Assembly: GCA_036874045.1 (NCBI GenBank)
Contig: CM072335.1
Coordinates: 5,228,001 to 5,292,000, forward strand
Reading direction: 5' to 3'
DNA: 64,000 nucleotides
DNA from: Cymodocea nodosa
Taxonomy: Eukaryota > Streptophyta > Magnoliopsida > Alismatales > Cymodoceaceae
Shown here: positions 1 through 64,000 of the stretch, piece by piece
How the letters are laid out: every line of letters starts with the position of its first letter
How positions within the stretch are numbered: the first letter of the stretch is position 1
Notes under the pieces: generated by a model
Database searches by the model: none
Told to the model about the DNA's origin: nothing
Seen by the model: the letters and a program-made list of their open reading frames with translations, nothing else
Translations under genes and position numbers: made by a program

Positions 1-638
1 TTGATTCAAAAAATAGTATTACAGTATTACAGTTTACTGAAATTGATTCGTTCTAGATACTTAAAGATTTTAATGGTTATTGTTTGAAATATTTGAATGT
101 TAGTATTGCTTAATGATAAATCTAATATTAACTAGCATTAAAGAGCTTAATTGATGTTATTTACAATCTATGGAATCGCCCAATGGTTGGCTGAATTCCT
201 TTGTAAATAGTAGTATTAAACTCGAAAGATAGGCTTGTGGAGTTAACTTAAGTCCACGAGATTAGTCCGTTAAGTTAGCCATAATTCCATGAACTTAGTC
301 CGTTGTGTTAATTGTAACTTAATAGAGTGATTACTGAACACATTAAGTATAATATAAAAAAGCGGAACAATATACAATTCTTACTCAATTCTTTGTGGGA
401 TCGACCTATATTTGCACACAAATACAATATACACTGTGCACTTATAGTTAAAATACAAATTGGAATTAATATCTAATTTGTGTGAAAGGTTGTTTGTTTA
501 CTTTTAAAAGAAATTATTGATATAAGCATAAAGACAAATTAACCAAGTTAAAAACAAAAGTTAACAAATACAAGTTTTCTGGCACTGTTGCTGGAGAACT
601 AAACAAGTTCTCTAGTGTCGCCTAAAAAACACCAAACA
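1..638 (+). repeat. Athila-type LTR (subfamily A), 3' part
   Basis: The window opens inside an LTR, so its left end is not seen. It aligns by eye with the right part of the solo LTR at 46448-48459 and of the LTR at 58753-60996: the same block near 150-200, the same dyad array at 231-325 and the same end, a tctagtgtcg block followed by CAAACA. I place the terminus at 638 because homology changes abruptly to an internal LTR position immediately after. Confidence 0.75.
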
Positions 639-2117
639 CTATACGCATTGAATTACTTGAATATACACTAAGGTAACATGTTGTGTTAGTGTTATAAGCT
701 TATAAGTATTTCTTTATTGCATGTGTTTTATAGTTAAGTCAACGAAGTAAGTCTATTGAGTTACACTAACTCCATGGACCATTTATTTTCTAACATGCCA
801 CTATAATAGTTGTAGAAACAAGAAATTCGAAGGAAAACCATGATTGCACATATCACGTAGAAATTAACTTGTGGAATGAAGAAGAAATCACCATTGTTGA
901 TATGAAGGAAGGAAATTCAATCGATCATTTAAGCAGAAGTAGTTACTACTAAAAGAAATATAAAAGAAGAGGAGAAAGATGAAGAAAAGTGTGTGATTGG
1001 AGAACCGCGCAAATTGTAGAAAGCATCGAAAGTTCCTTGAAGCTCCACAACACCACCAAAATCACCAACCATCGGAGGTTTGTGAGATACTTTCCAGATG
1101 TCGAGTCGATTCTGAGCCAAACATGGTGATTGACAACCACTGTGAGGAGTGATCGCGTTGTAGGAAGGGAAGCTATTTTCACCAAGTACCAACTCAAATC
1201 TCAGGAGATTGTAAAGCTTCTAGCCTTGGTTTTGAGTTGATGCTAGTATACTGAAGAGGAAATTAACTTACAAGTCTTGGTTCATAATTCTATAGGGAGA
1301 GGAGGCAAGACTGTAAGTGATTAAATTTTCAGTGGTGTAATCACATTGCATGTAGTGACGAAAGTTCTTATTATCGATAGAGATTTTTATATTTCACCTT
1401 TCGCTCATCTTCAGGAACATATCAAAACAAAAATACCAAAAATAACTAATTATCTATATTTACGTTTAGTATTAAAGTATTGTATTGTTTGTTTTGTATC
1501 GTGATTAATGTTATTATTGTCAGTAATGTGAATGTTTTATGTTTGTTTGATTCAAAAACTAGAAAATAGTTTTATTGTTTACTGAAATTGATTCGTACAG
1601 AATACTAAAAATCTTAATGGTTACTGTTTGAAATATCTGAATGTTAGTGTTGCTTAATGAAAAATCTCAGATTAACTAACATTAAAAAGCTTAGTTGATG
1701 TTATTTACATTTTGTGGAACCAGCCAATGGATGGCTGAATTCCTCTATAAATAGTAGTATTTAACTAGAAAGTTAGGCTCGTGGAGTTAACTTAAGTCCA
1801 TGAGGTTAGTTCGTTAAGTTAACTATAACTCTACGAACTAAGTCCGTTGAGTTAATTATAACTCAACGAAGTGCTTAACTGAACACATATAAACTCCAAT
1901 ATAAAAATCAAAATAGTACACAATTCTTATTTAATCTCTATAAGATCAACCTATACTTGCACACAAATACAATATATACTGTGCACTTGTAGTTAAAAAT
2001 ATAAATTGGACTTAATATTTAATTTGTGTGAAAAGTTGTTTGTTTACTTCTAAAAGAATTTATTAATATAAGCATAAAAACAAATAGACAAGTTTTCTAA
2101 TTTAACTTTTCACACCA
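639..2117 (+). repeat. Athila-type LTR (subfamily B), 5'-truncated
   Basis: A second LTR begins about 0.5 kb into the family consensus, at the block equivalent to 46965, and runs to CACACCA at 2111-2117. It has a TATAAAAG box at 959-966 and a dyad array at 1772-1880. The end matches the LTR end at 33865 (read in reverse) rather than the CAAACA end of its left neighbour, so at least two LTR subfamilies are present. Copia gag sequence begins directly after 2117. Confidence 0.72.
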
Positions 2118-3807
2118 AACACCAAGTCAAAGAATTGAAGATTAATATGTTAGTATATAAATATGAGCTTTTTAAAATGCATGAAAATGAATGTATCTCT
2201 AACATGTTTTCCTATTTTCTTAATATTGTAAATCCTTAAAATCCTTAGGTAAGAAATTTAAGGAAAAAAACTTGGTAAGAAAGATCCTTAGATTTTTAAC
2301 AAAAATTTGGGCTCAGAAGACAATGTCTATTGAGGAGTCCAAAGATTTAAATACATATATTCTGGATGATCTCATAAGAAATCTGACAACCTATGAAGTT
2401 CAGCATTTAGATCCAAAAGTGAAGAATCCTAGAAGGGATCTAGTTTTTGAGGTTGATAAAGTCTTAGAAGTCACTAGTGATTTTGACAATGATTTTACTT
2501 TTGTTTACTAGAAAATTTAGAAATCTATTGAAGAAACGTAGGAACTTTAGGTCAACAAAGACATCTGGAGATATGGAGAAGAAGTCATTTCTAAAGGACA
2601 AAGTCATATGCTGCAAGTGCAATAGGCCGGGTAACTTTCAAATAGATTATCGTCTCAACAAATATAAAAAAAATTCAAGAAGGAATTTTAGGGATAAAAA
2701 GTTCAAAAAGAGAAGGGCACTAAAGGAGACATTAGATGACTCTTCCTCTTCACACAGTGAAGAAACGAAAGATTCAACATCATATAATGAATCCTCATCA
2801 AGATTAGATGCAAAAGAAAATCTAGTAAACATGTGCTTTATGGCAAATTCTAGTGAGGTATTTTCTGATCCTAATGCTAGTTATAATAGTTTTGATAGAT
2901 TGCTTGTTGAATACAATAAACTAGCTAAGAAATATAAAAGAGTAAAATCAAAAGGAAAGAACACTAGAGTAATGCTAGATGAATCTAAAAATAAGATTGA
3001 TTTTCTAAATTCTACATTGAATAAATTTAAAGAAGAAAATCAGAAGCATGCTTAGGAGATTTTAAAGTTTACTGTAATAGAAAATGACTTGCATGCTAAT
3101 CATGAAAATTTAATTACTGATTAGAAGAAAATGATTTGTAAAGTTGAAAAATTAAATTTGACTATTACTAATTTAAATTCAGAAATTAATATGTTAAAAA
3201 TTAAGGTTTGTGATAAAAAAGCCACCTTAAGTAAATAGAATAATAATCAAACAATAACAAATGAACTTAGTAGTAAAATATCAAATGTAGAAAAACATGG
3301 TATTGGTTTACACATGCATCTTCTGAAAATTATACATTGCATGATAGTACTTCTAAAAATAATACTTTTGTTTCAAGTACTAAGAATAGAAAAAGAAAGA
3401 CTATTCCATGTGTAATTAGAAAAGAAGAAAAATATGTGCAAGTAGATAAAATACAACACATAGATAAAAACACACGATGCAAAAGTCCCAAAAGAAATTT
3501 TCAGAAAAATCATGCTAAGTCATTTGAAAATAGGGATTTTAATATTTTTGATTAGTTTTTTTCATATTTAAGAAAAATTGGATATTGGAATCAACAATTA
3601 AATAATGTCAAAAATAAAAATTTCAACTCTGTTAAACATAGAAATAAATATTCTAATAATTATAAGACTAAAAGTAATAAACGTAGGAATAATTATCAGA
3701 AAATAAATAAGTTGAAATTTAAAGATATTGATTATCATGATATAACTCTCTTTAAAATTCTCAGACCCACTCAGGAATGAGTTCCAATAAATAAAATTTC
3801 TTCTTAA
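2118..3807 (+). pseudogene. Copia element C1, gag remnant
   Basis: This is the capsid/nucleocapsid gene of a SIRE-like Ty1/copia element. It aligns with the gag of C2 (7527-9539) from about codon 120 onward; the N-terminal part is absent. Visible parts in order: a helical capsid segment (2150-2510), a zinc knuckle (CCKCNRPGNFQIDY near 2610-2650, final Cys replaced by Tyr), a lysine/serine-rich stretch, a coiled-coil-like segment (2890-3290) and a tail like the C2 gag end. Several stops and frameshifts break it. The left edge coincides with the end of an Athila-type LTR, so either that LTR inserted here or the two were joined by recombination. Confidence 0.8.
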
Positions 3808-3810
3808 CTA

Positions 3811-6003
3811 TTTTGTAGGTACACAAATCAAAATGGATAATGGATATTAGACCATCTAGCCAAATGACTAGAGATATATGATTACTTACAAAAGTAACAA
3901 AGACAAAAAACGGACAAGTTACCTTTGGAAATAAAAGTAAACAAAAATCTTTGGGTCTAGTAAGGTTTAGATAACTAAAAAATGTTTTATTAATGATGTC
4001 CTATTAGTAGAAAACTTAGGTTTTAATTTATTGAGTGTTCTTGTCTTAAATGAAATTTTATAGAGTGATTTTGAAAAAAGATTCCTATAAAATTATAAAC
4101 ATACATACAAATGAAATTTTATTTACTGTATACAAGAAAGGATCCATTTGTATTTTAAATTTTCCTTCTGATATTATCAAAGATAGTGCTTGCTTAATTG
4201 CAAAATCAAATGAAGCCATATTATGGCATAGAAGGCTAGGTCACTCAAACTTAAAGTTATTACAAAAGCTGTCTAAAAAGAATCTAGTTAGAGGTTTACC
4301 TAGTATTAATTACTTGAAAAAGTTTATGTGTGATGCATGTCAATTAGGTAAACTACATACAACATCCTTTAAAACTTTAAATGAAATAACAAACAAAAGA
4401 GTATTAGAACTAGTACATATGGATTTATTTGGACCTACTAGGGCAATCAGTTTAAGAGGTAAACATTATGCTTTTATATTAGTTGATGATCATTCTAGGT
4501 TTACTTGGGTTTATTTTCTAGCTAATAAAATTGAAGTTTTTGAAATATTTAAAGTATTCTGTAATAAAGTTTAGAATGAGCAAAATGTTAAAATTCAAAA
4601 ACTTAGGAGTGATCACGATATAGAATTTGATATGATCAAATGGATATCTTTTGTGAAGAATTAGGCATAGATCATAGGTATTCATTTCCAAGAGCTCCTT
4701 CACAAAATGGGATAGTATAATGGAAAAATAGATCACTTTAGGAAATGTCCAGAATCATGTTGAATAAAAATAAGTTACCCTTATTCTTTAGGCAGAAGTA
4801 GTTCATACAACATGTTATGTTATAAATAGGGTACATTTAAGATCCATTTTGGATAAAACTCCTTATGAGATATGGTATAACAAGGTTTCCAAAATTACTT
4901 ATTTAAAACCCTTTGGCTGTAAATGTTTTATATTAAATACCAAGAAGCGTAAAGACAAATTTAGAGCCAAATCAGATGAGGGTATTTTTGTTGGTTATTC
5001 CATTAGAAGTAAAGCATACAGAGTGTATAATAAATCAACAAAAACAATTGAGGAAACCTTACATGTTAAATTTCATGAAAATTCTCATTTAGATTTTAAG
5101 CATGTTAAAAATAATGATTCAAATATTCTCCTAGTAGAATCAAATGATATTGATAGAGAAATTGAGAGATTATCTGATGGACTAAGAAATATAAACTTGA
5201 ATGATGAAGATCTTGAAGAAAATAATGTCATGCCTATAAAAAATGTGGAACATCATAGAAATTGGTGTTGTGCTTCATCTCATCCTGTTGATTAGATAAT
5301 AGGCGATCCTAATCAAGGAATTAAGACTAGGTCATCAATAGTCAACATTTGTGGTGCTTATTCTTTTGTTTCTTTACTAGAGCCTAAGAAAATTAAAGAA
5401 GCCTTATAAGATGAATTTTGGTATTCAGCTATGCAAGATGAGCTAAATCAATTTATAAGAAATGAGGTATGAGATCTAGTTCTACCCCCTAAAAATCAGT
5501 TTGTAATAAGAACAAGATGGGTATTTAGAAACAAAGTAGATTAGGATAGACATATAGTTAAAAATAAAGCTAGGTTAGTTGCTCAAGGTTACAAGCAAGA
5601 GGAAGGAATTAATTCTGATGAAACATTTGTTCCTGTTGTTAGATTAGAATCAATATGAATTTTGTTAGCATTTGCTTGTTACATGGATTTCAAATTATAT
5701 CAAATGGATGTTAAGATTGCTTTTTTAAATGGATATATAAAAGAAGAAGTTTATGTAAAACAACCTCTAGGTTTTGAAGATTCAAAACATCCTAAGCATG
5801 CTTACAAGCTTAAAAAGGCACTATATGGTCTTAAACAAGCCCCTAAGTCTTGGTATGAGAGGTTATCTAAATTTCTTATAAAAAAAGAGTATTCTATGGG
5901 AAAGGTAGATCATATCTTCTTTATCAAGAAAGTTGAAAATGATATATTGGTAGTTCAAATTTATGTAGATGACATTATATTTGGAGCAACAAATGAAAAA
6001 TTA
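3811..6003 (+). pseudogene. Copia element C1, pol remnant (protease, integrase, partial RT)
   Basis: Decayed copia polyprotein. The protease site is lost (the DSGASNH position of C2 reads as a mutated segment near 3838). Integrase is recognisable: the HHCC zinc region with HRRLGH and CDAC at about 4220-4340, the first core Asp in HMDLFGP near 4420, then a UAG at 4572-4574. RT runs from about 5400 and reaches the YVDD box near 5962-5975, then stops dead at 6003. The rest of RT and RNase H are missing and Athila-type sequence follows. Many nonsense codons and frameshifts are present. Close relative of C2 but clearly older or more decayed. Confidence 0.85.
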
Positions 6004-6256
6004 TAACTATTCAGAAAAATTAAGATCTAGATGGTCAGGACCTTACATAGTTCATAATATTTATCCCTATGGAGCTATTGTAATTGAAAATCCTAAAAAT
6101 CAAAATATATTTAAAGTAAATGGACAAAGACTTAAACCTATTTTGAAAATACCAAAAAGTTCCTTTAGAATTATAGAAGAAGTAAGAGTAGAGGATTACT
6201 CGAGCTTCACTTAGTAAGAAATTTTCTAAGTATATATAAAAAAAAAAACCTTATTT
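6004..6256 (+). pseudogene. Athila-type pol C-terminus fragment
   Basis: The frame reads [12 protein letters not shown], then [11 protein letters not shown], and ends in a stop at 6212-6214. This is the C-terminal tail after integrase in Athila-type Ty3/gypsy pol. The same segment occurs intact in context on the minus strand at 44359-44544. It is fused directly to copia RT on its left, so the junction near 6004 is a recombination point. On its right it is cut by insertion of C2 at 6262 and resumes at 20751. Confidence 0.85.
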
Positions 6257-6261
6257 AAATA

Positions 6262-7423
6262 TGTTAGGTATTTAATTTTGATGATATATGCTTTATTAAC
6301 GTATTTAAATAAGTCTACATAATATTCTCTAAGTATAATAGTTAATAGATTATCGGAAAGTTTCATTTTTATGTCGGATAAATTAAATATTTTCGAAGAG
6401 CTAGATTTGCAATAGTTAAACTTTTGGATAGTTAACGTTTCGTTTTTGTCGAATACTTTATGTTAAAAACTCGTATAGTTAAGTTATCTGCACGTGTGTT
6501 TTTAATATTTTAAGTTGTCACGTGTTTTCCATGCACGTTCGGTAATGAAAAATCGAATAGTTAGATAATTGTTCGAGTTTTTATATGCATGGATAGATAA
6601 CTGTTCGAGTTTTATAAAAGGACTAACGAATAGATAAGTTTCCTTGTTTAGTCACGTGTTTTGTAGGTGCAAAAACTCGAAGAGTTAAAGGATAAATGTT
6701 CGACTAAATCGAAGACTTAGAAGATATTCTACAAAACTCCAGGAAGATAAAGATTCGGTGAATCTACGAGTGGAGATCATGGAAACTCAAATTGTTAGTG
6801 AAGAAAGTGGAAATTTAAATAGAAAGTAATTTGGATTAAAGAGAAAATTAGTACGTAGATTATGGATTATGGATTGTGGATCAAGTGGATGAACATGCTG
6901 AACGTGAAACTAATAGAGAGTACAAGCTACATTACAACAGGAGATCCCAATCTCAAAAACCAAGTCTGAATATTCAATCTGGATCCCTAACTGAAAAGTT
7001 AAGTTTGAATATTCATATTCTGAAAAGTTCTCCAACATCAGAAGAAGTTCGAAATTCTAAGCAATTTTAGAAAAGGAGCTGCAAACGCAAGAAGTCTGGA
7101 AATTTAACAACTAGAGAAGAAGAGATACAGAAGCTGAGCAAAGAGAAAGAAAAGAGCTGTGTGCATAAAGATCAAGTTTTATACAATTCAAAATTAGTTT
7201 TGAAAAAGAGCTTTGTTTTCTTATTTGAATTGTATATCAAAAAAAAATTACTATATCAAAATCGTCAAGAAGGGAATTGAGCTGAAAAGATATTGTAAAT
7301 TCTATCTTGAAATAAAAGAATAAAATTTCATTTACGAGTGTTTTGTGCTCTTGTTTTATCCGCTAGTTTAATTACTAAAGACACAATTCACCCCCCCCCT
7401 CTTGTTATACAGACGATCCTACA
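6262..7423 (+). repeat. C2 5' LTR
   Basis: 1,162 bp. Compared with the 3' LTR (1,229 bp) it lacks a 14-bp tandem duplication (3' LTR near 19587), about 33 bp near 19965-20000, about 20 bp near 20217 and one 8-bp repeat near 20163; otherwise the two are very similar. It carries a TATAAAAG box at 6613-6620 and CACGTG G-boxes at 6491, 6519 and 6653. A run of short motifs of the form TCGGATAGTTA or CGAATAGTTA lies between 6350 and 6620. Confidence 0.95.
6613..6620 (+). promoter_or_regulatory. TATA box of the C2 5' LTR
   Basis: TATAAAAG, repeated at 19882-19889 in the 3' LTR. It probably sets the start of the genomic transcript about 30 bp downstream. Confidence 0.7.
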
Positions 7424-7425
7424 AC

Positions 7426-7437
7426 TGGTATCAAAGC
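7426..7437 (+). other. Primer binding site of C2 (tRNA-iMet)
   Basis: TGGTATCAAAGC begins two bases after the LTR end. It differs at one position from TGGTATCAGAGC, the complement of the initiator-Met tRNA 3' end used by most plant copia elements. The exact form occurs in C3 at 63269-63280. Confidence 0.9.
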
Positions 7438-7526
7438 AATTAAACTGTCTAAAACATCTGAAAGCCTTCATTTCTCTATTTAGGAATTGGTTTTTCCTGT
7501 CATTTACTTCAGATCATTTGTTTAAA

Positions 7527-9539
7527 ATGGATAATTCTGAAATCTTAGTTATGACTAAAGGACAGACCACTAATCATCCTCCTATGTTCAAAGGTAGCAA
7601 TTATGACTACTGGAAATATAGGATGAAAGTATTCTTTCAGTTAATCGATTTCAAATTATGGCATATAATTAGTAATTCTATAGTGTTAGTTACGACTCTA
7701 TATGATACTTGGACTTTTCATGAAAAGGAGCGAATGACACTGAATGCTAAAGGTTTAAACATCTTGTTTTGTGCTTTATCTCATGATCAATTTAATAAAG
7801 TTTCTGCATATCAAACTGCATATGAGATATGACATGCATTAGAAGTTGCCAACGAAGGTACTAATCAGGTCAAGGAATCTAAGATCAATATGTTAGTACA
7901 TAAATATGAACTTTTTAAAATGCACGAAAATGAATGTATCTCTGACATGTTTTCCCGTTTTCTTGATATTGTAAATTCATTAAAATCTTTAGGCAAGAAA
8001 TTCGAGGAAAAAGACTTGGTAAGAAAGATCCTTAGATCTTTAACTAAAATTTGGGCTCAAAAGACAACATCTATTGAAGAGTCCAAAGACTTAAATACAT
8101 ATACTCTCGATGATCTCATAGGAAACCTAACAGCCTATGAAGTACAACATTTAGATCCAAAAGGGAAAAATCCTAGAAGGGATCTGACTTTTGAGGCTGA
8201 TAAAGTCTTAGACGTCACTAGTGATTCTAATGATGATTTATTGTTGTTGACCAAAAAATTTAGAAATCTGTTGAAGAAACACAAGAACTTCAGGTCAGCA
8301 AAGACATCTAGAGATATGGAGAAGAAGTCATTCATGAAAGACAAAAGTATATGCTACAAGTGCAACAGGCCGGGTCACTTTCAAATTGATTATCCTCTCA
8401 ACAAAGATAAGAAGAATTCGATGAGGAATTTCAGGAATAAGAAATTCAGAAAGAGAAGGGCGCTTAAAGTGACATGGGATGACTCTTAAGCTTCACAAAG
8501 TGAAGAAACAAAGGATTCAACATCAGACAATGAATCCTCATCAACATCAGATTCAGAAGAAAATCTGGCAAATGTATGCTTTATGGCAAAATCCAGTGAG
8601 GTATCCTCTGATCAAAATGCTAATTTTGATAGTTTTGATGGATTACTTGTTGAATACAATAGACTGGCCAGAAAATATAAGAAAGTCAAAATAGAAAGAA
8701 AGGACACTAGGAAAATGTTAGATGAATCTGAAAATAAGATTGATTTTCTGAACTCTACGTTGAATAAATTTAAAGAAGAAAATCAAAGGCATGCACAGGA
8801 AATTTTAAAGTTCACTACTATAGAAAGAAAATTGCATGCTGATTGTGAAAATTTAATTCTTGATAAGAAGAAAATGATTTGTGAAATTGAAAAACTAGAA
8901 CTAACTATTACTGATTTAAATTTAGAAATTGATGTGTTAAAGATTAAAGTCTGCGATCAAAAGGCTATATTAAGTAAATGGAATAATAGTCAAACTTTAA
9001 CAAATGAACTCAGTAGTAAAATATCAAATGTAGAAAAACATGGTATTGGTTTACACGATGCATATTCTAAAAATTATATATTGCATGATGATATTGCTAA
9101 AAATAATGTCTTTATTTCTAATACTAAGAATAGTAAGAGAAAAACTATTCCATGTGTAATCAAAAAGGGAGAAAAATATGTGTAAATTGATGAAATGCAG
9201 CATATAAATGATAGCACACGATGCAAGAATTTCAAAAGAAATCTTCAGAAGAATCAAGCTAAGACATTTGAGAATTTTAATATTCTTGATCAATTTTCTT
9301 CATATTTAAAGAATATTGGATATTGGAAATCAAATAATGTCAGAAATGAAAATTTCAACTTTGGTTTACATGGAGATAAATGTTTTGATAATTATAACAC
9401 TAAGAGAAAGAAACGCAAAAATAATTATCAAAAAATAGATAAGTTGAAGTCTAAAAATATTGATTATTTTGATATGACTCTCTCTAAAATTCTTGGACCC
9501 ACTCAAAAATGGGTTCCAAGAGATAAAATCTCTTTTTGA
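7527..9539 (+). pseudogene. C2 gag (capsid, zinc knuckle, coiled coil)
   Basis: One frame from ATG at 7527 to TGA at 9537-9539, about 670 codons, interrupted by TGA at 7830, TAA near 8487 and TAA at 9183. The N-terminus contains PPMFKGSNYDYWKYRMKVF, typical of copia gag (DUF4219/UBN2 type). A CCHC-type zinc knuckle, CYKCNRPGHFQIDY, lies near 8350-8392 with the last Cys replaced by Tyr, as in C1. A long charged coiled-coil-like stretch (8640-9010) follows, then a basic region and the ending GPTQKWVPRDK. The length and coiled coil fit Sirevirus gag. The TGA at 7830 is at the same codon as a TGA in C3. No frameshift is evident. Confidence 0.9.
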
Positions 9540-9540
9540 C

Positions 9541-12500
9541 TGTTTTGTAGGTACACAAATCAAAATGGATAATGGACAGTGGAGCATCCAACCACATGAC
9601 TGGAGATATATGACTACTTACAGAAATAACAAAGACCAAAAACGGACAAGTTACCTTTGGAAATAAAAGCAAAACAAATATCCTTGGGTCTAGCAAGGTT
9701 CAGGTAACTGAGAAATGTTTTATAAATGATGTCTTATTAGTTGAAAACTTAGGTTTTAATTTATTGAGTGTTCCTGTTTTAATGAAGATTTATAGAGCAA
9801 TTTTTGAAAAAGATTCCTGTAAAATTATGGACATGACTACAAATGAAATTTTATTCACTACATACAAGAAAGGATCTATTTGTATTCTAAATTTGCCTTT
9901 TGATATTATTGAAGACAATGCTTGCTTAATTGCAAAATCAGATGAAGTCATTTTATGGCATAGAAGGCTAGGACACTTAAACTTAAAATTATTACAAAAG
10001 CTGTCTAAAAAGAATCTAGTTAGAGGTTTACCTAGTATTAAGTACTCGAAAGAGTTTATGTGTGATGCATGTCAACTAGGTAAATTACATAAAACATCTT
10101 TTAAAAGCTTAAATGAAATAACAAGCAAAAGAGTATTAGAACTAGTGCATATGGATTTATTTGGACCTATTAGAACAACCAGTCTAGGAGGTAAACATTA
10201 TGCTTTTGTACTAGTTGATGACTATTCTAGATTTACTTGGGTCTATTTTCTAGCTAATAAAACTGAATTTTTTGAAATATTTAAGATATTCTGTAATAAA
10301 ATTTAGAATGAGCAAAATGTTAAAATTCAAAAAACTTAGGAGTGATCATGGTACAGAATTTGATAATGATCAAATGGACACCTTTTGTGAAGAATTAGTC
10401 ATAGATCATAGGTACTCATTTTCAAGAGCTCCTTCACAAAATGGGATAGTAGAACGTAAGAACAGATCACTTCAAGAAATGTCCAGAACCATGTTAAATG
10501 AGAATAAGTTACCCCTTTTTCTCTGGGCAGAAGCAATTCATACAACATGCTATGTTATAAATAGAGTATATCTAAAACTAATTTTAGATAAAACTCCTTA
10601 TGAGATATGGTATAGCAGGGTTCCCAAAATAAGTTATTTAAAACCCTTTGGCTGTAAGTGTTTTATTTTAAACACTAAGGAACGAAGAGACAAATTTAAA
10701 GCCAAATCAGATGAAGGGATTTTTGTTGGTTATTCCATTAGAAGTAAAGCATATAGAGTTTATAATAAATCAACAAAAACCATTGAGGAAACCCTGTATG
10801 TGAAATTTCATGAAAATTCTCATTTGGATTTAAGACATGGTGAAAACTTTGATTCAGAAATTCTCCCAGAAATAGTACCAAATGATGTTGACAGAGAAAT
10901 TGATAAATTATCTGACGAAATAAGAAATCTAAGTTTGAATGATGAAAATTTAGAAGAAAATAATGTCATACCTATAGAAAATATGGAACAGCATAGAAAT
11001 TGGCGTTATGCTTCATCTCATCCTATTGATCAGATAATAGGCGATCCTAATCAAGGAGTTAGGACTAGGTCATCAGTAGTCAACATTTGTGGTGCTTATT
11101 CATTTGTTTCTTTACTAGAACCTAAGATACTTGAAGATGCCTTAGAAGATGAATTTTGGTATTTAGCTATGCAAGATGAGCTAAATCAATTTATAAGAAA
11201 TGAGGTATGGGATCTAGTTCCACCACCTGAAAATCAATCCATAATAGAAACAAGGTGGGTATTTAGAAACAAAGTAGATCAAGATGGACATATAGTTAAA
11301 AATAAAGCTAGATTAGTTGCTCAAGGTTACAAGCAAGAGGAAGGAATTGACTATGATGAAACATTTGCTCCTATTGCTAGATTAAAATCAATACGAATTT
11401 TGTTAGTATATTCTTGTTATATGGATTTCAAATTATATCAAATGGATGTTAAGACTACTTTTTTAAATGGATATATAAAAGAAGAAGTGTATGTAAAACA
11501 ACCTCTAGGTTTTGAAGATTCAAAACATCCTGAGTATGTTTACAAGCTTAAGAAGGCACTATATGGCCTTAAACAAGCTCCTAGGTCTTGGTATGAAAGA
11601 TTATCTAAATTTCTTATGGAAAAAGGGTATTCTATGGGAAAGGCAGATCACACTCTTTTTATCAAGAAGATCGAAAAAGATATATTAATAGTTCAAATCT
11701 ATGTAGATGACATCATATTTGGAGCAACAAATGATAAATTAGTTGAGTCCTTTTCGAAAGACATGACTAATCAATTTGAAATGAGTATGATGGGTGAACT
11801 ATCACTTTTCCTAGGCTTACAAATTAAGCAATTAGTTCAGGGTACTTTTATTTCACAAGAAAAATATACTCAAGATTTATTAAAGAGGTTTGGTTTAGAC
11901 AACACTAAAACAAAGAATACACCAATGAGTACTATCACCAAGTTGGATAAAGATGACTCTAGAAAAATTGTAGATGTAAAACAATATAGAAGTATGATTA
12001 GTTCATTACTCTATTTAATAGCTAGCCGACTAGATATTATGTTTAGTGTGTGTACTTGTGCTAGATATCAATCAAATCCTAAGGAATCACACCTACTTGC
12101 TGTTAAACGAATTTTTAAATATCTATTAGGAACCATCAATTTCGGACTGTTTTACTTTAAACATAGTTCTTTAAACTTAGTAGGTTATAGTGATGCTGAT
12201 TTCGCAAGATGTAAGTCTGAAAGAAAAAGCACCAGTGGCACTTGTCAATTGTTAGGTAATTCTTTAGTGTCATGGTTTAGCAAAAAGTAAAATTGTGTAG
12301 CATTATCTACAACTGAAGCTGAATATATAGCTGCTGCACTTTGCTGTGCTCAAATCCTGTGGATCAGACAAACCTTAAAAGATTTTAATTTAAACTATGA
12401 ACCAACTAAGATTTTCTATGATAGTAGTTCTGTAATAAGTTTATCTAAAAATCCTGTCTTACATTCATTTTCTAAGGGATAATGTTATAAAAGGAAAAAT

Positions 12501-12621
12501 AGTATTAAATTTTGTTCCTACCACAGAACAATTAGCAGATCTATTTACAAAACCCTTAGATGAAAATACATTCTCAAAATTACGATTAGAACTTGGTATC
12601 TATAGGTTATCTGATATTTAA
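9541..12621 (+). pseudogene. C2 pol (protease, integrase, RT, RNase H)
   Basis: Copia-order polyprotein. Protease active site DSGAS at 9575-9589, followed by a TGA near 9611. Integrase zinc region HRRLGH and CDACQLG at 9958-10083; catalytic residues in [17 protein letters not shown] and [11 protein letters not shown] (9764-10500). A TAG at 10304-10306 and a one-base insertion near 10333 split integrase; the second frame then runs open to 12290. RT is well preserved, with the catalytic YVDD at 11700-11711. RNase H shows the DADFA and SGTCQLLG region (12190-12260), then a TAA at 12288 (Gln position) and a frameshift near 12480. The final codons end at 12619-12621. Nearly all inactivating changes are single substitutions. 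Confidence 0.92.
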
Positions 12622-13626
12622 ATGGTCCTGTTCATTGTATTTTGGTTTGTTATAAGGTAGTTTTAGAATTTAATGTCTTTATTATTAAAAAAAAAATAAA
12701 ACAAAACAAAACAACATATCTATTTTTGAATTACAATTTTTTGGTAGTTAAGAATTTATGAAATTCTGATTTTTTATTGAAGTCAATTTATTTAAGAAAA
12801 ATTCAGAAAAGATTACTTAAGGAAAAGTTAAATTGATTCAATGTGAGTGCCAACTATATTTTTGTTACTTATGTATATGCTATTACAGAGATTTTAACAA
12901 AAAAATACATAGAAAGTATGTACTTTTTATTAAAGGAAAGTTATTAGCATTCTGTTAGAAAAATTAAGTCTTGCGGTTGCCTCTAATTTAATTTACTATC
13001 TTGTTTTATTTTTGTTTATTTTTTGTCTGTAATTACTTGAGTAATTAAGTCCATTAGGGGATCTTAAACCCTAGTCACTTAAACCAACTAGTTTGGGATG
13101 TGCTGACTGAAAACTCATCTTGCAAGTAATTTAGATTATATTTTAAAAAAAAAAATTTCTTTTTTACCTATTCTCACTTGTCATTGAGTAACTAGTTATC
13201 TTTCCCCTAAGCAAGGGATTGTGATCACGTAAAAAAATGATACTGTGGGAGGTAATACATAAAATATATATATATATGAATATAACAAAAAAAAAGGGGG
13301 GGCAATGTACTCAAGCTTAATTTATCTTTCAAGGTGTTATAACAATTTTGACATAATCTGTGCATATAATCCTTATTATTTTTGTTATTTTCTACTCTTT
13401 ACACATAATGTACGATATTTATTTGTCTTAAGTTGTGTACTCATTATTGAAATCTTTTAAGTTTCTGTAAGTATATCTTTATGAATTATCTTTTGTAAAC
13501 TAAATAAGATAAAAGCCAGAAAGTCTAAATTGTTAACTCTACTACTTATTTCTATATTTCATTTCAATTAAAAAAAGAAGAAAAAAGAGAGACTCAAATC
13601 TATTTAAGGTTTAGCATCCTCTTTAA
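12622..13626 (+). other. C2 post-pol noncoding segment
   Basis: AT-rich sequence after pol with no convincing ORF. It holds a purine tract at 13287-13302 (nine A then seven G) that resembles a plus-strand priming site, then pyrimidine/purine-rich sequence up to the solo LTR insertion. Confidence 0.6.
13287..13302 (+). other. Internal polypurine tract of C2
   Basis: A9G7 run lying far upstream of the real 3' PPT at 19503. Extra PPT-like tracts downstream of pol are a known feature of Sireviruses and could prime plus-strand synthesis internally. No proof of use is visible. Confidence 0.45.
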
Positions 13627-13631
13627 GTAAG

Positions 13632-15581
13632 TGTTTGTGTTTTCCCAGCACTACACTAGAAAAACTTGGATTTGTTACTTCTATTTTTACTTAGTTAATT
13701 TATCTTTATGCCTATTCTTTCTTTTAGAAGTAAACAAACAACCTTTAATACAATTTAGATATTAATTCCAATTTGTACTTTAACTGCAAGTGCACAATGT
13801 TTATTGTATCAGTGTGCAAGTACAGGTCGATCCCACAGGGAATTGCTGACGAATTTAAGAAATGTTTGATTATGAACAATTCAAATTTATATTCAATAAG
13901 CACTCCATTGAGTTACAGTTAACTCAACGGACTAAGTTCGTTGAGTTATGGCTAACTCAACGGACTATCCTCGTGGACTTAAGTTAACTCCACGAGCCTA
14001 TCTCTTCTTTATAATACTGCTATTTACAGAGGAATTCGGCCAACCATTGGGCAATTCCACAGATTGTAAATAACATCAATTAAGCTTTTTAATGCTAGTT
14101 AACATTGGATTTATCATTAAGCAATACTAACATTCAGATGATTCAAATAGTAACTATTAAAATCTTTAAGTTTTTTGTACGAACCAATTTTAGTAAACTA
14201 TAAAATTAAAACTAACATAAAACAATCATAAAACTGATACAGATAACATTAATCACGATACAACATAAACAATACAACACTCAAATACAACATACAAACA
14301 AAGATAAATTGTTTTTGGTATTTTTGTTTTGATGTGAACATGGAAATGGGCGAAAGGTGAAATGTAAAGTAATCTCACTTGACAGTAAATACTTCCGACA
14401 CTACTTGCAACGCGATTACACCACTGAAAATTAAACCACTTACAATTCTGTCTCCTCTCCCTATAGAATCGCGAGTCCAGAATTGCAAGATGATCTCCTC
14501 TTCAGCATACAGGCATCAACCCGAAGCTAAGGCTAAAAGCTTTACGATCTCCTGAAATATGAGTCGACGCTTGGTGAAAATGTCTTCCCTTCTCGCGACG
14601 CGATCACTCCTCACAGTGGTTGTCAAGCATTGTGTTTGGCTCGGAATTGACCCGACATCAGGCAAGTATCCTCACAGACCTCCAATGATTGGTGATTATG
14701 GTGGTGATAACGATGGTTGGTGTGATACTTCGGAGAATCGCTGATACTATCTGTAGAAAGCTCGGTGCTCCTCCTCTATATACACTCCGTCCATCAATCA
14801 CACCTTCTTCTTTTTTTCTTCTTTTCTTTTATATTTCTTTAGTAGTAACTGCTTCTGCTTGAATGATCGGTTGGATTTCCTTCCTTCAGATCAACGGCGA
14901 TGCTTCCTTCTCCATGCGCGATTGAATTCCTACGTGATACATGCAAACGTGGTTTTTCCTTCCAACTGTCTGTTCCTGCAATCGTTAAAGTGCATTTTAG
15001 AAAATAACTGTAATATACATGCAATAAAGTAATAAGCCGCTAACCTAACGTGTTACCTTAGTGTATATTCATGTAACTCAATGCGTATAGTTATGCTAAC
15101 TTAACGAGGTAAACATGTGCATCTCACGTGATATTCTAAAGCATTTAAATTCAACACGTGCATAAAATACATGCAATAAAGAAATAAGCTGCTAACCTAA
15201 CGCGTTACCTTAGTGTATATTCATGTAACTCAACGCGTATAGTTATGCTAACTTAACGAGTTATAACTTAAGTAAATCTACCAGCTCTCGACACGTGTCA
15301 GCAGCAGTTTAAACATAAAATAACATTTCGGAGAGTTACAGGTATAACTATCGATGCTCAGATGCATTTTCGGATACTTAAGAATTTCACAGCCTACAAC
15401 TTACCGACAGCTCATAAATGTACTAAATTAACATTAATTCCCCAAAATTTAGCAGATTCTTCAATTAAAGCATATAACAGTGCAATTATAACATAATGGC
15501 TTAATTCTCATATGATAATCTAAATATTATGCAATTAACCATCATTTAACCGTTAATAATATGCACTTTTCATTCTAAACA
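13632..15581 (-). mobile_element. Solo Athila-type LTR inserted in C2
   Basis: 1,950 bp in reverse orientation, from TGTTTGTGTTTTCCC to CATTCTAAACA (the reverse complement of the family start TGTTTAGAATG). The 5-bp duplication GTAAG flanks it at 13627-13631 and 15582-15586. No internal domain is present, so it is a solo LTR, usually the product of LTR-LTR recombination. The TATA box (reverse complement) is at 14826-14833 and the dyad array at 13903-14000. Confidence 0.95.
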
Positions 15582-15586
15582 GTAAG

Positions 15587-16604
15587 CTATTTGACCTTTT
15601 TAAGCCAACTCTACTTAGGGCTTGGCAACCTAGATTAAGTACGCCATAGATTCTTTACACTACATTTATGTAGGGGGAGCAATTTCTTGTATAATAATTC
15701 ATCACTTTTGAACTATTATATGTTTTTCATGAAAAAATCTACATAATTTCAGGAAATACACCTTAATTAAGTACATTTCTAAACTGTTGGTGACTTGCAG
15801 GTATTTTAATTCTTAAGTATCCGAATTTTCTATTGTTTCGGCAAGTTATATTACAAGTATCGGACAGTTGTGTTTTAAAACGTTCAATAGACTATTTTAT
15901 TATTTCCTAAAGTACAAATGTCGAAACCATAATGCATGACTTAAGTGGATTTTCGGTAAGTTTTCTGTAACTCTCCAAAATGCGTCTAGGCATCGGAAAG
16001 TTAGATTTGTAACTATTCGAAACATCTCTTTATTATAAAACTGCTTAAGTACACGTGTCGTGATCTGGACGATTGACTTAAGTTATCTTTCGGAAGGTTA
16101 TCTATAACTCTCCGAAATGCACCTGAGCATCAGATAGTTAGGTTTATAAGTCTCCGAAACTTTCTGAACACCTTAAGTTCAAATTGTGCACATGTTGAAT
16201 TTCACTACTTTATAATGTCTTAGTCGAAACTCAAACAGTTATGTTTAATTCTTCAACTTTTCATACCTATTCCTTCGAGAAACTCGAACATTTATCATAA
16301 GTCTTCGAGTTTTCTCACTTTTTCACTTAGCCTGAAGTTATTTTCTTTATATGTACAGTTACGCTAAGTATTCTGCAATTGTTGGTTGTAAAACTTGTAC
16401 AGTTATTGCAAGCACTCGAGTTATTTATCGGTAACGAATCTTATATTTATGATTTCAATGATTGAATCCATTTATTCGTTTCTAAACTCGGAGAGTTATG
16501 AATGTTTTCCTAACAACCTTTCGTGTTTCTACCTTGGTAAAACCCTAGCTTCACAATCTTACCTTCCACTAAGTTCTACAGTGCAAAGCGAAGATTAATC
16601 AACA
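15587..16604 (+). promoter_or_regulatory. Leader of the C2 envelope-position ORF; resembles Athila-type LTR U3
   Basis: From about 15735 to 16190 this copia-internal segment aligns by eye with the left (U3) part of the Athila-type LTRs, for example the block around ttattatttcc, gtcgaaacc and gacttaagtg. A 138-bp periodic module is included (15914 and G-box 16052). Short AGTTA/TAACT-type motifs continue to 16500. A TATA-like TTATATTTA lies near 16440 and a telo-box AAAACCCTAG at 16539-16548. The ORF begins at 16605. Together this looks like a promoter for the downstream ORF. It could instead be a decayed LTR insertion. Confidence 0.5.
16539..16548 (+). promoter_or_regulatory. Telo-box before the C2 envelope-position ORF
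   Basis: AAAACCCTAG, containing the plant telo-box core AAACCCTA, lies 57 bp upstream of the ATG at 16605. It is conserved in the second copy of this leader (minus strand, near 61670). Confidence 0.45.
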
Positions 16605-19184
16605 ATGTTAGGACATGGTAGAATTACTAAAGTGTAGAAAAGAGAGCTGGAACTTCAGAAAATGCAAAATGAAATCAGCGATATTTACTCTAGGTACACT
16701 TTTTCAAATGAAGTACTACACGAAATCAGAAAAGTTGTTCAAGATGAGAAAAATTTCTGTTGGAAATTTATTCGAAATTATGCTGAAACACAGTTTAGAC
16801 TAAAACAGACTGAACTTTTCGCATTGCATTTATGGAAAAGAAATTTACAACCTAACCTTGCGGTTGTAAGTTCTAGACATGTACTAGAGACATCGGTACA
16901 GTCTATCACTTATTATGGAAAGAAGTGGGGACCAATGATTGAAAATGTAAACAGGGAATTACAATCCTTGTATTCCCAACATTATTTTCCCCCAACTATT
17001 TTAGATGATATTAAAAAGTATATCGATGAACAAAAAACTGCCATTAGCAAAATGGGCCTTCGAAGTGAAGGACAAAGAGTTTATCAACTCAAAATGGCAG
17101 AGGTGGAGAGCTTAAAACTCTATATTCCATTATTACCACCTAGGCATCATGGTAAAGGACCATCAAGACAACAGGTGCCTTTAACAGGAGAAATTAAGAC
17201 AATTTTAGAACCTCCTGAACAACCTGAAACACTGTAGACATATAGTCGGACAAAGAAAAAGACAATTGAATATTTTGGACTAACTACAGGTGTACAAGGA
17301 ATATTGCAGCAAAAAGAAGAATCAGTGAAAAATGGAAAACTATGCTCCATTGCAGAAGCTGGACAGACATTTTTGTCAAGAATTCCAACAGATGTGACAA
17401 ATATTGGCTTACAAGCATATACTCTAAGGTATTGTGTCACATTAGTGCATAATGTATCTTTTAATACAATGGACAGTTTTTCACACAATGCTGCAAGCAC
17501 ACATTCTTTTCCTACAGAAAGTGAGAATGTAGGAAATTTTGATGATATATATACATATGATATCAAATTTGATGATATTATTGATGACATAAACACTGAG
17601 TCTATGAATTTTGAAAATATTTCATCTGAAGAGGAATGTACAGATATTCTTCCTCTTACTGTATCTCGAACAGAGACTTTTGAATTTTGGTACAGTTGCT
17701 TATACTACACTTTATATGTATGGTTATGTCTGTTATAATATATTGTATACTTGTTGATAAATGTATATAATCAACAACATACACAGTTACAAATAGAATA
17801 TGATACTACCAATGTCTCACATATACAAATTTTAGAAATACAGGATGATTTTATTCCACAGACAGATATGGAACATTCTTTCATATAGAGACAGTTGTAT
17901 AGATCACATATAGATATACAGGTTGCTGATATACAGATTGTTATAGAGACTGTTGCTACTGAAATGTTTCCAGAAGAACAAACAGAAGAAATTCAGCAGA
18001 TTATTGATACGACAATAACAGATATTTTAGACATTTATACTAGTTTTGATAGAAATTCCACCAGTTCTGAAAGATCTGACAATATAGATGCTGTTGATAA
18101 TATTGAAACAAGTCCCAAATCAGAACATCATGACAGGAAAATACCTAATCCTGAACAGAGTTTAAATGCAAATACACTATTATGGTTCAGAAATAATTCC
18201 TGTTATGACAAATTTCAGACATATAAAACTTTTACAGTTTTATATTCAAGACTAGTTAAGTTTGAAGGGATGGTACACATACGTGAACTGTTTGAATTTC
18301 AAGGCTTGTTGACTCTACTTCCACAACAGCCAAACCATCTTGCTATACCCGAACTTCTCAGTTGTTTTTACTCAAACTTAACAGTGGAAGAAGGTATTCT
18401 TATTTCTAATATACAAGAAAATGACATATATTTAACTCTAGATTTACTTCATCAGGTACTTGGTTTGAAAAATGAAGGAGTTAAATTATTAGAAAGAAAA
18501 CAGGTTTATCGATTGGGATGGGACATTACAAGTTTAGCCAAAGATCCAACTACCAACAAACCATTGACATTACTAAATGACTTAAATGGCCAAGCACGTT
18601 TTATTGCAAAAATATTGCATGCTACATTGTTTCAGAGGTTTGGTCATGGGGCAGAAGTTGACAGATATTGTCTTTATGCTACATACGCATTAATCAACCA
18701 TATATAGGTGAACTGGTATGATATTTTTGTTTCTCATATCTTACATTTGTAGAGTAAATTATTTTATGGTGATACAATTTTGAGAATTGTGGTAAGTCAA
18801 ACAGATATTACACCTTGGCCACAGAAAAGATTAAAGTCACAATCTTTCTCTGCAAAGGAACTCCAAAAATACCAAGCGTTAGATACACCTATCCTCAGAC
18901 AACAACAACATGTTTGGCAAACACAGCAACAATCCACAGAATTTACAGAAACACAGCAACATATAGATATACAGCAAGATATACATACAGATATACAACA
19001 AGGTATACATAGAGAAATACATACAAGTATAGATACAGACATACATACTGAATTTTTATAACAACCATCACAAGTTTCTCAAAATGATTTAGATCAGGCA
19101 TTACTTGATTAGATAAACAGAGTTAGTACAGATATTGCAAAGAAAATTTCAGATACTCTGATTGATATTTTTCGAAGACAATGA
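16605..19184 (+). pseudogene. C2 envelope-position ORF (shares a domain with Athila-type ORF-X)
   Basis: One frame of 860 codons from ATG at 16605 to TGA at 19182-19184, with no frameshift but eight internal stops: TAG at 16635, 17235, 17886, 18705, 18750 and 19110; TAA at 17736 and 19059. The N-terminal third is charged and helical. A hydrophobic stretch at about 17689-17765 could be a membrane segment; it is interrupted by the TAA at 17736. A low-complexity acidic/Gln region follows. Then comes a conserved domain (about 18180-18870) with LFEFQGLL, FYSNL, LISN, LLHQVLGLKNEG and, after two stops, KLFYGD. The same motifs occur in ORF-X of the Athila-type elements. The C-terminus has DI(Q/H) repeats. 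Position fits the env-like ORF of SIRE elements; the biochemical role is unknown. Confidence 0.75.
18955..19058 (+). repeat. Short tandem repeat encoding DI-Q/DI-H units
   Basis: Degenerate repeats of the unit gatatacaNN encode a run of aspartate-isoleucine pairs alternating with Gln and His (for example HIDIQQDIHTDIQQ). It lies at the C-terminal end of the C2 envelope-position ORF. It probably grew by replication slippage. Confidence 0.65.
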
Positions 19185-19502
19185 GGCTTGTGATTATACA
19201 AATTATGTATTACATGATTTATTTTTTGTAATTTGTAACCAAAACCATTATGTAAACTGTTTATTGATTTTAATGTTACGTGATTATTTTTCACAGTTTA
19301 TGATATTAAACAGTTTTTGCTTAATCCATAAATCGTATGTGTGGTTGACATTATCGTTTTGATTAATATATACTTAGTAAGATATCCTTCCTTACATTTA
19401 TAAAACTTAACTTCCTAAAAGGGGAGAAAATAGTTTTACTTTTTTATAATGTTAAAAAGGGAGAGATATAAATTATGTGACTTATTAGGTTTTGACATCA
19501 TC
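19185..19502 (+). other. C2 3' untranslated segment
   Basis: Short AT-rich segment between the envelope-position ORF and the PPT. No coding signal is seen. Confidence 0.5.
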
Positions 19503-19516
19503 AAAAAGGGGGAGAT
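19503..19516 (+). other. Polypurine tract of C2
   Basis: AAAAAGGGGGAGAT directly before the 3' LTR start TGTTAGG. Plus-strand primer site for reverse transcription; typical of SIRE-like copia. Confidence 0.9.
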
Positions 19517-20745
19517 TGTTAGGTATTTAATTTTGATGATATATGCTTTATTAACGTATTTAAATAAGTCTACATAATATTCTCTAAGTATATTTCTCTA
19601 AGTATAATAGTTAACAGATTATCGGAAAGTTTCATTTTTATGTCGGATAAATTAAATATTTCCGAAGAGCTAGATTTGCAATAGTTAAACTTTCGGATAG
19701 TTAACGTTTCGTTTTTGTCGAATACTTTATGTTAAAAACTCGTATAGTTAAGTTATCTACACGTGTGTTTTTAATGTTTTAAGTTGTCATGTGTTTTCCA
19801 TGTGTGTTCGGTAATGAAAAATCGAATAGTTAGATAACTGTTAGAGTTTTTATACACATGGATAAATAACTGTTCGAGTTTTATAAAAGGACTAACGAGC
19901 AGATAAGTTTCCTTGTTTAGTCACGTGTTTTGTAGGTGCAAAAACTCGAAGAGTTAAAGGGTAAGTGCTCGAGTTTTGACAGGAGTTAAAAGATAAATGT
20001 TTGACTAAATCGAAGACTTAGAAGATATTCTACAAGACTCCAAGAAGATAAAGATTTGGTGAATCTACGAGTGGAGATCGTGGAAACTCAAATTGTTAGT
20101 GAAGAAAGTGGAAATTTAAATAGAAAGTAATTTGGATTAAAGAGAAAATTAGTACGTAGATTATGGATTATGGATTATGGATTGTGGATCAAGTGGATGA
20201 ACATGCTGAATGTGAAAAACAACAAAGTTCGACTACTAATAGAGAGTACGAGCTACATTACAACAAGGGATCTCAATCTCAAAAACCAAGTCTGAATATT
20301 CAATCTAGATCCCTAATTGAAAAGTTAAGTTTGAATATTCATATTCTGAAAAGTTCTCCAACATCAAAAGAAGTTTGAAATTCCAAGCAATTTTAGAAAA
20401 GGAGATGCAAACGCAAGAAGTCTGGAAATTTGACAATTGGAGAAGAAAAGATACAGAAGCTGAGCAAAGAGAAAGAAAAGAGTTATGTGCATAAAGATCA
20501 AGTTTTATACAATTCAAAATTAGTTTTTAAAAAGAGCTTTGTTTTCCTATTTGAATTGTATATCAAAAAAAATTACTGTATCAAATCCGTCAAGAAGGGA
20601 ATTGAGCTGAAAAGATATTGTAAATTCTATCTTGAAATAAAAGAATAGAATTTTATTTACGAGTGTTTTGTGCTCTTGTTTTATCCGCTAGTTTAATTAC
20701 TAAAGACACAATTCACCCCCCTCTTGTGATACAGACGATCCTACA
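19517..20745 (+). repeat. C2 3' LTR
   Basis: 1,229 bp, same ends as the 5' LTR. TATA box at 19882-19889. It ends CCTACA at 20745, followed by the target duplication AAATA (20746-20750). Confidence 0.95.
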
Positions 20746-20750
20746 AAATA

Positions 20751-21404
20751 TAATCACGGTTAAACCAAAAGGAATTATTGGTTTTACCGAAACATATTTT
20801 AAAAAGGAAAAAATTGTTGCGGTTCAATCGACAAGATCCATCAGTCTAACTGAAACACAAAAAAAAATATATATATATTATATTTAGTTTAATGTTGGTG
20901 TTATCGAAGTATAGTATCGGTTCAACCGATAGAGAGAAAAAAAGAAGAAGAAGAAGAAAATATTTAATTTAGGTTCAATCGAGGAATATAACGGTTTGAT
21001 TGAAAATTTTTCAAATGTTGGAAAATTAAGATCAGCTAGACCGAAGTAAAAATTATTATTATATGCATTTTTATTAGATAAAACTTTACGGGAAGTCCGT
21101 TGAGTTACACTTAACTCAACGAACTTACTTCGTTGAGTCTAGGATAAGTTAACGAATTTACCTCATTGAGTTAACTCTAACTCAACGGAGTACTATAGTT
21201 AAGTTTACGGACTAAGTCCGTTGAGTTAACCGTAATTCCACGGATGAGAGAGCGAGAGTTTTGCGTGAGAAGTGACTCGATTACCTGCCTAAACTTAGGG
21301 CTTATTTATAATAAATTTAGGGTTTAGGGGCATTATCCGTAGAATCATTTAAAACTTAGAACAGTAGAGATTAGAGCGATTTCGTTCCATTGTGTAACTC
21401 CACG
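20751..21404 (+). promoter_or_regulatory. Athila-type spacer with palindromes and ORF-X promoter
   Basis: Continues the element interrupted at 6261 and aligns with the minus-strand spacer 43676-44358. It first has repeats of CGGTTNAACCG type, including the perfect palindrome TATCGGTTCAACCGATA at 20915-20931. Next is a GTTGAGTTA/TAACTCAAC dyad array (21088-21242), a TATTTATA box at 21303-21310 and two plant telomere-type repeats at about 21315-21329 (TTTAGGG units). The ORF-X ATG is 95 bp after the TATA box. The same order and spacing occur in the minus-strand copy. Confidence 0.6.
21303..21310 (+). promoter_or_regulatory. TATA box of ORF-X, plus-strand copy
   Basis: TATTTATA, 95 bp before the ATG at 21405, immediately followed by a TTTAGGG-type telo-box. 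The minus-strand copy has TATTTATA at 43770-43777, also about 95 bp from its ATG. Confidence 0.55.
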
Positions 21405-23193
21405 ATGAGGAAGATGCCACCCAAGTTTTGGGAAAACGTAGTTGACATGTTAGAATTTCTTAATGATTCGGAGGAATGGCACAAAAGGCAGAAAATCAGG
21501 AATACGACAAGGGAAAAAGAGCTACAAAAGGTAGAATCTGACCTTTTCTACTAGTGGAAAGTGTTAGTAGATTTGGGTATACAAATACCTCAGATAATGG
21601 AAACAAGAATAAAAGTTGCTGTAAGCAGAGAGAGAAGAATCAGGCCAAATAACGAAGTTGCCCTAGAACTAATCTAATGTAAGTCCTGCCTCTGGTTCAA
21701 AAGATGCATAGGTAGACGGGCTCAGTAGGCAATCTAGGAGCAACAAAGGAAAGAAAATGAAGAATAAGCAACTGAAGAACAAGAGGAGCCGACTGCTAAA
21801 AGACCTATTCTTGAGGAACAGCAGCTAGGACATTCAGTTCCACCACTAAGGCCGTTGGAAAGAGCAGCAATTTTGGGGTCTTCTACTAAGGAAGAAAAAA
21901 GAGAATTTCAAGAACTAGTTCAAATAGGAAAAGTCCAAGGAGAACTTGAAGAATTGGTAGTAGCTATAGCACATCTGGTGTTTGATGTACGGTGTAAAAA
22001 GAGGGTTGTAGAAAAGTCGAAAAGCTAATATAAAATTAAAGTGGAACAGCATCAAGAAGCTACTAGCATACCTACTACAAGAGGAGCTAAAGCTGGTCCT
22101 TCAAGACCAGTAATTATGGAAAAAGTTAAACAAGAATAGCCAATACCTATGGCTTAAATGCCTACAAAGCCTATTTTTATAGATTTAATCTCAGAAGAAG
22201 AAGAGGAAGATCAGACACAATTAATCAGAAGAAGGAAAGGAAAAGAGATAGTGTCTGAATATCAAGAGGAGATTAAATCTGAAATACCAAGATCAGTAGG
22301 GCCTATAGAGCCGAGTTTTGTAAACCTGCTATCTGATTCTGAGGAGCAGGAGTAGTAGCAGCATGAGCAAAGAGAAGAAGAAAAATAAGTTGAAACTAGT
22401 CTGCAACCTGTACAAGTAGAAGAAACAGAAATTAGGGTAGAAGCTGATTTACTTGTAACTCCATCCCAATCTGCCACAGAATCAGAAAGAACAGTGACAT
22501 TGCAGATTGGTAGTCAAGAGGAAGAACAAAAAGAAGAAAATGAACAAGAAGCTAAACAATTACATATGTAAAGAGATGACTCGATAGATTCCACTGAAGA
22601 GGAAAGAACTCTTCAACAAATTTTGAATAGAATTCAAGACAGAGTGGAGAGTTCTATCGGCTCACCACCATAGACAAAAGCAGAAGAAAAAATGCAGGAA
22701 TCTTCAGAGCATTTTCAGGAAGTTCAAGTTCAACACATAGAAGAGGAAGTTCAAGAACAAACCCCTTTGGAGCAACAAATTCACATTCCTGACTCGATTG
22801 AAACAACAGTTTTGAATGAAGTACACTTTTGGAGTCAGGAATCATATAATAAATATCAAGAGATTAGGGGTTATGATATCATTTACAGTAGACTAGTAAA
22901 TTGGGACGGGATGCAAGAAATTAAGGATTTATTTGAGTTCTAAGGTCTACTGCAGTTTATTTCTCAAGAAAGAGGGCATGCAATATACGAGAATCTAGTG
23001 ACCTGCTTTTATGCAAACTTAAAAGAAGGAAAAAGATGATTAATTTCCAACGTGGAGCAAACTAATGTACAGATAACACTAAAGTTTCTTCACAACATTT
23101 TAGGATTGAAGAATGAAGGACTAAAAATTCTGGAAAGCACAACTACAGTCGAGTGGACAGAATAGATCATAAAGGATTGTTTAGCTATATACC
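21405..23193 (+). pseudogene. Athila-type ORF-X, truncated copy
   Basis: Envelope-position ORF after pol. One frame from ATG at 21405; about fifteen stops (nearly all TAA or TAG) but no frameshift. The N-terminus is charged (TREKELQKVES), with a TAG at 21552-21554 that is shared with the minus-strand copy. The middle is Glu/Gln-rich and low-complexity. The conserved domain begins near 22820 (LFEF near 22930, then the positions of FYANL and LGLKNEG). Sequence homology to the other copy ends at 23193, where a copia LTR fragment begins. Product unknown; it resembles the uncharacterised plant transposon proteins found next to LTR elements. Confidence 0.7.
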
Positions 23194-23691
23194 AATCTTG
23201 ATCATCCCAATCCTAAATACCAATCTTGAGTATTCAATCTCAAATCCCAAGTCAGAGTATTTAATTCAGAATATTCAAATCCAAAACAAAAATTCTCCAA
23301 TATTAGAAGAAGTTCGAATTCCAAGAAAATTCAGAAGAGAAGCTGCAACCCAAGAAGTCTAGGAGATTCAACAATAGGAGAAGAAGAGATACAGAAATTG
23401 AGTAAAAGAAAAAGAAAGAAGCTACGTGCCAAAAGTTTAGGTTTGGTTATACAATTCAAACAAAATTAGAATAAGGATTTTATTTTCTTTTTGAATTGTA
23501 TCTCAGACTATATTGTATCAGAACTAACAAGTAGGGAATTGTACTGAAAAGTAATTATAAATTCTTTCTTTAATCAATAAAGATTAAAATTTTATTTGTG
23601 AATATTTTGTGCTCTAATTTTATTTGCTAGAATTTTTTTTAATTTCTAAAGACACAATTCACCTCACATCTTGTAATACTATGATCTTACA
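23194..23691 (+). repeat. Copia LTR, 3' fragment
   Basis: Diverged copy of the right part of the C2 LTR (compare 20270-20745), ending in TCTTACA at 23691 after the acaattcacc block. No internal sequence follows. It truncates ORF-X. Confidence 0.7.
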
Positions 23692-23699
23692 AAAACAAA

Positions 23700-24945
23700 A
23701 ATAGAATTTGATTAGATATAATTAAAGCCATTTACTTCAGAAAACTTGTGAATTGAGTTCCTTCTAAATTAGTCTTCCATCTCTCTCTCCCAAGTTATGT
23801 CATTTATTAAAGAGATTTTTCCTATTCTTTCAAAGTTCTATTCCCATCAATTAGGCAATGGATAGTCTATCCTGTTCTAGTAAAGTAAATGGAATGATTT
23901 TAGAACTTTAATTTATAATTTCCCTGACTTATTCTAATAATCTATTAATTGTCACAAATATATAGTGGCAAAAACTATTAATACTCTTCATCTTAGGAGA
24001 AAGCTTGAAAGTCTCCTCAATTCTCCTATTCTTAAACTTCTCTCAGATTATCAATTTTATCAACCTTTTTGTTGCTCTTGACTTGGTTTGCTAGAACCTT
24101 GTTGTAAATGATAACTTTTATGTTCACTCCTTTTATAATGTTTTAATGGATGGTGACTTTTGTTTTGGTCTTTATAAAAAAACTTAGAAAACTAAGGCCA
24201 CTTTTAAAGTAAAAATTATCACTTGATTTTGTATTCATGATAAGTTTCTAATCAAGAAAAGTTTAGTAAAGATTAGTTGGAAAGGCATTACATCTTGCTC
24301 TTTTTATGACATTGGTTTGGAAATCACAAATTATTTATTTGTAGATTATTTGTTAGCAAATGATATCTGAATATACATCAGTGAAAATAGTTGTCTATTT
24401 CTTCAAGACAACTAACAACTTATTATGCTCTACTCTCTTAAATAACTTCTGCGGTATCTTTTTAGAAAAAAATCAGTCTGGTACATCTTTCTTATGTCTT
24501 TTATTTGAATTTATTGGCTTGAGAGGAATAATAAAATTTTTGGTCATCCTATTAAGAATATTATATCAATATTTGATAACATAGTCTTTTTAACATATTT
24601 TTAGCTAGATAGTCTAGCAAAAGGTTCAAGAGTAGAGTAAGTTAAAGAGGTGAAAGTAAATTAGAACTGCCTGGTTGCTAGAAACTTTGGAAACGTTGAA
24701 AACAGTGGTACTACTGTTAGCTCCTCACCTTCTGAAGGCATGGTGCTTTGGTGTCAGAGTGAAACTGCAAAAGAAGGAAATAACCAACCTTCTCTTTCGT
24801 CACCTTTTTTATCTCTAATTTTGGATAACAGTTTATTTTATTGAAAACTTTGTTGTATTTTGAAACTCTTGCATTCGTTGTGGTAGCATAAGCAGTGAGC
24901 TTTCAATCTAATCTAATTCATCTTATTACCAAAATAAAAAAGCTG
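23700..24945 (+). pseudogene. LINE (L1-type) ORF2 C-terminus remnant
   Basis: Translating the plus strand with frameshifts gives the end of a plant L1 ORF2. A segment near 23845-23900 resembles the GNG..I.FW..KW motif. The zf-RVT-like region follows at about 24110-24640, with GLYKK, a KVKI block, SWKGITSCSFYDIGLEITNYLF and LERNNKIFGHP. An A-rich tail near 24935-24945 suggests the 3' end. Several stops are present. The element is 5'-truncated, as is common for LINEs. Confidence 0.65.
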
Positions 24946-25767
24946 TGCATCTCTTACCCATATCTAAGTGATAAAATAGGAATTTTATCATTCAAAATTA
25001 ATGAACTAATTTGTTCACGAGATTGAAGCCGTGATAAAAAAAGTATCATTCAAAAACGCAGAACTTTCTTTTTCGTTGGAGAATAATGAAGTCTACAAAA
25101 CTTCCTATGATCTAATTTGCAGTCAAGACCCCATTTATATGAAAATCTTCTGGTTTGTGAAAAAATGGTAAAACGCCTCAGATTGGTGACCATAAGAGAT
25201 CACTCAATATGCAAACTACATTACATTGAAAACACTAGCAAACTTACTTGTCCGCATTTTTATTATTATAAGTATGGGTAATTGGAACATACACAATTAC
25301 CAAAATCGGATGGAAAGACGTGAAGATTGCCAACAATCTCAATTTATATCAAAACGTGCCACGAATAATTGCAAAAGCAAAGTCAAGGAAACGCATTAAA
25401 GAAAAGAAATGGATTTATGTCCATCTTTTAACCCATGTACAATTCACTTTCTTAACTATATGTTTTCAAGAAGTGAACGCCCTCCGGTAAAGGATCTTTT
25501 CATGCAGTGGTAACCACAAACATTAACATGAACTTTGGGGAGGAACAATGGTTGTCGCAATTGATGTTTTTCTCAACCAACAAATATTACTAGGTTAGGT
25601 GAGATCATGATCCAATCATACTTTGAACTTAACTAGATATGCAGCCAGACACTGAGACTAGATGTAGTTGGAAGTAATGAGAAGAGATCCAACCATTACA
25701 TTGTTTAATTCAATGAAAGCATTCAAGACTCAAAAACGGAAACAAAAAGATATAAGGAACAATGGGA
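24946..25767. other. Host 3' flank of RPS24
   Basis: Low-copy-looking sequence with no LTR motif and no long ORF. The part nearest 25767 should contain the RPS24 3' UTR. Nothing else recognised. Confidence 0.5.
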
Positions 25768-27784
25768 TCACTTCTTCTTCCCCTTGCCAGCATCACCAGC
25801 CTTAGTCTGCAAACAGAACACGTTCAACGTATTAATGGAAGAGTAAGAGGAAATTATTCAAAATCCAAAGCAAAATAATAATAGCAATTCAGAATTAAGT
25901 ATCAAGTTAAAGTTGTATGACATTATCCATGTTTTATCATGGCTACTGGCCAGATTCAAACCGAAACCCCATCAACCATTCTAAAAAAATGTACCCAAGA
26001 AAAGGGAAAAGGAAAACAAAAAATCCTTAGACAGATGTAAAGGACCATCCATCATCCCATCAAACGATTGTTTAACAGTGTCTCATCGGAAAGGATTAAG
26101 TGGAAAACCCCCTTTCTACAACATTGCTAAAACACGATGGGCGAGAAGTTCAACATGAAGTTAAACAATGCACAATTTGGGTTTTAGATATAAAAACAAA
26201 AAAGGACAAATTCGTGTTACTCAGGATACACCCATTTACATATTGTCCTTATCCATCTTCATGCAAGCAGAAAAACCTCCATCACGAGCACGAATCACCC
26301 AGAAAGGAAAATAAGGTTTAACTCACCTTCTTGACGCCACGGACTTTTTTGGCTCTGTTCTTTCTTTCCTTCACCTGTTTTCTAGACTTCTCACGTTTTG
26401 TTGCAAGGCCATTCTGTCAAACAAAACAACAAGCTTTTAATCAGTCGATATGCATGCAAGAAACATATATTACAAAAAAAGTCTATAGATCACAAGTATA
26501 AAAATATGAAACAAAAACAAACAGGAGATGCATTTAGTTAAATCCTTTTCTTTAGTGCACCACAAGTACAAAATTACTTTCAGAAAATTACTAGTAAAAT
26601 AGTGATAGGTGAGCTACAGGTCAATATAAGACAAAAGACAATCCATCCTTATGGTAAAGAAGTATGCAAGTCTTGCATACTCTCTTGAGAGAATTCTGTC
26701 GGATTGCAATTTAATTTCTCCAAATGATTTCCTTCGGAGGTAACATTGGATTTTGAAAGCCGCAAATCTTCCTATTAATTTCTTGGTTGAAACGAAAAAA
26801 ACCGAAAACATTATGAAGTAAAGGCATGCTGGCCAACCATGTTTCGTTCCAAAAAGAATATTACATCATCTAGAAAATTTCTCCTTGTTACCTATCATTC
26901 AGTACATGATTCTACATTAATTATCTTAGTTAGCGTTCTTATGCAGTGCCTTAAAATTAAAGCAGTATATTCGATTAATGTATATGTTGGATTTTTTATT
27001 GGAAGAAGTTGCAACCATCAATGGTGTCATTCCAATTATTTCAACACTTACAAAGCAAATAATTCTTAAAATCAGGGAGTCTTCCATTTGTTTAAACTAA
27101 TAAAAATACTAATTTAAACTTATCGCTGATCAAAATTAGAGATGCAATGGAACTTCCAAGAAAACTGATTCAATGCGGAAAAAACTACGATGAATATATA
27201 AAAATACACAGATTCCATTATGTAATAATAAAATAGTTAATGAAACAACGCGTCGACTCAACGAATGTAACAGATCAAGAATAATAAACATCGAAATTGC
27301 CACGTACCCTGATGAGCCTGTACTTTGGTTCGTACTTCTTCGCACTGTCGATATTGTCGTAGATAAGCCCAAAACCAGTGGACTTGCCGCCTCCAAAGTG
27401 CGTCCTGAACTTGAACACGATGATGGTATTGGGATCCCTAACGTCGTATATCTTCGCCAGCTTTTCTTTCAACTCCACCTTCACCACACAGAGGAAGAAA
27501 ATGTCGTCAAAGCCTACACATCAAGACCAACCAAAAGCACAGACAAAAAGGTCTTTAGCCGAAGAGAACGAACCTTCGAGACATTCGCCCGTCCAGGGTG
27601 CAGAACATCGATGACCTAAGGAACAGACACGAAAATGGAGCAAGTGATGAGATTCGAAAGAGCGATGAACCCTCGGAATGTATTAGGAGAGGGAGAGAAG
27701 GTGGAATACGAATTGCTTCCGAGAGAGAAGGCGGTTGGTCATGAACTTCCTAGTACGGATCGTCACAGCTTTGGTGTCCGCCAT
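25768..27784 (-). CDS. RPS24: 40S ribosomal protein eS24 (five coding exons)
   Basis: Component of the cytosolic small ribosomal subunit, needed for pre-rRNA processing. Five coding exons on the minus strand, each with GT/AG borders: 27710-27784, 27574-27615, 27308-27478, 26327-26413 and 25768-25806. All junctions are phase 0 and the product is 137 residues, the usual length for plant eS24. Visible conserved blocks: N-terminal [19 protein letters not shown], then [14 protein letters not shown], the core [27 protein letters not shown] and the basic tail [14 protein letters not shown] ending GKGKKK. No internal stops, so it is probably functional. It lies between two LINE remnants with no LTR element inside. 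A telo-box lies 66 bp upstream of the ATG, typical of ribosomal protein genes. Confidence 0.97.
26414..27307 (-). other. RPS24 intron 3
   Basis: 894-bp intron, the longest of the gene. It is AT-rich, with no embedded gene or clear snoRNA boxes seen by eye. Confidence 0.85.
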
Positions 27785-27849
27785 CTTCTTCTCGTCCTCG
27801 CCGTTCTATGGAGGCCACGGGAGGGTGATTTGCAGCTGCAGGGAGACGG

Positions 27850-27858
27850 AAACCCTAG
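27850..27858 (-). promoter_or_regulatory. Telo-box of RPS24
   Basis: AAACCCTAG on the plus strand (CTAGGGTTT in gene orientation), 66 bp upstream of the ATG. Telo-boxes near the transcription start are characteristic of plant translation-machinery genes. Confidence 0.7.
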
Positions 27859-29170
27859 GTTGACATTAATTTATGCATCATTTTTTTATTTCAAAATAAA
27901 ATACATCACCTTTTTTTAAATCGGTGGAATACGCAGGAAAATTTTTCGGTTCTTGGGTAACGGCATGTTTTAAAGGTTCTTATTTTTAACATTTAAATAT
28001 AACTATATAATTAATTAATGATAAGTTATATCTCTTAGTAAAAATTCTAACATTTATTTAAATAAAATTGAAAATTTTACGGGAAATAGAATACCACGAG
28101 GAATTATTTCCTCCTAGATGTCGCCTCTTGTATCTTTAAGATTGGTTTTTTATGTACTTGAAAATAATAGGGAAAAAACGTTTTTATTTGTAAAAAGACA
28201 TCCAAATAATAATGAAATTTATGATAGGTAGTCTTCATCTTGTATATGTTTCCATTAATGATGGTGATGGAAAAATTAAATGACGAAACTTCTATACTTA
28301 GAATCATGATGTAAAGTATATAAATCAAATATTCTATTCAAATTGTCTAATGTTATCTACGTGGTTAAACCAAACTCTACAACATGTAATTTTCTATTTT
28401 ATTTATTAATTTATCAATTAAATTTAATTTACTTCTGAAATTAAAGAAATTCTCGAATTAAATATATAATAAAAAAATATCATCTCAATACTTTCAAGGT
28501 GTTTCCTTTATTTTATAAACTATAAGACCAAAAAAATTCAACACTACTCGTATATTTCTTGAAAACTTACGTAATTTCTAACAAATGATGTAGAACATAA
28601 ATAAAAATAGAATAATAAACTCTGGGTAATTTATCCGTAACATCGTAAAATGGCTTTAAAAATTTAATAATTTCAAAATCAACTGCGTCTAATCTTTTAA
28701 TAAATCAGTTATATTATGACTATAATATTGAATTAAAGTTTGTTGATAAGAAGCACAATTATTTATTATTAAATACAACACACAAAAAATGAATTATTAT
28801 AATAGAGGTTTTTGTTACGTAAAAATTATCACAATAAAATTTTTTCGACGATTTTCTATCGGACGTAACAAAGGGTGCCACAACAGATCACTGTGACTTA
28901 CAAAAAAAACTCATCTATCGTAATCCACCGGTCTAAAAATTAATAATGAAAATTACAAAAAATGTCATACACACACACATATGCCGATTATCGGAGTTAT
29001 TTTATTTCTTTTGGGTCATCGTATAGTTAAAATACTTCTAATTTCATATCGTCCAATTTTTGTCTCATCAAAATAAACTTAAAAATTGAAAGATGTGGGT
29101 CGACGCATGTAAAAGAAGTATCTATATTGTCCTCAATCTTAGAAAGGACTAAAATAGCTTATCTTATAAG
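27859..29170. other. RPS24 upstream intergenic sequence
   Basis: AT-rich, with no LTR motif, no long ORF and no recognisable domain. It ends at the poly-T tract (29170-29182) that marks the poly-A tail of the minus-strand LINE. Confidence 0.5.
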
Positions 29171-32100
29171 TTTTTTTTTTTTAAAAGAAAAAATCAATTC
29201 AAGAAACAACAGTCTCACAAAAGAAGAAAATAACAAGTATTACCTGTTACAAATGAGAGACAGAATATGAGGAGGTAGAGTAATTAAAGTGTGATATCCA
29301 TGGACTGCAGTTATAATGTTATTCCTAAGCATCTAGGGAGAAACCCTACCATTCTGAGAGATGATATTGCACTGCTGCTTCCATGTTTCTCAAAGAAAAG
29401 TAGCAGCTGAAAATCGGTGGAAGACTTTGATGTTGTTTTTGCCCATGTAAAATAATGAGTTTAAAAGCCAATCCTACCACTGCTCAACGTTAATGATATT
29501 GCTAATAAGCTTGCTGATCTACAACCCCATCAAGTAATTGAAACTGCAATGGAAAAGGAGATGCTCGATGTTCTCTTCGTCATGGTGACATAGAGGACAA
29601 ATGGAGACCATGTGCCATCCCTCTCAATCGCAAGGCATCATCAGAAGGGATTGCAATGTGCATGAGGCACCATATAAAGGATGATGATATCTTGGTTGGA
29701 ATAGGAATGGTGGTTGTCCAGTATGTGCCCAGATTTCTGCGAACAAGCTCTTTGGATCTCACCGTCTCCCACACGGATTTGATAGAGAAGTCGCCATTAG
29801 AAGCTGGAAGCCATTGGGGATGCATCCGACGCAGGAAAAGATGTTTATAAGAGATCCAAATTTCACCAAGGTCTTTCCAGATGTGGCTGTGAGGGTGGGA
29901 TATTTCGATTTGGTCGATATCCCCATACATGTTGCTAATGCCTGTAAGGATTCTCCAAAATCTTCTTATTTCGAAAGCTAACAGGAGCTCCTTGAATTTT
30001 CTGATTCCAAGCCCTCCTTCCACTACAAGAAGGCTAATTCTCCTCCAACTAATTCAAAAAAATTTCCGTCGATCACCAACATTGTTCTACAAAAAATTAG
30101 CACATATACAATTGAGTTCTTTTCAATAGTCCGATCGGTAAAGATATTGCACTTAGAAGATGTATAGGAACACTTCAAAGAACATGTTTCAGAAGCATCA
30201 ACTGCCCTTCATAATTGAGAAAGTGAGTTCTTTTTTGAAACCATCGGATAAAATTTTCAATGTATCTTATCTTTGCTTTGCCTTTGAATAATGCACAACC
30301 CAAATAATTTATAGGCTAGGAGCTTTGCTGATAATTGAAGATCGAAGAGATACGATTTTTGCATCTAGAAGAGCATCTATTGGAGACCACAAAAGAACTT
30401 TTGCTTAATTTTATTTTTTGACTAGAAAATATTTGATACTCCTGCAATAGATCGTAGACATTTTTCAAGGTTTTCTACCTTCCATCAAGAAAGATAAGTG
30501 TATCGGAGATGTGAAACTATCCAATTATTAGCATAAGATTTATATGATATGAAATCTTTATCATGATGCAGTTTGAAGAAGTCCCTACAAAGCAATTCTT
30601 CCACAATAATAAAAAGATAAGGAGATAGGAGATGACCTTTTGCCGTATCCCTCTTGTGGAAATAAAGAAATCCGAAGAAGCAGCATGGACCAACACTACT
30701 AAAGTGGGGTTGTCTTCAACACAAGATTTAATAAGCTCAATAAAATTGGAGTTGGAGTCGAATTTAGAGAAAACCATATACATGGTGCACCACTCCAACC
30801 TATCAAAGGCTTTCTCCATGTCACATTACCCCCCTAACGGCCCTAATCAATGTCTTGAATAAGTTCTTTGGAAAGTGTGATGCTATCAAAAATATTACGT
30901 CCCTTCACAAAAGCACCTTAAGAAGGAGAAATGAAGTTTAGAATTAGCAACGCAAGTCTATTAGCAATAATATTGGCAGCACCTTTATAAATAGCATTGC
31001 AAAGACTAATAGGTCTAAAGTCTTTGAAATCAGAAGGATGAGATATTTTGGGTATAAGCACAATAAAAGTTGATTTCCAACTACGATTAGGAGAGGTGCC
31101 TTGAAAGAAACTCTTAATCGCCAATGCCACATCCTCTCCTACAATATCTCAAAAATGTTTAAAGAATTCTACGGTGAAGCCAACCAGGCTTGGTACTTCA
31201 TCATTAGCAAAGGAGAAAATAACATCCTAATTTCAACAAAAGTGGGAATACGGCAAAGCTCTTGGTTGTCTTCAATAGAAATAAGCTTGGGAATATTATC
31301 CAAAAGATAACTAGAAGAATACGAACCTTTAGAAGAGAGTAAGGTAGAACAAAATTGCTGACCATGCTGATGAAGTTCTTTAGCTGAATGATATTGATCA
31401 AATTGAAGCATAGTTTTGAAACAATTTGATCTCTGTCTCCTCTTGATGATGCTGTAAAAATATTTAGAATTTCTATCGCATTCCTTAAGCCAATGTTCAT
31501 GCACTTGTTGGCGATAACAGAGATATTTCCTTTGTTCAACCAATTTATATTCTTCTTTGAGAGAATCAAGATGTACTTCATCAGAAGCATTTCCTCCTTC
31601 CTTGACAATACATTCAAGAGACTTTATAATCTCTAATAGTTTCTTCTCCGTAGAAAATATGTTGCCAAACTTGGAAGAATTCCAATCTTTTAATTTCGAT
31701 TTTAAGGAGAGGTTTATGCTAATTAGAAACTTAGAAATTACAAAACTAAGAAAGTTTTCTTAAATTTCTAGCCTATGTTATATAGAAAAGTTGAAAATTT
31801 ATTATTAACTTTCTTACGTATAAAAGGTCAAATATTCTAAAATTTCAGATTTTCCTTCGTTCGAAAGTTAGGAAAGTAATATAGGAACTATCTTTGTTTA
31901 ATTAATTATTTTATTATTTAAATTAATTATAATTAAAGTATATATTGTTAATATAATTAAAGTATGATATATTAATATAATATATTATTTTATTTAATTA
32001 AAGTATTATATTATTTTAATTATTACTTTGTATAATATATTATTTTATTTAGTTAAAGTATTATATTATTTTAATTATTACTTTGTATAATATATTATTT

Positions 32101-32880
32101 TTTTAATTAAAATTATTTTTATATACTTTAATATAATTAAATTATATTAATATAATATATTATTTTATTATTGTTAATATAATTAAAGTATATATTGTTA
32201 ATATTTTTTTATTTCATTAATTATTTTATTATTATTAATATTAATTAATTTTATTTTATAATATTAAAATCAAAAATATTATTTTTATTTATTTAATATT
32301 ATTATTTTATTATATACTATTATAATATTATTTAATATATAATATTAAAATTTCAAGAACCATATAATTTCTCTAGCTTTCCATTGGTAGCATAAACACC
32401 TTCAAATTTTACTTTTCAACTTTTTAAGTCTTAATTTTTTTGACTTTCTATTTCTTAACTTTTTTAATTTTTTAAGTGACAAATAGAAATCAGAAAAGTT
32501 AGGAAAATTTAAAGAAAGTTTGGTGTAGATATTGACCATTGGATCCAAGTAGTAAAAACTTCTCCAAACATTGGTAACAAGGGGGCACAAATCATTAAGA
32601 GTGAGTTACATAGATGGGAACTGAAAAGGTAAGAGACCCTAAATATCATTTCAACCAACATTGACGATTAATGGCGTGTGAATAGAGAAAATTCTATCAC
32701 TAAAATGGTAGATAACTATGGTAGAACTAACTAAAGAATTATTCCAAAAGCAATGGTCAAGTTGAGCATACTTTCAACTCCTCTTTGGTTTTTACACCAA
32801 GAATGTGGAACCCCAAGGTGAAGAGGCTCATCCAACCCTATAATTTTAAACATAAAAGCTTGGCTAGAGGAATGAATAAG
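29171..32880 (-). pseudogene. LINE (L1-type) remnant, ORF2
   Basis: Minus-strand non-LTR retrotransposon, broken by stops and frameshifts. In gene order: a C-terminal endonuclease segment (32880-32480), an AT-rich interruption, the pre-RT region with ECDRNSKYF and RQRSNCF (31700-31169), RT motifs VLIPK..HPSDFKDFRPISLCNAIYK (31130-30918) and MEKAFDRLEW with RGIRQK (30819-30517), then the zf-RVT region with MEGGLGIRKFKELLLAFEIR (30023-29580). An A-rich tail lies at 29170-29190. The 5' end is cut by an LTR at 32888. The missing YxDD and RGLRQGDPLSP residues indicate an inactive copy. Confidence 0.85.
31780..32470. repeat. AT-rich insertion with tandem repeats inside the LINE
   Basis: Almost pure A/T between the two halves of the LINE frame. 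A unit of about 56 bp containing ttatattattttaattatt is repeated at least twice (about 31980-32100), and shorter copies of aattaaagtatatattgtta flank it. It interrupts LINE coding, so it is a later insertion or expansion. Possibly a degraded MITE, but no convincing terminal repeats are seen. Confidence 0.55.
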
Positions 32881-32887
32881 AGAGATG

Positions 32888-33864
32888 TGTTAGGATCGAT
32901 AGGCTCACTAGAAGGGGGGTGAATGGTGTAAGTGTGTAAATTTTACTTCTTTTAGAACTTAATTCGTTTATTCAATTTATCTGTGAGTTGAATTAATTGA
33001 TATGGATGCAAAACAGTAAATAGAAAGGAACACAAAAAGATTTTTAGGTGGTTCACCAACTTGGCTAGTCCACTCCCAAGATTCACTTAGGCTTCACTAA
33101 GTATATAAATACTTACAACACTTGCTTTCAGGTTGAAGTAAGAACTAACACTTGAGCTTTTAGGTTGAAGCTCAGCAACCAACCTTCTTCGAACTTTTAG
33201 GTACAAGCTCTTAACTAATAATGCATTTTAAGGTTGAAGCTCACGAACCAACAACTTTGAACTTTGACATAGAGTTTGAGCGCAAGGAGCTTTTGTGCTG
33301 TAGTGAACTTTGAGAATGTTTCTGTATTTTGTAGACTTGAGAGTATTTCTGGAATTTTAAGTAGTTCACAATATATGATGATCATTGTCTTAGTCTTCCC
33401 TTTACTTCTTATATTTATACAAAAGGTATAATGATCATATTCACTTCCAATGGATGTTTTCTGTTGTACTTATTATGTAGTTAGTCCCAAAAGTAGTAAG
33501 TTACCATTTTGTATACTATCCAACTTGTAACCTTTCGATTCCCTTTGATTTTCAGATGGTTAGCTCTATAACTCTCCGAAGAACAACCGTAACTGACCGA
33601 AAATCCACTTAAGTCCTTTTGTTTGTGTCACGTAAGAATTTAAGTCATACACGTGAAGTGTCTTAAGTTCGAATGGTTATGTCTATTAACCTATCGAAAA
33701 TCTTCAACTTTCGGATAGTTAACTACAGTAACCTCTCGATTCCTCTTTTAAGCTTCTAATTGCTATCTTCTTATTTCTACACGTGCATAATAAAGTGACT
33801 TAAGTTTTGGATAGTTAAATTTGTAACCTTTTGAAACCTCTTGTTTTTCGGATAGTTAGTGTTA
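32888..33864 (-). repeat. Copia-type LTR fragment, reverse orientation
   Basis: Starts TGTTAGGATCG and then gaaggggggtgaat, the reverse complement of a copia LTR 3' end. The right part carries the motifs cggatagtta and taacctctcg and is related to 56034-56551. It ends abruptly at the Athila-type LTR at 33865, without a canonical terminus. Confidence 0.65.
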
Positions 33865-35897
33865 TGGTGTGAAAGGTTAGATCAGAAATTTGGTTTGGGG
33901 TTGTTAACTTCTGTTTTTAAACTTGTTTAATTTGTCTTTATGCTTATATCAATAATTACTTTTAGAAGTAAATAAACAACCATTCACACAAATTAGATAT
34001 TAATTCCAATTTGTATTTAACTACAAGTGCACAGTGTATATTGTATTTGTGTGCAAGTACAGGTCGATCCCATAGAGATTGAGTAAGAATTGTGTACTGT
34101 TCTAATTTTTATATTGGAATTTATGTGTTCAGTAAGCACTCCATTGAGTTACAGTTAACACAACGAACCAAGTTCGTGGAGTTATGGCTAACTCAACGGA
34201 CTAACCTCATGGACTTAAGTTAACTCCACGAGCCTATCTTTCTAGTTAAATACTGCTATTTACAGAGGAATTTGGCCAACCATTGGGCAGTTCCATAGAT
34301 TGTAAATAACATCAATTAAGCTCTTTAATGCTAGTTATTAGTAGATTTATCATTAAGCAACACTAATATTCAGATATTTCAAATAGTAACCATTAAAATC
34401 TTTAAGTATCTAGAACGAATCAATTTTAGTAAACTGTAAAACTATTTTCTATTTTTTAAATCAAACAAACATAAAATATTCACAATATTGACAATGATAA
34501 CATTACTCACGATATAAAACAAACAATACAACACTTAAATACTAAATATAAACACAGATAAGTTGTTGTTTTTGGTATTTTTGTTTTGATATGTTCATGA
34601 AGATGAATGAAAGGTGAAATGCAAAAAAAAATCTCTATCAACAGTAAAAACTTTCATCACTATATGCGTCGTGATTACACCACTGAAAACTTAATCACTT
34701 ACAATCATGCCTCCTCTCCCTATAGAATCGCGAGTCTAGAATTGCAAGATGATCTCCTCTTCAACATACTGGCATCAACCCGAAACCAAGGCTAGAAGCT
34801 TTAGGATCTCCTGAGATATGAGTCGGTGCTTGGTGAAAATGGCTTCCCTTCCAGTGACACGATCACTCCTCACAATGGTTGTCAGACACTGTGTTTGGCT
34901 TTGAATCGACCCAACATTAGAAAAGTATCCTCACAGACCTCCGATGGTTGGTGATTATGGTGATGTTGGTGATGGTGTGGAGCTTTAGTGAACTTCCGAT
35001 GCTGCTTGCAGTTAGTGCGGTCCTCCACCTCTACATACACTACCAACCACACTTTTTTCATTTTTCTCCTCTTCTTTTATATTTCTTCAGTAGTAACTAC
35101 TTCTGCTTAGATGATCGGTTGGATTTCTTTCATTCATATCAATGATGGTGATTTCTTCTTCCTTCCACGAGTAAATTCCTACATGATACATGCAATCATG
35201 GTTTTCCTTTGAATGTCCTGTTTCTGTAACAACTACAATGGCATATTAGAAAATAAATGGTATGTGGAGTTATAGATAACTCAATAGACTTACTTCATTG
35301 ATTTAACTATAAAACACGTGCAATAAAGAAATAAGTTGCTAACATAATGTGTTACCTTAGTGTGTATTCATGTTACTCAACATATACAATTATGTTAACT
35401 TAACGAGTTAAACATGTGCATCTCACGTGATATACTAAAGCATTTAAATTCAACACGTGCATAATTCTAACTTAACAAGTTCAGATATTTCAGACACTTA
35501 TGAACCTAACTATCCGATGCCCAGATGCATATTAGATAGTTAATAGATAACTTATTGAAAATCTACTTAAGTCATGCATTAAGGTTTCAACATGTGTACT
35601 CCAGGAAATAATAAAATATTCTTCTATCGTTAAAAACATAACTATCCGGTAAATGCAATATAACTCTTCAAAATAACAGAAAATTCGAATACTTAAGAAT
35701 TTCACAGCCTGCAATTCATCGACAATTCAGAAATGTACTAAATTAACATTAATTCCTTGAAATTATGTAGATTCTTTCATTAAAGCATATAACAGTGCAA
35801 TTATAACATAATGGCTTAATTCTTATATGATAGGCTAAATATTATGCAATTAACCATCATTTAACCCTTAATATTATGCACTTTTTCATTCTAAACA
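33865..35897 (-). repeat. Athila-type 3' LTR (subfamily B) of the F-box element
   Basis: 2,033 bp read on the minus strand from TGTTTAGAATG (35897) to CACACCA (33865). The TATA box is at 35084-35091 (reverse complement) and the dyad array at 34137-34236. It is immediately preceded, on the minus strand, by a PPT. It shares its end with the partial LTR at 51109-51779. Confidence 0.88.
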
Positions 35898-35908
35898 CTT
35901 CCCCTATA
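35898..35908 (-). other. Polypurine tract, Athila-type
   Basis: TATAGGGGAAG on the minus strand, abutting the LTR start. Equivalent tracts TATGGGGGAAG occur at 55101-55111 and 58742-58752 on the plus strand. Confidence 0.85.
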
Positions 35909-37734
35909 CTTAAATTTTACTAGTCCCTTAGCAAACTAAGATCTAACTAGTTGGTCTTTCTAAAATGTTAGAATTAATTCTTCACTTCGTTTTTCTTTAG
36001 AATACATAATTTAGATTACTATATAGATATTTTGTATTTTTCAGTAATCTGTTTTAACATTGTTTTCTCCTCTTCAACCTGCAAATATATTTAAAACATA
36101 TGTAAATTACATACAAAATATATTAGCATCACATAGGTGTTAATTATATTATCATTTTTTTCTTCTTTTCAGCATCTGTCATTCTGAATTTTCCAATATG
36201 ATTTCTAGAATAAATTTCAACTACATACAAATCAAAACACAATCCAATTCAATATGATTAAAACAAGCAGAATAAATAATTGTATCTCAAATAAACAACT
36301 TCAAAAGTCTATTCTAGATTCATACTTCAGTAATCTTAAATAACAGAAAATATACTCGATTCAAAAGATATTTGTATTTCACAAAACACTTTTATCTTTT
36401 CAGAACAGTATATGCATATTTGTACTTTAAAAGTTAATTTGAAAAGCTTGAATCATACAAGAGCTTTTTAGTGTACCTATGTATTGAGCTTTCAGTCAAC
36501 AATCCCAGATCTGATTAAGATCTTAGGTTGCCAGATTTAAAGAGTCATTTTCAAGTCAACAATCCTTACATACCTATCTGCTCAAGTACAAAAGGCTCGT
36601 GATCAAACAAGTCAATATACTCTCAAAGTTTCTCTTTTTTCTTTTTTTTTTCTTTTTTTTCTTTCAACATAGTATATATACGTATTTCATTAATACAAAT
36701 GCAATAAAACACAAGTCTCATATAATCTTGCTTCTATTATTTACTGAAAATATGAATCCATATCAATAAGCTCATACTTTTTCTATAGTTTAATAAGATT
36801 TACACATAAATCATTCTACAAGTTTAATCAATGAAATTAAATGTATCCTTGATCATATGTATTTCATTTAATCCAAAAATCAACATTTCAGCTCTTCCAG
36901 GATTTCAGATAATTTATTGAGTTTCAATTAAGCATTCTGATTTCTTTTTAAAATCGTGAAACTGTTAAACTCATAAAATTCAGCAAAAATATAAGATACT
37001 ATATCTAGATTTGTATGAATAGTAATATTCTGTAGCATCTTATATAACATTTAAATAGTTACAGTTCTTAAAAATTTTACAGTTTCAATTATTGGATAGT
37101 TATAGCAAATTCATAAAAAAATTTTCAATTTCCATAGAACTTTTGCAGTACCATTCTAATTCTTCTAATTAATAAAATTACATGGCTGTTACTTTAATTA
37201 CCTCCCCCTCATACCTATATTTTGCATTATCCTTAATGTAAAAGATTTTATAGTAAATACAGTAAATGTTAGTAGGCATGAATATTGTTTCATTGATTTA
37301 GCACCTAACTCAACGAACTTAATTCGTTGAGTTAATGAATAACTCCACGAACTGAGTTTAAATGTAAATTCAGGATAAGTAATCAATTACATACCTTGTC
37401 CTTTTGTATCTCCTTCATATCTTTTGATTTTGGATTCTGAAAATTTTTCATTCACACATAAAAGTAGAATATATAATAAAGTAACAAAACATAAATTATT
37501 AAATCAGTGTCTTGTGTGGAACCCAAGCTCATATGACTTTGGTGGCTCATAAGCAAGCTAGTCGGTTTCTCAGAATAGATACCAACAAACTAGATTGATA
37601 TTTTATTTATTTTTTCTTTTTTTCTTATAAAATAAAACTAAAACTAAAACTAAAATTTTTTCTTTTCTTTTTCTCTTTTTTTTTCTAAAAATAAATGCAA
37701 AATACACACAACATTAAAAACACAGAATTATAAT
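35909..37734 (-). other. Spacer between F-box gene and PPT
   Basis: About 1.8 kb, no coding signal. Conserved in outline with 53302-55100 and partly with 57781-58741, including a block near 36480-36600, a pyrimidine-rich run near 36640, a dyad at 37300-37362 and a block near 37515-37590 just after the F-box stop. Confidence 0.7.
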
Positions 37735-38874
37735 TTAAGAACATGATTGAAAAGTAGTAACAAATGGAATAAAAGTGTCAGTCCATGCAAACTTTTTAGG
37801 CATAATTCTTCTTGCTATTAATTCTATTTTAATGCAGTCTATTTTCCTTTTTAGCTTGTAAACTTGCAGTATGTTATCAATACTAAATATAAGTGTATTA
37901 CCATTAATGAAATGAAATGCAGAAAGGGATCCTCTTCTATTCCAAGATAATGTAGTTGTTTCTATTTCTACATCTATTTCAATATATTCCTCTTCCCACT
38001 TCCATTCATTTAGGTCTTTCATAATCCATATTTGAAATTTCCTAAATTCATCCCACCATCTTATTAGACATAAAGTAGGATCATCATATTCATTATACCA
38101 CATTCCTAATTGAATTTTATCATATTCTGCAGATGGTGGTTTAGCTATATCACTCGGTATAGGTAATATTTCTATAAAATCATTATCATAACTATCTATG
38201 CTTACTATGTATAAATCAGATCTAAATGCAACTGATATATCTGTGACTAGATATATATATCCATCAAGTATGACATGCATGCTGTTAATTAATGTTTTCT
38301 GTCCTAAATATATCATAGTATTTTCTGTCCAAGATCTATTCAGAAAATTATACACACTTAAGCATAAATCTTCATCCCAATTTCTAGTTGGTCTCTAGTA
38401 ATATAATTTTTCAGGAATGATTGAATTTTTATTAGAAAATATTAAAGCTAACCCACAATTTTCCGTTGGTACTTGAAATCTTTTAGGCCTTCCTATATTC
38501 CATTCTTCTCTTGTAATAGGATTTCTAATCAAAATGTCAGGTAACAGAATTGCATACCTTGGTTTGGTTCTGTATATAATTAATCCTTCATCCATCCCCA
38601 TAATATAATCTATTCCTTCTAATGTATTGGGTGGAATTCCATCAGTTTCTTTCATATTCAGATATTTATAGTAGATTGAACTACGATTAAATGACTTCCA
38701 TAAAAATCCATTTCTAATCTTAGTCATTTTTGCAGCTTGTAGTCCATGAAAATATTTTTCTTTGACACAATCTTTGATTTCCTTTGATACACAACACAAT
38801 CTGCATAGATCTTTAGCTGACAAACTACTTAGTACTTCCCTTAGTGCATCTAGTGGTAATTTCATCAATTCCAT
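37735..38874 (-). pseudogene. F-box protein gene carried by an Athila-type element, copy 1
   Basis: 380 codons with one interruption, TAG at 38395-38397 where copy 2 has Trp. The first 45 residues are an F-box: MELMKLPLDALREVL, SAKDLCRLCCVSKEI. Residues about 100-150 contain GLIIYRTKP and ILIRNPITREEWN, like the start of an F-box-associated domain (compare NPxTRE). The rest (SVYNFLNRSW, ILDGYIY, SDLYIVSIDSYD, PTLCLIRWWDE) resembles the FBA beta-sheet region. F-box proteins normally bind SKP1 and select substrates for SCF ubiquitin ligases. The gene follows gag by 217 bp and precedes the spacer, PPT and LTR. Copy 2 (52130) has the same layout. ATG at 38874 was chosen because both copies share it; an upstream tatacag acceptor is possible. 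Confidence 0.85.
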
Positions 38875-39091
38875 CTGTTGTGATTCTGTATAACATAAAC
38901 AAAAATTTAACAAAGACAAAATTAACATAGCTACTTTACACACCCTTGTGGAGTTAGGTCATAACTCAACATACTAAGTTCGTTGAGTTAAGTAATAACT
39001 CTACGATATTACTAACTATAATTAAACTTAAATTTTTTATTTTTATTTTTTTATTTACTATATTATACATAGTTACTTTAGTTCTACTACT
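38875..39091 (-). promoter_or_regulatory. gag-to-F-box gap with TATA-like box and dyad
   Basis: Contains TATAATATA at 39059-39067 and a dyad segment at 38941-39006 (cgttgagtta and taactcaacg variants). Plus-strand copy: TATAATATA at 51929-51937 and dyads at 51993-52055. May provide a separate F-box transcript; a possible intron acceptor lies just before the ATG. Confidence 0.45.
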
Positions 39092-40284
39092 TCATTTAGG
39101 TTCCCTCCCATAGGAGGTATCAATTTCATTAACAGTTCTGTTGACAGGGTTAGGTACTACTTGCAATGGCAATCTTCTTGTAGGTCTAACTTCTATTGAT
39201 TCCTTCTGTCTAGGGGGTATATTTCTATTTATATTTTGATTTTGAATTGTAGCATTTCCAAATACAAGATCTAGACGATTGTTTAATTGTTGGATTATCT
39301 TTTCTAATTTCTCTATTCTAGATCCTTGTTCAATTAAAGCTTCATAACTTATATTTTTGTCATTTATATTTTCTCCTCCTTGGAAATTGTTGTTTCTCCA
39401 AGATAGATTTGGGTGATTTCTCTAATTAGGGTCATAAGAATTTTCAAAGTTATCTTTCTAGTTTCTAGCATAAATAACATCTAAATCATTAACATGTGCA
39501 TTCTTTTTTGCTAGCTTTTGATTTAATGATAACTCTTCTATTTTCTTTGTTAATTCAGTTAATTTAACTTCAAGCATAGTGCTTGAATTTATTTCATGCA
39601 TTCCCCTTGGCAATATTCTTTTATCTATAATAGCTTCAGCCGAGTTTTCCCACTATACAGTTCTTTTTGCAAAGTTTTCTAAATATGTCCATGCTTCTTC
39701 ACTACACAGTTTTAAAAATCCATTATGACAAGTAGATTCTAATAAAGATTTTGTTGAAACATCTATGCCTTCATAAATTATACCTATTAATTGTGCTTTA
39801 CTCATAGCATGATGTGGACATTGAGTTAGTAAATCTTTAAATCTTTCAAAATATTTCTAGAATGATTCTCCTTGTTTTTGGCTACACATTAATATTTCCT
39901 TTTTCTTTTTAATCGTTTGATGTGTTGGATAATATTTTTCCAGAAAAATAGAGTAAAATTTAGTCCATGTAGAAATTGAATTAGGCGATAGAGTATATAA
40001 CCATCTCTTAGTTGTGTCTTTTAAAGCAAAAGAGATATATCTAAGTTTAATAGCATCTATACTCATGTTCGGCATTTTCATCATTTGACAAACTTCGTTA
40101 AATTCTTTAAGGAAATAATAGGCATCATCTCTTTCTAATCTATGAAAATGTGGTAATTGACTAATATAATTAAATTTCAATTCAAACCTACCTCCCTCAA
40201 AGTTGGCAATCGAATACATGAAGGTTCATCAACTAATTCAAGATACAGAATTTCCCCTAGTAGTTTTTCTACTAGAGCAGCCAT
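39092..40284 (-). pseudogene. Athila-type gag (Retrotrans_gag domain), next to the F-box gene
   Basis: Capsid gene. The core FELKFNYISQL, FLKEFNEVCQMM, DAIKLRYISFALKDTTKRWLY, SISTWTKFYSIFLEKYYP and FKDLLTQCPHHAM is the Retrotrans_gag region of Athila/Tat elements. Further on the Athila linker SYDPN.RNHPNLSWRNN is visible, then a helical region and an end at 39092 (TGA). No zinc knuckle is found, and protease/pol does not follow; the F-box gene does. Internal stops and a likely frameshift near 40230. The start at 40284 (MAALVEK) is tentative. Confidence 0.8.
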
Positions 40285-41425
40285 ATCCTCATTCTCTTTT
40301 AAAGAAAGGTTAGCTATACCCCTAAGGATTTCGTTAAAGTCCAATTCAAAAAAATTTCAGTATGTCTCTATGTTGAGTAATCATGTGTAGGTGTTCTTAC
40401 TAATCGTTTAGTGCTAGGAGAATGAATCCATGTGTTCATAAACTCTTAACATAAAGTAAAATAGCAGAAGATTAATTACATACTAGCCTGAAGCTTTATA
40501 TTCAGTAAATAGTTGTTGACGAATGAAGTTGAATCAGCTACTTCTCCTTCTAGTTCCCCAACGAATTTCCTTTTCTTCCAAAAGTGTTGGTAACTAGTAA
40601 ATAACATTCTATTCTATATTTATAATGCACGTCTATAAAGCAAATGAATCTCGTTGCAAGAACGTGTCTTGTAACGTGTAGTGTGGTTCCTATTTTTATA
40701 GGTACTTGTTCCACTTCTAATTTCAAATTTTAGTAACCGCTAAACCTACGAAGTTTTATTCGTGGCTAAAAGAATAACTGTTTAGCTTAATCCATGAACT
40801 AACCTCGTTGAGTTACAGTTAACTCAATGGACTAGCTTCGGTTACTGTTGCTAACTCCACGGACTAACTTCGTTGAATTACAGATAACTCAATGGAGTGA
40901 CTTTATATTATATTATTGACCTCGTGGAGTTAAGGTTAACTCAACAAACTTACTTCATTGAGTTAACACTTAGCAAATTTCTAAAACTTACTCTTCGTAT
41001 TAACTTCTATATTTTTTCTCTCTCCTACATTTTGTCAACTTAAATAAAGTTAAATACATGTCATTACTGTAGTGTTTTAATTAAAACTCATTTAAATCTG
41101 ATCATGATATGTATATTTAACTTGTTGTTCATTTCATGTTATGTAGAATTTACATTTTACTTTGCAGCATGCAGATATTTTCAAGCATTAACCAGTTATC
41201 TTGCATTTAATCCTATCATTTATAAAATTTATAAATCTTTTAAACAATCTTGCACCTTGTTCAAACAGTTATATAATATTCAAGATAGTTCATCCATTAC
41301 ATCATTCTCAAATACTAATGCAAAAACATTTGAAAAACATACATTCATTTATATGAATAATTTACATTACAATCAATCAGATATTTTTCATATAAATATA
41401 AGTATAAGTACACGAACAATACAAT
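40285..41425 (-). promoter_or_regulatory. Region upstream of the Athila-type gag
   Basis: No ORF. On the minus strand it contains a dyad array (40975-40790), then TATAAAAATA at 40691-40700, about 400 bp upstream of the gag ATG. No LTR or primer site was found here, so the true 5' end of the gag/F-box unit is unresolved. The part nearest 41425 may be the 3' flank of ORF-X. Confidence 0.4.
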
Positions 41426-43675
41426 TTAATCTTTTATCTTAAGTTCATCTAATTCCTTCTGGAGTTTTTCTAATTGTTGCTCTACTTGGTTTATCCTTCC
41501 TACAGCTCTTGTAATGCCTCTAGAAGGTTCAGCAATCTCAGCAACAGTATAATTGTAGTTTCTGTATTCCTTCACTGAAATGGCTCTTGATTTTATCCTT
41601 TTAGATGTCCATTTTGTGAAGTCAATATAGTCCACCATTAGTAGTGGCATCAAATCTCCATAAAATAGTTTCTTCTTTACTATTCTCAACTTGGAGATAA
41701 AAAATGCAGACCAATTAATTTGAATTCTGTTCACAACTGCATATGTGGCCCACTTGACAAATTGACTCAGTTCTATATCATGGCCTTGTTGTTGATAGAC
41801 ATTCTTAATCAAAATGTTAGGTATCATGTGTGCTTTACCTTTTAAGTGCTTCAATCTATTTAATAATAGCACACCAGGATTGATAGCTAAACAATCCTTT
41901 ATTATTTGTTCTGTCCACTTGACTATAGTTGTGCTTTCCAGAATTTCTATTCCTTCATTCTTCAGTCCTAAAATGTTGTGGAGAAGCTCTAGTGTTATCT
42001 GTACATCAGCTTGCTCTACGTTGGAAATTAATCCACTTTCTCCTTCTCTTAAATTTGCATAGAAGCCGGACACTAGATTCTCATATATTGCATGCCCTCT
42101 CTATTGAGAAATAAATTGCAGTAGACCTTGGAACTCAAATAAATCCTTGATTTTTTGCATCCTGTCCCAATTTACTAGTCTATTGTATATGATATTATAA
42201 CCCCTAATCTCTTGATATTTATTATATGCTTCCTGACTCCAAAAGTGTACTTCATTCAAAACTATTGCTTTAATCGGGTTAGGAATTTGAATTTGTTGCT
42301 CTAGAGGGGTTTGTTCTTGAACTTCCTCTTCCATGTGCTAAACTTGAATTAACTGAAAATTCTTTGGAGATTCCTGCATTTTTGCTTCTACTTCTATTTG
42401 TGGTGGTGAGCTGGCAGAACTCTCCACTCTGCTCTCTTAAATTCTTGCCAAAATTTGCTGACGAGTTTCTTACTCTTCAGTGGAATCTATCGAGTCATTT
42501 CTTTCTTGTTCCATATATACTTGTTCAGTTTCTTCTTTTTCCTCTTCCTCCTCACTACCAATCTGCATTGTCACTATTCTTTCTGATTCTATGGCAGATT
42601 GGGATGGAGTTACGGGCAAATCAGCTTCTGCCTTAATTTCTGTTTGTTCTATTTGTACAGGTTGCAGATTAGTTTCAGCCTGTTTTTCTTCTTCTCTTTG
42701 CTCTTGCTGCTGTTGCTCCTACTCCTCCTTAGAATCGAATAGCAGGTTTACAAAAATTTGCTCTATAGGCCCTATTGATATTTGCATCTTAGATTTAATC
42801 TCTTCTTGATGTTTAGGCACTATCTCTTTTCCTTTCGTTCTTTTGATTAATTGTGTCTGGTTTTCCTCTTCTTCTTTTGAGATTAAATCTACAAAAATAG
42901 GCTTTGTAGGCCTTTGAGCCATAGGTACTAGCTCTTCCTATTTAACTTTTTCTATAATTGCTAGTCTCGAAGGACCAGCTTTAGCTCCTCTTGCAGTAGG
43001 TCTGGTAGTGGCTCCTTGATGCTGTTCAACTTTAATTTTGTATTGGGCTTTCAACTTTTCTGCAACATTCTTTTTGCACCGTGCATCAAACACTAGATGT
43101 GCTATAGCTACTACCAACTCTTCTAGTTCTCCTTGCTCTTTTCCAATTTGAACCAGCTCTTGAAATTCTCTTAATTCTTCCTTAGTAGAAGGCCCCAAAA
43201 TTGTTGCTCTTTCTAACGGCCTTGGTGATGGAACTAAAGGTCCGGGCTGCTATTCCTCAAGGGCATGTCTTTCAACAGTCAGTTTCTCTTGTTCTTTAGT
43301 TGTCTGTTCTTTAGTTCCTTTCCTTTGTTGCTCCCAAATTACCCACTGAGCCCGTCTACCTATGCGTGTTTTGAACTAGAGTCAGGACTTACGTTGGATC
43401 AATTCTAGGGCGACTTCGTTATTTGGCGTGATTCATCTTTTTTTGTTTACAACTTCCGTTGCTACTTTGATTCTCGTTTCCATAATCTAAGGTATTTTTA
43501 TGCCTAAATCCACTAACACTTTCCTCTAGTAAAACATGTCAGATTCTACCTTTTGTAGCTCTTTTTCCCTTGTCGTATTTCTGATCTTTTGCCTTGTATG
43601 CCATTCTTCCAAATCTTTAAGAAATTCTAACGTGTCAACAACGTCCTCCTAGAATTTTGGTGTCATCTTTCTCAT
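41426..43675 (-). pseudogene. Athila-type ORF-X, most complete copy
   Basis: One frame of 750 codons from ATG at 43675 to TAA at 41426, with no frameshift and about ten internal stops. The TAG at 43526-43528 (codon 50) is shared with the plus-strand copy; most others are not. Order: charged N-terminus (REKELQKVES), Glu/Gln-rich linker, Lys/Glu-rich region and a long Gln/Glu stretch. Then the conserved domain (42260-41560): DLFEFQGLL, FYANLREG, LISN, LELLHNILGLKNEG, WATYAVVNRI, KLFYGD. A short C-terminal coiled coil follows (VEQQLEKLQKELDELK). The domain matches that of the C2 envelope-position ORF. It lies after pol, the env position of Athila elements. No signal peptide or clear membrane segment. 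Function unknown. Confidence 0.75.
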
Positions 43676-44358
43676 CGTGGAGTTACAAAATGGAACAGAA
43701 TCGCTCTGATCTCTATTGTTCTAAGTTCTAAATGATTCTGTGGATAATGCCCCCAAACCCTAAGTTTAGTATAAATAAGCCTTAAGTTTAAGCAGGAAAT
43801 CGAGTCATTTCCCATACAAAACTCTCGCTCTCTCATTTACCTCTTCGTGGAATTATAGTTAACTCCACAGACTTAATCCATGGACTTAACTACAGTACTC
43901 CGTTGAGTTATAGTTAACTCAACGGGGTGAGTTCATTAACTTATCCTAGACTCAATGGAGTAAGTTCGTTAAGTTAAGTGTAACTCAATGGACTTTTCGT
44001 AAAGTTATATCTAATAAAAATACTTATAATAATAATTTTTACTTCGGTCAAGACCAAAGAATTTTTGGTCTAATCGACTCTTAATTTTTCAACATTTTAA
44101 AATTTTGGTCAAATCGTTATATTCCTCGGTTGAACCGAAAATATTTTCTTTCTTTCTTTTTTTTCTGTTGGTTAAACTGATACTATACTTCAATAACACC
44201 AACACTATACTAAATATAATATATAGATTTTTTATGTTTTTATGTTTCGGTTAGACCGATGGATCTTGTCGGTTGAACCACAATGATTTTTTTATTATTA
44301 TATACTTAGAAAATTTCTTACTAAGTAAAGCTCGAGTAGCCCTCTACTATTACTTCTT
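43676..44358 (-). promoter_or_regulatory. Athila-type pol to ORF-X spacer with internal promoter
   Basis: On the minus strand: CGGTT/AACCG-type repeats (44290-44040), a GTTGAGTTA-type dyad array (43995-43850), TATTTATA at 43777-43770, an AAACCCTAA telo-box at 43755-43763 (plus-strand reading) and a short leader to the ATG at 43675. Same order as 20751-21404. Confidence 0.6.
43770..43777 (-). promoter_or_regulatory. TATA box of ORF-X, minus-strand copy
   Basis: TATTTATA about 95 bp upstream of the ORF-X ATG, followed by a telo-box. Conserved in sequence and spacing with 21303-21310. Confidence 0.55.
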
Positions 44359-45618
44359 CTATAATTCTAAAAAACTTTTTGATATCTTCAAAATAGATCT
44401 AAGTCTTTGTCCATTTACTTTAAATATATTCTGATTTTTAGGATTTTCAATTTCAATAACTTCATAGGAATAAATATTTCGAACTATGAAAGGTTCTGCC
44501 CATCTAGATCTTAATTTTCTTGGATGGTAATGGAGTCTAGTCATGTAAAGATAAACTTCTTATCCTATTTCAAAGGTTTTTGGAATAATTTTCTTGTCAT
44601 GCCAGAACTTCATTTTTTCTTTTTCTCTTATAGTTTTCGAACAAGCTTCATTCCTAAATTCTTCTAATTCAATCAATTGTATTTTTCTGTTTTGAGCAGC
44701 TTGATTTAAATTAGTGTTCAGTGTTTTTAATGTCTAATAAGCTTTATGTTCAATTTCAACTAGTAAATGACAACTTTTTCCATATACTAGCCTAAAAGGT
44801 GACATACCTAAGCTTGTCTTATAAGCAGTTCTATAAGTCCAAAGTGCATCTATCAATCTATTAGCCCAATTTGTTCTAGTAAGATTTACTACTTTTTCTA
44901 AGATTAACTTAATTTGTTTGTTTGCACTTTCTACTTGTCCACTTGTTTGCGGATGATATGATGTTGCAATTTTGTGATTTACTCCATATTTCTTCATTAA
45001 GGCTTCAAAACTTCTATTACAGAAATGAGTTCCTCTATCATTGATAATAGCTTTAGGTATTCCAAATCTAGTAATTATATTATTTCTTATAAAATGAATT
45101 ACCACTTTATTGTCATTAGTTTTTGTAGGAATAGCTTCTATCCATTTAGATACATAATCTACCCCCAACAATATATAATTAAATTGATTAGACATAAGAA
45201 ATGGACCCATAAAATCTATTCTCCACACATCAAAGATTTCAACCTCAACAATAGTATTAAGAGGTATCATATTTCTCTTTGATATTCTTTCTATTTGTTG
45301 ACATTTTAAATAACTTAAGAAATATTTATGAGCATCTTTGAATAGTGTTGGCCAATAAAATTCATATTGCAGAATTTTGGCAATAGATTTCCCTGAACCA
45401 AAATACCCTCCACATGCTTGGTCATGGTAGAAAGACAATATACTCTGATATTCAGTTTCTAGAACACGCCTCCTTAAAACCAGATCAGGACATTTTTTAA
45501 ATAAGTATGAGTCTTCCCAATAGTAATATTTTACTCTTGAAAAGAATAATTTCTCATCTTGTCTATTCCAATCCTTAGCTGTTAAACTAGTAACTAAGTA
45601 ATTAACTATGTCTACATA
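44359..45618 (-). pseudogene. Athila-type pol: integrase and C-terminal tail
   Basis: Integrase of a Ty3/gypsy element. The zinc region keeps its first His ([10 protein letters not shown]) but has only one Cys of the CxxC pair ([10 protein letters not shown]), a visible defect. The catalytic core is present: Asp in [10 protein letters not shown], Asp in [11 protein letters not shown], Glu in [11 protein letters not shown] (about 45270-44880). The C-terminal tail KLRSRWAEPFIV...FKVNGQRL ends with TAG at 44359. It is in the same frame as RNase H upstream. Motifs and tail place it in the Athila/Tat group. Confidence 0.9.
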
Positions 45619-46447
45619 CTAAGGCATTGTGTCGATGATCATTAATTGTTCATCAGGAAAATTATCCTTAATTTCAATATTTGACTTTTTTATTTGTAAT
45701 CTTGATAAATGATCTGCTACTACATTCTCACAACCTTTTTTATCTTTAATTTCTAGATCAAATTCTTGTAATAATAATATCCACCAGATCAATCTAGGTT
45801 TAGTCTCTTTCTTTGCTATTAGGTGTTTTAAAGCGGAATAATCCATGTATACTATCACTTTAGCTCCAATCAGATATGATCTAAACTTTTCTAAGGCAAA
45901 CACAACAACTAAGAACTCTTTTTCAATAGTTGTGTAATTAACTTGAGCATCATTTAAGGTTTTGCTTGCATAATGAATCAGTTTAGGAGATTTTTCTATC
46001 TTTTGTCCCAACACTGCTCCTACAGTAAAATCAGATGCATCACACATTAATTCAAATGGATGGCTCCAATCAGGTGCTTGAATTATAGGAGTTGAAATTA
46101 AGTTAGTTTTAAGCTTGAAAAATGCTTCTTTGCAATTTTTATCGAAGTTGAATGGGACATCTTTTAATAGATTAGTTAAAGGTCTAGCTATTTTGCTAAA
46201 GTCTTTAATAAATCTTCTATAAAATCCAGCATGTCTTAGAAATGATCTAATATCTTTTACTGATTTAGGTTCTGGTAGATTAGAAATTACTTCTATTTTA
46301 GCTTTATCTACTTCCAACCCTTTCTTTGAAACAACATGTCCCAAGACTAATCCTTGTTTAACCATGAAGTGACATTTTTCCCAATTTAGAACCAGATTTT
46401 TTTCCACACAGTGTTTTAATACTTGGTCTAAATTGTTTAAACACACT
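45619..46447 (-). pseudogene. Athila-type pol: RT C-terminus and RNase H
   Basis: Open for 275 codons. RT thumb/connection: [48 protein letters not shown]. RNase [39 protein letters not shown], then VADHLSRL. It joins the RT half at 48460 across the solo LTR. When the LTR and one target duplication are discounted the frame is continuous. Confidence 0.92.
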
Positions 46448-47376
46448 TGTTTAGAATGAAAAAGTGCATATTATTAACGGTTAAATGATGGTTAATTGCA
46501 TAATATTTAGCTTATCATATGAGAATTAAGCCATTATGTTATAATTGCACTGTTATGTGCTTTAATTGAAGAATCTGCTTAATTTTGGGGAATTAATGTT
46601 AATTTAGTACATTTATGAACTGTCGGTAAGTTGCAGGCTATGAAATTCTTAAGTATCTGAATTTTCTGATATTTCGGACAGTTATGTTTAACATACCGAA
46701 TATGTATCAGATAGTTATGTTTAAATTGCCGAACAGTTATGTTTAGAGAGAATATTTTATTATTTCCAGATGTACACGTGTCGAAACCAGAATGAATGTC
46801 TTAAGTGAATTTTCGGTGAGTTAGCTGTAACTATCCTAAAATGCATCTGAGCATCGGATAGTTATACTTGTAACTCTCTGAAATGTTATTTTATGTTTAA
46901 ACTGTTGCTGACACGTGTCGAGATCTGGTAGATTTACTTAAGTTATAACTCGTTAAGTTAGCATAACTGTACGCGTTGAGTTACATGAATATACACTAAG
47001 GTAACGCGATATGTTAGTGGCTTATTTCTTTATTGCATGTATTTTATGCACGTGTTGAATTCAAATGCTTTAGAATATCACGTGAGATGCACATGTTTAA
47101 CTCGTTAAGTTAGTATAACTGCACGTGTTGAGTTACATGAATATACACTAAGGTAGCGTGTTAGGTTAGCGGCTTATTTCTTTATTGCATGTATTTTATA
47201 GTTATTTTCTAAAATGCCACTATAGCGGTTGCAAGAACAGACAGTTGGAAGGAAAAACCACGTTTGCACGTATCACACAGGAATTCAATTGCACATGGAG
47301 AAGCAAGCATCGCTGTTGATCGGAAGGAAGGAAATCCAACCGATCATTCAAGCAGAAGTAGTTACTACTGAAGAAA

Positions 47377-47384
47377 TATAAAAG
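47377..47384 (+). promoter_or_regulatory. TATA box of the solo Athila-type LTR
   Basis: TATAAAAG, conserved at 959-966, 14826-14833 (reverse), 35084-35091 (reverse) and 59750-59757. It marks the U3/R boundary region. Confidence 0.65.
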
Positions 47385-48094
47385 AAAAGAAGAAAAAAAG
47401 AAGAAAGTGTGATCGATGGACGGCCAGTGTATACAGAGGAGGAGCACCGAGCTTTCTGCAGACAGTATCGGCGATTCTCCAAAGTATCACACCAACCATC
47501 GTTATCACCACCATAATCACCAATCATCAGAGGTCTGTGAGGATACTTGCCTGATGTTGGGTCAATTTTGAGCCAAACACAGTGCCTGACAACCACTGTG
47601 AGGAGTGATCGCGTCGCGGGAAGGGAAAACATTTTCACCAAGCGCCGACTCATATTTCAGGAGATCATAAAGCTTTTAGCCTTGACTTCGGGTTGATGCT
47701 TGTATATTGAAGAGGAGATCATTTTGCAATTCTGGACTCGCGATTCTATAGGGAGAGGAGACAGAATTGTAAGTGGTTTAATTTTTAGTGGTGTAATCGC
47801 GTTGCAAGTAGTGTCGGAAGTATTTACTATCAAGTGAGATTACTTTACATTTCACCTTTCGCCTATTTCCATGTTCACATCAAAACAAAAATACCAAAAA
47901 CAATTTATCTTTGTTTGTATGTTGTATTTGAGTGTTGTATTGTGATTAATGTTATCTGTATCAGTTTTATGATTGTTTTATGTTAGTTTTAATTTTACAA
48001 TTTACTGAAATTGGTTCGTACAAAAAACTTAAAGATTTTAATAGTGACTGTTTGAATCATCTGAATGTTAGTAGTATTATAAAGAAGAGACAGG

Positions 48095-48187
48095 CTCGTG
48101 GAGTTAACTTAAGTCCACGAGGATAGTCCGTTGAGTTAGCCATAACTCAACGAACTTAGTCCGTTGAGTTAACTGTAACTCAACGGA
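48095..48187 (+). repeat. Triple perfect hairpin array in LTR
   Basis: Three successive inverted repeats: CTCGTGGA (48095) with TCCACGAG (48114); CGTTGAGTTA (48129) with TAACTCAACG (48143); TCCGTTGAGTTA (48160) with TAACTCAACGGA (48176). Loops are 4 to 11 bases. Homologous arrays occur in the other Athila-type LTRs. Confidence 0.9.
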
Positions 48188-48459
48188 GTGCTTATAGAAT
48201 ATAAATTTGAATTGTTCACAATTAAACATTTCTTAAATTCGTCAACAATTCCCTATGGAATCGACTTGTACTTGCACACTCATACAATAGACACTATGTA
48301 CTTGCAGTTAAAGTACAAATTGAAATTAATATCTAAATTGTATTAACGGTTGTTTGTTTACTTCTAAAAGAAAGAATAGGCATAAAGATAAATTAACTAA
48401 GTAAAAATAGAAGTAATAAATCCAAATTTTTCTAGTGTAGTGCTGGGAAAACCCGAACA

Positions 48460-49089
48460 ACACTTCATATGAAGTTCCATAAACAGTAAAATCATCCATA
48501 AATATTTCTAAAAAATCTTTAGTCATCCTAGTGAATATGCCCTACATACACCTTTGAAAGGTGGTTGGTGCATTGCATAATCTAAATGGCATTCTCTTAA
48601 AAGCATAAGTTCCATTAGGACAAGTGAAAGTTGTTTTCTCTTGATCCTCTAATGCTACTGAGACTTGGTTATATCTTGAATACCCATCTAGGAAATAAAA
48701 ATATTTTTGCCTTGCTAATTTTTCTAGCATTTGATTTATAAAAGGTAAGGGAAAATGATCTTTCCTAGTCACAACATTCAGCTTTCTATAATCTATACAC
48801 ACTCTCCAGCCTGATTGAATTCTAGTAGATATCAAGTCCTGACTTTCATTTCTAATAACTGTTAATCCTAATTTCTTGGGAACGGAACTACATGGATTGG
48901 ACTAACCCATGAGCTATCAAAAATAAGATAAATTATGTCATTATCTAACCATTTCACTATTTCCTTCCTAACTACTTCTTTAAGGTTTGGATTTAATCTC
49001 CTCTCAGGAATTCTAATAGGTTTAGCATTTTCTTCTAAGTATATGTGGTGACAGCATAAAGTTGCACTTAACCCTTTTATATCAGTCAT
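48460..49089 (-). pseudogene. Athila-type pol: RT N-terminal half
   Basis: RT fingers and palm: NPNLKEVVRKEIVKWLDNDI, a segment ending VSPIHVVP, a frameshift near 48860, then GWRVCIDYRKLN, TRKDHFPLPFINQMLEKLA, QEKTTFTCPNGTYAFKRMPF and NAPTTFQRCM. The catalytic FMDDF lies near 48490-48504. In RMPF-RLCNAP the usual Gly is replaced by Arg. Apart from one frameshift it is close to Athila consensus. Confidence 0.92.
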
Positions 49090-49479
49090 AGTCTAGCCTA
49101 TTGCTTCTTTATAAGTTTTTACTACATCTTTTAATTTAGCAATTTGATCCTCTTTTAAATCTGAAGTAATAATGATTGGACATGTTCGTTTTTCTTCCAA
49201 AAATATATATGTTAATTCAAGAGGTAAATGTTTTAATTCTAAATGTTGCCCATCAGAAGCTAGAGCTCCTAATTGAACATCATCATTTTCTAAATTAATT
49301 TCTTCCTGATCTCCTTTTATATTTATGCTTTCACTTTCTTCTAAAGTTTCAAAATTTAGTTGCCTATTTAATTCTTCTTGAATCACATCATCTAGCATAT
49401 CTCCTTTATCCTCTAAAAAGTCTATAGTATGTAAAGACATTTCTAACTCCTCAAACTTTCCTGGTTTGAAAATGTTTAA
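49090..49479 (-). pseudogene. Athila-type pol: protease to RT linker
   Basis: Acidic linker with LKHLPLELTYIFLEEKRTCPIIITSDL, the usual Athila segment before RT. In frame with the protease. Confidence 0.75.
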
Positions 49480-49990
49480 TTAAGTATCCTCATTACCATA
49501 TGCTAACTTCATTACTCCAGTTTTACAATTAATAATAGCCCTTGATGTTGCTAAAAATGGTCTTCCCAAAATTAAAGATGTATAACTATCTTTATGCTTA
49601 ATTTGTTGGGAATCCAAATTTACAATATCAATAGGATATATGAAGTTTTTGATTTTAATTAAGACATCCTCTATATTTCCTCTAAGGTATCTTATACTTC
49701 TGTCAGTTAATTGAATAACAGTTCTAGTAGGAATTAAGCCTTCTAATCCGAAGGATGCAAATATATCACTTGGCATAACATTTATACTTGCACCTAGGTC
49801 TATTAAGGTTCTTTTTAGAATGGTATCTCCTATGGTGCATGATATAACAAGAATTCCAGGATCAAATAACTTTTTAGGAATTTGAGGTAGAAATAGGGAA
49901 TTACTTTGCTCAGCTAAAAAGAATTTCCTTAAAACTTTTCACTCTCTTTTCTTAGTACACCAATTCTTAAGAAATTTAGCACAAGGTGGC
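49480..49990 (-). pseudogene. Athila-type pol: aspartic protease
   Basis: Upstream block FFLAEQSNSLFLPQIPKKL, then the active-site segment TLIDLGASINVMP with DLGAS at 49786-49800, followed by LGRPFLATSRAIINCKTG. It processes Gag-Pol. In the same frame as the flanking linker regions. Confidence 0.85.
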
Positions 49991-50994
49991 ATTTTCTGTA
50001 ATAAGTCTAACAAAGGAATGTTAACTTGTACTTTTTCAAAAATTTCTCTAATTTTTTCTTATTTTTTAGGAAATGTTTGTTGTAATCTTTCAGGATAGGG
50101 TGCTAATGATTGTGATTTAAAAGATTCTTTTTCTTTCATTTGATTTGTTTGATCATTTTTAGTCTCATTTTTAGATTCAGATTTTTCTTCATTGATTTCT
50201 ATATTTTCAAATATTACATTTTCATTATCATTTTGATTTTTGCTCTTATCCACCTTCATATTATTTTCGTTTTGAAATCTTGGTGGTATATCAGTTCCAG
50301 ATCTTAATGTTATACATACATCTTCCAGATTTCTGTTACTTTCTTGATGTTATTGTATATCATTTTCATGATTATGATCTTCAACTATTTTTAGTTTTAA
50401 ATTGCATTCTTTAAACTCTATTGCATTGGTATTTTCTTTTGTTTGTATGTCTTGCAAATTATGCATATCTGTAACAATAAAGTTTTCATTTGTGTTTTCC
50501 AATTGAATAACTTGTAATTTCATTGTAAATTCATCCAATGCTTTTAGTTTTCTTTCCAGATTATCTAATCTCATTGCATTCAATTTTTGATCAATTTTCA
50601 TTATGGGTTTTTCAGTTTCATAAATGATATCAATTTTAGGTTCTAAATATGCTTCCTTATAGTTTAATTGATTGACTTCTTGTTGCTGACACATATATTA
50701 TTCCAGTTTGTCCATGTTTTTCTCTAACCTACGCTCTAGTCTGTCATACCTATCCCAAACCTCATTGTCTCTCAACATACTACATATTCTAAGCTGACCA
50801 TTAGTTGGGTAAACCATAGGATTTTCATACTTAGATCTATTATAGTGAAGATAATTCATTTATTGTTCATGTGATCTAACCATCTACAATCGTCTCAGTT
50901 TCAAACAATCAGAAATGTCGTGACCTTCCAAATTACAGAATTCACATATGCTAATTATAGGTTTCAGAAATCTTTGAGCATAAGCATATGCCAT
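49991..50994 (-). pseudogene. Athila-type gag C-terminal part with zinc knuckle
   Basis: Frame begins with ATG at 50994, only about 85 bp after the primer site. A CCHC zinc knuckle (CEFCNLEGHDISDC, 50946-50905) comes almost at once, then a TAG. Charged linker and coiled-coil-like sequence with ITLRSGTDIPPRF lead into the protease. The capsid (Retrotrans_gag) domain that should precede the knuckle is absent. It is in the same frame as the protease. Confidence 0.75.
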
Positions 50995-51077
50995 ATTCTC
51001 AATTATAGAAGAAAACACACAAAACTCCTCTTGCTATTAGAACAAAATAGCACTCATAGTTGCTTAGCTTCTCAATG

Positions 51078-51093
51078 CCCGACAACGGCGCCA
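51078..51093 (-). other. Primer binding site, tRNA-Asp type (copy 1)
   Basis: TGGCGCCGTTGTCGGG on the minus strand; one mismatch to the complement of the tRNA-Asp 3' end (TGGCGCCGTTGCCGGG), the usual Athila primer site. Confidence 0.85.
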
Positions 51094-51108
51094 GAAAACT
51101 TGTATTGA

Positions 51109-51779
51109 TGTGAAAGGTTAGATCAGACAACTAGTCCCCGACAACGGCGCCAGAAAACTTGTCTATTGGGTTCGTTAACTTCTATTTTTACTTGTTTAAT
51201 TTGTCTTTAGGCTTATATCAATAATTACTTTTAGAAGTAAACTAACAACCTTTCACACAAATTAGATATTAATTCCAATTTATATTTTAACTACAAGTGC
51301 ACAGTGTATATTGTATTTGTGTGCAAGTATAGGTCGATCCCATAGAGATTAAGTAAGAATTGTGTACTGTTCCGATTTTAATAATGTAATTTATGTGTTC
51401 AGTAAGCACTCTGTTGAGTTATAGTTAACACAACGGACTAAGTTCATGGAGTTATGGCTAACTCAATGAACTAACCTTATGGACTTAAGTTAACTTCACA
51501 AGTCTATCTTTCCAGTTAAATACTACTATTTACAGAGGAATTCGACCAACCATTGGGTAGTTTCACAGATTGTAAATAACATCAATTAAGCTCTTTAATG
51601 CTAGTTAATATTAGATTTATCATTAAGCAACACTAATATTCAGATATTTCAAATAGTAACCATTAAAATTTTTAAGTATCTGGAACAAATCACTTTCAGT
51701 AAACTATAAAACTATTTTCTATTTTCTAAATCAAACAAACATAAAACATTTACAATACTGACAAAGATAACATTACTCA
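51109..51779 (-). repeat. Athila-type 5' LTR (subfamily B), partial
   Basis: The LTR end nearest the primer site, matching 33865-34520. The distal part is missing: at 51779/51780 it is joined to plus-strand gag sequence. Dyads at 51407-51505. Confidence 0.82.
51137..51152 (-). other. Primer binding site, duplicated copy
   Basis: Same 16 bases as 51078-51093, 59 bp away, within a direct repeat of about 26 bp (gacaacggcgccagaaaact core). It lies inside what should be the LTR end. Confidence 0.7.
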
Positions 51780-51903
51780 TTTCAATAAGTAGGAATCAAT
51801 AGAAGTTAGACCTACTAGAGGATTGTTAATTCAAGTAGTACTTAACCTTTTGAATAGAATTGTTAATGAAATTGATACCTCCTATGGACAGGAAGTTGAA
51901 TGA
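51780..51903 (+). pseudogene. Athila-type gag C-terminal fragment
   Basis: Matches the end of the gag at 39092-39220 (RRLP..VP, NRTVNEIDTSYG) with TGA at 51901-51903. It directly abuts the truncated inverted LTR at 51779. The F-box gene follows after 226 bp, as on the minus strand. Confidence 0.75.
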
Positions 51904-52129
51904 AGTAGCACAATTATTAGCAACTATGTATAATATAGTAAGTAGAAAAATATAAAAAGAAAAAAATGAAAGTTTAATTATAGTTTGTAATACCATAGAG
52001 TTATTACTTAACTCAATGAACTTAGTTCGTTGAGTTATGACCTAACTCCATGGAGGTATGTAAGTAGCTATGTTAATTTTATCTCTGTTTAAATTTTGTT
52101 TATGTTGTTAAAATACAGAATTACAACAG
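51904..52129 (+). promoter_or_regulatory. gag-to-F-box gap, plus-strand copy
   Basis: TATAATATA at 51929-51937, dyads at 51993-52055 (ttcgttgagtta and taactcaatg) and a possible splice acceptor aatacag near 52118. Counterpart of 38875-39091. Confidence 0.45.
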
Positions 52130-53301
52130 ATGGAATTGATGGGATTACCATTAGATGCACTAAGGGAAGTATTAAGTAACTTATCAGCTAAAGATCTATG
52201 TAGATTGTGTTGTGTGTCAAGACAAATTAAAGAATATGTTAGAGAAAAATATTTTCATCGACTACAAGCTGCAAAGATGACTAATATTAGAGATGAATTT
52301 TTATGGAAGTCATTTAATCATAGTTCAATAAGTTATGAATATCTGAACATAGAAGAAACTACTAGAATTCCACCTAATACATTAGAAGGAATAGATCATA
52401 TTATGGGGATAGATGAAGGTTTGATTATTTACAAAACCAAACCAATGTTTGCTATTCTGTTACCTGATATTTTGATTAGAAATCCTATTACTAGAGAAGA
52501 AAGGAATATAAGAAGGCCTAATAGATTTGAAGTACCAACTGAAAATTGTGGGTCAACTTTAACATTTTCTGATAAAAATTTGACCATTCCTAAAAAATTG
52601 TATTACTGGAGACCAACTAGAAATTGGGATGAAGATCTATGTTTAAGTGTATATAATTTTTTGAATAGATCTTGGAATGAAAATATTATAATATATTTAG
52701 GAGAGAAAGCATTAGTTAACAATATACATGTCATACTTGATGGATATATCAATTGCATTTAGATCTGATTTATACATAGTGAGCATAGACAGTTATGATG
52801 ATGAATTTATAGAAATATTACTTATACCTAATGATATAGTTGAACCACCATCTACAGAACATGATAAAATTCAATTAGGAGTGTGGTATAATGAACATGA
52901 TGATCCTACTTTATGTCTTGTAAGATGGTGGGATGAACTGATGAATATGGAAGTGGCTAAGACCTAAATATTTCTGAATATTTGATGAATATTAAAAATT
53001 TCAAATATGGATTAAGAAAGACCTAAATGAATGGAAGTGGAAAAATGAATATATTGAAATATATGTAGAAATAGAAGCAACTAAATTATCTTGAAACAAA
53101 AAAGGAACCATTTCTGCATTTCAATTCGTTAATGATAATACACTTGTATTTAGTGTTGATAACATACTACAAGTTTACAAGTTAAAAAGGGAAGTAGACT
53201 GCATTAAAACAGAATTAATAGCAAGAAGAATTATGCCTAAAGGTTTTTCTTGGACTAACATGTTTATTCCATTTGTCACTACTTTTCAATCATGTTCTTA
53301 A
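52130..53301 (+). pseudogene. F-box protein gene carried by an Athila-type element, copy 2
   Basis: Same protein as copy 1; by eye about four residues in five match. F-box at codons 1-45 (LPLDALREVLSNLSAKDLCRLCCVSRQI), the ILIRNPITREE block, and YYWRPTRNWDEDL intact where copy 1 has a stop. A deletion of about 14 bases near 52752 shifts the frame. A rearranged segment near 52940-53000 (duplicated gaatat-type sequence) breaks it again. The C-terminus (VDNILQVYKLKRE, IARRIMPK) reaches the same end, stop at 53299-53301. Its damage differs from copy 1, so the two decayed independently. Confidence 0.85.
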
Positions 53302-55100
53302 ATTGTGATTTTGTATTTTTAATGTTGTGTGTATTCTGCATTTATTTTTAGAAAAAAAAAAAGTAAAAAGTAAACTTTTAGTTTATGTTTTATTTATCTT
53401 ACAAGAAAAATGAAAAATATAATATCAATTTAGTTTGTTGGTATCTATTCTGAGAAACCAATTGAATTGCTTGTGAGCCACCAAAGGTATAGGAGCTTGG
53501 GTTCTACACAAGGCACTAATTTAACAATTTATGTTTTGTTGTTAGTTGTTATTTTGTTATATATTTTGCTTTTACTTGTGAATGAAAAGTTTTTCAAGCA
53601 TAATTCATAGAGTTATTTATTAACTCAACAAATTAAGTTCATTGAGTTAGGTGCTAAGTCAATGAAACATTATTCATGCTTACTAACATTTACTATAAAT
53701 CTTTTACATTGAGGACAATGCAAAATGTAGGTAAGGGGGGGAGGCAATTAGATTAAAATCCAAGTAATCTTGTTAAGTAGAGTAATTAGGATTGTGCTAC
53801 AAAATTCTATGGAAATTGAAAATCTTTTATGAATTTTGCTGTAACTTTTTGAAATTTCCTATAATTATCTAAAATCTTTCGATAGCTGAAATTGAAATTT
53901 TTTTTTTTTGAGAACTATAACTACCTGAATGTTATATTTAGAATCTTATATAAGATGCTACAAAATTTTAATATTAAGACAAATTTAGATATAGTATTTT
54001 ATGTTTTTACTGAATTTTGAGTTTAACAATTTTAAAAAGAAATTAGAATGCTTAACTGAAACTCAAGAAATTATCTGAAATCCTAAAAGAGCTGAGATGT
54101 TGATTTTTGGATTAAATGAAATGCATATGATTAAGGATACATTTAATTTGATTGATTAAACTTGTAGAATGATTTATGTGTAAATCTTATTAAACTATAG
54201 AAAAAGTATGAGCTTATTGATATGGATTCATAATTTTCAGTAGATTGTAGAAGTAGGATTATATGAGATTTGTGTTTTATTGCATTTGTATTAATGAAAT
54301 ACATATATATACTATGTTGAAAATAAAAAAGAGAGAAAAACTTTGAGAGTTTATTGATTTGTTTGATCACAAGCCTTTTATACTTGAGCAGATAGGTATA
54401 TACGAATTCTTGACTTGAAAAATGACTCTTTAAATCTAGCAACCTAAGATCCTAATTAGATTTGGGATTGCTGACTAAAAGCTCGATACATGGGTACACT
54501 AGAAAGCTCTTATATAATTCAAGCTTTTCAAGTTAACTTTTAAAGTAAAAATATACATATATTGTTCTGAAAAGGTAAAAGTGTTTTGTGAAGATACAAA
54601 TATCTTTTGAATCGAGTATATTCTCTGTTATTTATGATTACTGAAGTATGAATCTAGAATTAGACTTTTAAAGTTGTTTATCTTGAGATATAATTCATTA
54701 TTCTTCTTCTTTTAATCATATTGAGTTGAATTGTGTTTTGATTTGTATGCAGTTGAAATTTATTCTAGAAATCATATTGGAAAATTCAGGATAACAGATG
54801 TTTGAAAGAAAAAATTGATAATATAACTACCACCTATGTGATGCTAGTATATTTTATATGTAATTTACATATGTTTGAAATATATTTGCAGGTTGGAGAG
54901 GAAAAACTATGTTAAATTAGATTACTGAATTATATAGAATATCTTTATATTAATCTAATTTTAGTATTCTAAATATACAAAATGAAGAAATATTTTTCAT
55001 AAGGAATACTGATGTATGAAGGAAAGAATTAGTTTTAGCACTTTAGAAAGACCTGTTAACTAGATCATATGAGTTTGCTAAGGGACTAGCAAAAGCTAAG
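53302..55100 (+). other. Spacer between F-box copy 2 and PPT
   Basis: Counterpart of 35909-37734, with no coding signal. A dyad lies at 53605-53660, just upstream of a gtaaggggggg run near 53730. The last part, with cttgagcagataggtat and the agggactagca block, is conserved in all three element copies. Confidence 0.7.
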
Positions 55101-55111
55101 TATGGGGGAAG
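55101..55111 (+). other. Polypurine tract
   Basis: TATGGGGGAAG, directly before TGTTTAGAATG. Confidence 0.88.
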
Positions 55112-56033
55112 TGTTTAGAATGAAAAAGCACATAATATTAACGGTTAAATAATAGTTAATTGCATAATATTTAGCTTATCATATGAGAATTAAGCCATTA
55201 TGTTATAATTGCACTATTATATGCCTTAATGAAAGAATCTACATAATTTCAGAGAATTAGTGTTAATTAAGTATATTTTTGAACTGTCGATGAGTTATAG
55301 GCTTTCTAATTCCTATGTATTCGAAATGTCTATTATTTTAGAGAGTTACATTTCATGTACTGGATAGTTATGTTTTGAACACTTAAAGAATATTTTATTA
55401 TTTCATGAAGGACACGTGTTGTAACCTTAATACATGACTTAAGTGGATTTTCCATAAGTTAGATGATAACTATCTGAAATGTGTCTAAGTATCAGATAGT
55501 TAGGGTTACAAGTATCTGAAATACCTTTTTATCATAAGAATTACTAAGAACACATGTCGCGATCTGGAAACTTGACTTAAGTTATCTTTCAGAAAGTTAA
55601 ATGCTAACTATTCGAAATACATATAAGCATCAGATACTTATAGTTTTTAATTATTTGAAATATCTTTTTATTAGTAAGTTAGAATTATGCACATGTTGAA
55701 TTTAAATACTTTATTATGTCACGTGAGCTATACATGTTTAACTCGTTAGGTTAGCATAACTATACGCATTGAGTTACATTAACTCCATGGATCAGTTATT
55801 TTCTAACACGCCACTATAGTAGTTGTAGAAATAAGAAATTCAAAGGAAAACTATGATTGCACGTATCATGTAGGAATTAACTCATAGAATGAAGAAAGAA
55901 CCATCATTGATACGAATGAAGGAAATCCAATTGATCATTTAGGTAGAAGTAGTTACTACTGAAAGAAATATAAAAGAAAAGGAGAAAGATGAAGAGTGTG
56001 TGTGTGAAGGTGGAGGACCACGCTAACTATAGG
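55112..56033 (+). repeat. Athila-type 3' LTR, left half
   Basis: Begins TGTTTAGAATG and contains the U3 modules with CACGTG at 55413 and a CACATG variant about 138 bp later. TATAAAAG near 55968. Cut at 56033 by a copia-type LTR start. Confidence 0.82.
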
Positions 56034-56551
56034 TGTTAGGACCCTTGTATTTTGATAATGCAAAAACCTATGTGAGGAAGAAAATTGTATTTCACATATT
56101 AGATAATTCAACCAAAGAGCAAAAGGTAGATTAGTCAATACAGATAGTTTAGAATTTGCTATAAGTGATAAACAAGAAATCGAAAGGTTACCAGGCTTAA
56201 CTATCCAAAAGTGACAGAATTTTGATGAGTTACTAGGTTTAAGTATCTGATGAGTCAGTGTTAAGCAGCAGAATTACCATTAGACAGTTAGAAAATTAAC
56301 TATCTAAAAATACAAGGCATTTGGAGAGTTTTAAAGATAGTTAGCTGAATGATTAGAGAGTTAAAGCACTAGCAATCCAGAAGTTCAAGGAAATTGGAAA
56401 GTTAGGAAGGCTAACTATCTGAAACTTAAGTCATTAAATTACCCACATGCAGAAATCCAGAACAAAATCTTAAAAGGATTTTTCGGAGAGTTAGAAAGGT
56501 AACTATCCAAAAAATAAGAGGTTTCGAAAGGTTACAAATTTAACTATCTAT
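56034..56551 (+). repeat. Copia-type LTR, 5' fragment
   Basis: Starts TGTTAGGACCC and contains many AGTTA-type motifs with ctatccaaaa and gtttcgaaagg. Related to 33700-33864 in reverse. Interrupted at 56551 by another LTR. Confidence 0.6.
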
Positions 56552-57780
56552 TGTAGGATCGTTATATCACAAGAGGGGGGGTGAATTGTGTCTTTAGTAA
56601 TTAAAATTACTAGCGAATAAAACAAGAGCACAAAGCACTCGTAAATAAAATTCTATTCTTTATAAACTTTAAAGAAAGAATTTACAATATCTTTTCAGCT
56701 CAATTCCCTTCTTGACGGTTTTGATACAATAATGTCTAATATACAATTCAAATAGAAAATGAAGTCCTTATTTAAAACTAATTTCGAATTGTATAAAACC
56801 TGATCTTTATGCATGTAGCTTCTTTCCTTCTTTTTGCTCAGCTTCTGTATGTCTTCTTCTCCAATTGTCGAATTTCCAAACTTCTTGCATTTGTAGCTCC
56901 TTTTCTGAAATTGCTTGGAATTTTGAACTTCTTCTAATGTTAGAGAATTTTTCTAGATATGAATATTCAAACTTGATTTTTCAGTTTGGGATCTGGATTG
57001 AATATTCAGACTTGGTTTTTGAGATTGGGATCCTCATTGTAATGTAGCTTGTACTCTCTATTAGTAGTCGAACTATAACTTCACGTTCAGCATGTTCATC
57101 CACTTAATCCATAATCTACGTTCAAATTATCCATAATTTCCACTATCTTTTTGAATTTCCACTATGTCCACTATCATTTTGAATTTCCACGATCTCCACT
57201 CGTAGATTCACTGAAACTTTATCTTCTTGGAGTTTTGTAGAATATCTTCAAAGTCTTCATTTTAGTCGAACACTTATCCTTTAAGTCCTATAAAAACTCG
57301 AATACTTATCTGTAACTCTTCGAGTTTTTGCACCTACAAAACATGTGACTAAACAAGGAAAACTTATTTGTTCATTAGTCATTTTATAAAACTCAAATAG
57401 TTATCTATCCATGCATATAAAAACTTGAACAGTTATGTAAGTCTTCGATTTTCATTACCGAACGCACATGGAAAACACATGATAACTTAAAACATTAAAA
57501 ACACATGTGTAGATAACTTAACTATACGAGTTTTTAATATAACTCTTCGACTAAATCAAAACGTTAACTATCTGAAAGTTTAACTGTCTAAAATTCTAAC
57601 TATCCGAAAACTTTAACTATTCGAAAATCTAACTATCCGAAAGTTAACTATCCAAAATTTTAAATGAAACTTTCCAATAACTTGTCAACATTTAATTACG
57701 TGACTATTATACTTAGAAAATATTATTTAGACTTATTGAAAAACTTTAATAAAGTACTTATCATCAAAACAAAATTCATA
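56552..57780 (-). repeat. SIRE-like copia LTR, reverse orientation
   Basis: Begins TGTAGGATCG with the cacaagagggggggtgaatt block (reverse of the C2 LTR end) and continues colinear with the reversed C2 LTR, including cactcgtagattcac and the reversed TATA region. The far end near 57760-57780 is degraded, with tcatcaaaac in place of the canonical terminus. Confidence 0.75.
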
Positions 57781-58741
57781 TTGATTATGAGCTCACTATT
57801 TGTATTATAAACAAAATATTATAAACAAAATTCATATTATTTATACTTAGAATGATTTATGTGTAGATCTTATTAAACTACAGAAAAAGTATGAGCTCAC
57901 TGTTATGGATTCATATGTTCAGTAAATGATAGAAGCAGGATTATATGAGATTGGTGTTTTACTTCATCTGTATTAATGAAATACGTACATATACAGTATG
58001 TGATTAATGCTTTGTTTTGTGTGTATTTAAAAAAAAAAAAAAGAGTTTATTGACTTGTTTGATCATGAGCCTTTTGTACTTGAGCAGATAGGTATGTAAG
58101 GATTGTTGCCCTAAAAAAAAAAAAGGACTCTTGAAATTTGGCAACCTAAGATCCTAATCAAATCTAGGATTGTTGACTGAAAGCTCATTACATGGGTACA
58201 TTAGAAAGCTCATGTATGATTCAAGCTTGTCAAATTAACTTTTAAAGTATAAAAGAAAAAAAGAAGAAAAAAAAAACATATACTGTTCTGAAAAGATACA
58301 AGTGTTTTGTGAAATATAGATATCTTATGAATCGAGTATATTTTATGTTATCTAGAATTGCTAAAATATGAATCTGGAATTGACTTTTGAAGTTGTTTTA
58401 ATGGAGATACAATTCTTTATTCTACTTGTCTTAATCATATTGAATTGGATTGTACTATGATTCGTATGTTGAATTTTCTTCTAGAAATCTTATTGGAAAA
58501 TTCAAGATGATAGATGATGAAAAGAAGAACAAACGATAATATAATTAACACCTATGTGATGATGATATACTTCGTATGTAATTTGCATATATTCTAAGTA
58601 TATTTGCAAGTTGATTACTGAAACATACATATATATTTTTATGCTGAACAGAAGAAAAAAAAAGAGAGGAATTAATTCTAGCACTTTTTGAAAGACTAAT
58701 TAATTAGATCTTAGTTTGCTAAGGGACTAGCAAAATTTAGG
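57781..58741 (+). other. Athila-type spacer, 3' part
   Basis: Aligns with the last 0.9 kb of the spacer at 54165-55100 (same gatcatgagcctttt and cttgagcagata blocks). No coding signal. Confidence 0.7.
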
Positions 58742-58752
58742 TATGGGGGAAG
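58742..58752 (+). other. Polypurine tract
   Basis: TATGGGGGAAG next to the LTR start at 58753. Confidence 0.88.
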
Positions 58753-60996
58753 TGTTTAGAATGAAAAAGTGCATATTATTAACGGTTAAATGATGGTTAA
58801 TTGCATAATATTTAGCTTATCATATGAGAATTAAGCCATTATGTTATAATTGCACTGTTATATGCTTTAATTAAAGAATCTGCTAAATTTTGGGGAATTA
58901 ATGTCAATTTAGTACATTTCTAAACTGTCGGTAAGTTGTAGGTTGTGAAATTCTTAAGTATCCAAATTTTCTAATATTTCAGACAGTTATGTTTAACATA
59001 CCGAACATATTTCGAACAATTACATTTAACATACCGAACATGTATCAGATAGTTATGTTTATATTGTCAAACAGTTATGCTTTAAAAGAATATTTTATTA
59101 TTTCCAGAAGTACAAGTGTCGAAACCATAACGCATGACTTAAGTGAACTTTCGATGAGTTATCTATAACTATCTGAAATTGCAACTAGGCATCGGACAAT
59201 TATATGTGTAACTCTTCGAAATCTCTTTTTATTTATAAAATAGTTGTGGACACGTGTCATGTTTTGGAAAAGTGACTTAAGTGGATTTTCGGTGAGTTAT
59301 CTATAACTATCCAAAATGCATCTAAGCATCGGATAGTTAGACCTATAACTCTCCTAAATGTGTATTTTATTATTAAACTGTTGTTGACACGTGTCGAGAT
59401 CTGGTAGATTTACTTAAGTTATATATCGGTGAGTTATCTATAACTATCCGAAATGCATCTGAGCATCAGATAATTAAGTTTGTAAGTATTCGAAATGCAC
59501 CTAAGCATCGGATAGTTAAATTTATGCATGTGTTTTATAGTTAAATCAACGAGGTAATTCCGTTGAGTTATCTGTAACTCCACGGACTATTTATTTTCTA
59601 ATATGCCACTGTAGCGGTTGCAGAAACAGGACAGTTGGAAGAAAAACCACGACTACACGTATCATGCAGGGAGAAGAAAGCATAGCCGTTGATATGAATG
59701 AAGGAAATCCAACCGACCATTCAAGTAGAAGTAGTTACTACTAAAGAAATATAAAAGAAAAGAAGAAAAAGAAGGGTGCGTGTGTGATCGATGGATGGCC
59801 AGTGTGTACAGAGGAGTACCGAGCTTTCTGCAAGCAGTATCGGCAATTCTCCAAAGTACCACACCAACCATCGTTACCACCACCATATCCACCATAATCA
59901 CCAACCATCGGAGGTCTGTGAGAATACTTTCTTGATGTCGGGTAGATTCTGAGCAAAACATGGTGCTTGACAACCACTGTGAGGAGTGATCACGTCGTGG
60001 GAAGGGAAGCCATTTTCACCAAGAACCGACTCATATTTCAGGAGATCGTAAAGCTTCTATCCTTGACTTCGGGTTGATGCCTGTATGTTGAAGAGGAGAT
60101 TATCTTGCAATTCTAGACTCGCGATTCTATAGGGAGAGGAGACAGGATTGTAAGTGGTTTAATTTTCAGTGGTGTAATCGCATCGTATATAGTGACAGAA
60201 GTATTTATTGTTAATTGAGATTACTTTACATTTCACCTTTCGCCCATTTCCATGTTCATATTAAACCAAAAATACCAAAAACAACTTATTTGCTATTGTA
60301 TGTTGTATTTGAGTGTTGTATTGTTTGTGTTGTATCATGATTAATGTTATCTTTGTCAGTGTTGTGATTGTTTTATGTTTGTTTTAGTTTTACAGTTTAC
60401 TGAAATTGGTTCGTTCAAAAGACTTAAAGATTTTAATGGTTACTGTTTGAATTATCTGAATGTTAGTATTGCTTAATGATAAATCTAGTGTTTACTAACA
60501 TTAAAGAGCTTAATTGATGTTATTTACAATCTGTGGAATTGCCCAATGGTTGGCCGAATTCCTTTGTAAATAGCAGTATTTAAAAAGAAAAGACAGGCTC
60601 GTGGAGTTAACTTAAGTCCACGAGGTTAGTCTGTTGAGTTAGCTATAACTCAACGAACTTTGTCCGTTGAGTTAACTGTAATTCAATGGAGAGCTTATTG
60701 AATATATAAATTTGATTGTTAACAAACGGACAGTTCTAAACTCTTAAGCAATTCCTTATGGGATCGACCTGTACTTGCACACAGATACAATAGACACTGT
60801 GCACTTGCAGTTAAAGTACAAATTGGAATTAATATCTAAATTGTATTAAAGGTTGTTTGTTTACTTCTAAAAGAAAAAGAATAGGCATAAAGATAAATTA
60901 ACTAAGTAAAAACAGAAGTAACAAATCCAAGTTTTTTTGGTACGTTATTGGAGATCTAATTAGTTTTTCTAGTGTCGTGCTGGCAAAAAGCAAACA
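58753..60996 (+). repeat. Athila-type 3' LTR (subfamily A), complete
   Basis: 2,244 bp, TGTTTAGAATG to CAAACA. Longer than the solo LTRs (1,950 and 2,012 bp), partly because the U3 module is present about three times (59113-59525). TATA box at 59750-59757, dyad array at 60598-60695. Right after it begins an antisense copia fragment, which is the insertion target. Confidence 0.9.
59113..59525 (+). repeat. Tandem 137-bp U3 modules
   Basis: Three modules starting at CAAGTG 59113, CACGTG 59251 and CACGTG 59388. Each has a G-box-like start, a gacttaagt or cttaagtt block, ggtgagttatctataactatcc and a catcggatagtta block. Confidence 0.75.
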
Positions 60997-61619
60997 AGGT
61001 TCTAAAGTTTTCTTAATTTCTCCTATTAAAGGCACCTGTGGCTTGATGGTCCTTCACCATGATGTCTAGGTTGCAATAATGGAATATAGAGTTTTAAGCT
61101 TTCAACCTCTATCATTTTTAGTTGATAAACTTTTTGTCCTTCATTTCGAAGGCCCATTTTCCAAATGGCAATTTTCTATTCATCAATAAATTGTTGAATA
61201 TCATCTAAAACAGCTAGGGGAAAATAATGTTGGGAATACAAAGATTCTAATTCCCTGTTGACATTTTCTATCATTGGTCCCCATTTCTTTCCATAATAAG
61301 TATTAGACTATACCAATTTTTCAGGTACTTGTCTAAAACTTATAACAACCTCAAGGTTAGGTTGTAAAGTTCATTTCCACATTTGTAACACAAAAAGTTC
61401 GGTCTATTTTATTCTAAACTATGTCTCAACATAGTTTCTAATAAATTTCCAACAGAAATTTTTCTCATCTTGAATAGTTTTTCGAATTTCATGTAGTACT
61501 TCATTAGAAAAAGTATACCTTGAGTAAATGTCATTGATCTTACTTTCTATCTTCTGAAGTTTCATCTTTTTTTTCTACACTTTTGTCATTCTACCACGTC
61601 CTCTTCCATGTCCTGACAT
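60997..61619 (-). pseudogene. Copia envelope-position ORF, N-terminal fragment
   Basis: Minus-strand copy of the start of the C2 envelope-position ORF (16605-17215). ATG at 61619, then a glycine/arginine-rich start and the shared TAG at 61575-61577. The blocks IYSRYTFSNEVLHEIRK and DEKNFCWKFIRNY match C2. Additional stops. It is cut at 60997 by the Athila-type LTR, so it was the target into which that element inserted. Confidence 0.8.
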
Positions 61620-61701
61620 TGTCGATTAATCTTCGTTGTTCACTATAGAACTTAGTGGAAGTAAAGATTGTGAAACTAGGGTTTTACCAAGGTAGAAACA
61701 C
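61620..61701 (-). promoter_or_regulatory. Leader of the copia envelope-position ORF with telo-box
   Basis: Contains AAAACCCTAG (minus strand, near 61670) at the same distance from the ATG as in C2 (16539). Ends where the C3 LTR begins. Confidence 0.45.
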
Positions 61702-63266
61702 TATTAAGTATTTTGTTTTGATGATGTGTGCTGAATGAAAGTAATTATATTTACTCAATTACTATTGCTTGTGAAAAGAAATTAAGAACATCAATTAATA
61801 CAGAAAAAGCTTACTGATATAAATACTTGTCTATATTGGATATGAAATTATACTAAGTTAATAACTAGTTGTTTCGTTGCATTAAATTCTCATTTAACTA
61901 AACGTTAAGTTAATGTATGTTTTTACTGAAAAACATGATATGTTTTAAAGTTATATTTCATGTATCATGAACAGTGAATGTTTAGACAACTTGTTAAATT
62001 AGAGTGTTATTTGTATAGAGATCATGTGAGAACTCGTTAAGTTAGAGGCTTAAAGGTTAAAATAGGTCACATGAGAACTCGTTAAGTTAGTGAGTAAAAG
62101 AATAGACGAACTCGTTAAGTTAGTATTATACACGTAGTGAAATTAAAAGTTACGAATGTTATATTGTATCACGTGAGGTGTACATGTTTAACTCGTTAAG
62201 TTAACATAACTAAACGCGTTGAGTTGCTATATTGAACACTAAGGTAACGCGTTAGGTTAGCGTTATCAACTTAAGTTGTTATTTTTGCACGTGGTAAAAT
62301 TCTTATTATAAAAACATTTGTTTATCACTAATTCGTTGAGTTATCTGTAATACAATGGAGATGGTTCGTTGAGTTATCGTAACACCACAAAGCTAGTTCG
62401 TTGAGTTAGCGTAACACCACAGACTTAGTTTATTGAGTTAGCTACAATAATTGTCACGTGAGTTGGCACATGAGGAACTCGTTAAGTTAGAAACGTTAAG
62501 TTATATATCTACTTGTGTTACTCATTTAGTTAAAATTAAAGTAACGACTACTTATTACACTTGATAAAAAATTTTGGACAAGAAAGTTTATTTTGTAGGA
62601 AATTTTTCAGAGATCTAGGATTGATGATTAAAGAAAATTCGAAATGTAAACGGGGGTTAGAACGTGTGTATTTCGATGAAGGAAAAAGAAAAGACGTGAA
62701 GAAGTGGAAAACTGGTAGGGATTAAACGTGGAGGATATGTATGAAATGAAGATACAGTATAAAAGCTATAGAATTCTCGTTGATCAATTATCCCCACACA
62801 CGAAACGAAAAATCTTTTCAGGGATCAAAAACATCTTTCGGGCAAAAACTCTCAGGTGGAAGAAAATTCAGTGAAGCAAAAAAAGGTAAGATTTATATTA
62901 CTATAGATCAGAAGTATTAGAAGAAAGCAAATTCAGTGAAGTAGAGAAACTAAGATATTCATCACTGAAGAATTGCTGAAGAAGAAGAAGAAAGATCACA
63001 AATAAGGAGAAATGTTTTAAATTCCGCACATTAGTTTTCCCTATTTGTAGTTATGAAATTGTATAGATGAAACATGATATTGATATATAATTGCATCTAC
63101 AATTTCTGAGGACAATTGAATTGTATATTGTAATTGAAACCTTGAATAAAAATGATTTTATGAAAATAGTGTCTCGACTTGTTTTTGAGTATTGAAGTTT
63201 CAATTATAATCGAAAATGTTGAAAAACACAATTCACCCCCCTCTTGTGTAGTCATACGATTCTACA
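61702..63266 (+). repeat. C3 5' LTR
   Basis: About 1,565 bp, ending tcttgtgtag...TTCTACA at 63266. TATAAAAG at 62758-62765. Dyads in 62195-62260 and 62328-62450, with cgttgagtta variants like those in the Athila-type LTRs. CACGTG near 62170, 62288 and 62456. Confidence 0.85.
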
Positions 63267-63268
63267 AG

Positions 63269-63280
63269 TGGTATCAGAGC
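63269..63280 (+). other. Primer binding site of C3 (tRNA-iMet)
   Basis: Exact TGGTATCAGAGC, two bases after the LTR end. Confidence 0.95.
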
Positions 63281-63466
63281 TTTGTTAATAATCTTTGATA
63301 TAAAATCGATACTAATTTATTTAATATCATTGCTTATTCTGCCTTCCTTGTTTTTAAACAGAAATTGATATTTGAGCATACTCTTAACCTTCTCGATTTA
63401 AGGCTTAAATTGTTTCTATTGTTTTAGACTGTTTAAAATCAAATAGGTTGAAAAATCTAAGGTAAG

Positions 63467-64000
63467 ATGGCTACTAGAAATGGTAATTTTTCTTTGTATG
63501 AAGGTCAAAATCTTAATCGTCCTCCTTTATTTGATGGAATACATTTTGAATATTGGAAATATAGGATGACAGTCTTTCTTCAAAGTATAGATCATAAGTT
63601 GTGGTTCATGATTTCTAAACCATATACTCCATTAACTACCCCTTACAATACTTGGACAATTACTGAAAAAGAAAATGAAACTTTGAATGCTAAAGGCTTA
63701 AATATTTTATTTTGTGCATTGAGTTATGAACAGTTCAGTAAAGTGTAGGCATATAAATCTGCTTATGACGTGTGACATGCATTAGAAGTTTCACATGAAG
63801 GTACTTCTCAAGTTAAAGAGACTAAGATAAACATGCTAATTCATAAGTATGAACTCTTTAAGATGCATGAAGACGAAAGTATTTCTGAGATCTTTTCCAA
63901 ATTTTTTGATATCATAAACTCTTTAAAATGCTTAGGAAAGAATTTCGAACAAAAGGATTTGGTGAGAAAAATTCTCAGATCCCTAAGTTCTAAATGGTCT
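63467..64000 (+). pseudogene. C3 gag, partial
   Basis: Starts at ATG 63467 with a short leader, then NRPPLFDGIHFEYWKYRMTVF, the copia gag N-terminal signature. Stops at 63746-63748 (TAG) and 63773-63775 (TGA). The frame then continues (HALEVSHEGTSQVKETKINML, YELFKMHEDESISEIFS) to the window edge. The TGA is at the same codon as the TGA at 7830 in C2. Confidence 0.85.

Follow-up and report, generated by a model that had tools for sequence, protein, structure and literature searches.

In Cymodocea nodosa, decayed retrotransposons of an Athila-like Ty3/gypsy family appear to carry, in the place of the env-like ORF, an intronless gene of the F-box/FBA type 1 kind in sense orientation. We put the probability of this reading at roughly 55%. 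It concerns the window, that is, the whole stretch of 64,000 nucleotides that was analysed, which is AT-rich (GC 0.307) and crowded with retroelements.

Two Copies of a Gag/F-box Unit

The unit occurs twice, each time in the order gag, F-box gene, spacer, PPT and LTR. A preliminary description of this DNA had claimed two such copies, with a spacer of about 1.8 kb, and the alignment confirms it. The gap from the end of gag to the F-box ATG is 217 bp in copy 1 and 226 bp in copy 2, and the copies can be aligned from the gag end into the LTR, with two BLAST blocks of 83% (pieces shorter than 150 bp were left out of the self-comparison of the window). The junction of PPT and LTR start lies at 35898/35897 in copy 1 and at 55111/55112 in copy 2, and both LTRs begin TGTTTAG. 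Beyond about 35623, the two LTRs are only ~67% alike in the alignment. The parts of the two copies and their nearest relatives in the window are as follows.

33860–35897, minus strand: 3′ LTR of copy 1 (LTR A), about 2.04 kb long and bounded by TG...CA; 3′ end as read from the sequence
35898–37734, minus strand: spacer and PPT of copy 1, between F-box gene and LTR; PPT at about 35910–35898
37735–38874, minus strand: F-box gene of copy 1; 380 codons including the stop, no intron, ATG at 38874, TAG at codon 160
39092–40219, minus strand: gag of copy 1 (Athila-like capsid core, PF03732) with four in-frame TAG codons
51790–51903, plus strand: gag end of copy 2, last 114 bp only; C-terminal peptide resembles that of copy 1
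52130–53301, plus strand: F-box gene of copy 2; ATG at 52130, 20-bp deletion, 52-bp insertion, one TGA
53302–55111, plus strand: spacer and PPT of copy 2, ~1.8 kb as in copy 1
55112–56028, plus strand: 3′ LTR of copy 2 (LTR C), of which the first ~0.9 kb is left before a cut at about 56028
57848–60936, plus strand: third family member with part of the same spacer, PPT and LTR D; truncated short of where an F-box gene would lie
46448–48459, plus strand: solo LTR E, likewise of this family and inserted in RT; flanked by the 5-bp target duplication ACACT at 46443–46447 and 48460–48464

Because the gag end, spacer, PPT and LTR are common to two copies, the F-box gene is a component of the family and not a bystander, as had been proposed. 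Since the third element has the same spacer and LTR, the frame in which the gene sits belongs to the family as well, and the target duplication carried by solo LTR E shows that the LTRs of the family are mobile. The preliminary description had also named an opposing case, a host F-box gene with introns inside one segmental duplication. It is not seen. The gene is a single exon, and the gag end, spacer and LTR common to both copies rule out an intron-bearing host gene duplicated beside an element. A local protein search (E up to 1e-3) found no third F-box copy in the window.

The assignment of the gag to the Athila type stands for copy 1, where PF03732 matches with E = 3.9e-8 at 40219–39857 and the next piece, at 1.1e-4, is under the cut-off. 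What the description had not conveyed is the state of the gene. The frame of copy 1 ends in a TGA at 39094–39092, and its likely start is an ATG at 40284, so that besides the four TAG codons there is a frame-shifted head, reaching to about 40220 in another frame; copy 2 keeps only the fragment listed above. No exact CX2CX4HX4C knuckle occurs in the gag beside the F-box gene, and a search with a 120-residue capsid-core piece found no second capsid core in the window. Neither a 5′ LTR nor a primer site was found directly before gag in either copy. The stretch 41425–40285 was tried as the 5′ LTR of the gag/F-box unit and rejected. Its alignment to LTR A scores 111, the highest of 30 shuffles being 81, and the clear likeness sits in repeat motif arrays; the gag-ward stretch scores 41 against a best shuffle of 58, and the far stretch at 84 equals its best shuffle of 84.

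These arrays belong to a palindromic motif around CGTTGAGTTA that occurs, with at most one mismatch, at 92 places in the window versus 0–5 in 10 first-order random sequences (for example at 34142–34221, 37306–37340, 38962–38996, 40806–40956 and 43901–43981). Clusters lie in the LTRs, before gag, on both flanks of the F-box gene, and between pol and the 3′ ORF. Those flanking the F-box gene form direct repeats of ~56 bp, identical at 45/56 positions in copy 1 and 47/59 in copy 2, and fold as hairpins with z values of −1.35, −3.97, −4.86 and −3.03.

The window has other repeated residents. Two copia-type stretches at 2123–6003 and 7866–11741 form a tandem pair, 86% alike, with RVT_2 at E = 1.6e-74 in the second. 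A unit of ~700 bp is present on opposite strands at 16523–17213 and 60997–61701 (84% alike). It holds an open frame of 199 aa at 16638–17234, which matches no Pfam family above cut-off, and lies near the 39% relative of the 3′ ORF listed below. An Rfam scan of the window gave nothing at the gathering score.

The F-box Gene

Both copies encode the same protein of about 380 residues, as had been described: the frame of 380 codons, stop included, is uninterrupted by introns in either copy, and the copies are 88.7% identical where aligned. The F-box itself is secure. Pfam F-box PF00646 matches N-terminally with E = 5.8e-10 in the read-through of copy 1 and 7.6e-11 in the first ORF of copy 2, with bit scores of 40.8, 39.1 and 41.9 against a cut-off of 20.5. 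The FBA-like blocks reported along with it fall under the cut-offs: TIGR01640 (F-box-associated type 1) covers residues 113–334 with E = 3.5e-9 and 36.3 bits, just below its threshold of 37.9, and Pfam FBA_1 reaches E = 0.0072 and 16.7 bits, below 21.1. A chance ORF is ruled out by the F-box and TIGR01640 scores. The predicted structure of the protein, with a mean pLDDT of 38.4, is too poor for use.

The damage differs between the copies, and here the earlier account was correct but incomplete. It had given one nonsense codon for one copy and a deletion plus a rearrangement for the other. In copy 2 the alignment shows the 20-bp deletion, the 52-bp insertion, which is edged by a TAA codon, and a TGG-to-TGA codon that the earlier account had missed.

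Among 2413 candidates, no relative of the protein appeared at E ≤ 0.001, and for an alignment of the two copies 7995 candidates were scored with no match at E ≤ 10. Because hits depend on common words of 5 residues, a remotely related host parent may have escaped. No viral contig matched any of six peptide patterns, and no PDB chain matched the read-through protein at E ≤ 1. Two PDB matches to the alignment (E 0.82 and 0.86, RNA-dependent RNA polymerase 2) are read as chance.

Probable Past Coding Constraint on the F-box Frame

The comparison of the two sequences gives mixed evidence, from which we conclude with moderate confidence that the F-box frame was probably under coding constraint for part of its history and that this constraint has since been lost in both copies. 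The gene has 2 indels in 1120 aligned bp versus 21 in 1706 bp of spacer (Fisher p = 0.002); there are 4 in the 217 aligned bp just 5′ of the gene. Speaking against constraint, the 415 bp compared at the LTR start have 0. Between the two copies, dN/dS is 0.49 (bootstrap 0.33–0.70), calculated from 368 of 372 codon pairs with exclusion of codons with gaps or stops. When the same changes are placed randomly, the mean is 0.78, and 31 of 2000 simulations give a value of 0.49 or lower. The other two frames look like the null, with 629 and 1819 of 2000 simulations reaching the observed value. Stop-changing codons number 3 where 7.2 are expected, which is marginal (three or fewer in 114 of 2000 simulations). 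Also against constraint, differences by codon position are 47, 32 and 47, the third position not exceeding the first.

Divergence taken by itself carries no such message. The F-box gene differs at 127 of 1120 positions (11.3%) and the whole spacer at 207 of 1706, and the least diverged stretch between the copies is the mid-spacer at 36828–36084, with 8.0% divergence, 7 indels in 727 bp and no sense frame longer than 38 codons in copy 1. Because the mid-spacer is less diverged than the F-box gene, low divergence is not a mark of coding here, and we rejected an argument for constraint built on it alone. The mid-spacer is perhaps a cis signal. Open antisense stretches, 80 codons long in copy 1 and 102 codons long in copy 2, overlap within it; they are not counted as a gene, since the third element has no frame longer than 49 codons there and the differences by codon position are even (8, 7 and 6 in 225 aligned bp).

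The same numbers have to be weighed against the possibility that a captured host F-box gene travelled as passive cargo, a filler of no use to the element. The gene has diverged about as much as the whole spacer, the dN/dS signal is weak, and the available text of PMC7264820 describes plant LTR elements that took up host genes. Mere filler does not readily account for a frame with fewer indels than the spacer and fewer stops than most simulations, nor for its being still almost complete in copy 1, and largely complete in copy 2, across a K2P distance of 0.13. We regard passive cargo as a real possibility, though we would bet against it.

Divergence Between the Copies

K2P distances between copies 1 and 2 are 0.132 for the F-box gene and gag end, 0.134 for the spacer and 0.172 for the LTR start. 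Those between copy 1 and the third element are 0.148 for the spacer and 0.184 for the LTR start. Branch lengths in the spacer are 0.042 for copy 1, 0.092 for copy 2 and 0.106 for the third element. Copy 1 thus has the shortest branch of the three and one stop in its F-box gene, and copy 2 has a longer branch and more damage.

These distances bear on whether the copies stem from two transposition events or from an inverted segmental duplication of one insertion. The copies are mutually inverted with about 13 kb between them, and rearrangement has truncated copy 2 at either end, all of which a duplication would accommodate. A late duplication is disfavoured because copies 1 and 2 diverged at about the same depth as copy 1 and the third element, in the spacer as in the LTR start. 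The homology moreover ends inside the element, in gag on one side and in the LTR on the other, and no shared host flank is seen. We therefore consider a segmental duplication improbable and keep to two members of one mobile family.

Copy 2 lies head-on to the cut LTR of the pol-bearing unit described below, with junctions at 51780 and 56028. The LTR parts missing at these two points suggest an inversion, which would have had its breakpoints within LTR and gag.

The Pol-Bearing Unit Upstream of Copy 1

The preliminary description stated that neither protease nor pol lies between gag and the F-box gene. This is true, but it overlooked PR, RT, RNase H and IN directly upstream of the gag of copy 1 on the same strand.

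41426–42073, minus strand: ORF lying where Athila elements have their 3′ (env-like) ORF, with integrase on one side and the gag/F-box unit on the other; 39% relative at 18357–18872
44734–49776, minus strand: PR, RT, RNase H and IN frames, interrupted by solo LTR E (46448–48459)
51076–51152, minus strand: doubled 18-nt primer binding site (PBS), exact at 51135–51152 and with 1 mismatch at 51076–51093
51161–51779, minus strand: terminal ~0.62 kb of LTR B, with which the pol unit opens; 3′ end approximate

The pol unit matches RVT_1 at 6.2e-13, RT_RNaseH at 1.2e-31 and rve at 4.3e-14; the protease region has a weak Pfam match only (Peptidase_A3, 0.02). On the minus strand these domains follow one another as RT, RNase H and IN, which is the Ty3/gypsy order. 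The RT/RNase H frame is matched by all 7996 candidates scored, with 54–72% identity to plant retroelements among the best 120 of the 7996, and the best named ones come from Tanacetum and Prunus; plant retroelements are thus present in the protein set in which the F-box protein had no relative. Two ORFs lie on the integrase-to-gag side, 42073–41426 and 43198–42938. They may resemble the Athila 3′ ORF; neither has a Transposase_32 or ATHILA match at E up to 1, and for 42073–41426 no Pfam family scores above cut-off.

The primer binding site word at 51135–51152 presumably fits tRNA-Asp. A tRNA-Asp primer site is also stated for Diaspora and Calypso in the available text of PMC1142308. The two copies of the site are 59 bp apart, and the frame that follows them starts shortly before a zinc knuckle, with no capsid core found in it. 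This knuckle, at 50946 in the pol unit, is the only exact CX2CX4HX4C in the six frames of the window, and the only capsid core found in the window is that of the F-box unit at 39092–40219. With the knuckle on one unit and the core on the other, a two-part split of gag is possible.

The same arrangement allows everything from LTR B to LTR A to be read as one large element, in the order LTR B, PBS, zinc knuckle, PR, RT, RNase H, IN, 3′ ORF, gag core, F-box gene, PPT and LTR A. All parts are on one strand, with the PBS at one end and the PPT at the other. From the 3′ ORF to gag, nothing like an LTR turned up apart from the short motif arrays. A knuckle without a core marks the start of the pol unit, and the gag beside the F-box gene has a core without an exact knuckle. 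LTRs A and B, at 92.2%, are more alike than any other pairing of the three minus-strand LTRs compared. LTR identities do not settle the matter, however, because other pairs are nearly as close or closer: LTR A is nearly as similar (90.6%) to the plus-strand LTR at 1–567, and the pairs F–E and D–F stand at 94.8% and 92.3%. A single deletion between neighbouring elements on the same strand would yield the same picture, and since the PBS is doubled, the head of the pol unit must have been rearranged. A gag core behind pol is also unlike the Athila elements described in the available portions of PMC2410132 and PMC1142308. One large element is accordingly unlikely in our judgement. We prefer a deletion that fused two elements of the same strand, of which one was a pol-less gag/F-box element, because pol-less Athila elements with gag and one further ORF are known from PMC2410132 and those portions describe none whose gag core follows pol.

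Proposed Mechanism and Its Meaning

If the gag/F-box unit is such an element, the F-box gene likely multiplied by reverse transcription together with the rest of the element, using the pol of relatives that have one, among which the unit directly upstream would count. The F-box protein would likely be made from a spliced or otherwise downstream-started mRNA. In both copies, an acceptor-like U-rich tract ending in ACAG or CAACAG lies just before the F-box ATG, and a spliced mRNA on which translation starts at the F-box gene is plausible from such signals. In copy 2 there is also a strong splice-donor-like GAG/GTATGTAAGT about 70 bp before the ATG, in the stretch 52056–52129; the donor is weaker in copy 1.

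By analogy with the domains concerned, SKP1 would be bound by the F-box, and a host protein by the FBA part. Some plant viruses use an F-box protein, such as polerovirus P0. It is doubtful, though conceivable, that an SCF ligase formed in this way acted on a host factor to the gain of the element, as a counter-defence. That the target would be a silencing or restriction factor is a guess. A fuller scheme would have the F-box gene kept as an accessory gene in the env place that turns the host SCF on such a factor, within a two-part system of capsid core and F-box gene on one side and pol and zinc knuckle on the other, the modules being exchanged at the palindromic repeats; we hold that whole to be quite improbable.

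Were the F-box gene indeed a kept accessory gene, plant retroelements would act on the host directly via ubiquitin ligases, and a protein would have been named whose target could be found. It would also follow that screens for extra domains anchored on RT, such as the one presented in the main text of PMC9289625, are blind to the genes of RT-less units.

Comparison with Known Systems

No LTR element with an F-box accessory gene appeared in the openly licensed literature, in titles and abstract starts among the matches listed. The term F-box is likewise absent from the main text of PMC7264820, PMC9289625, PMC2410132, PMC11728184, PMC12844716 and PMC3726574. An LTR-gene of the F-box family, later duplicated in tandem, is reported for Thlaspi in the part of PMC8764390 available, and from that part it seems to be another matter.

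Several described systems share single features with the unit. As in plant FBA type 1 F-box proteins, an N-terminal F-box is followed by a TIGR01640 match (here under the cut-off); unlike them, this protein is encoded inside a retroelement and has no relative at E ≤ 10 among the 7995 candidates scored. Plant LTR elements that have captured host genes, such as Bs1 of maize, are covered by the available text of PMC7264820. Bs1 and the other transducing LTR elements resemble our unit in having a host-type gene inside, in sense with gag; they differ in that their genes are others, and here the gene is present in two family members about 0.13 apart in K2P. Plant Gypsy elements with extra domains (AlkB, PMD, G-patch, B3 and ArgoL2) are described in the main text of PMC9289625. 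They too keep an extra host-type domain within a Gypsy family, but that text has no F-box among them, and its RT-anchored screen would let RT-less units escape. TR-GAG elements, as presented in the accessible part of PMC11728184, are LTR elements showing gag domains alone, as this one does, whereas here a gene is added and a same-strand pol adjoins.

The closest likeness is to the pol-less Athila elements of Arabidopsis, which according to the portion of PMC2410132 available have gag and env as their two ORFs and show purifying selection on these frames. In common with them, the unit has an Athila-type gag, no pol within it and one ORF between gag and the 3′ LTR, and it would likewise have depended on the pol of relatives. 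It differs from what that portion describes in that the ORF is of F-box/FBA type rather than env-like, and in that its own 5′ LTR was not found. The kind of unit is thus already known; what is new here is an Athila-type gag-plus-ORF unit whose ORF is an F-box gene.
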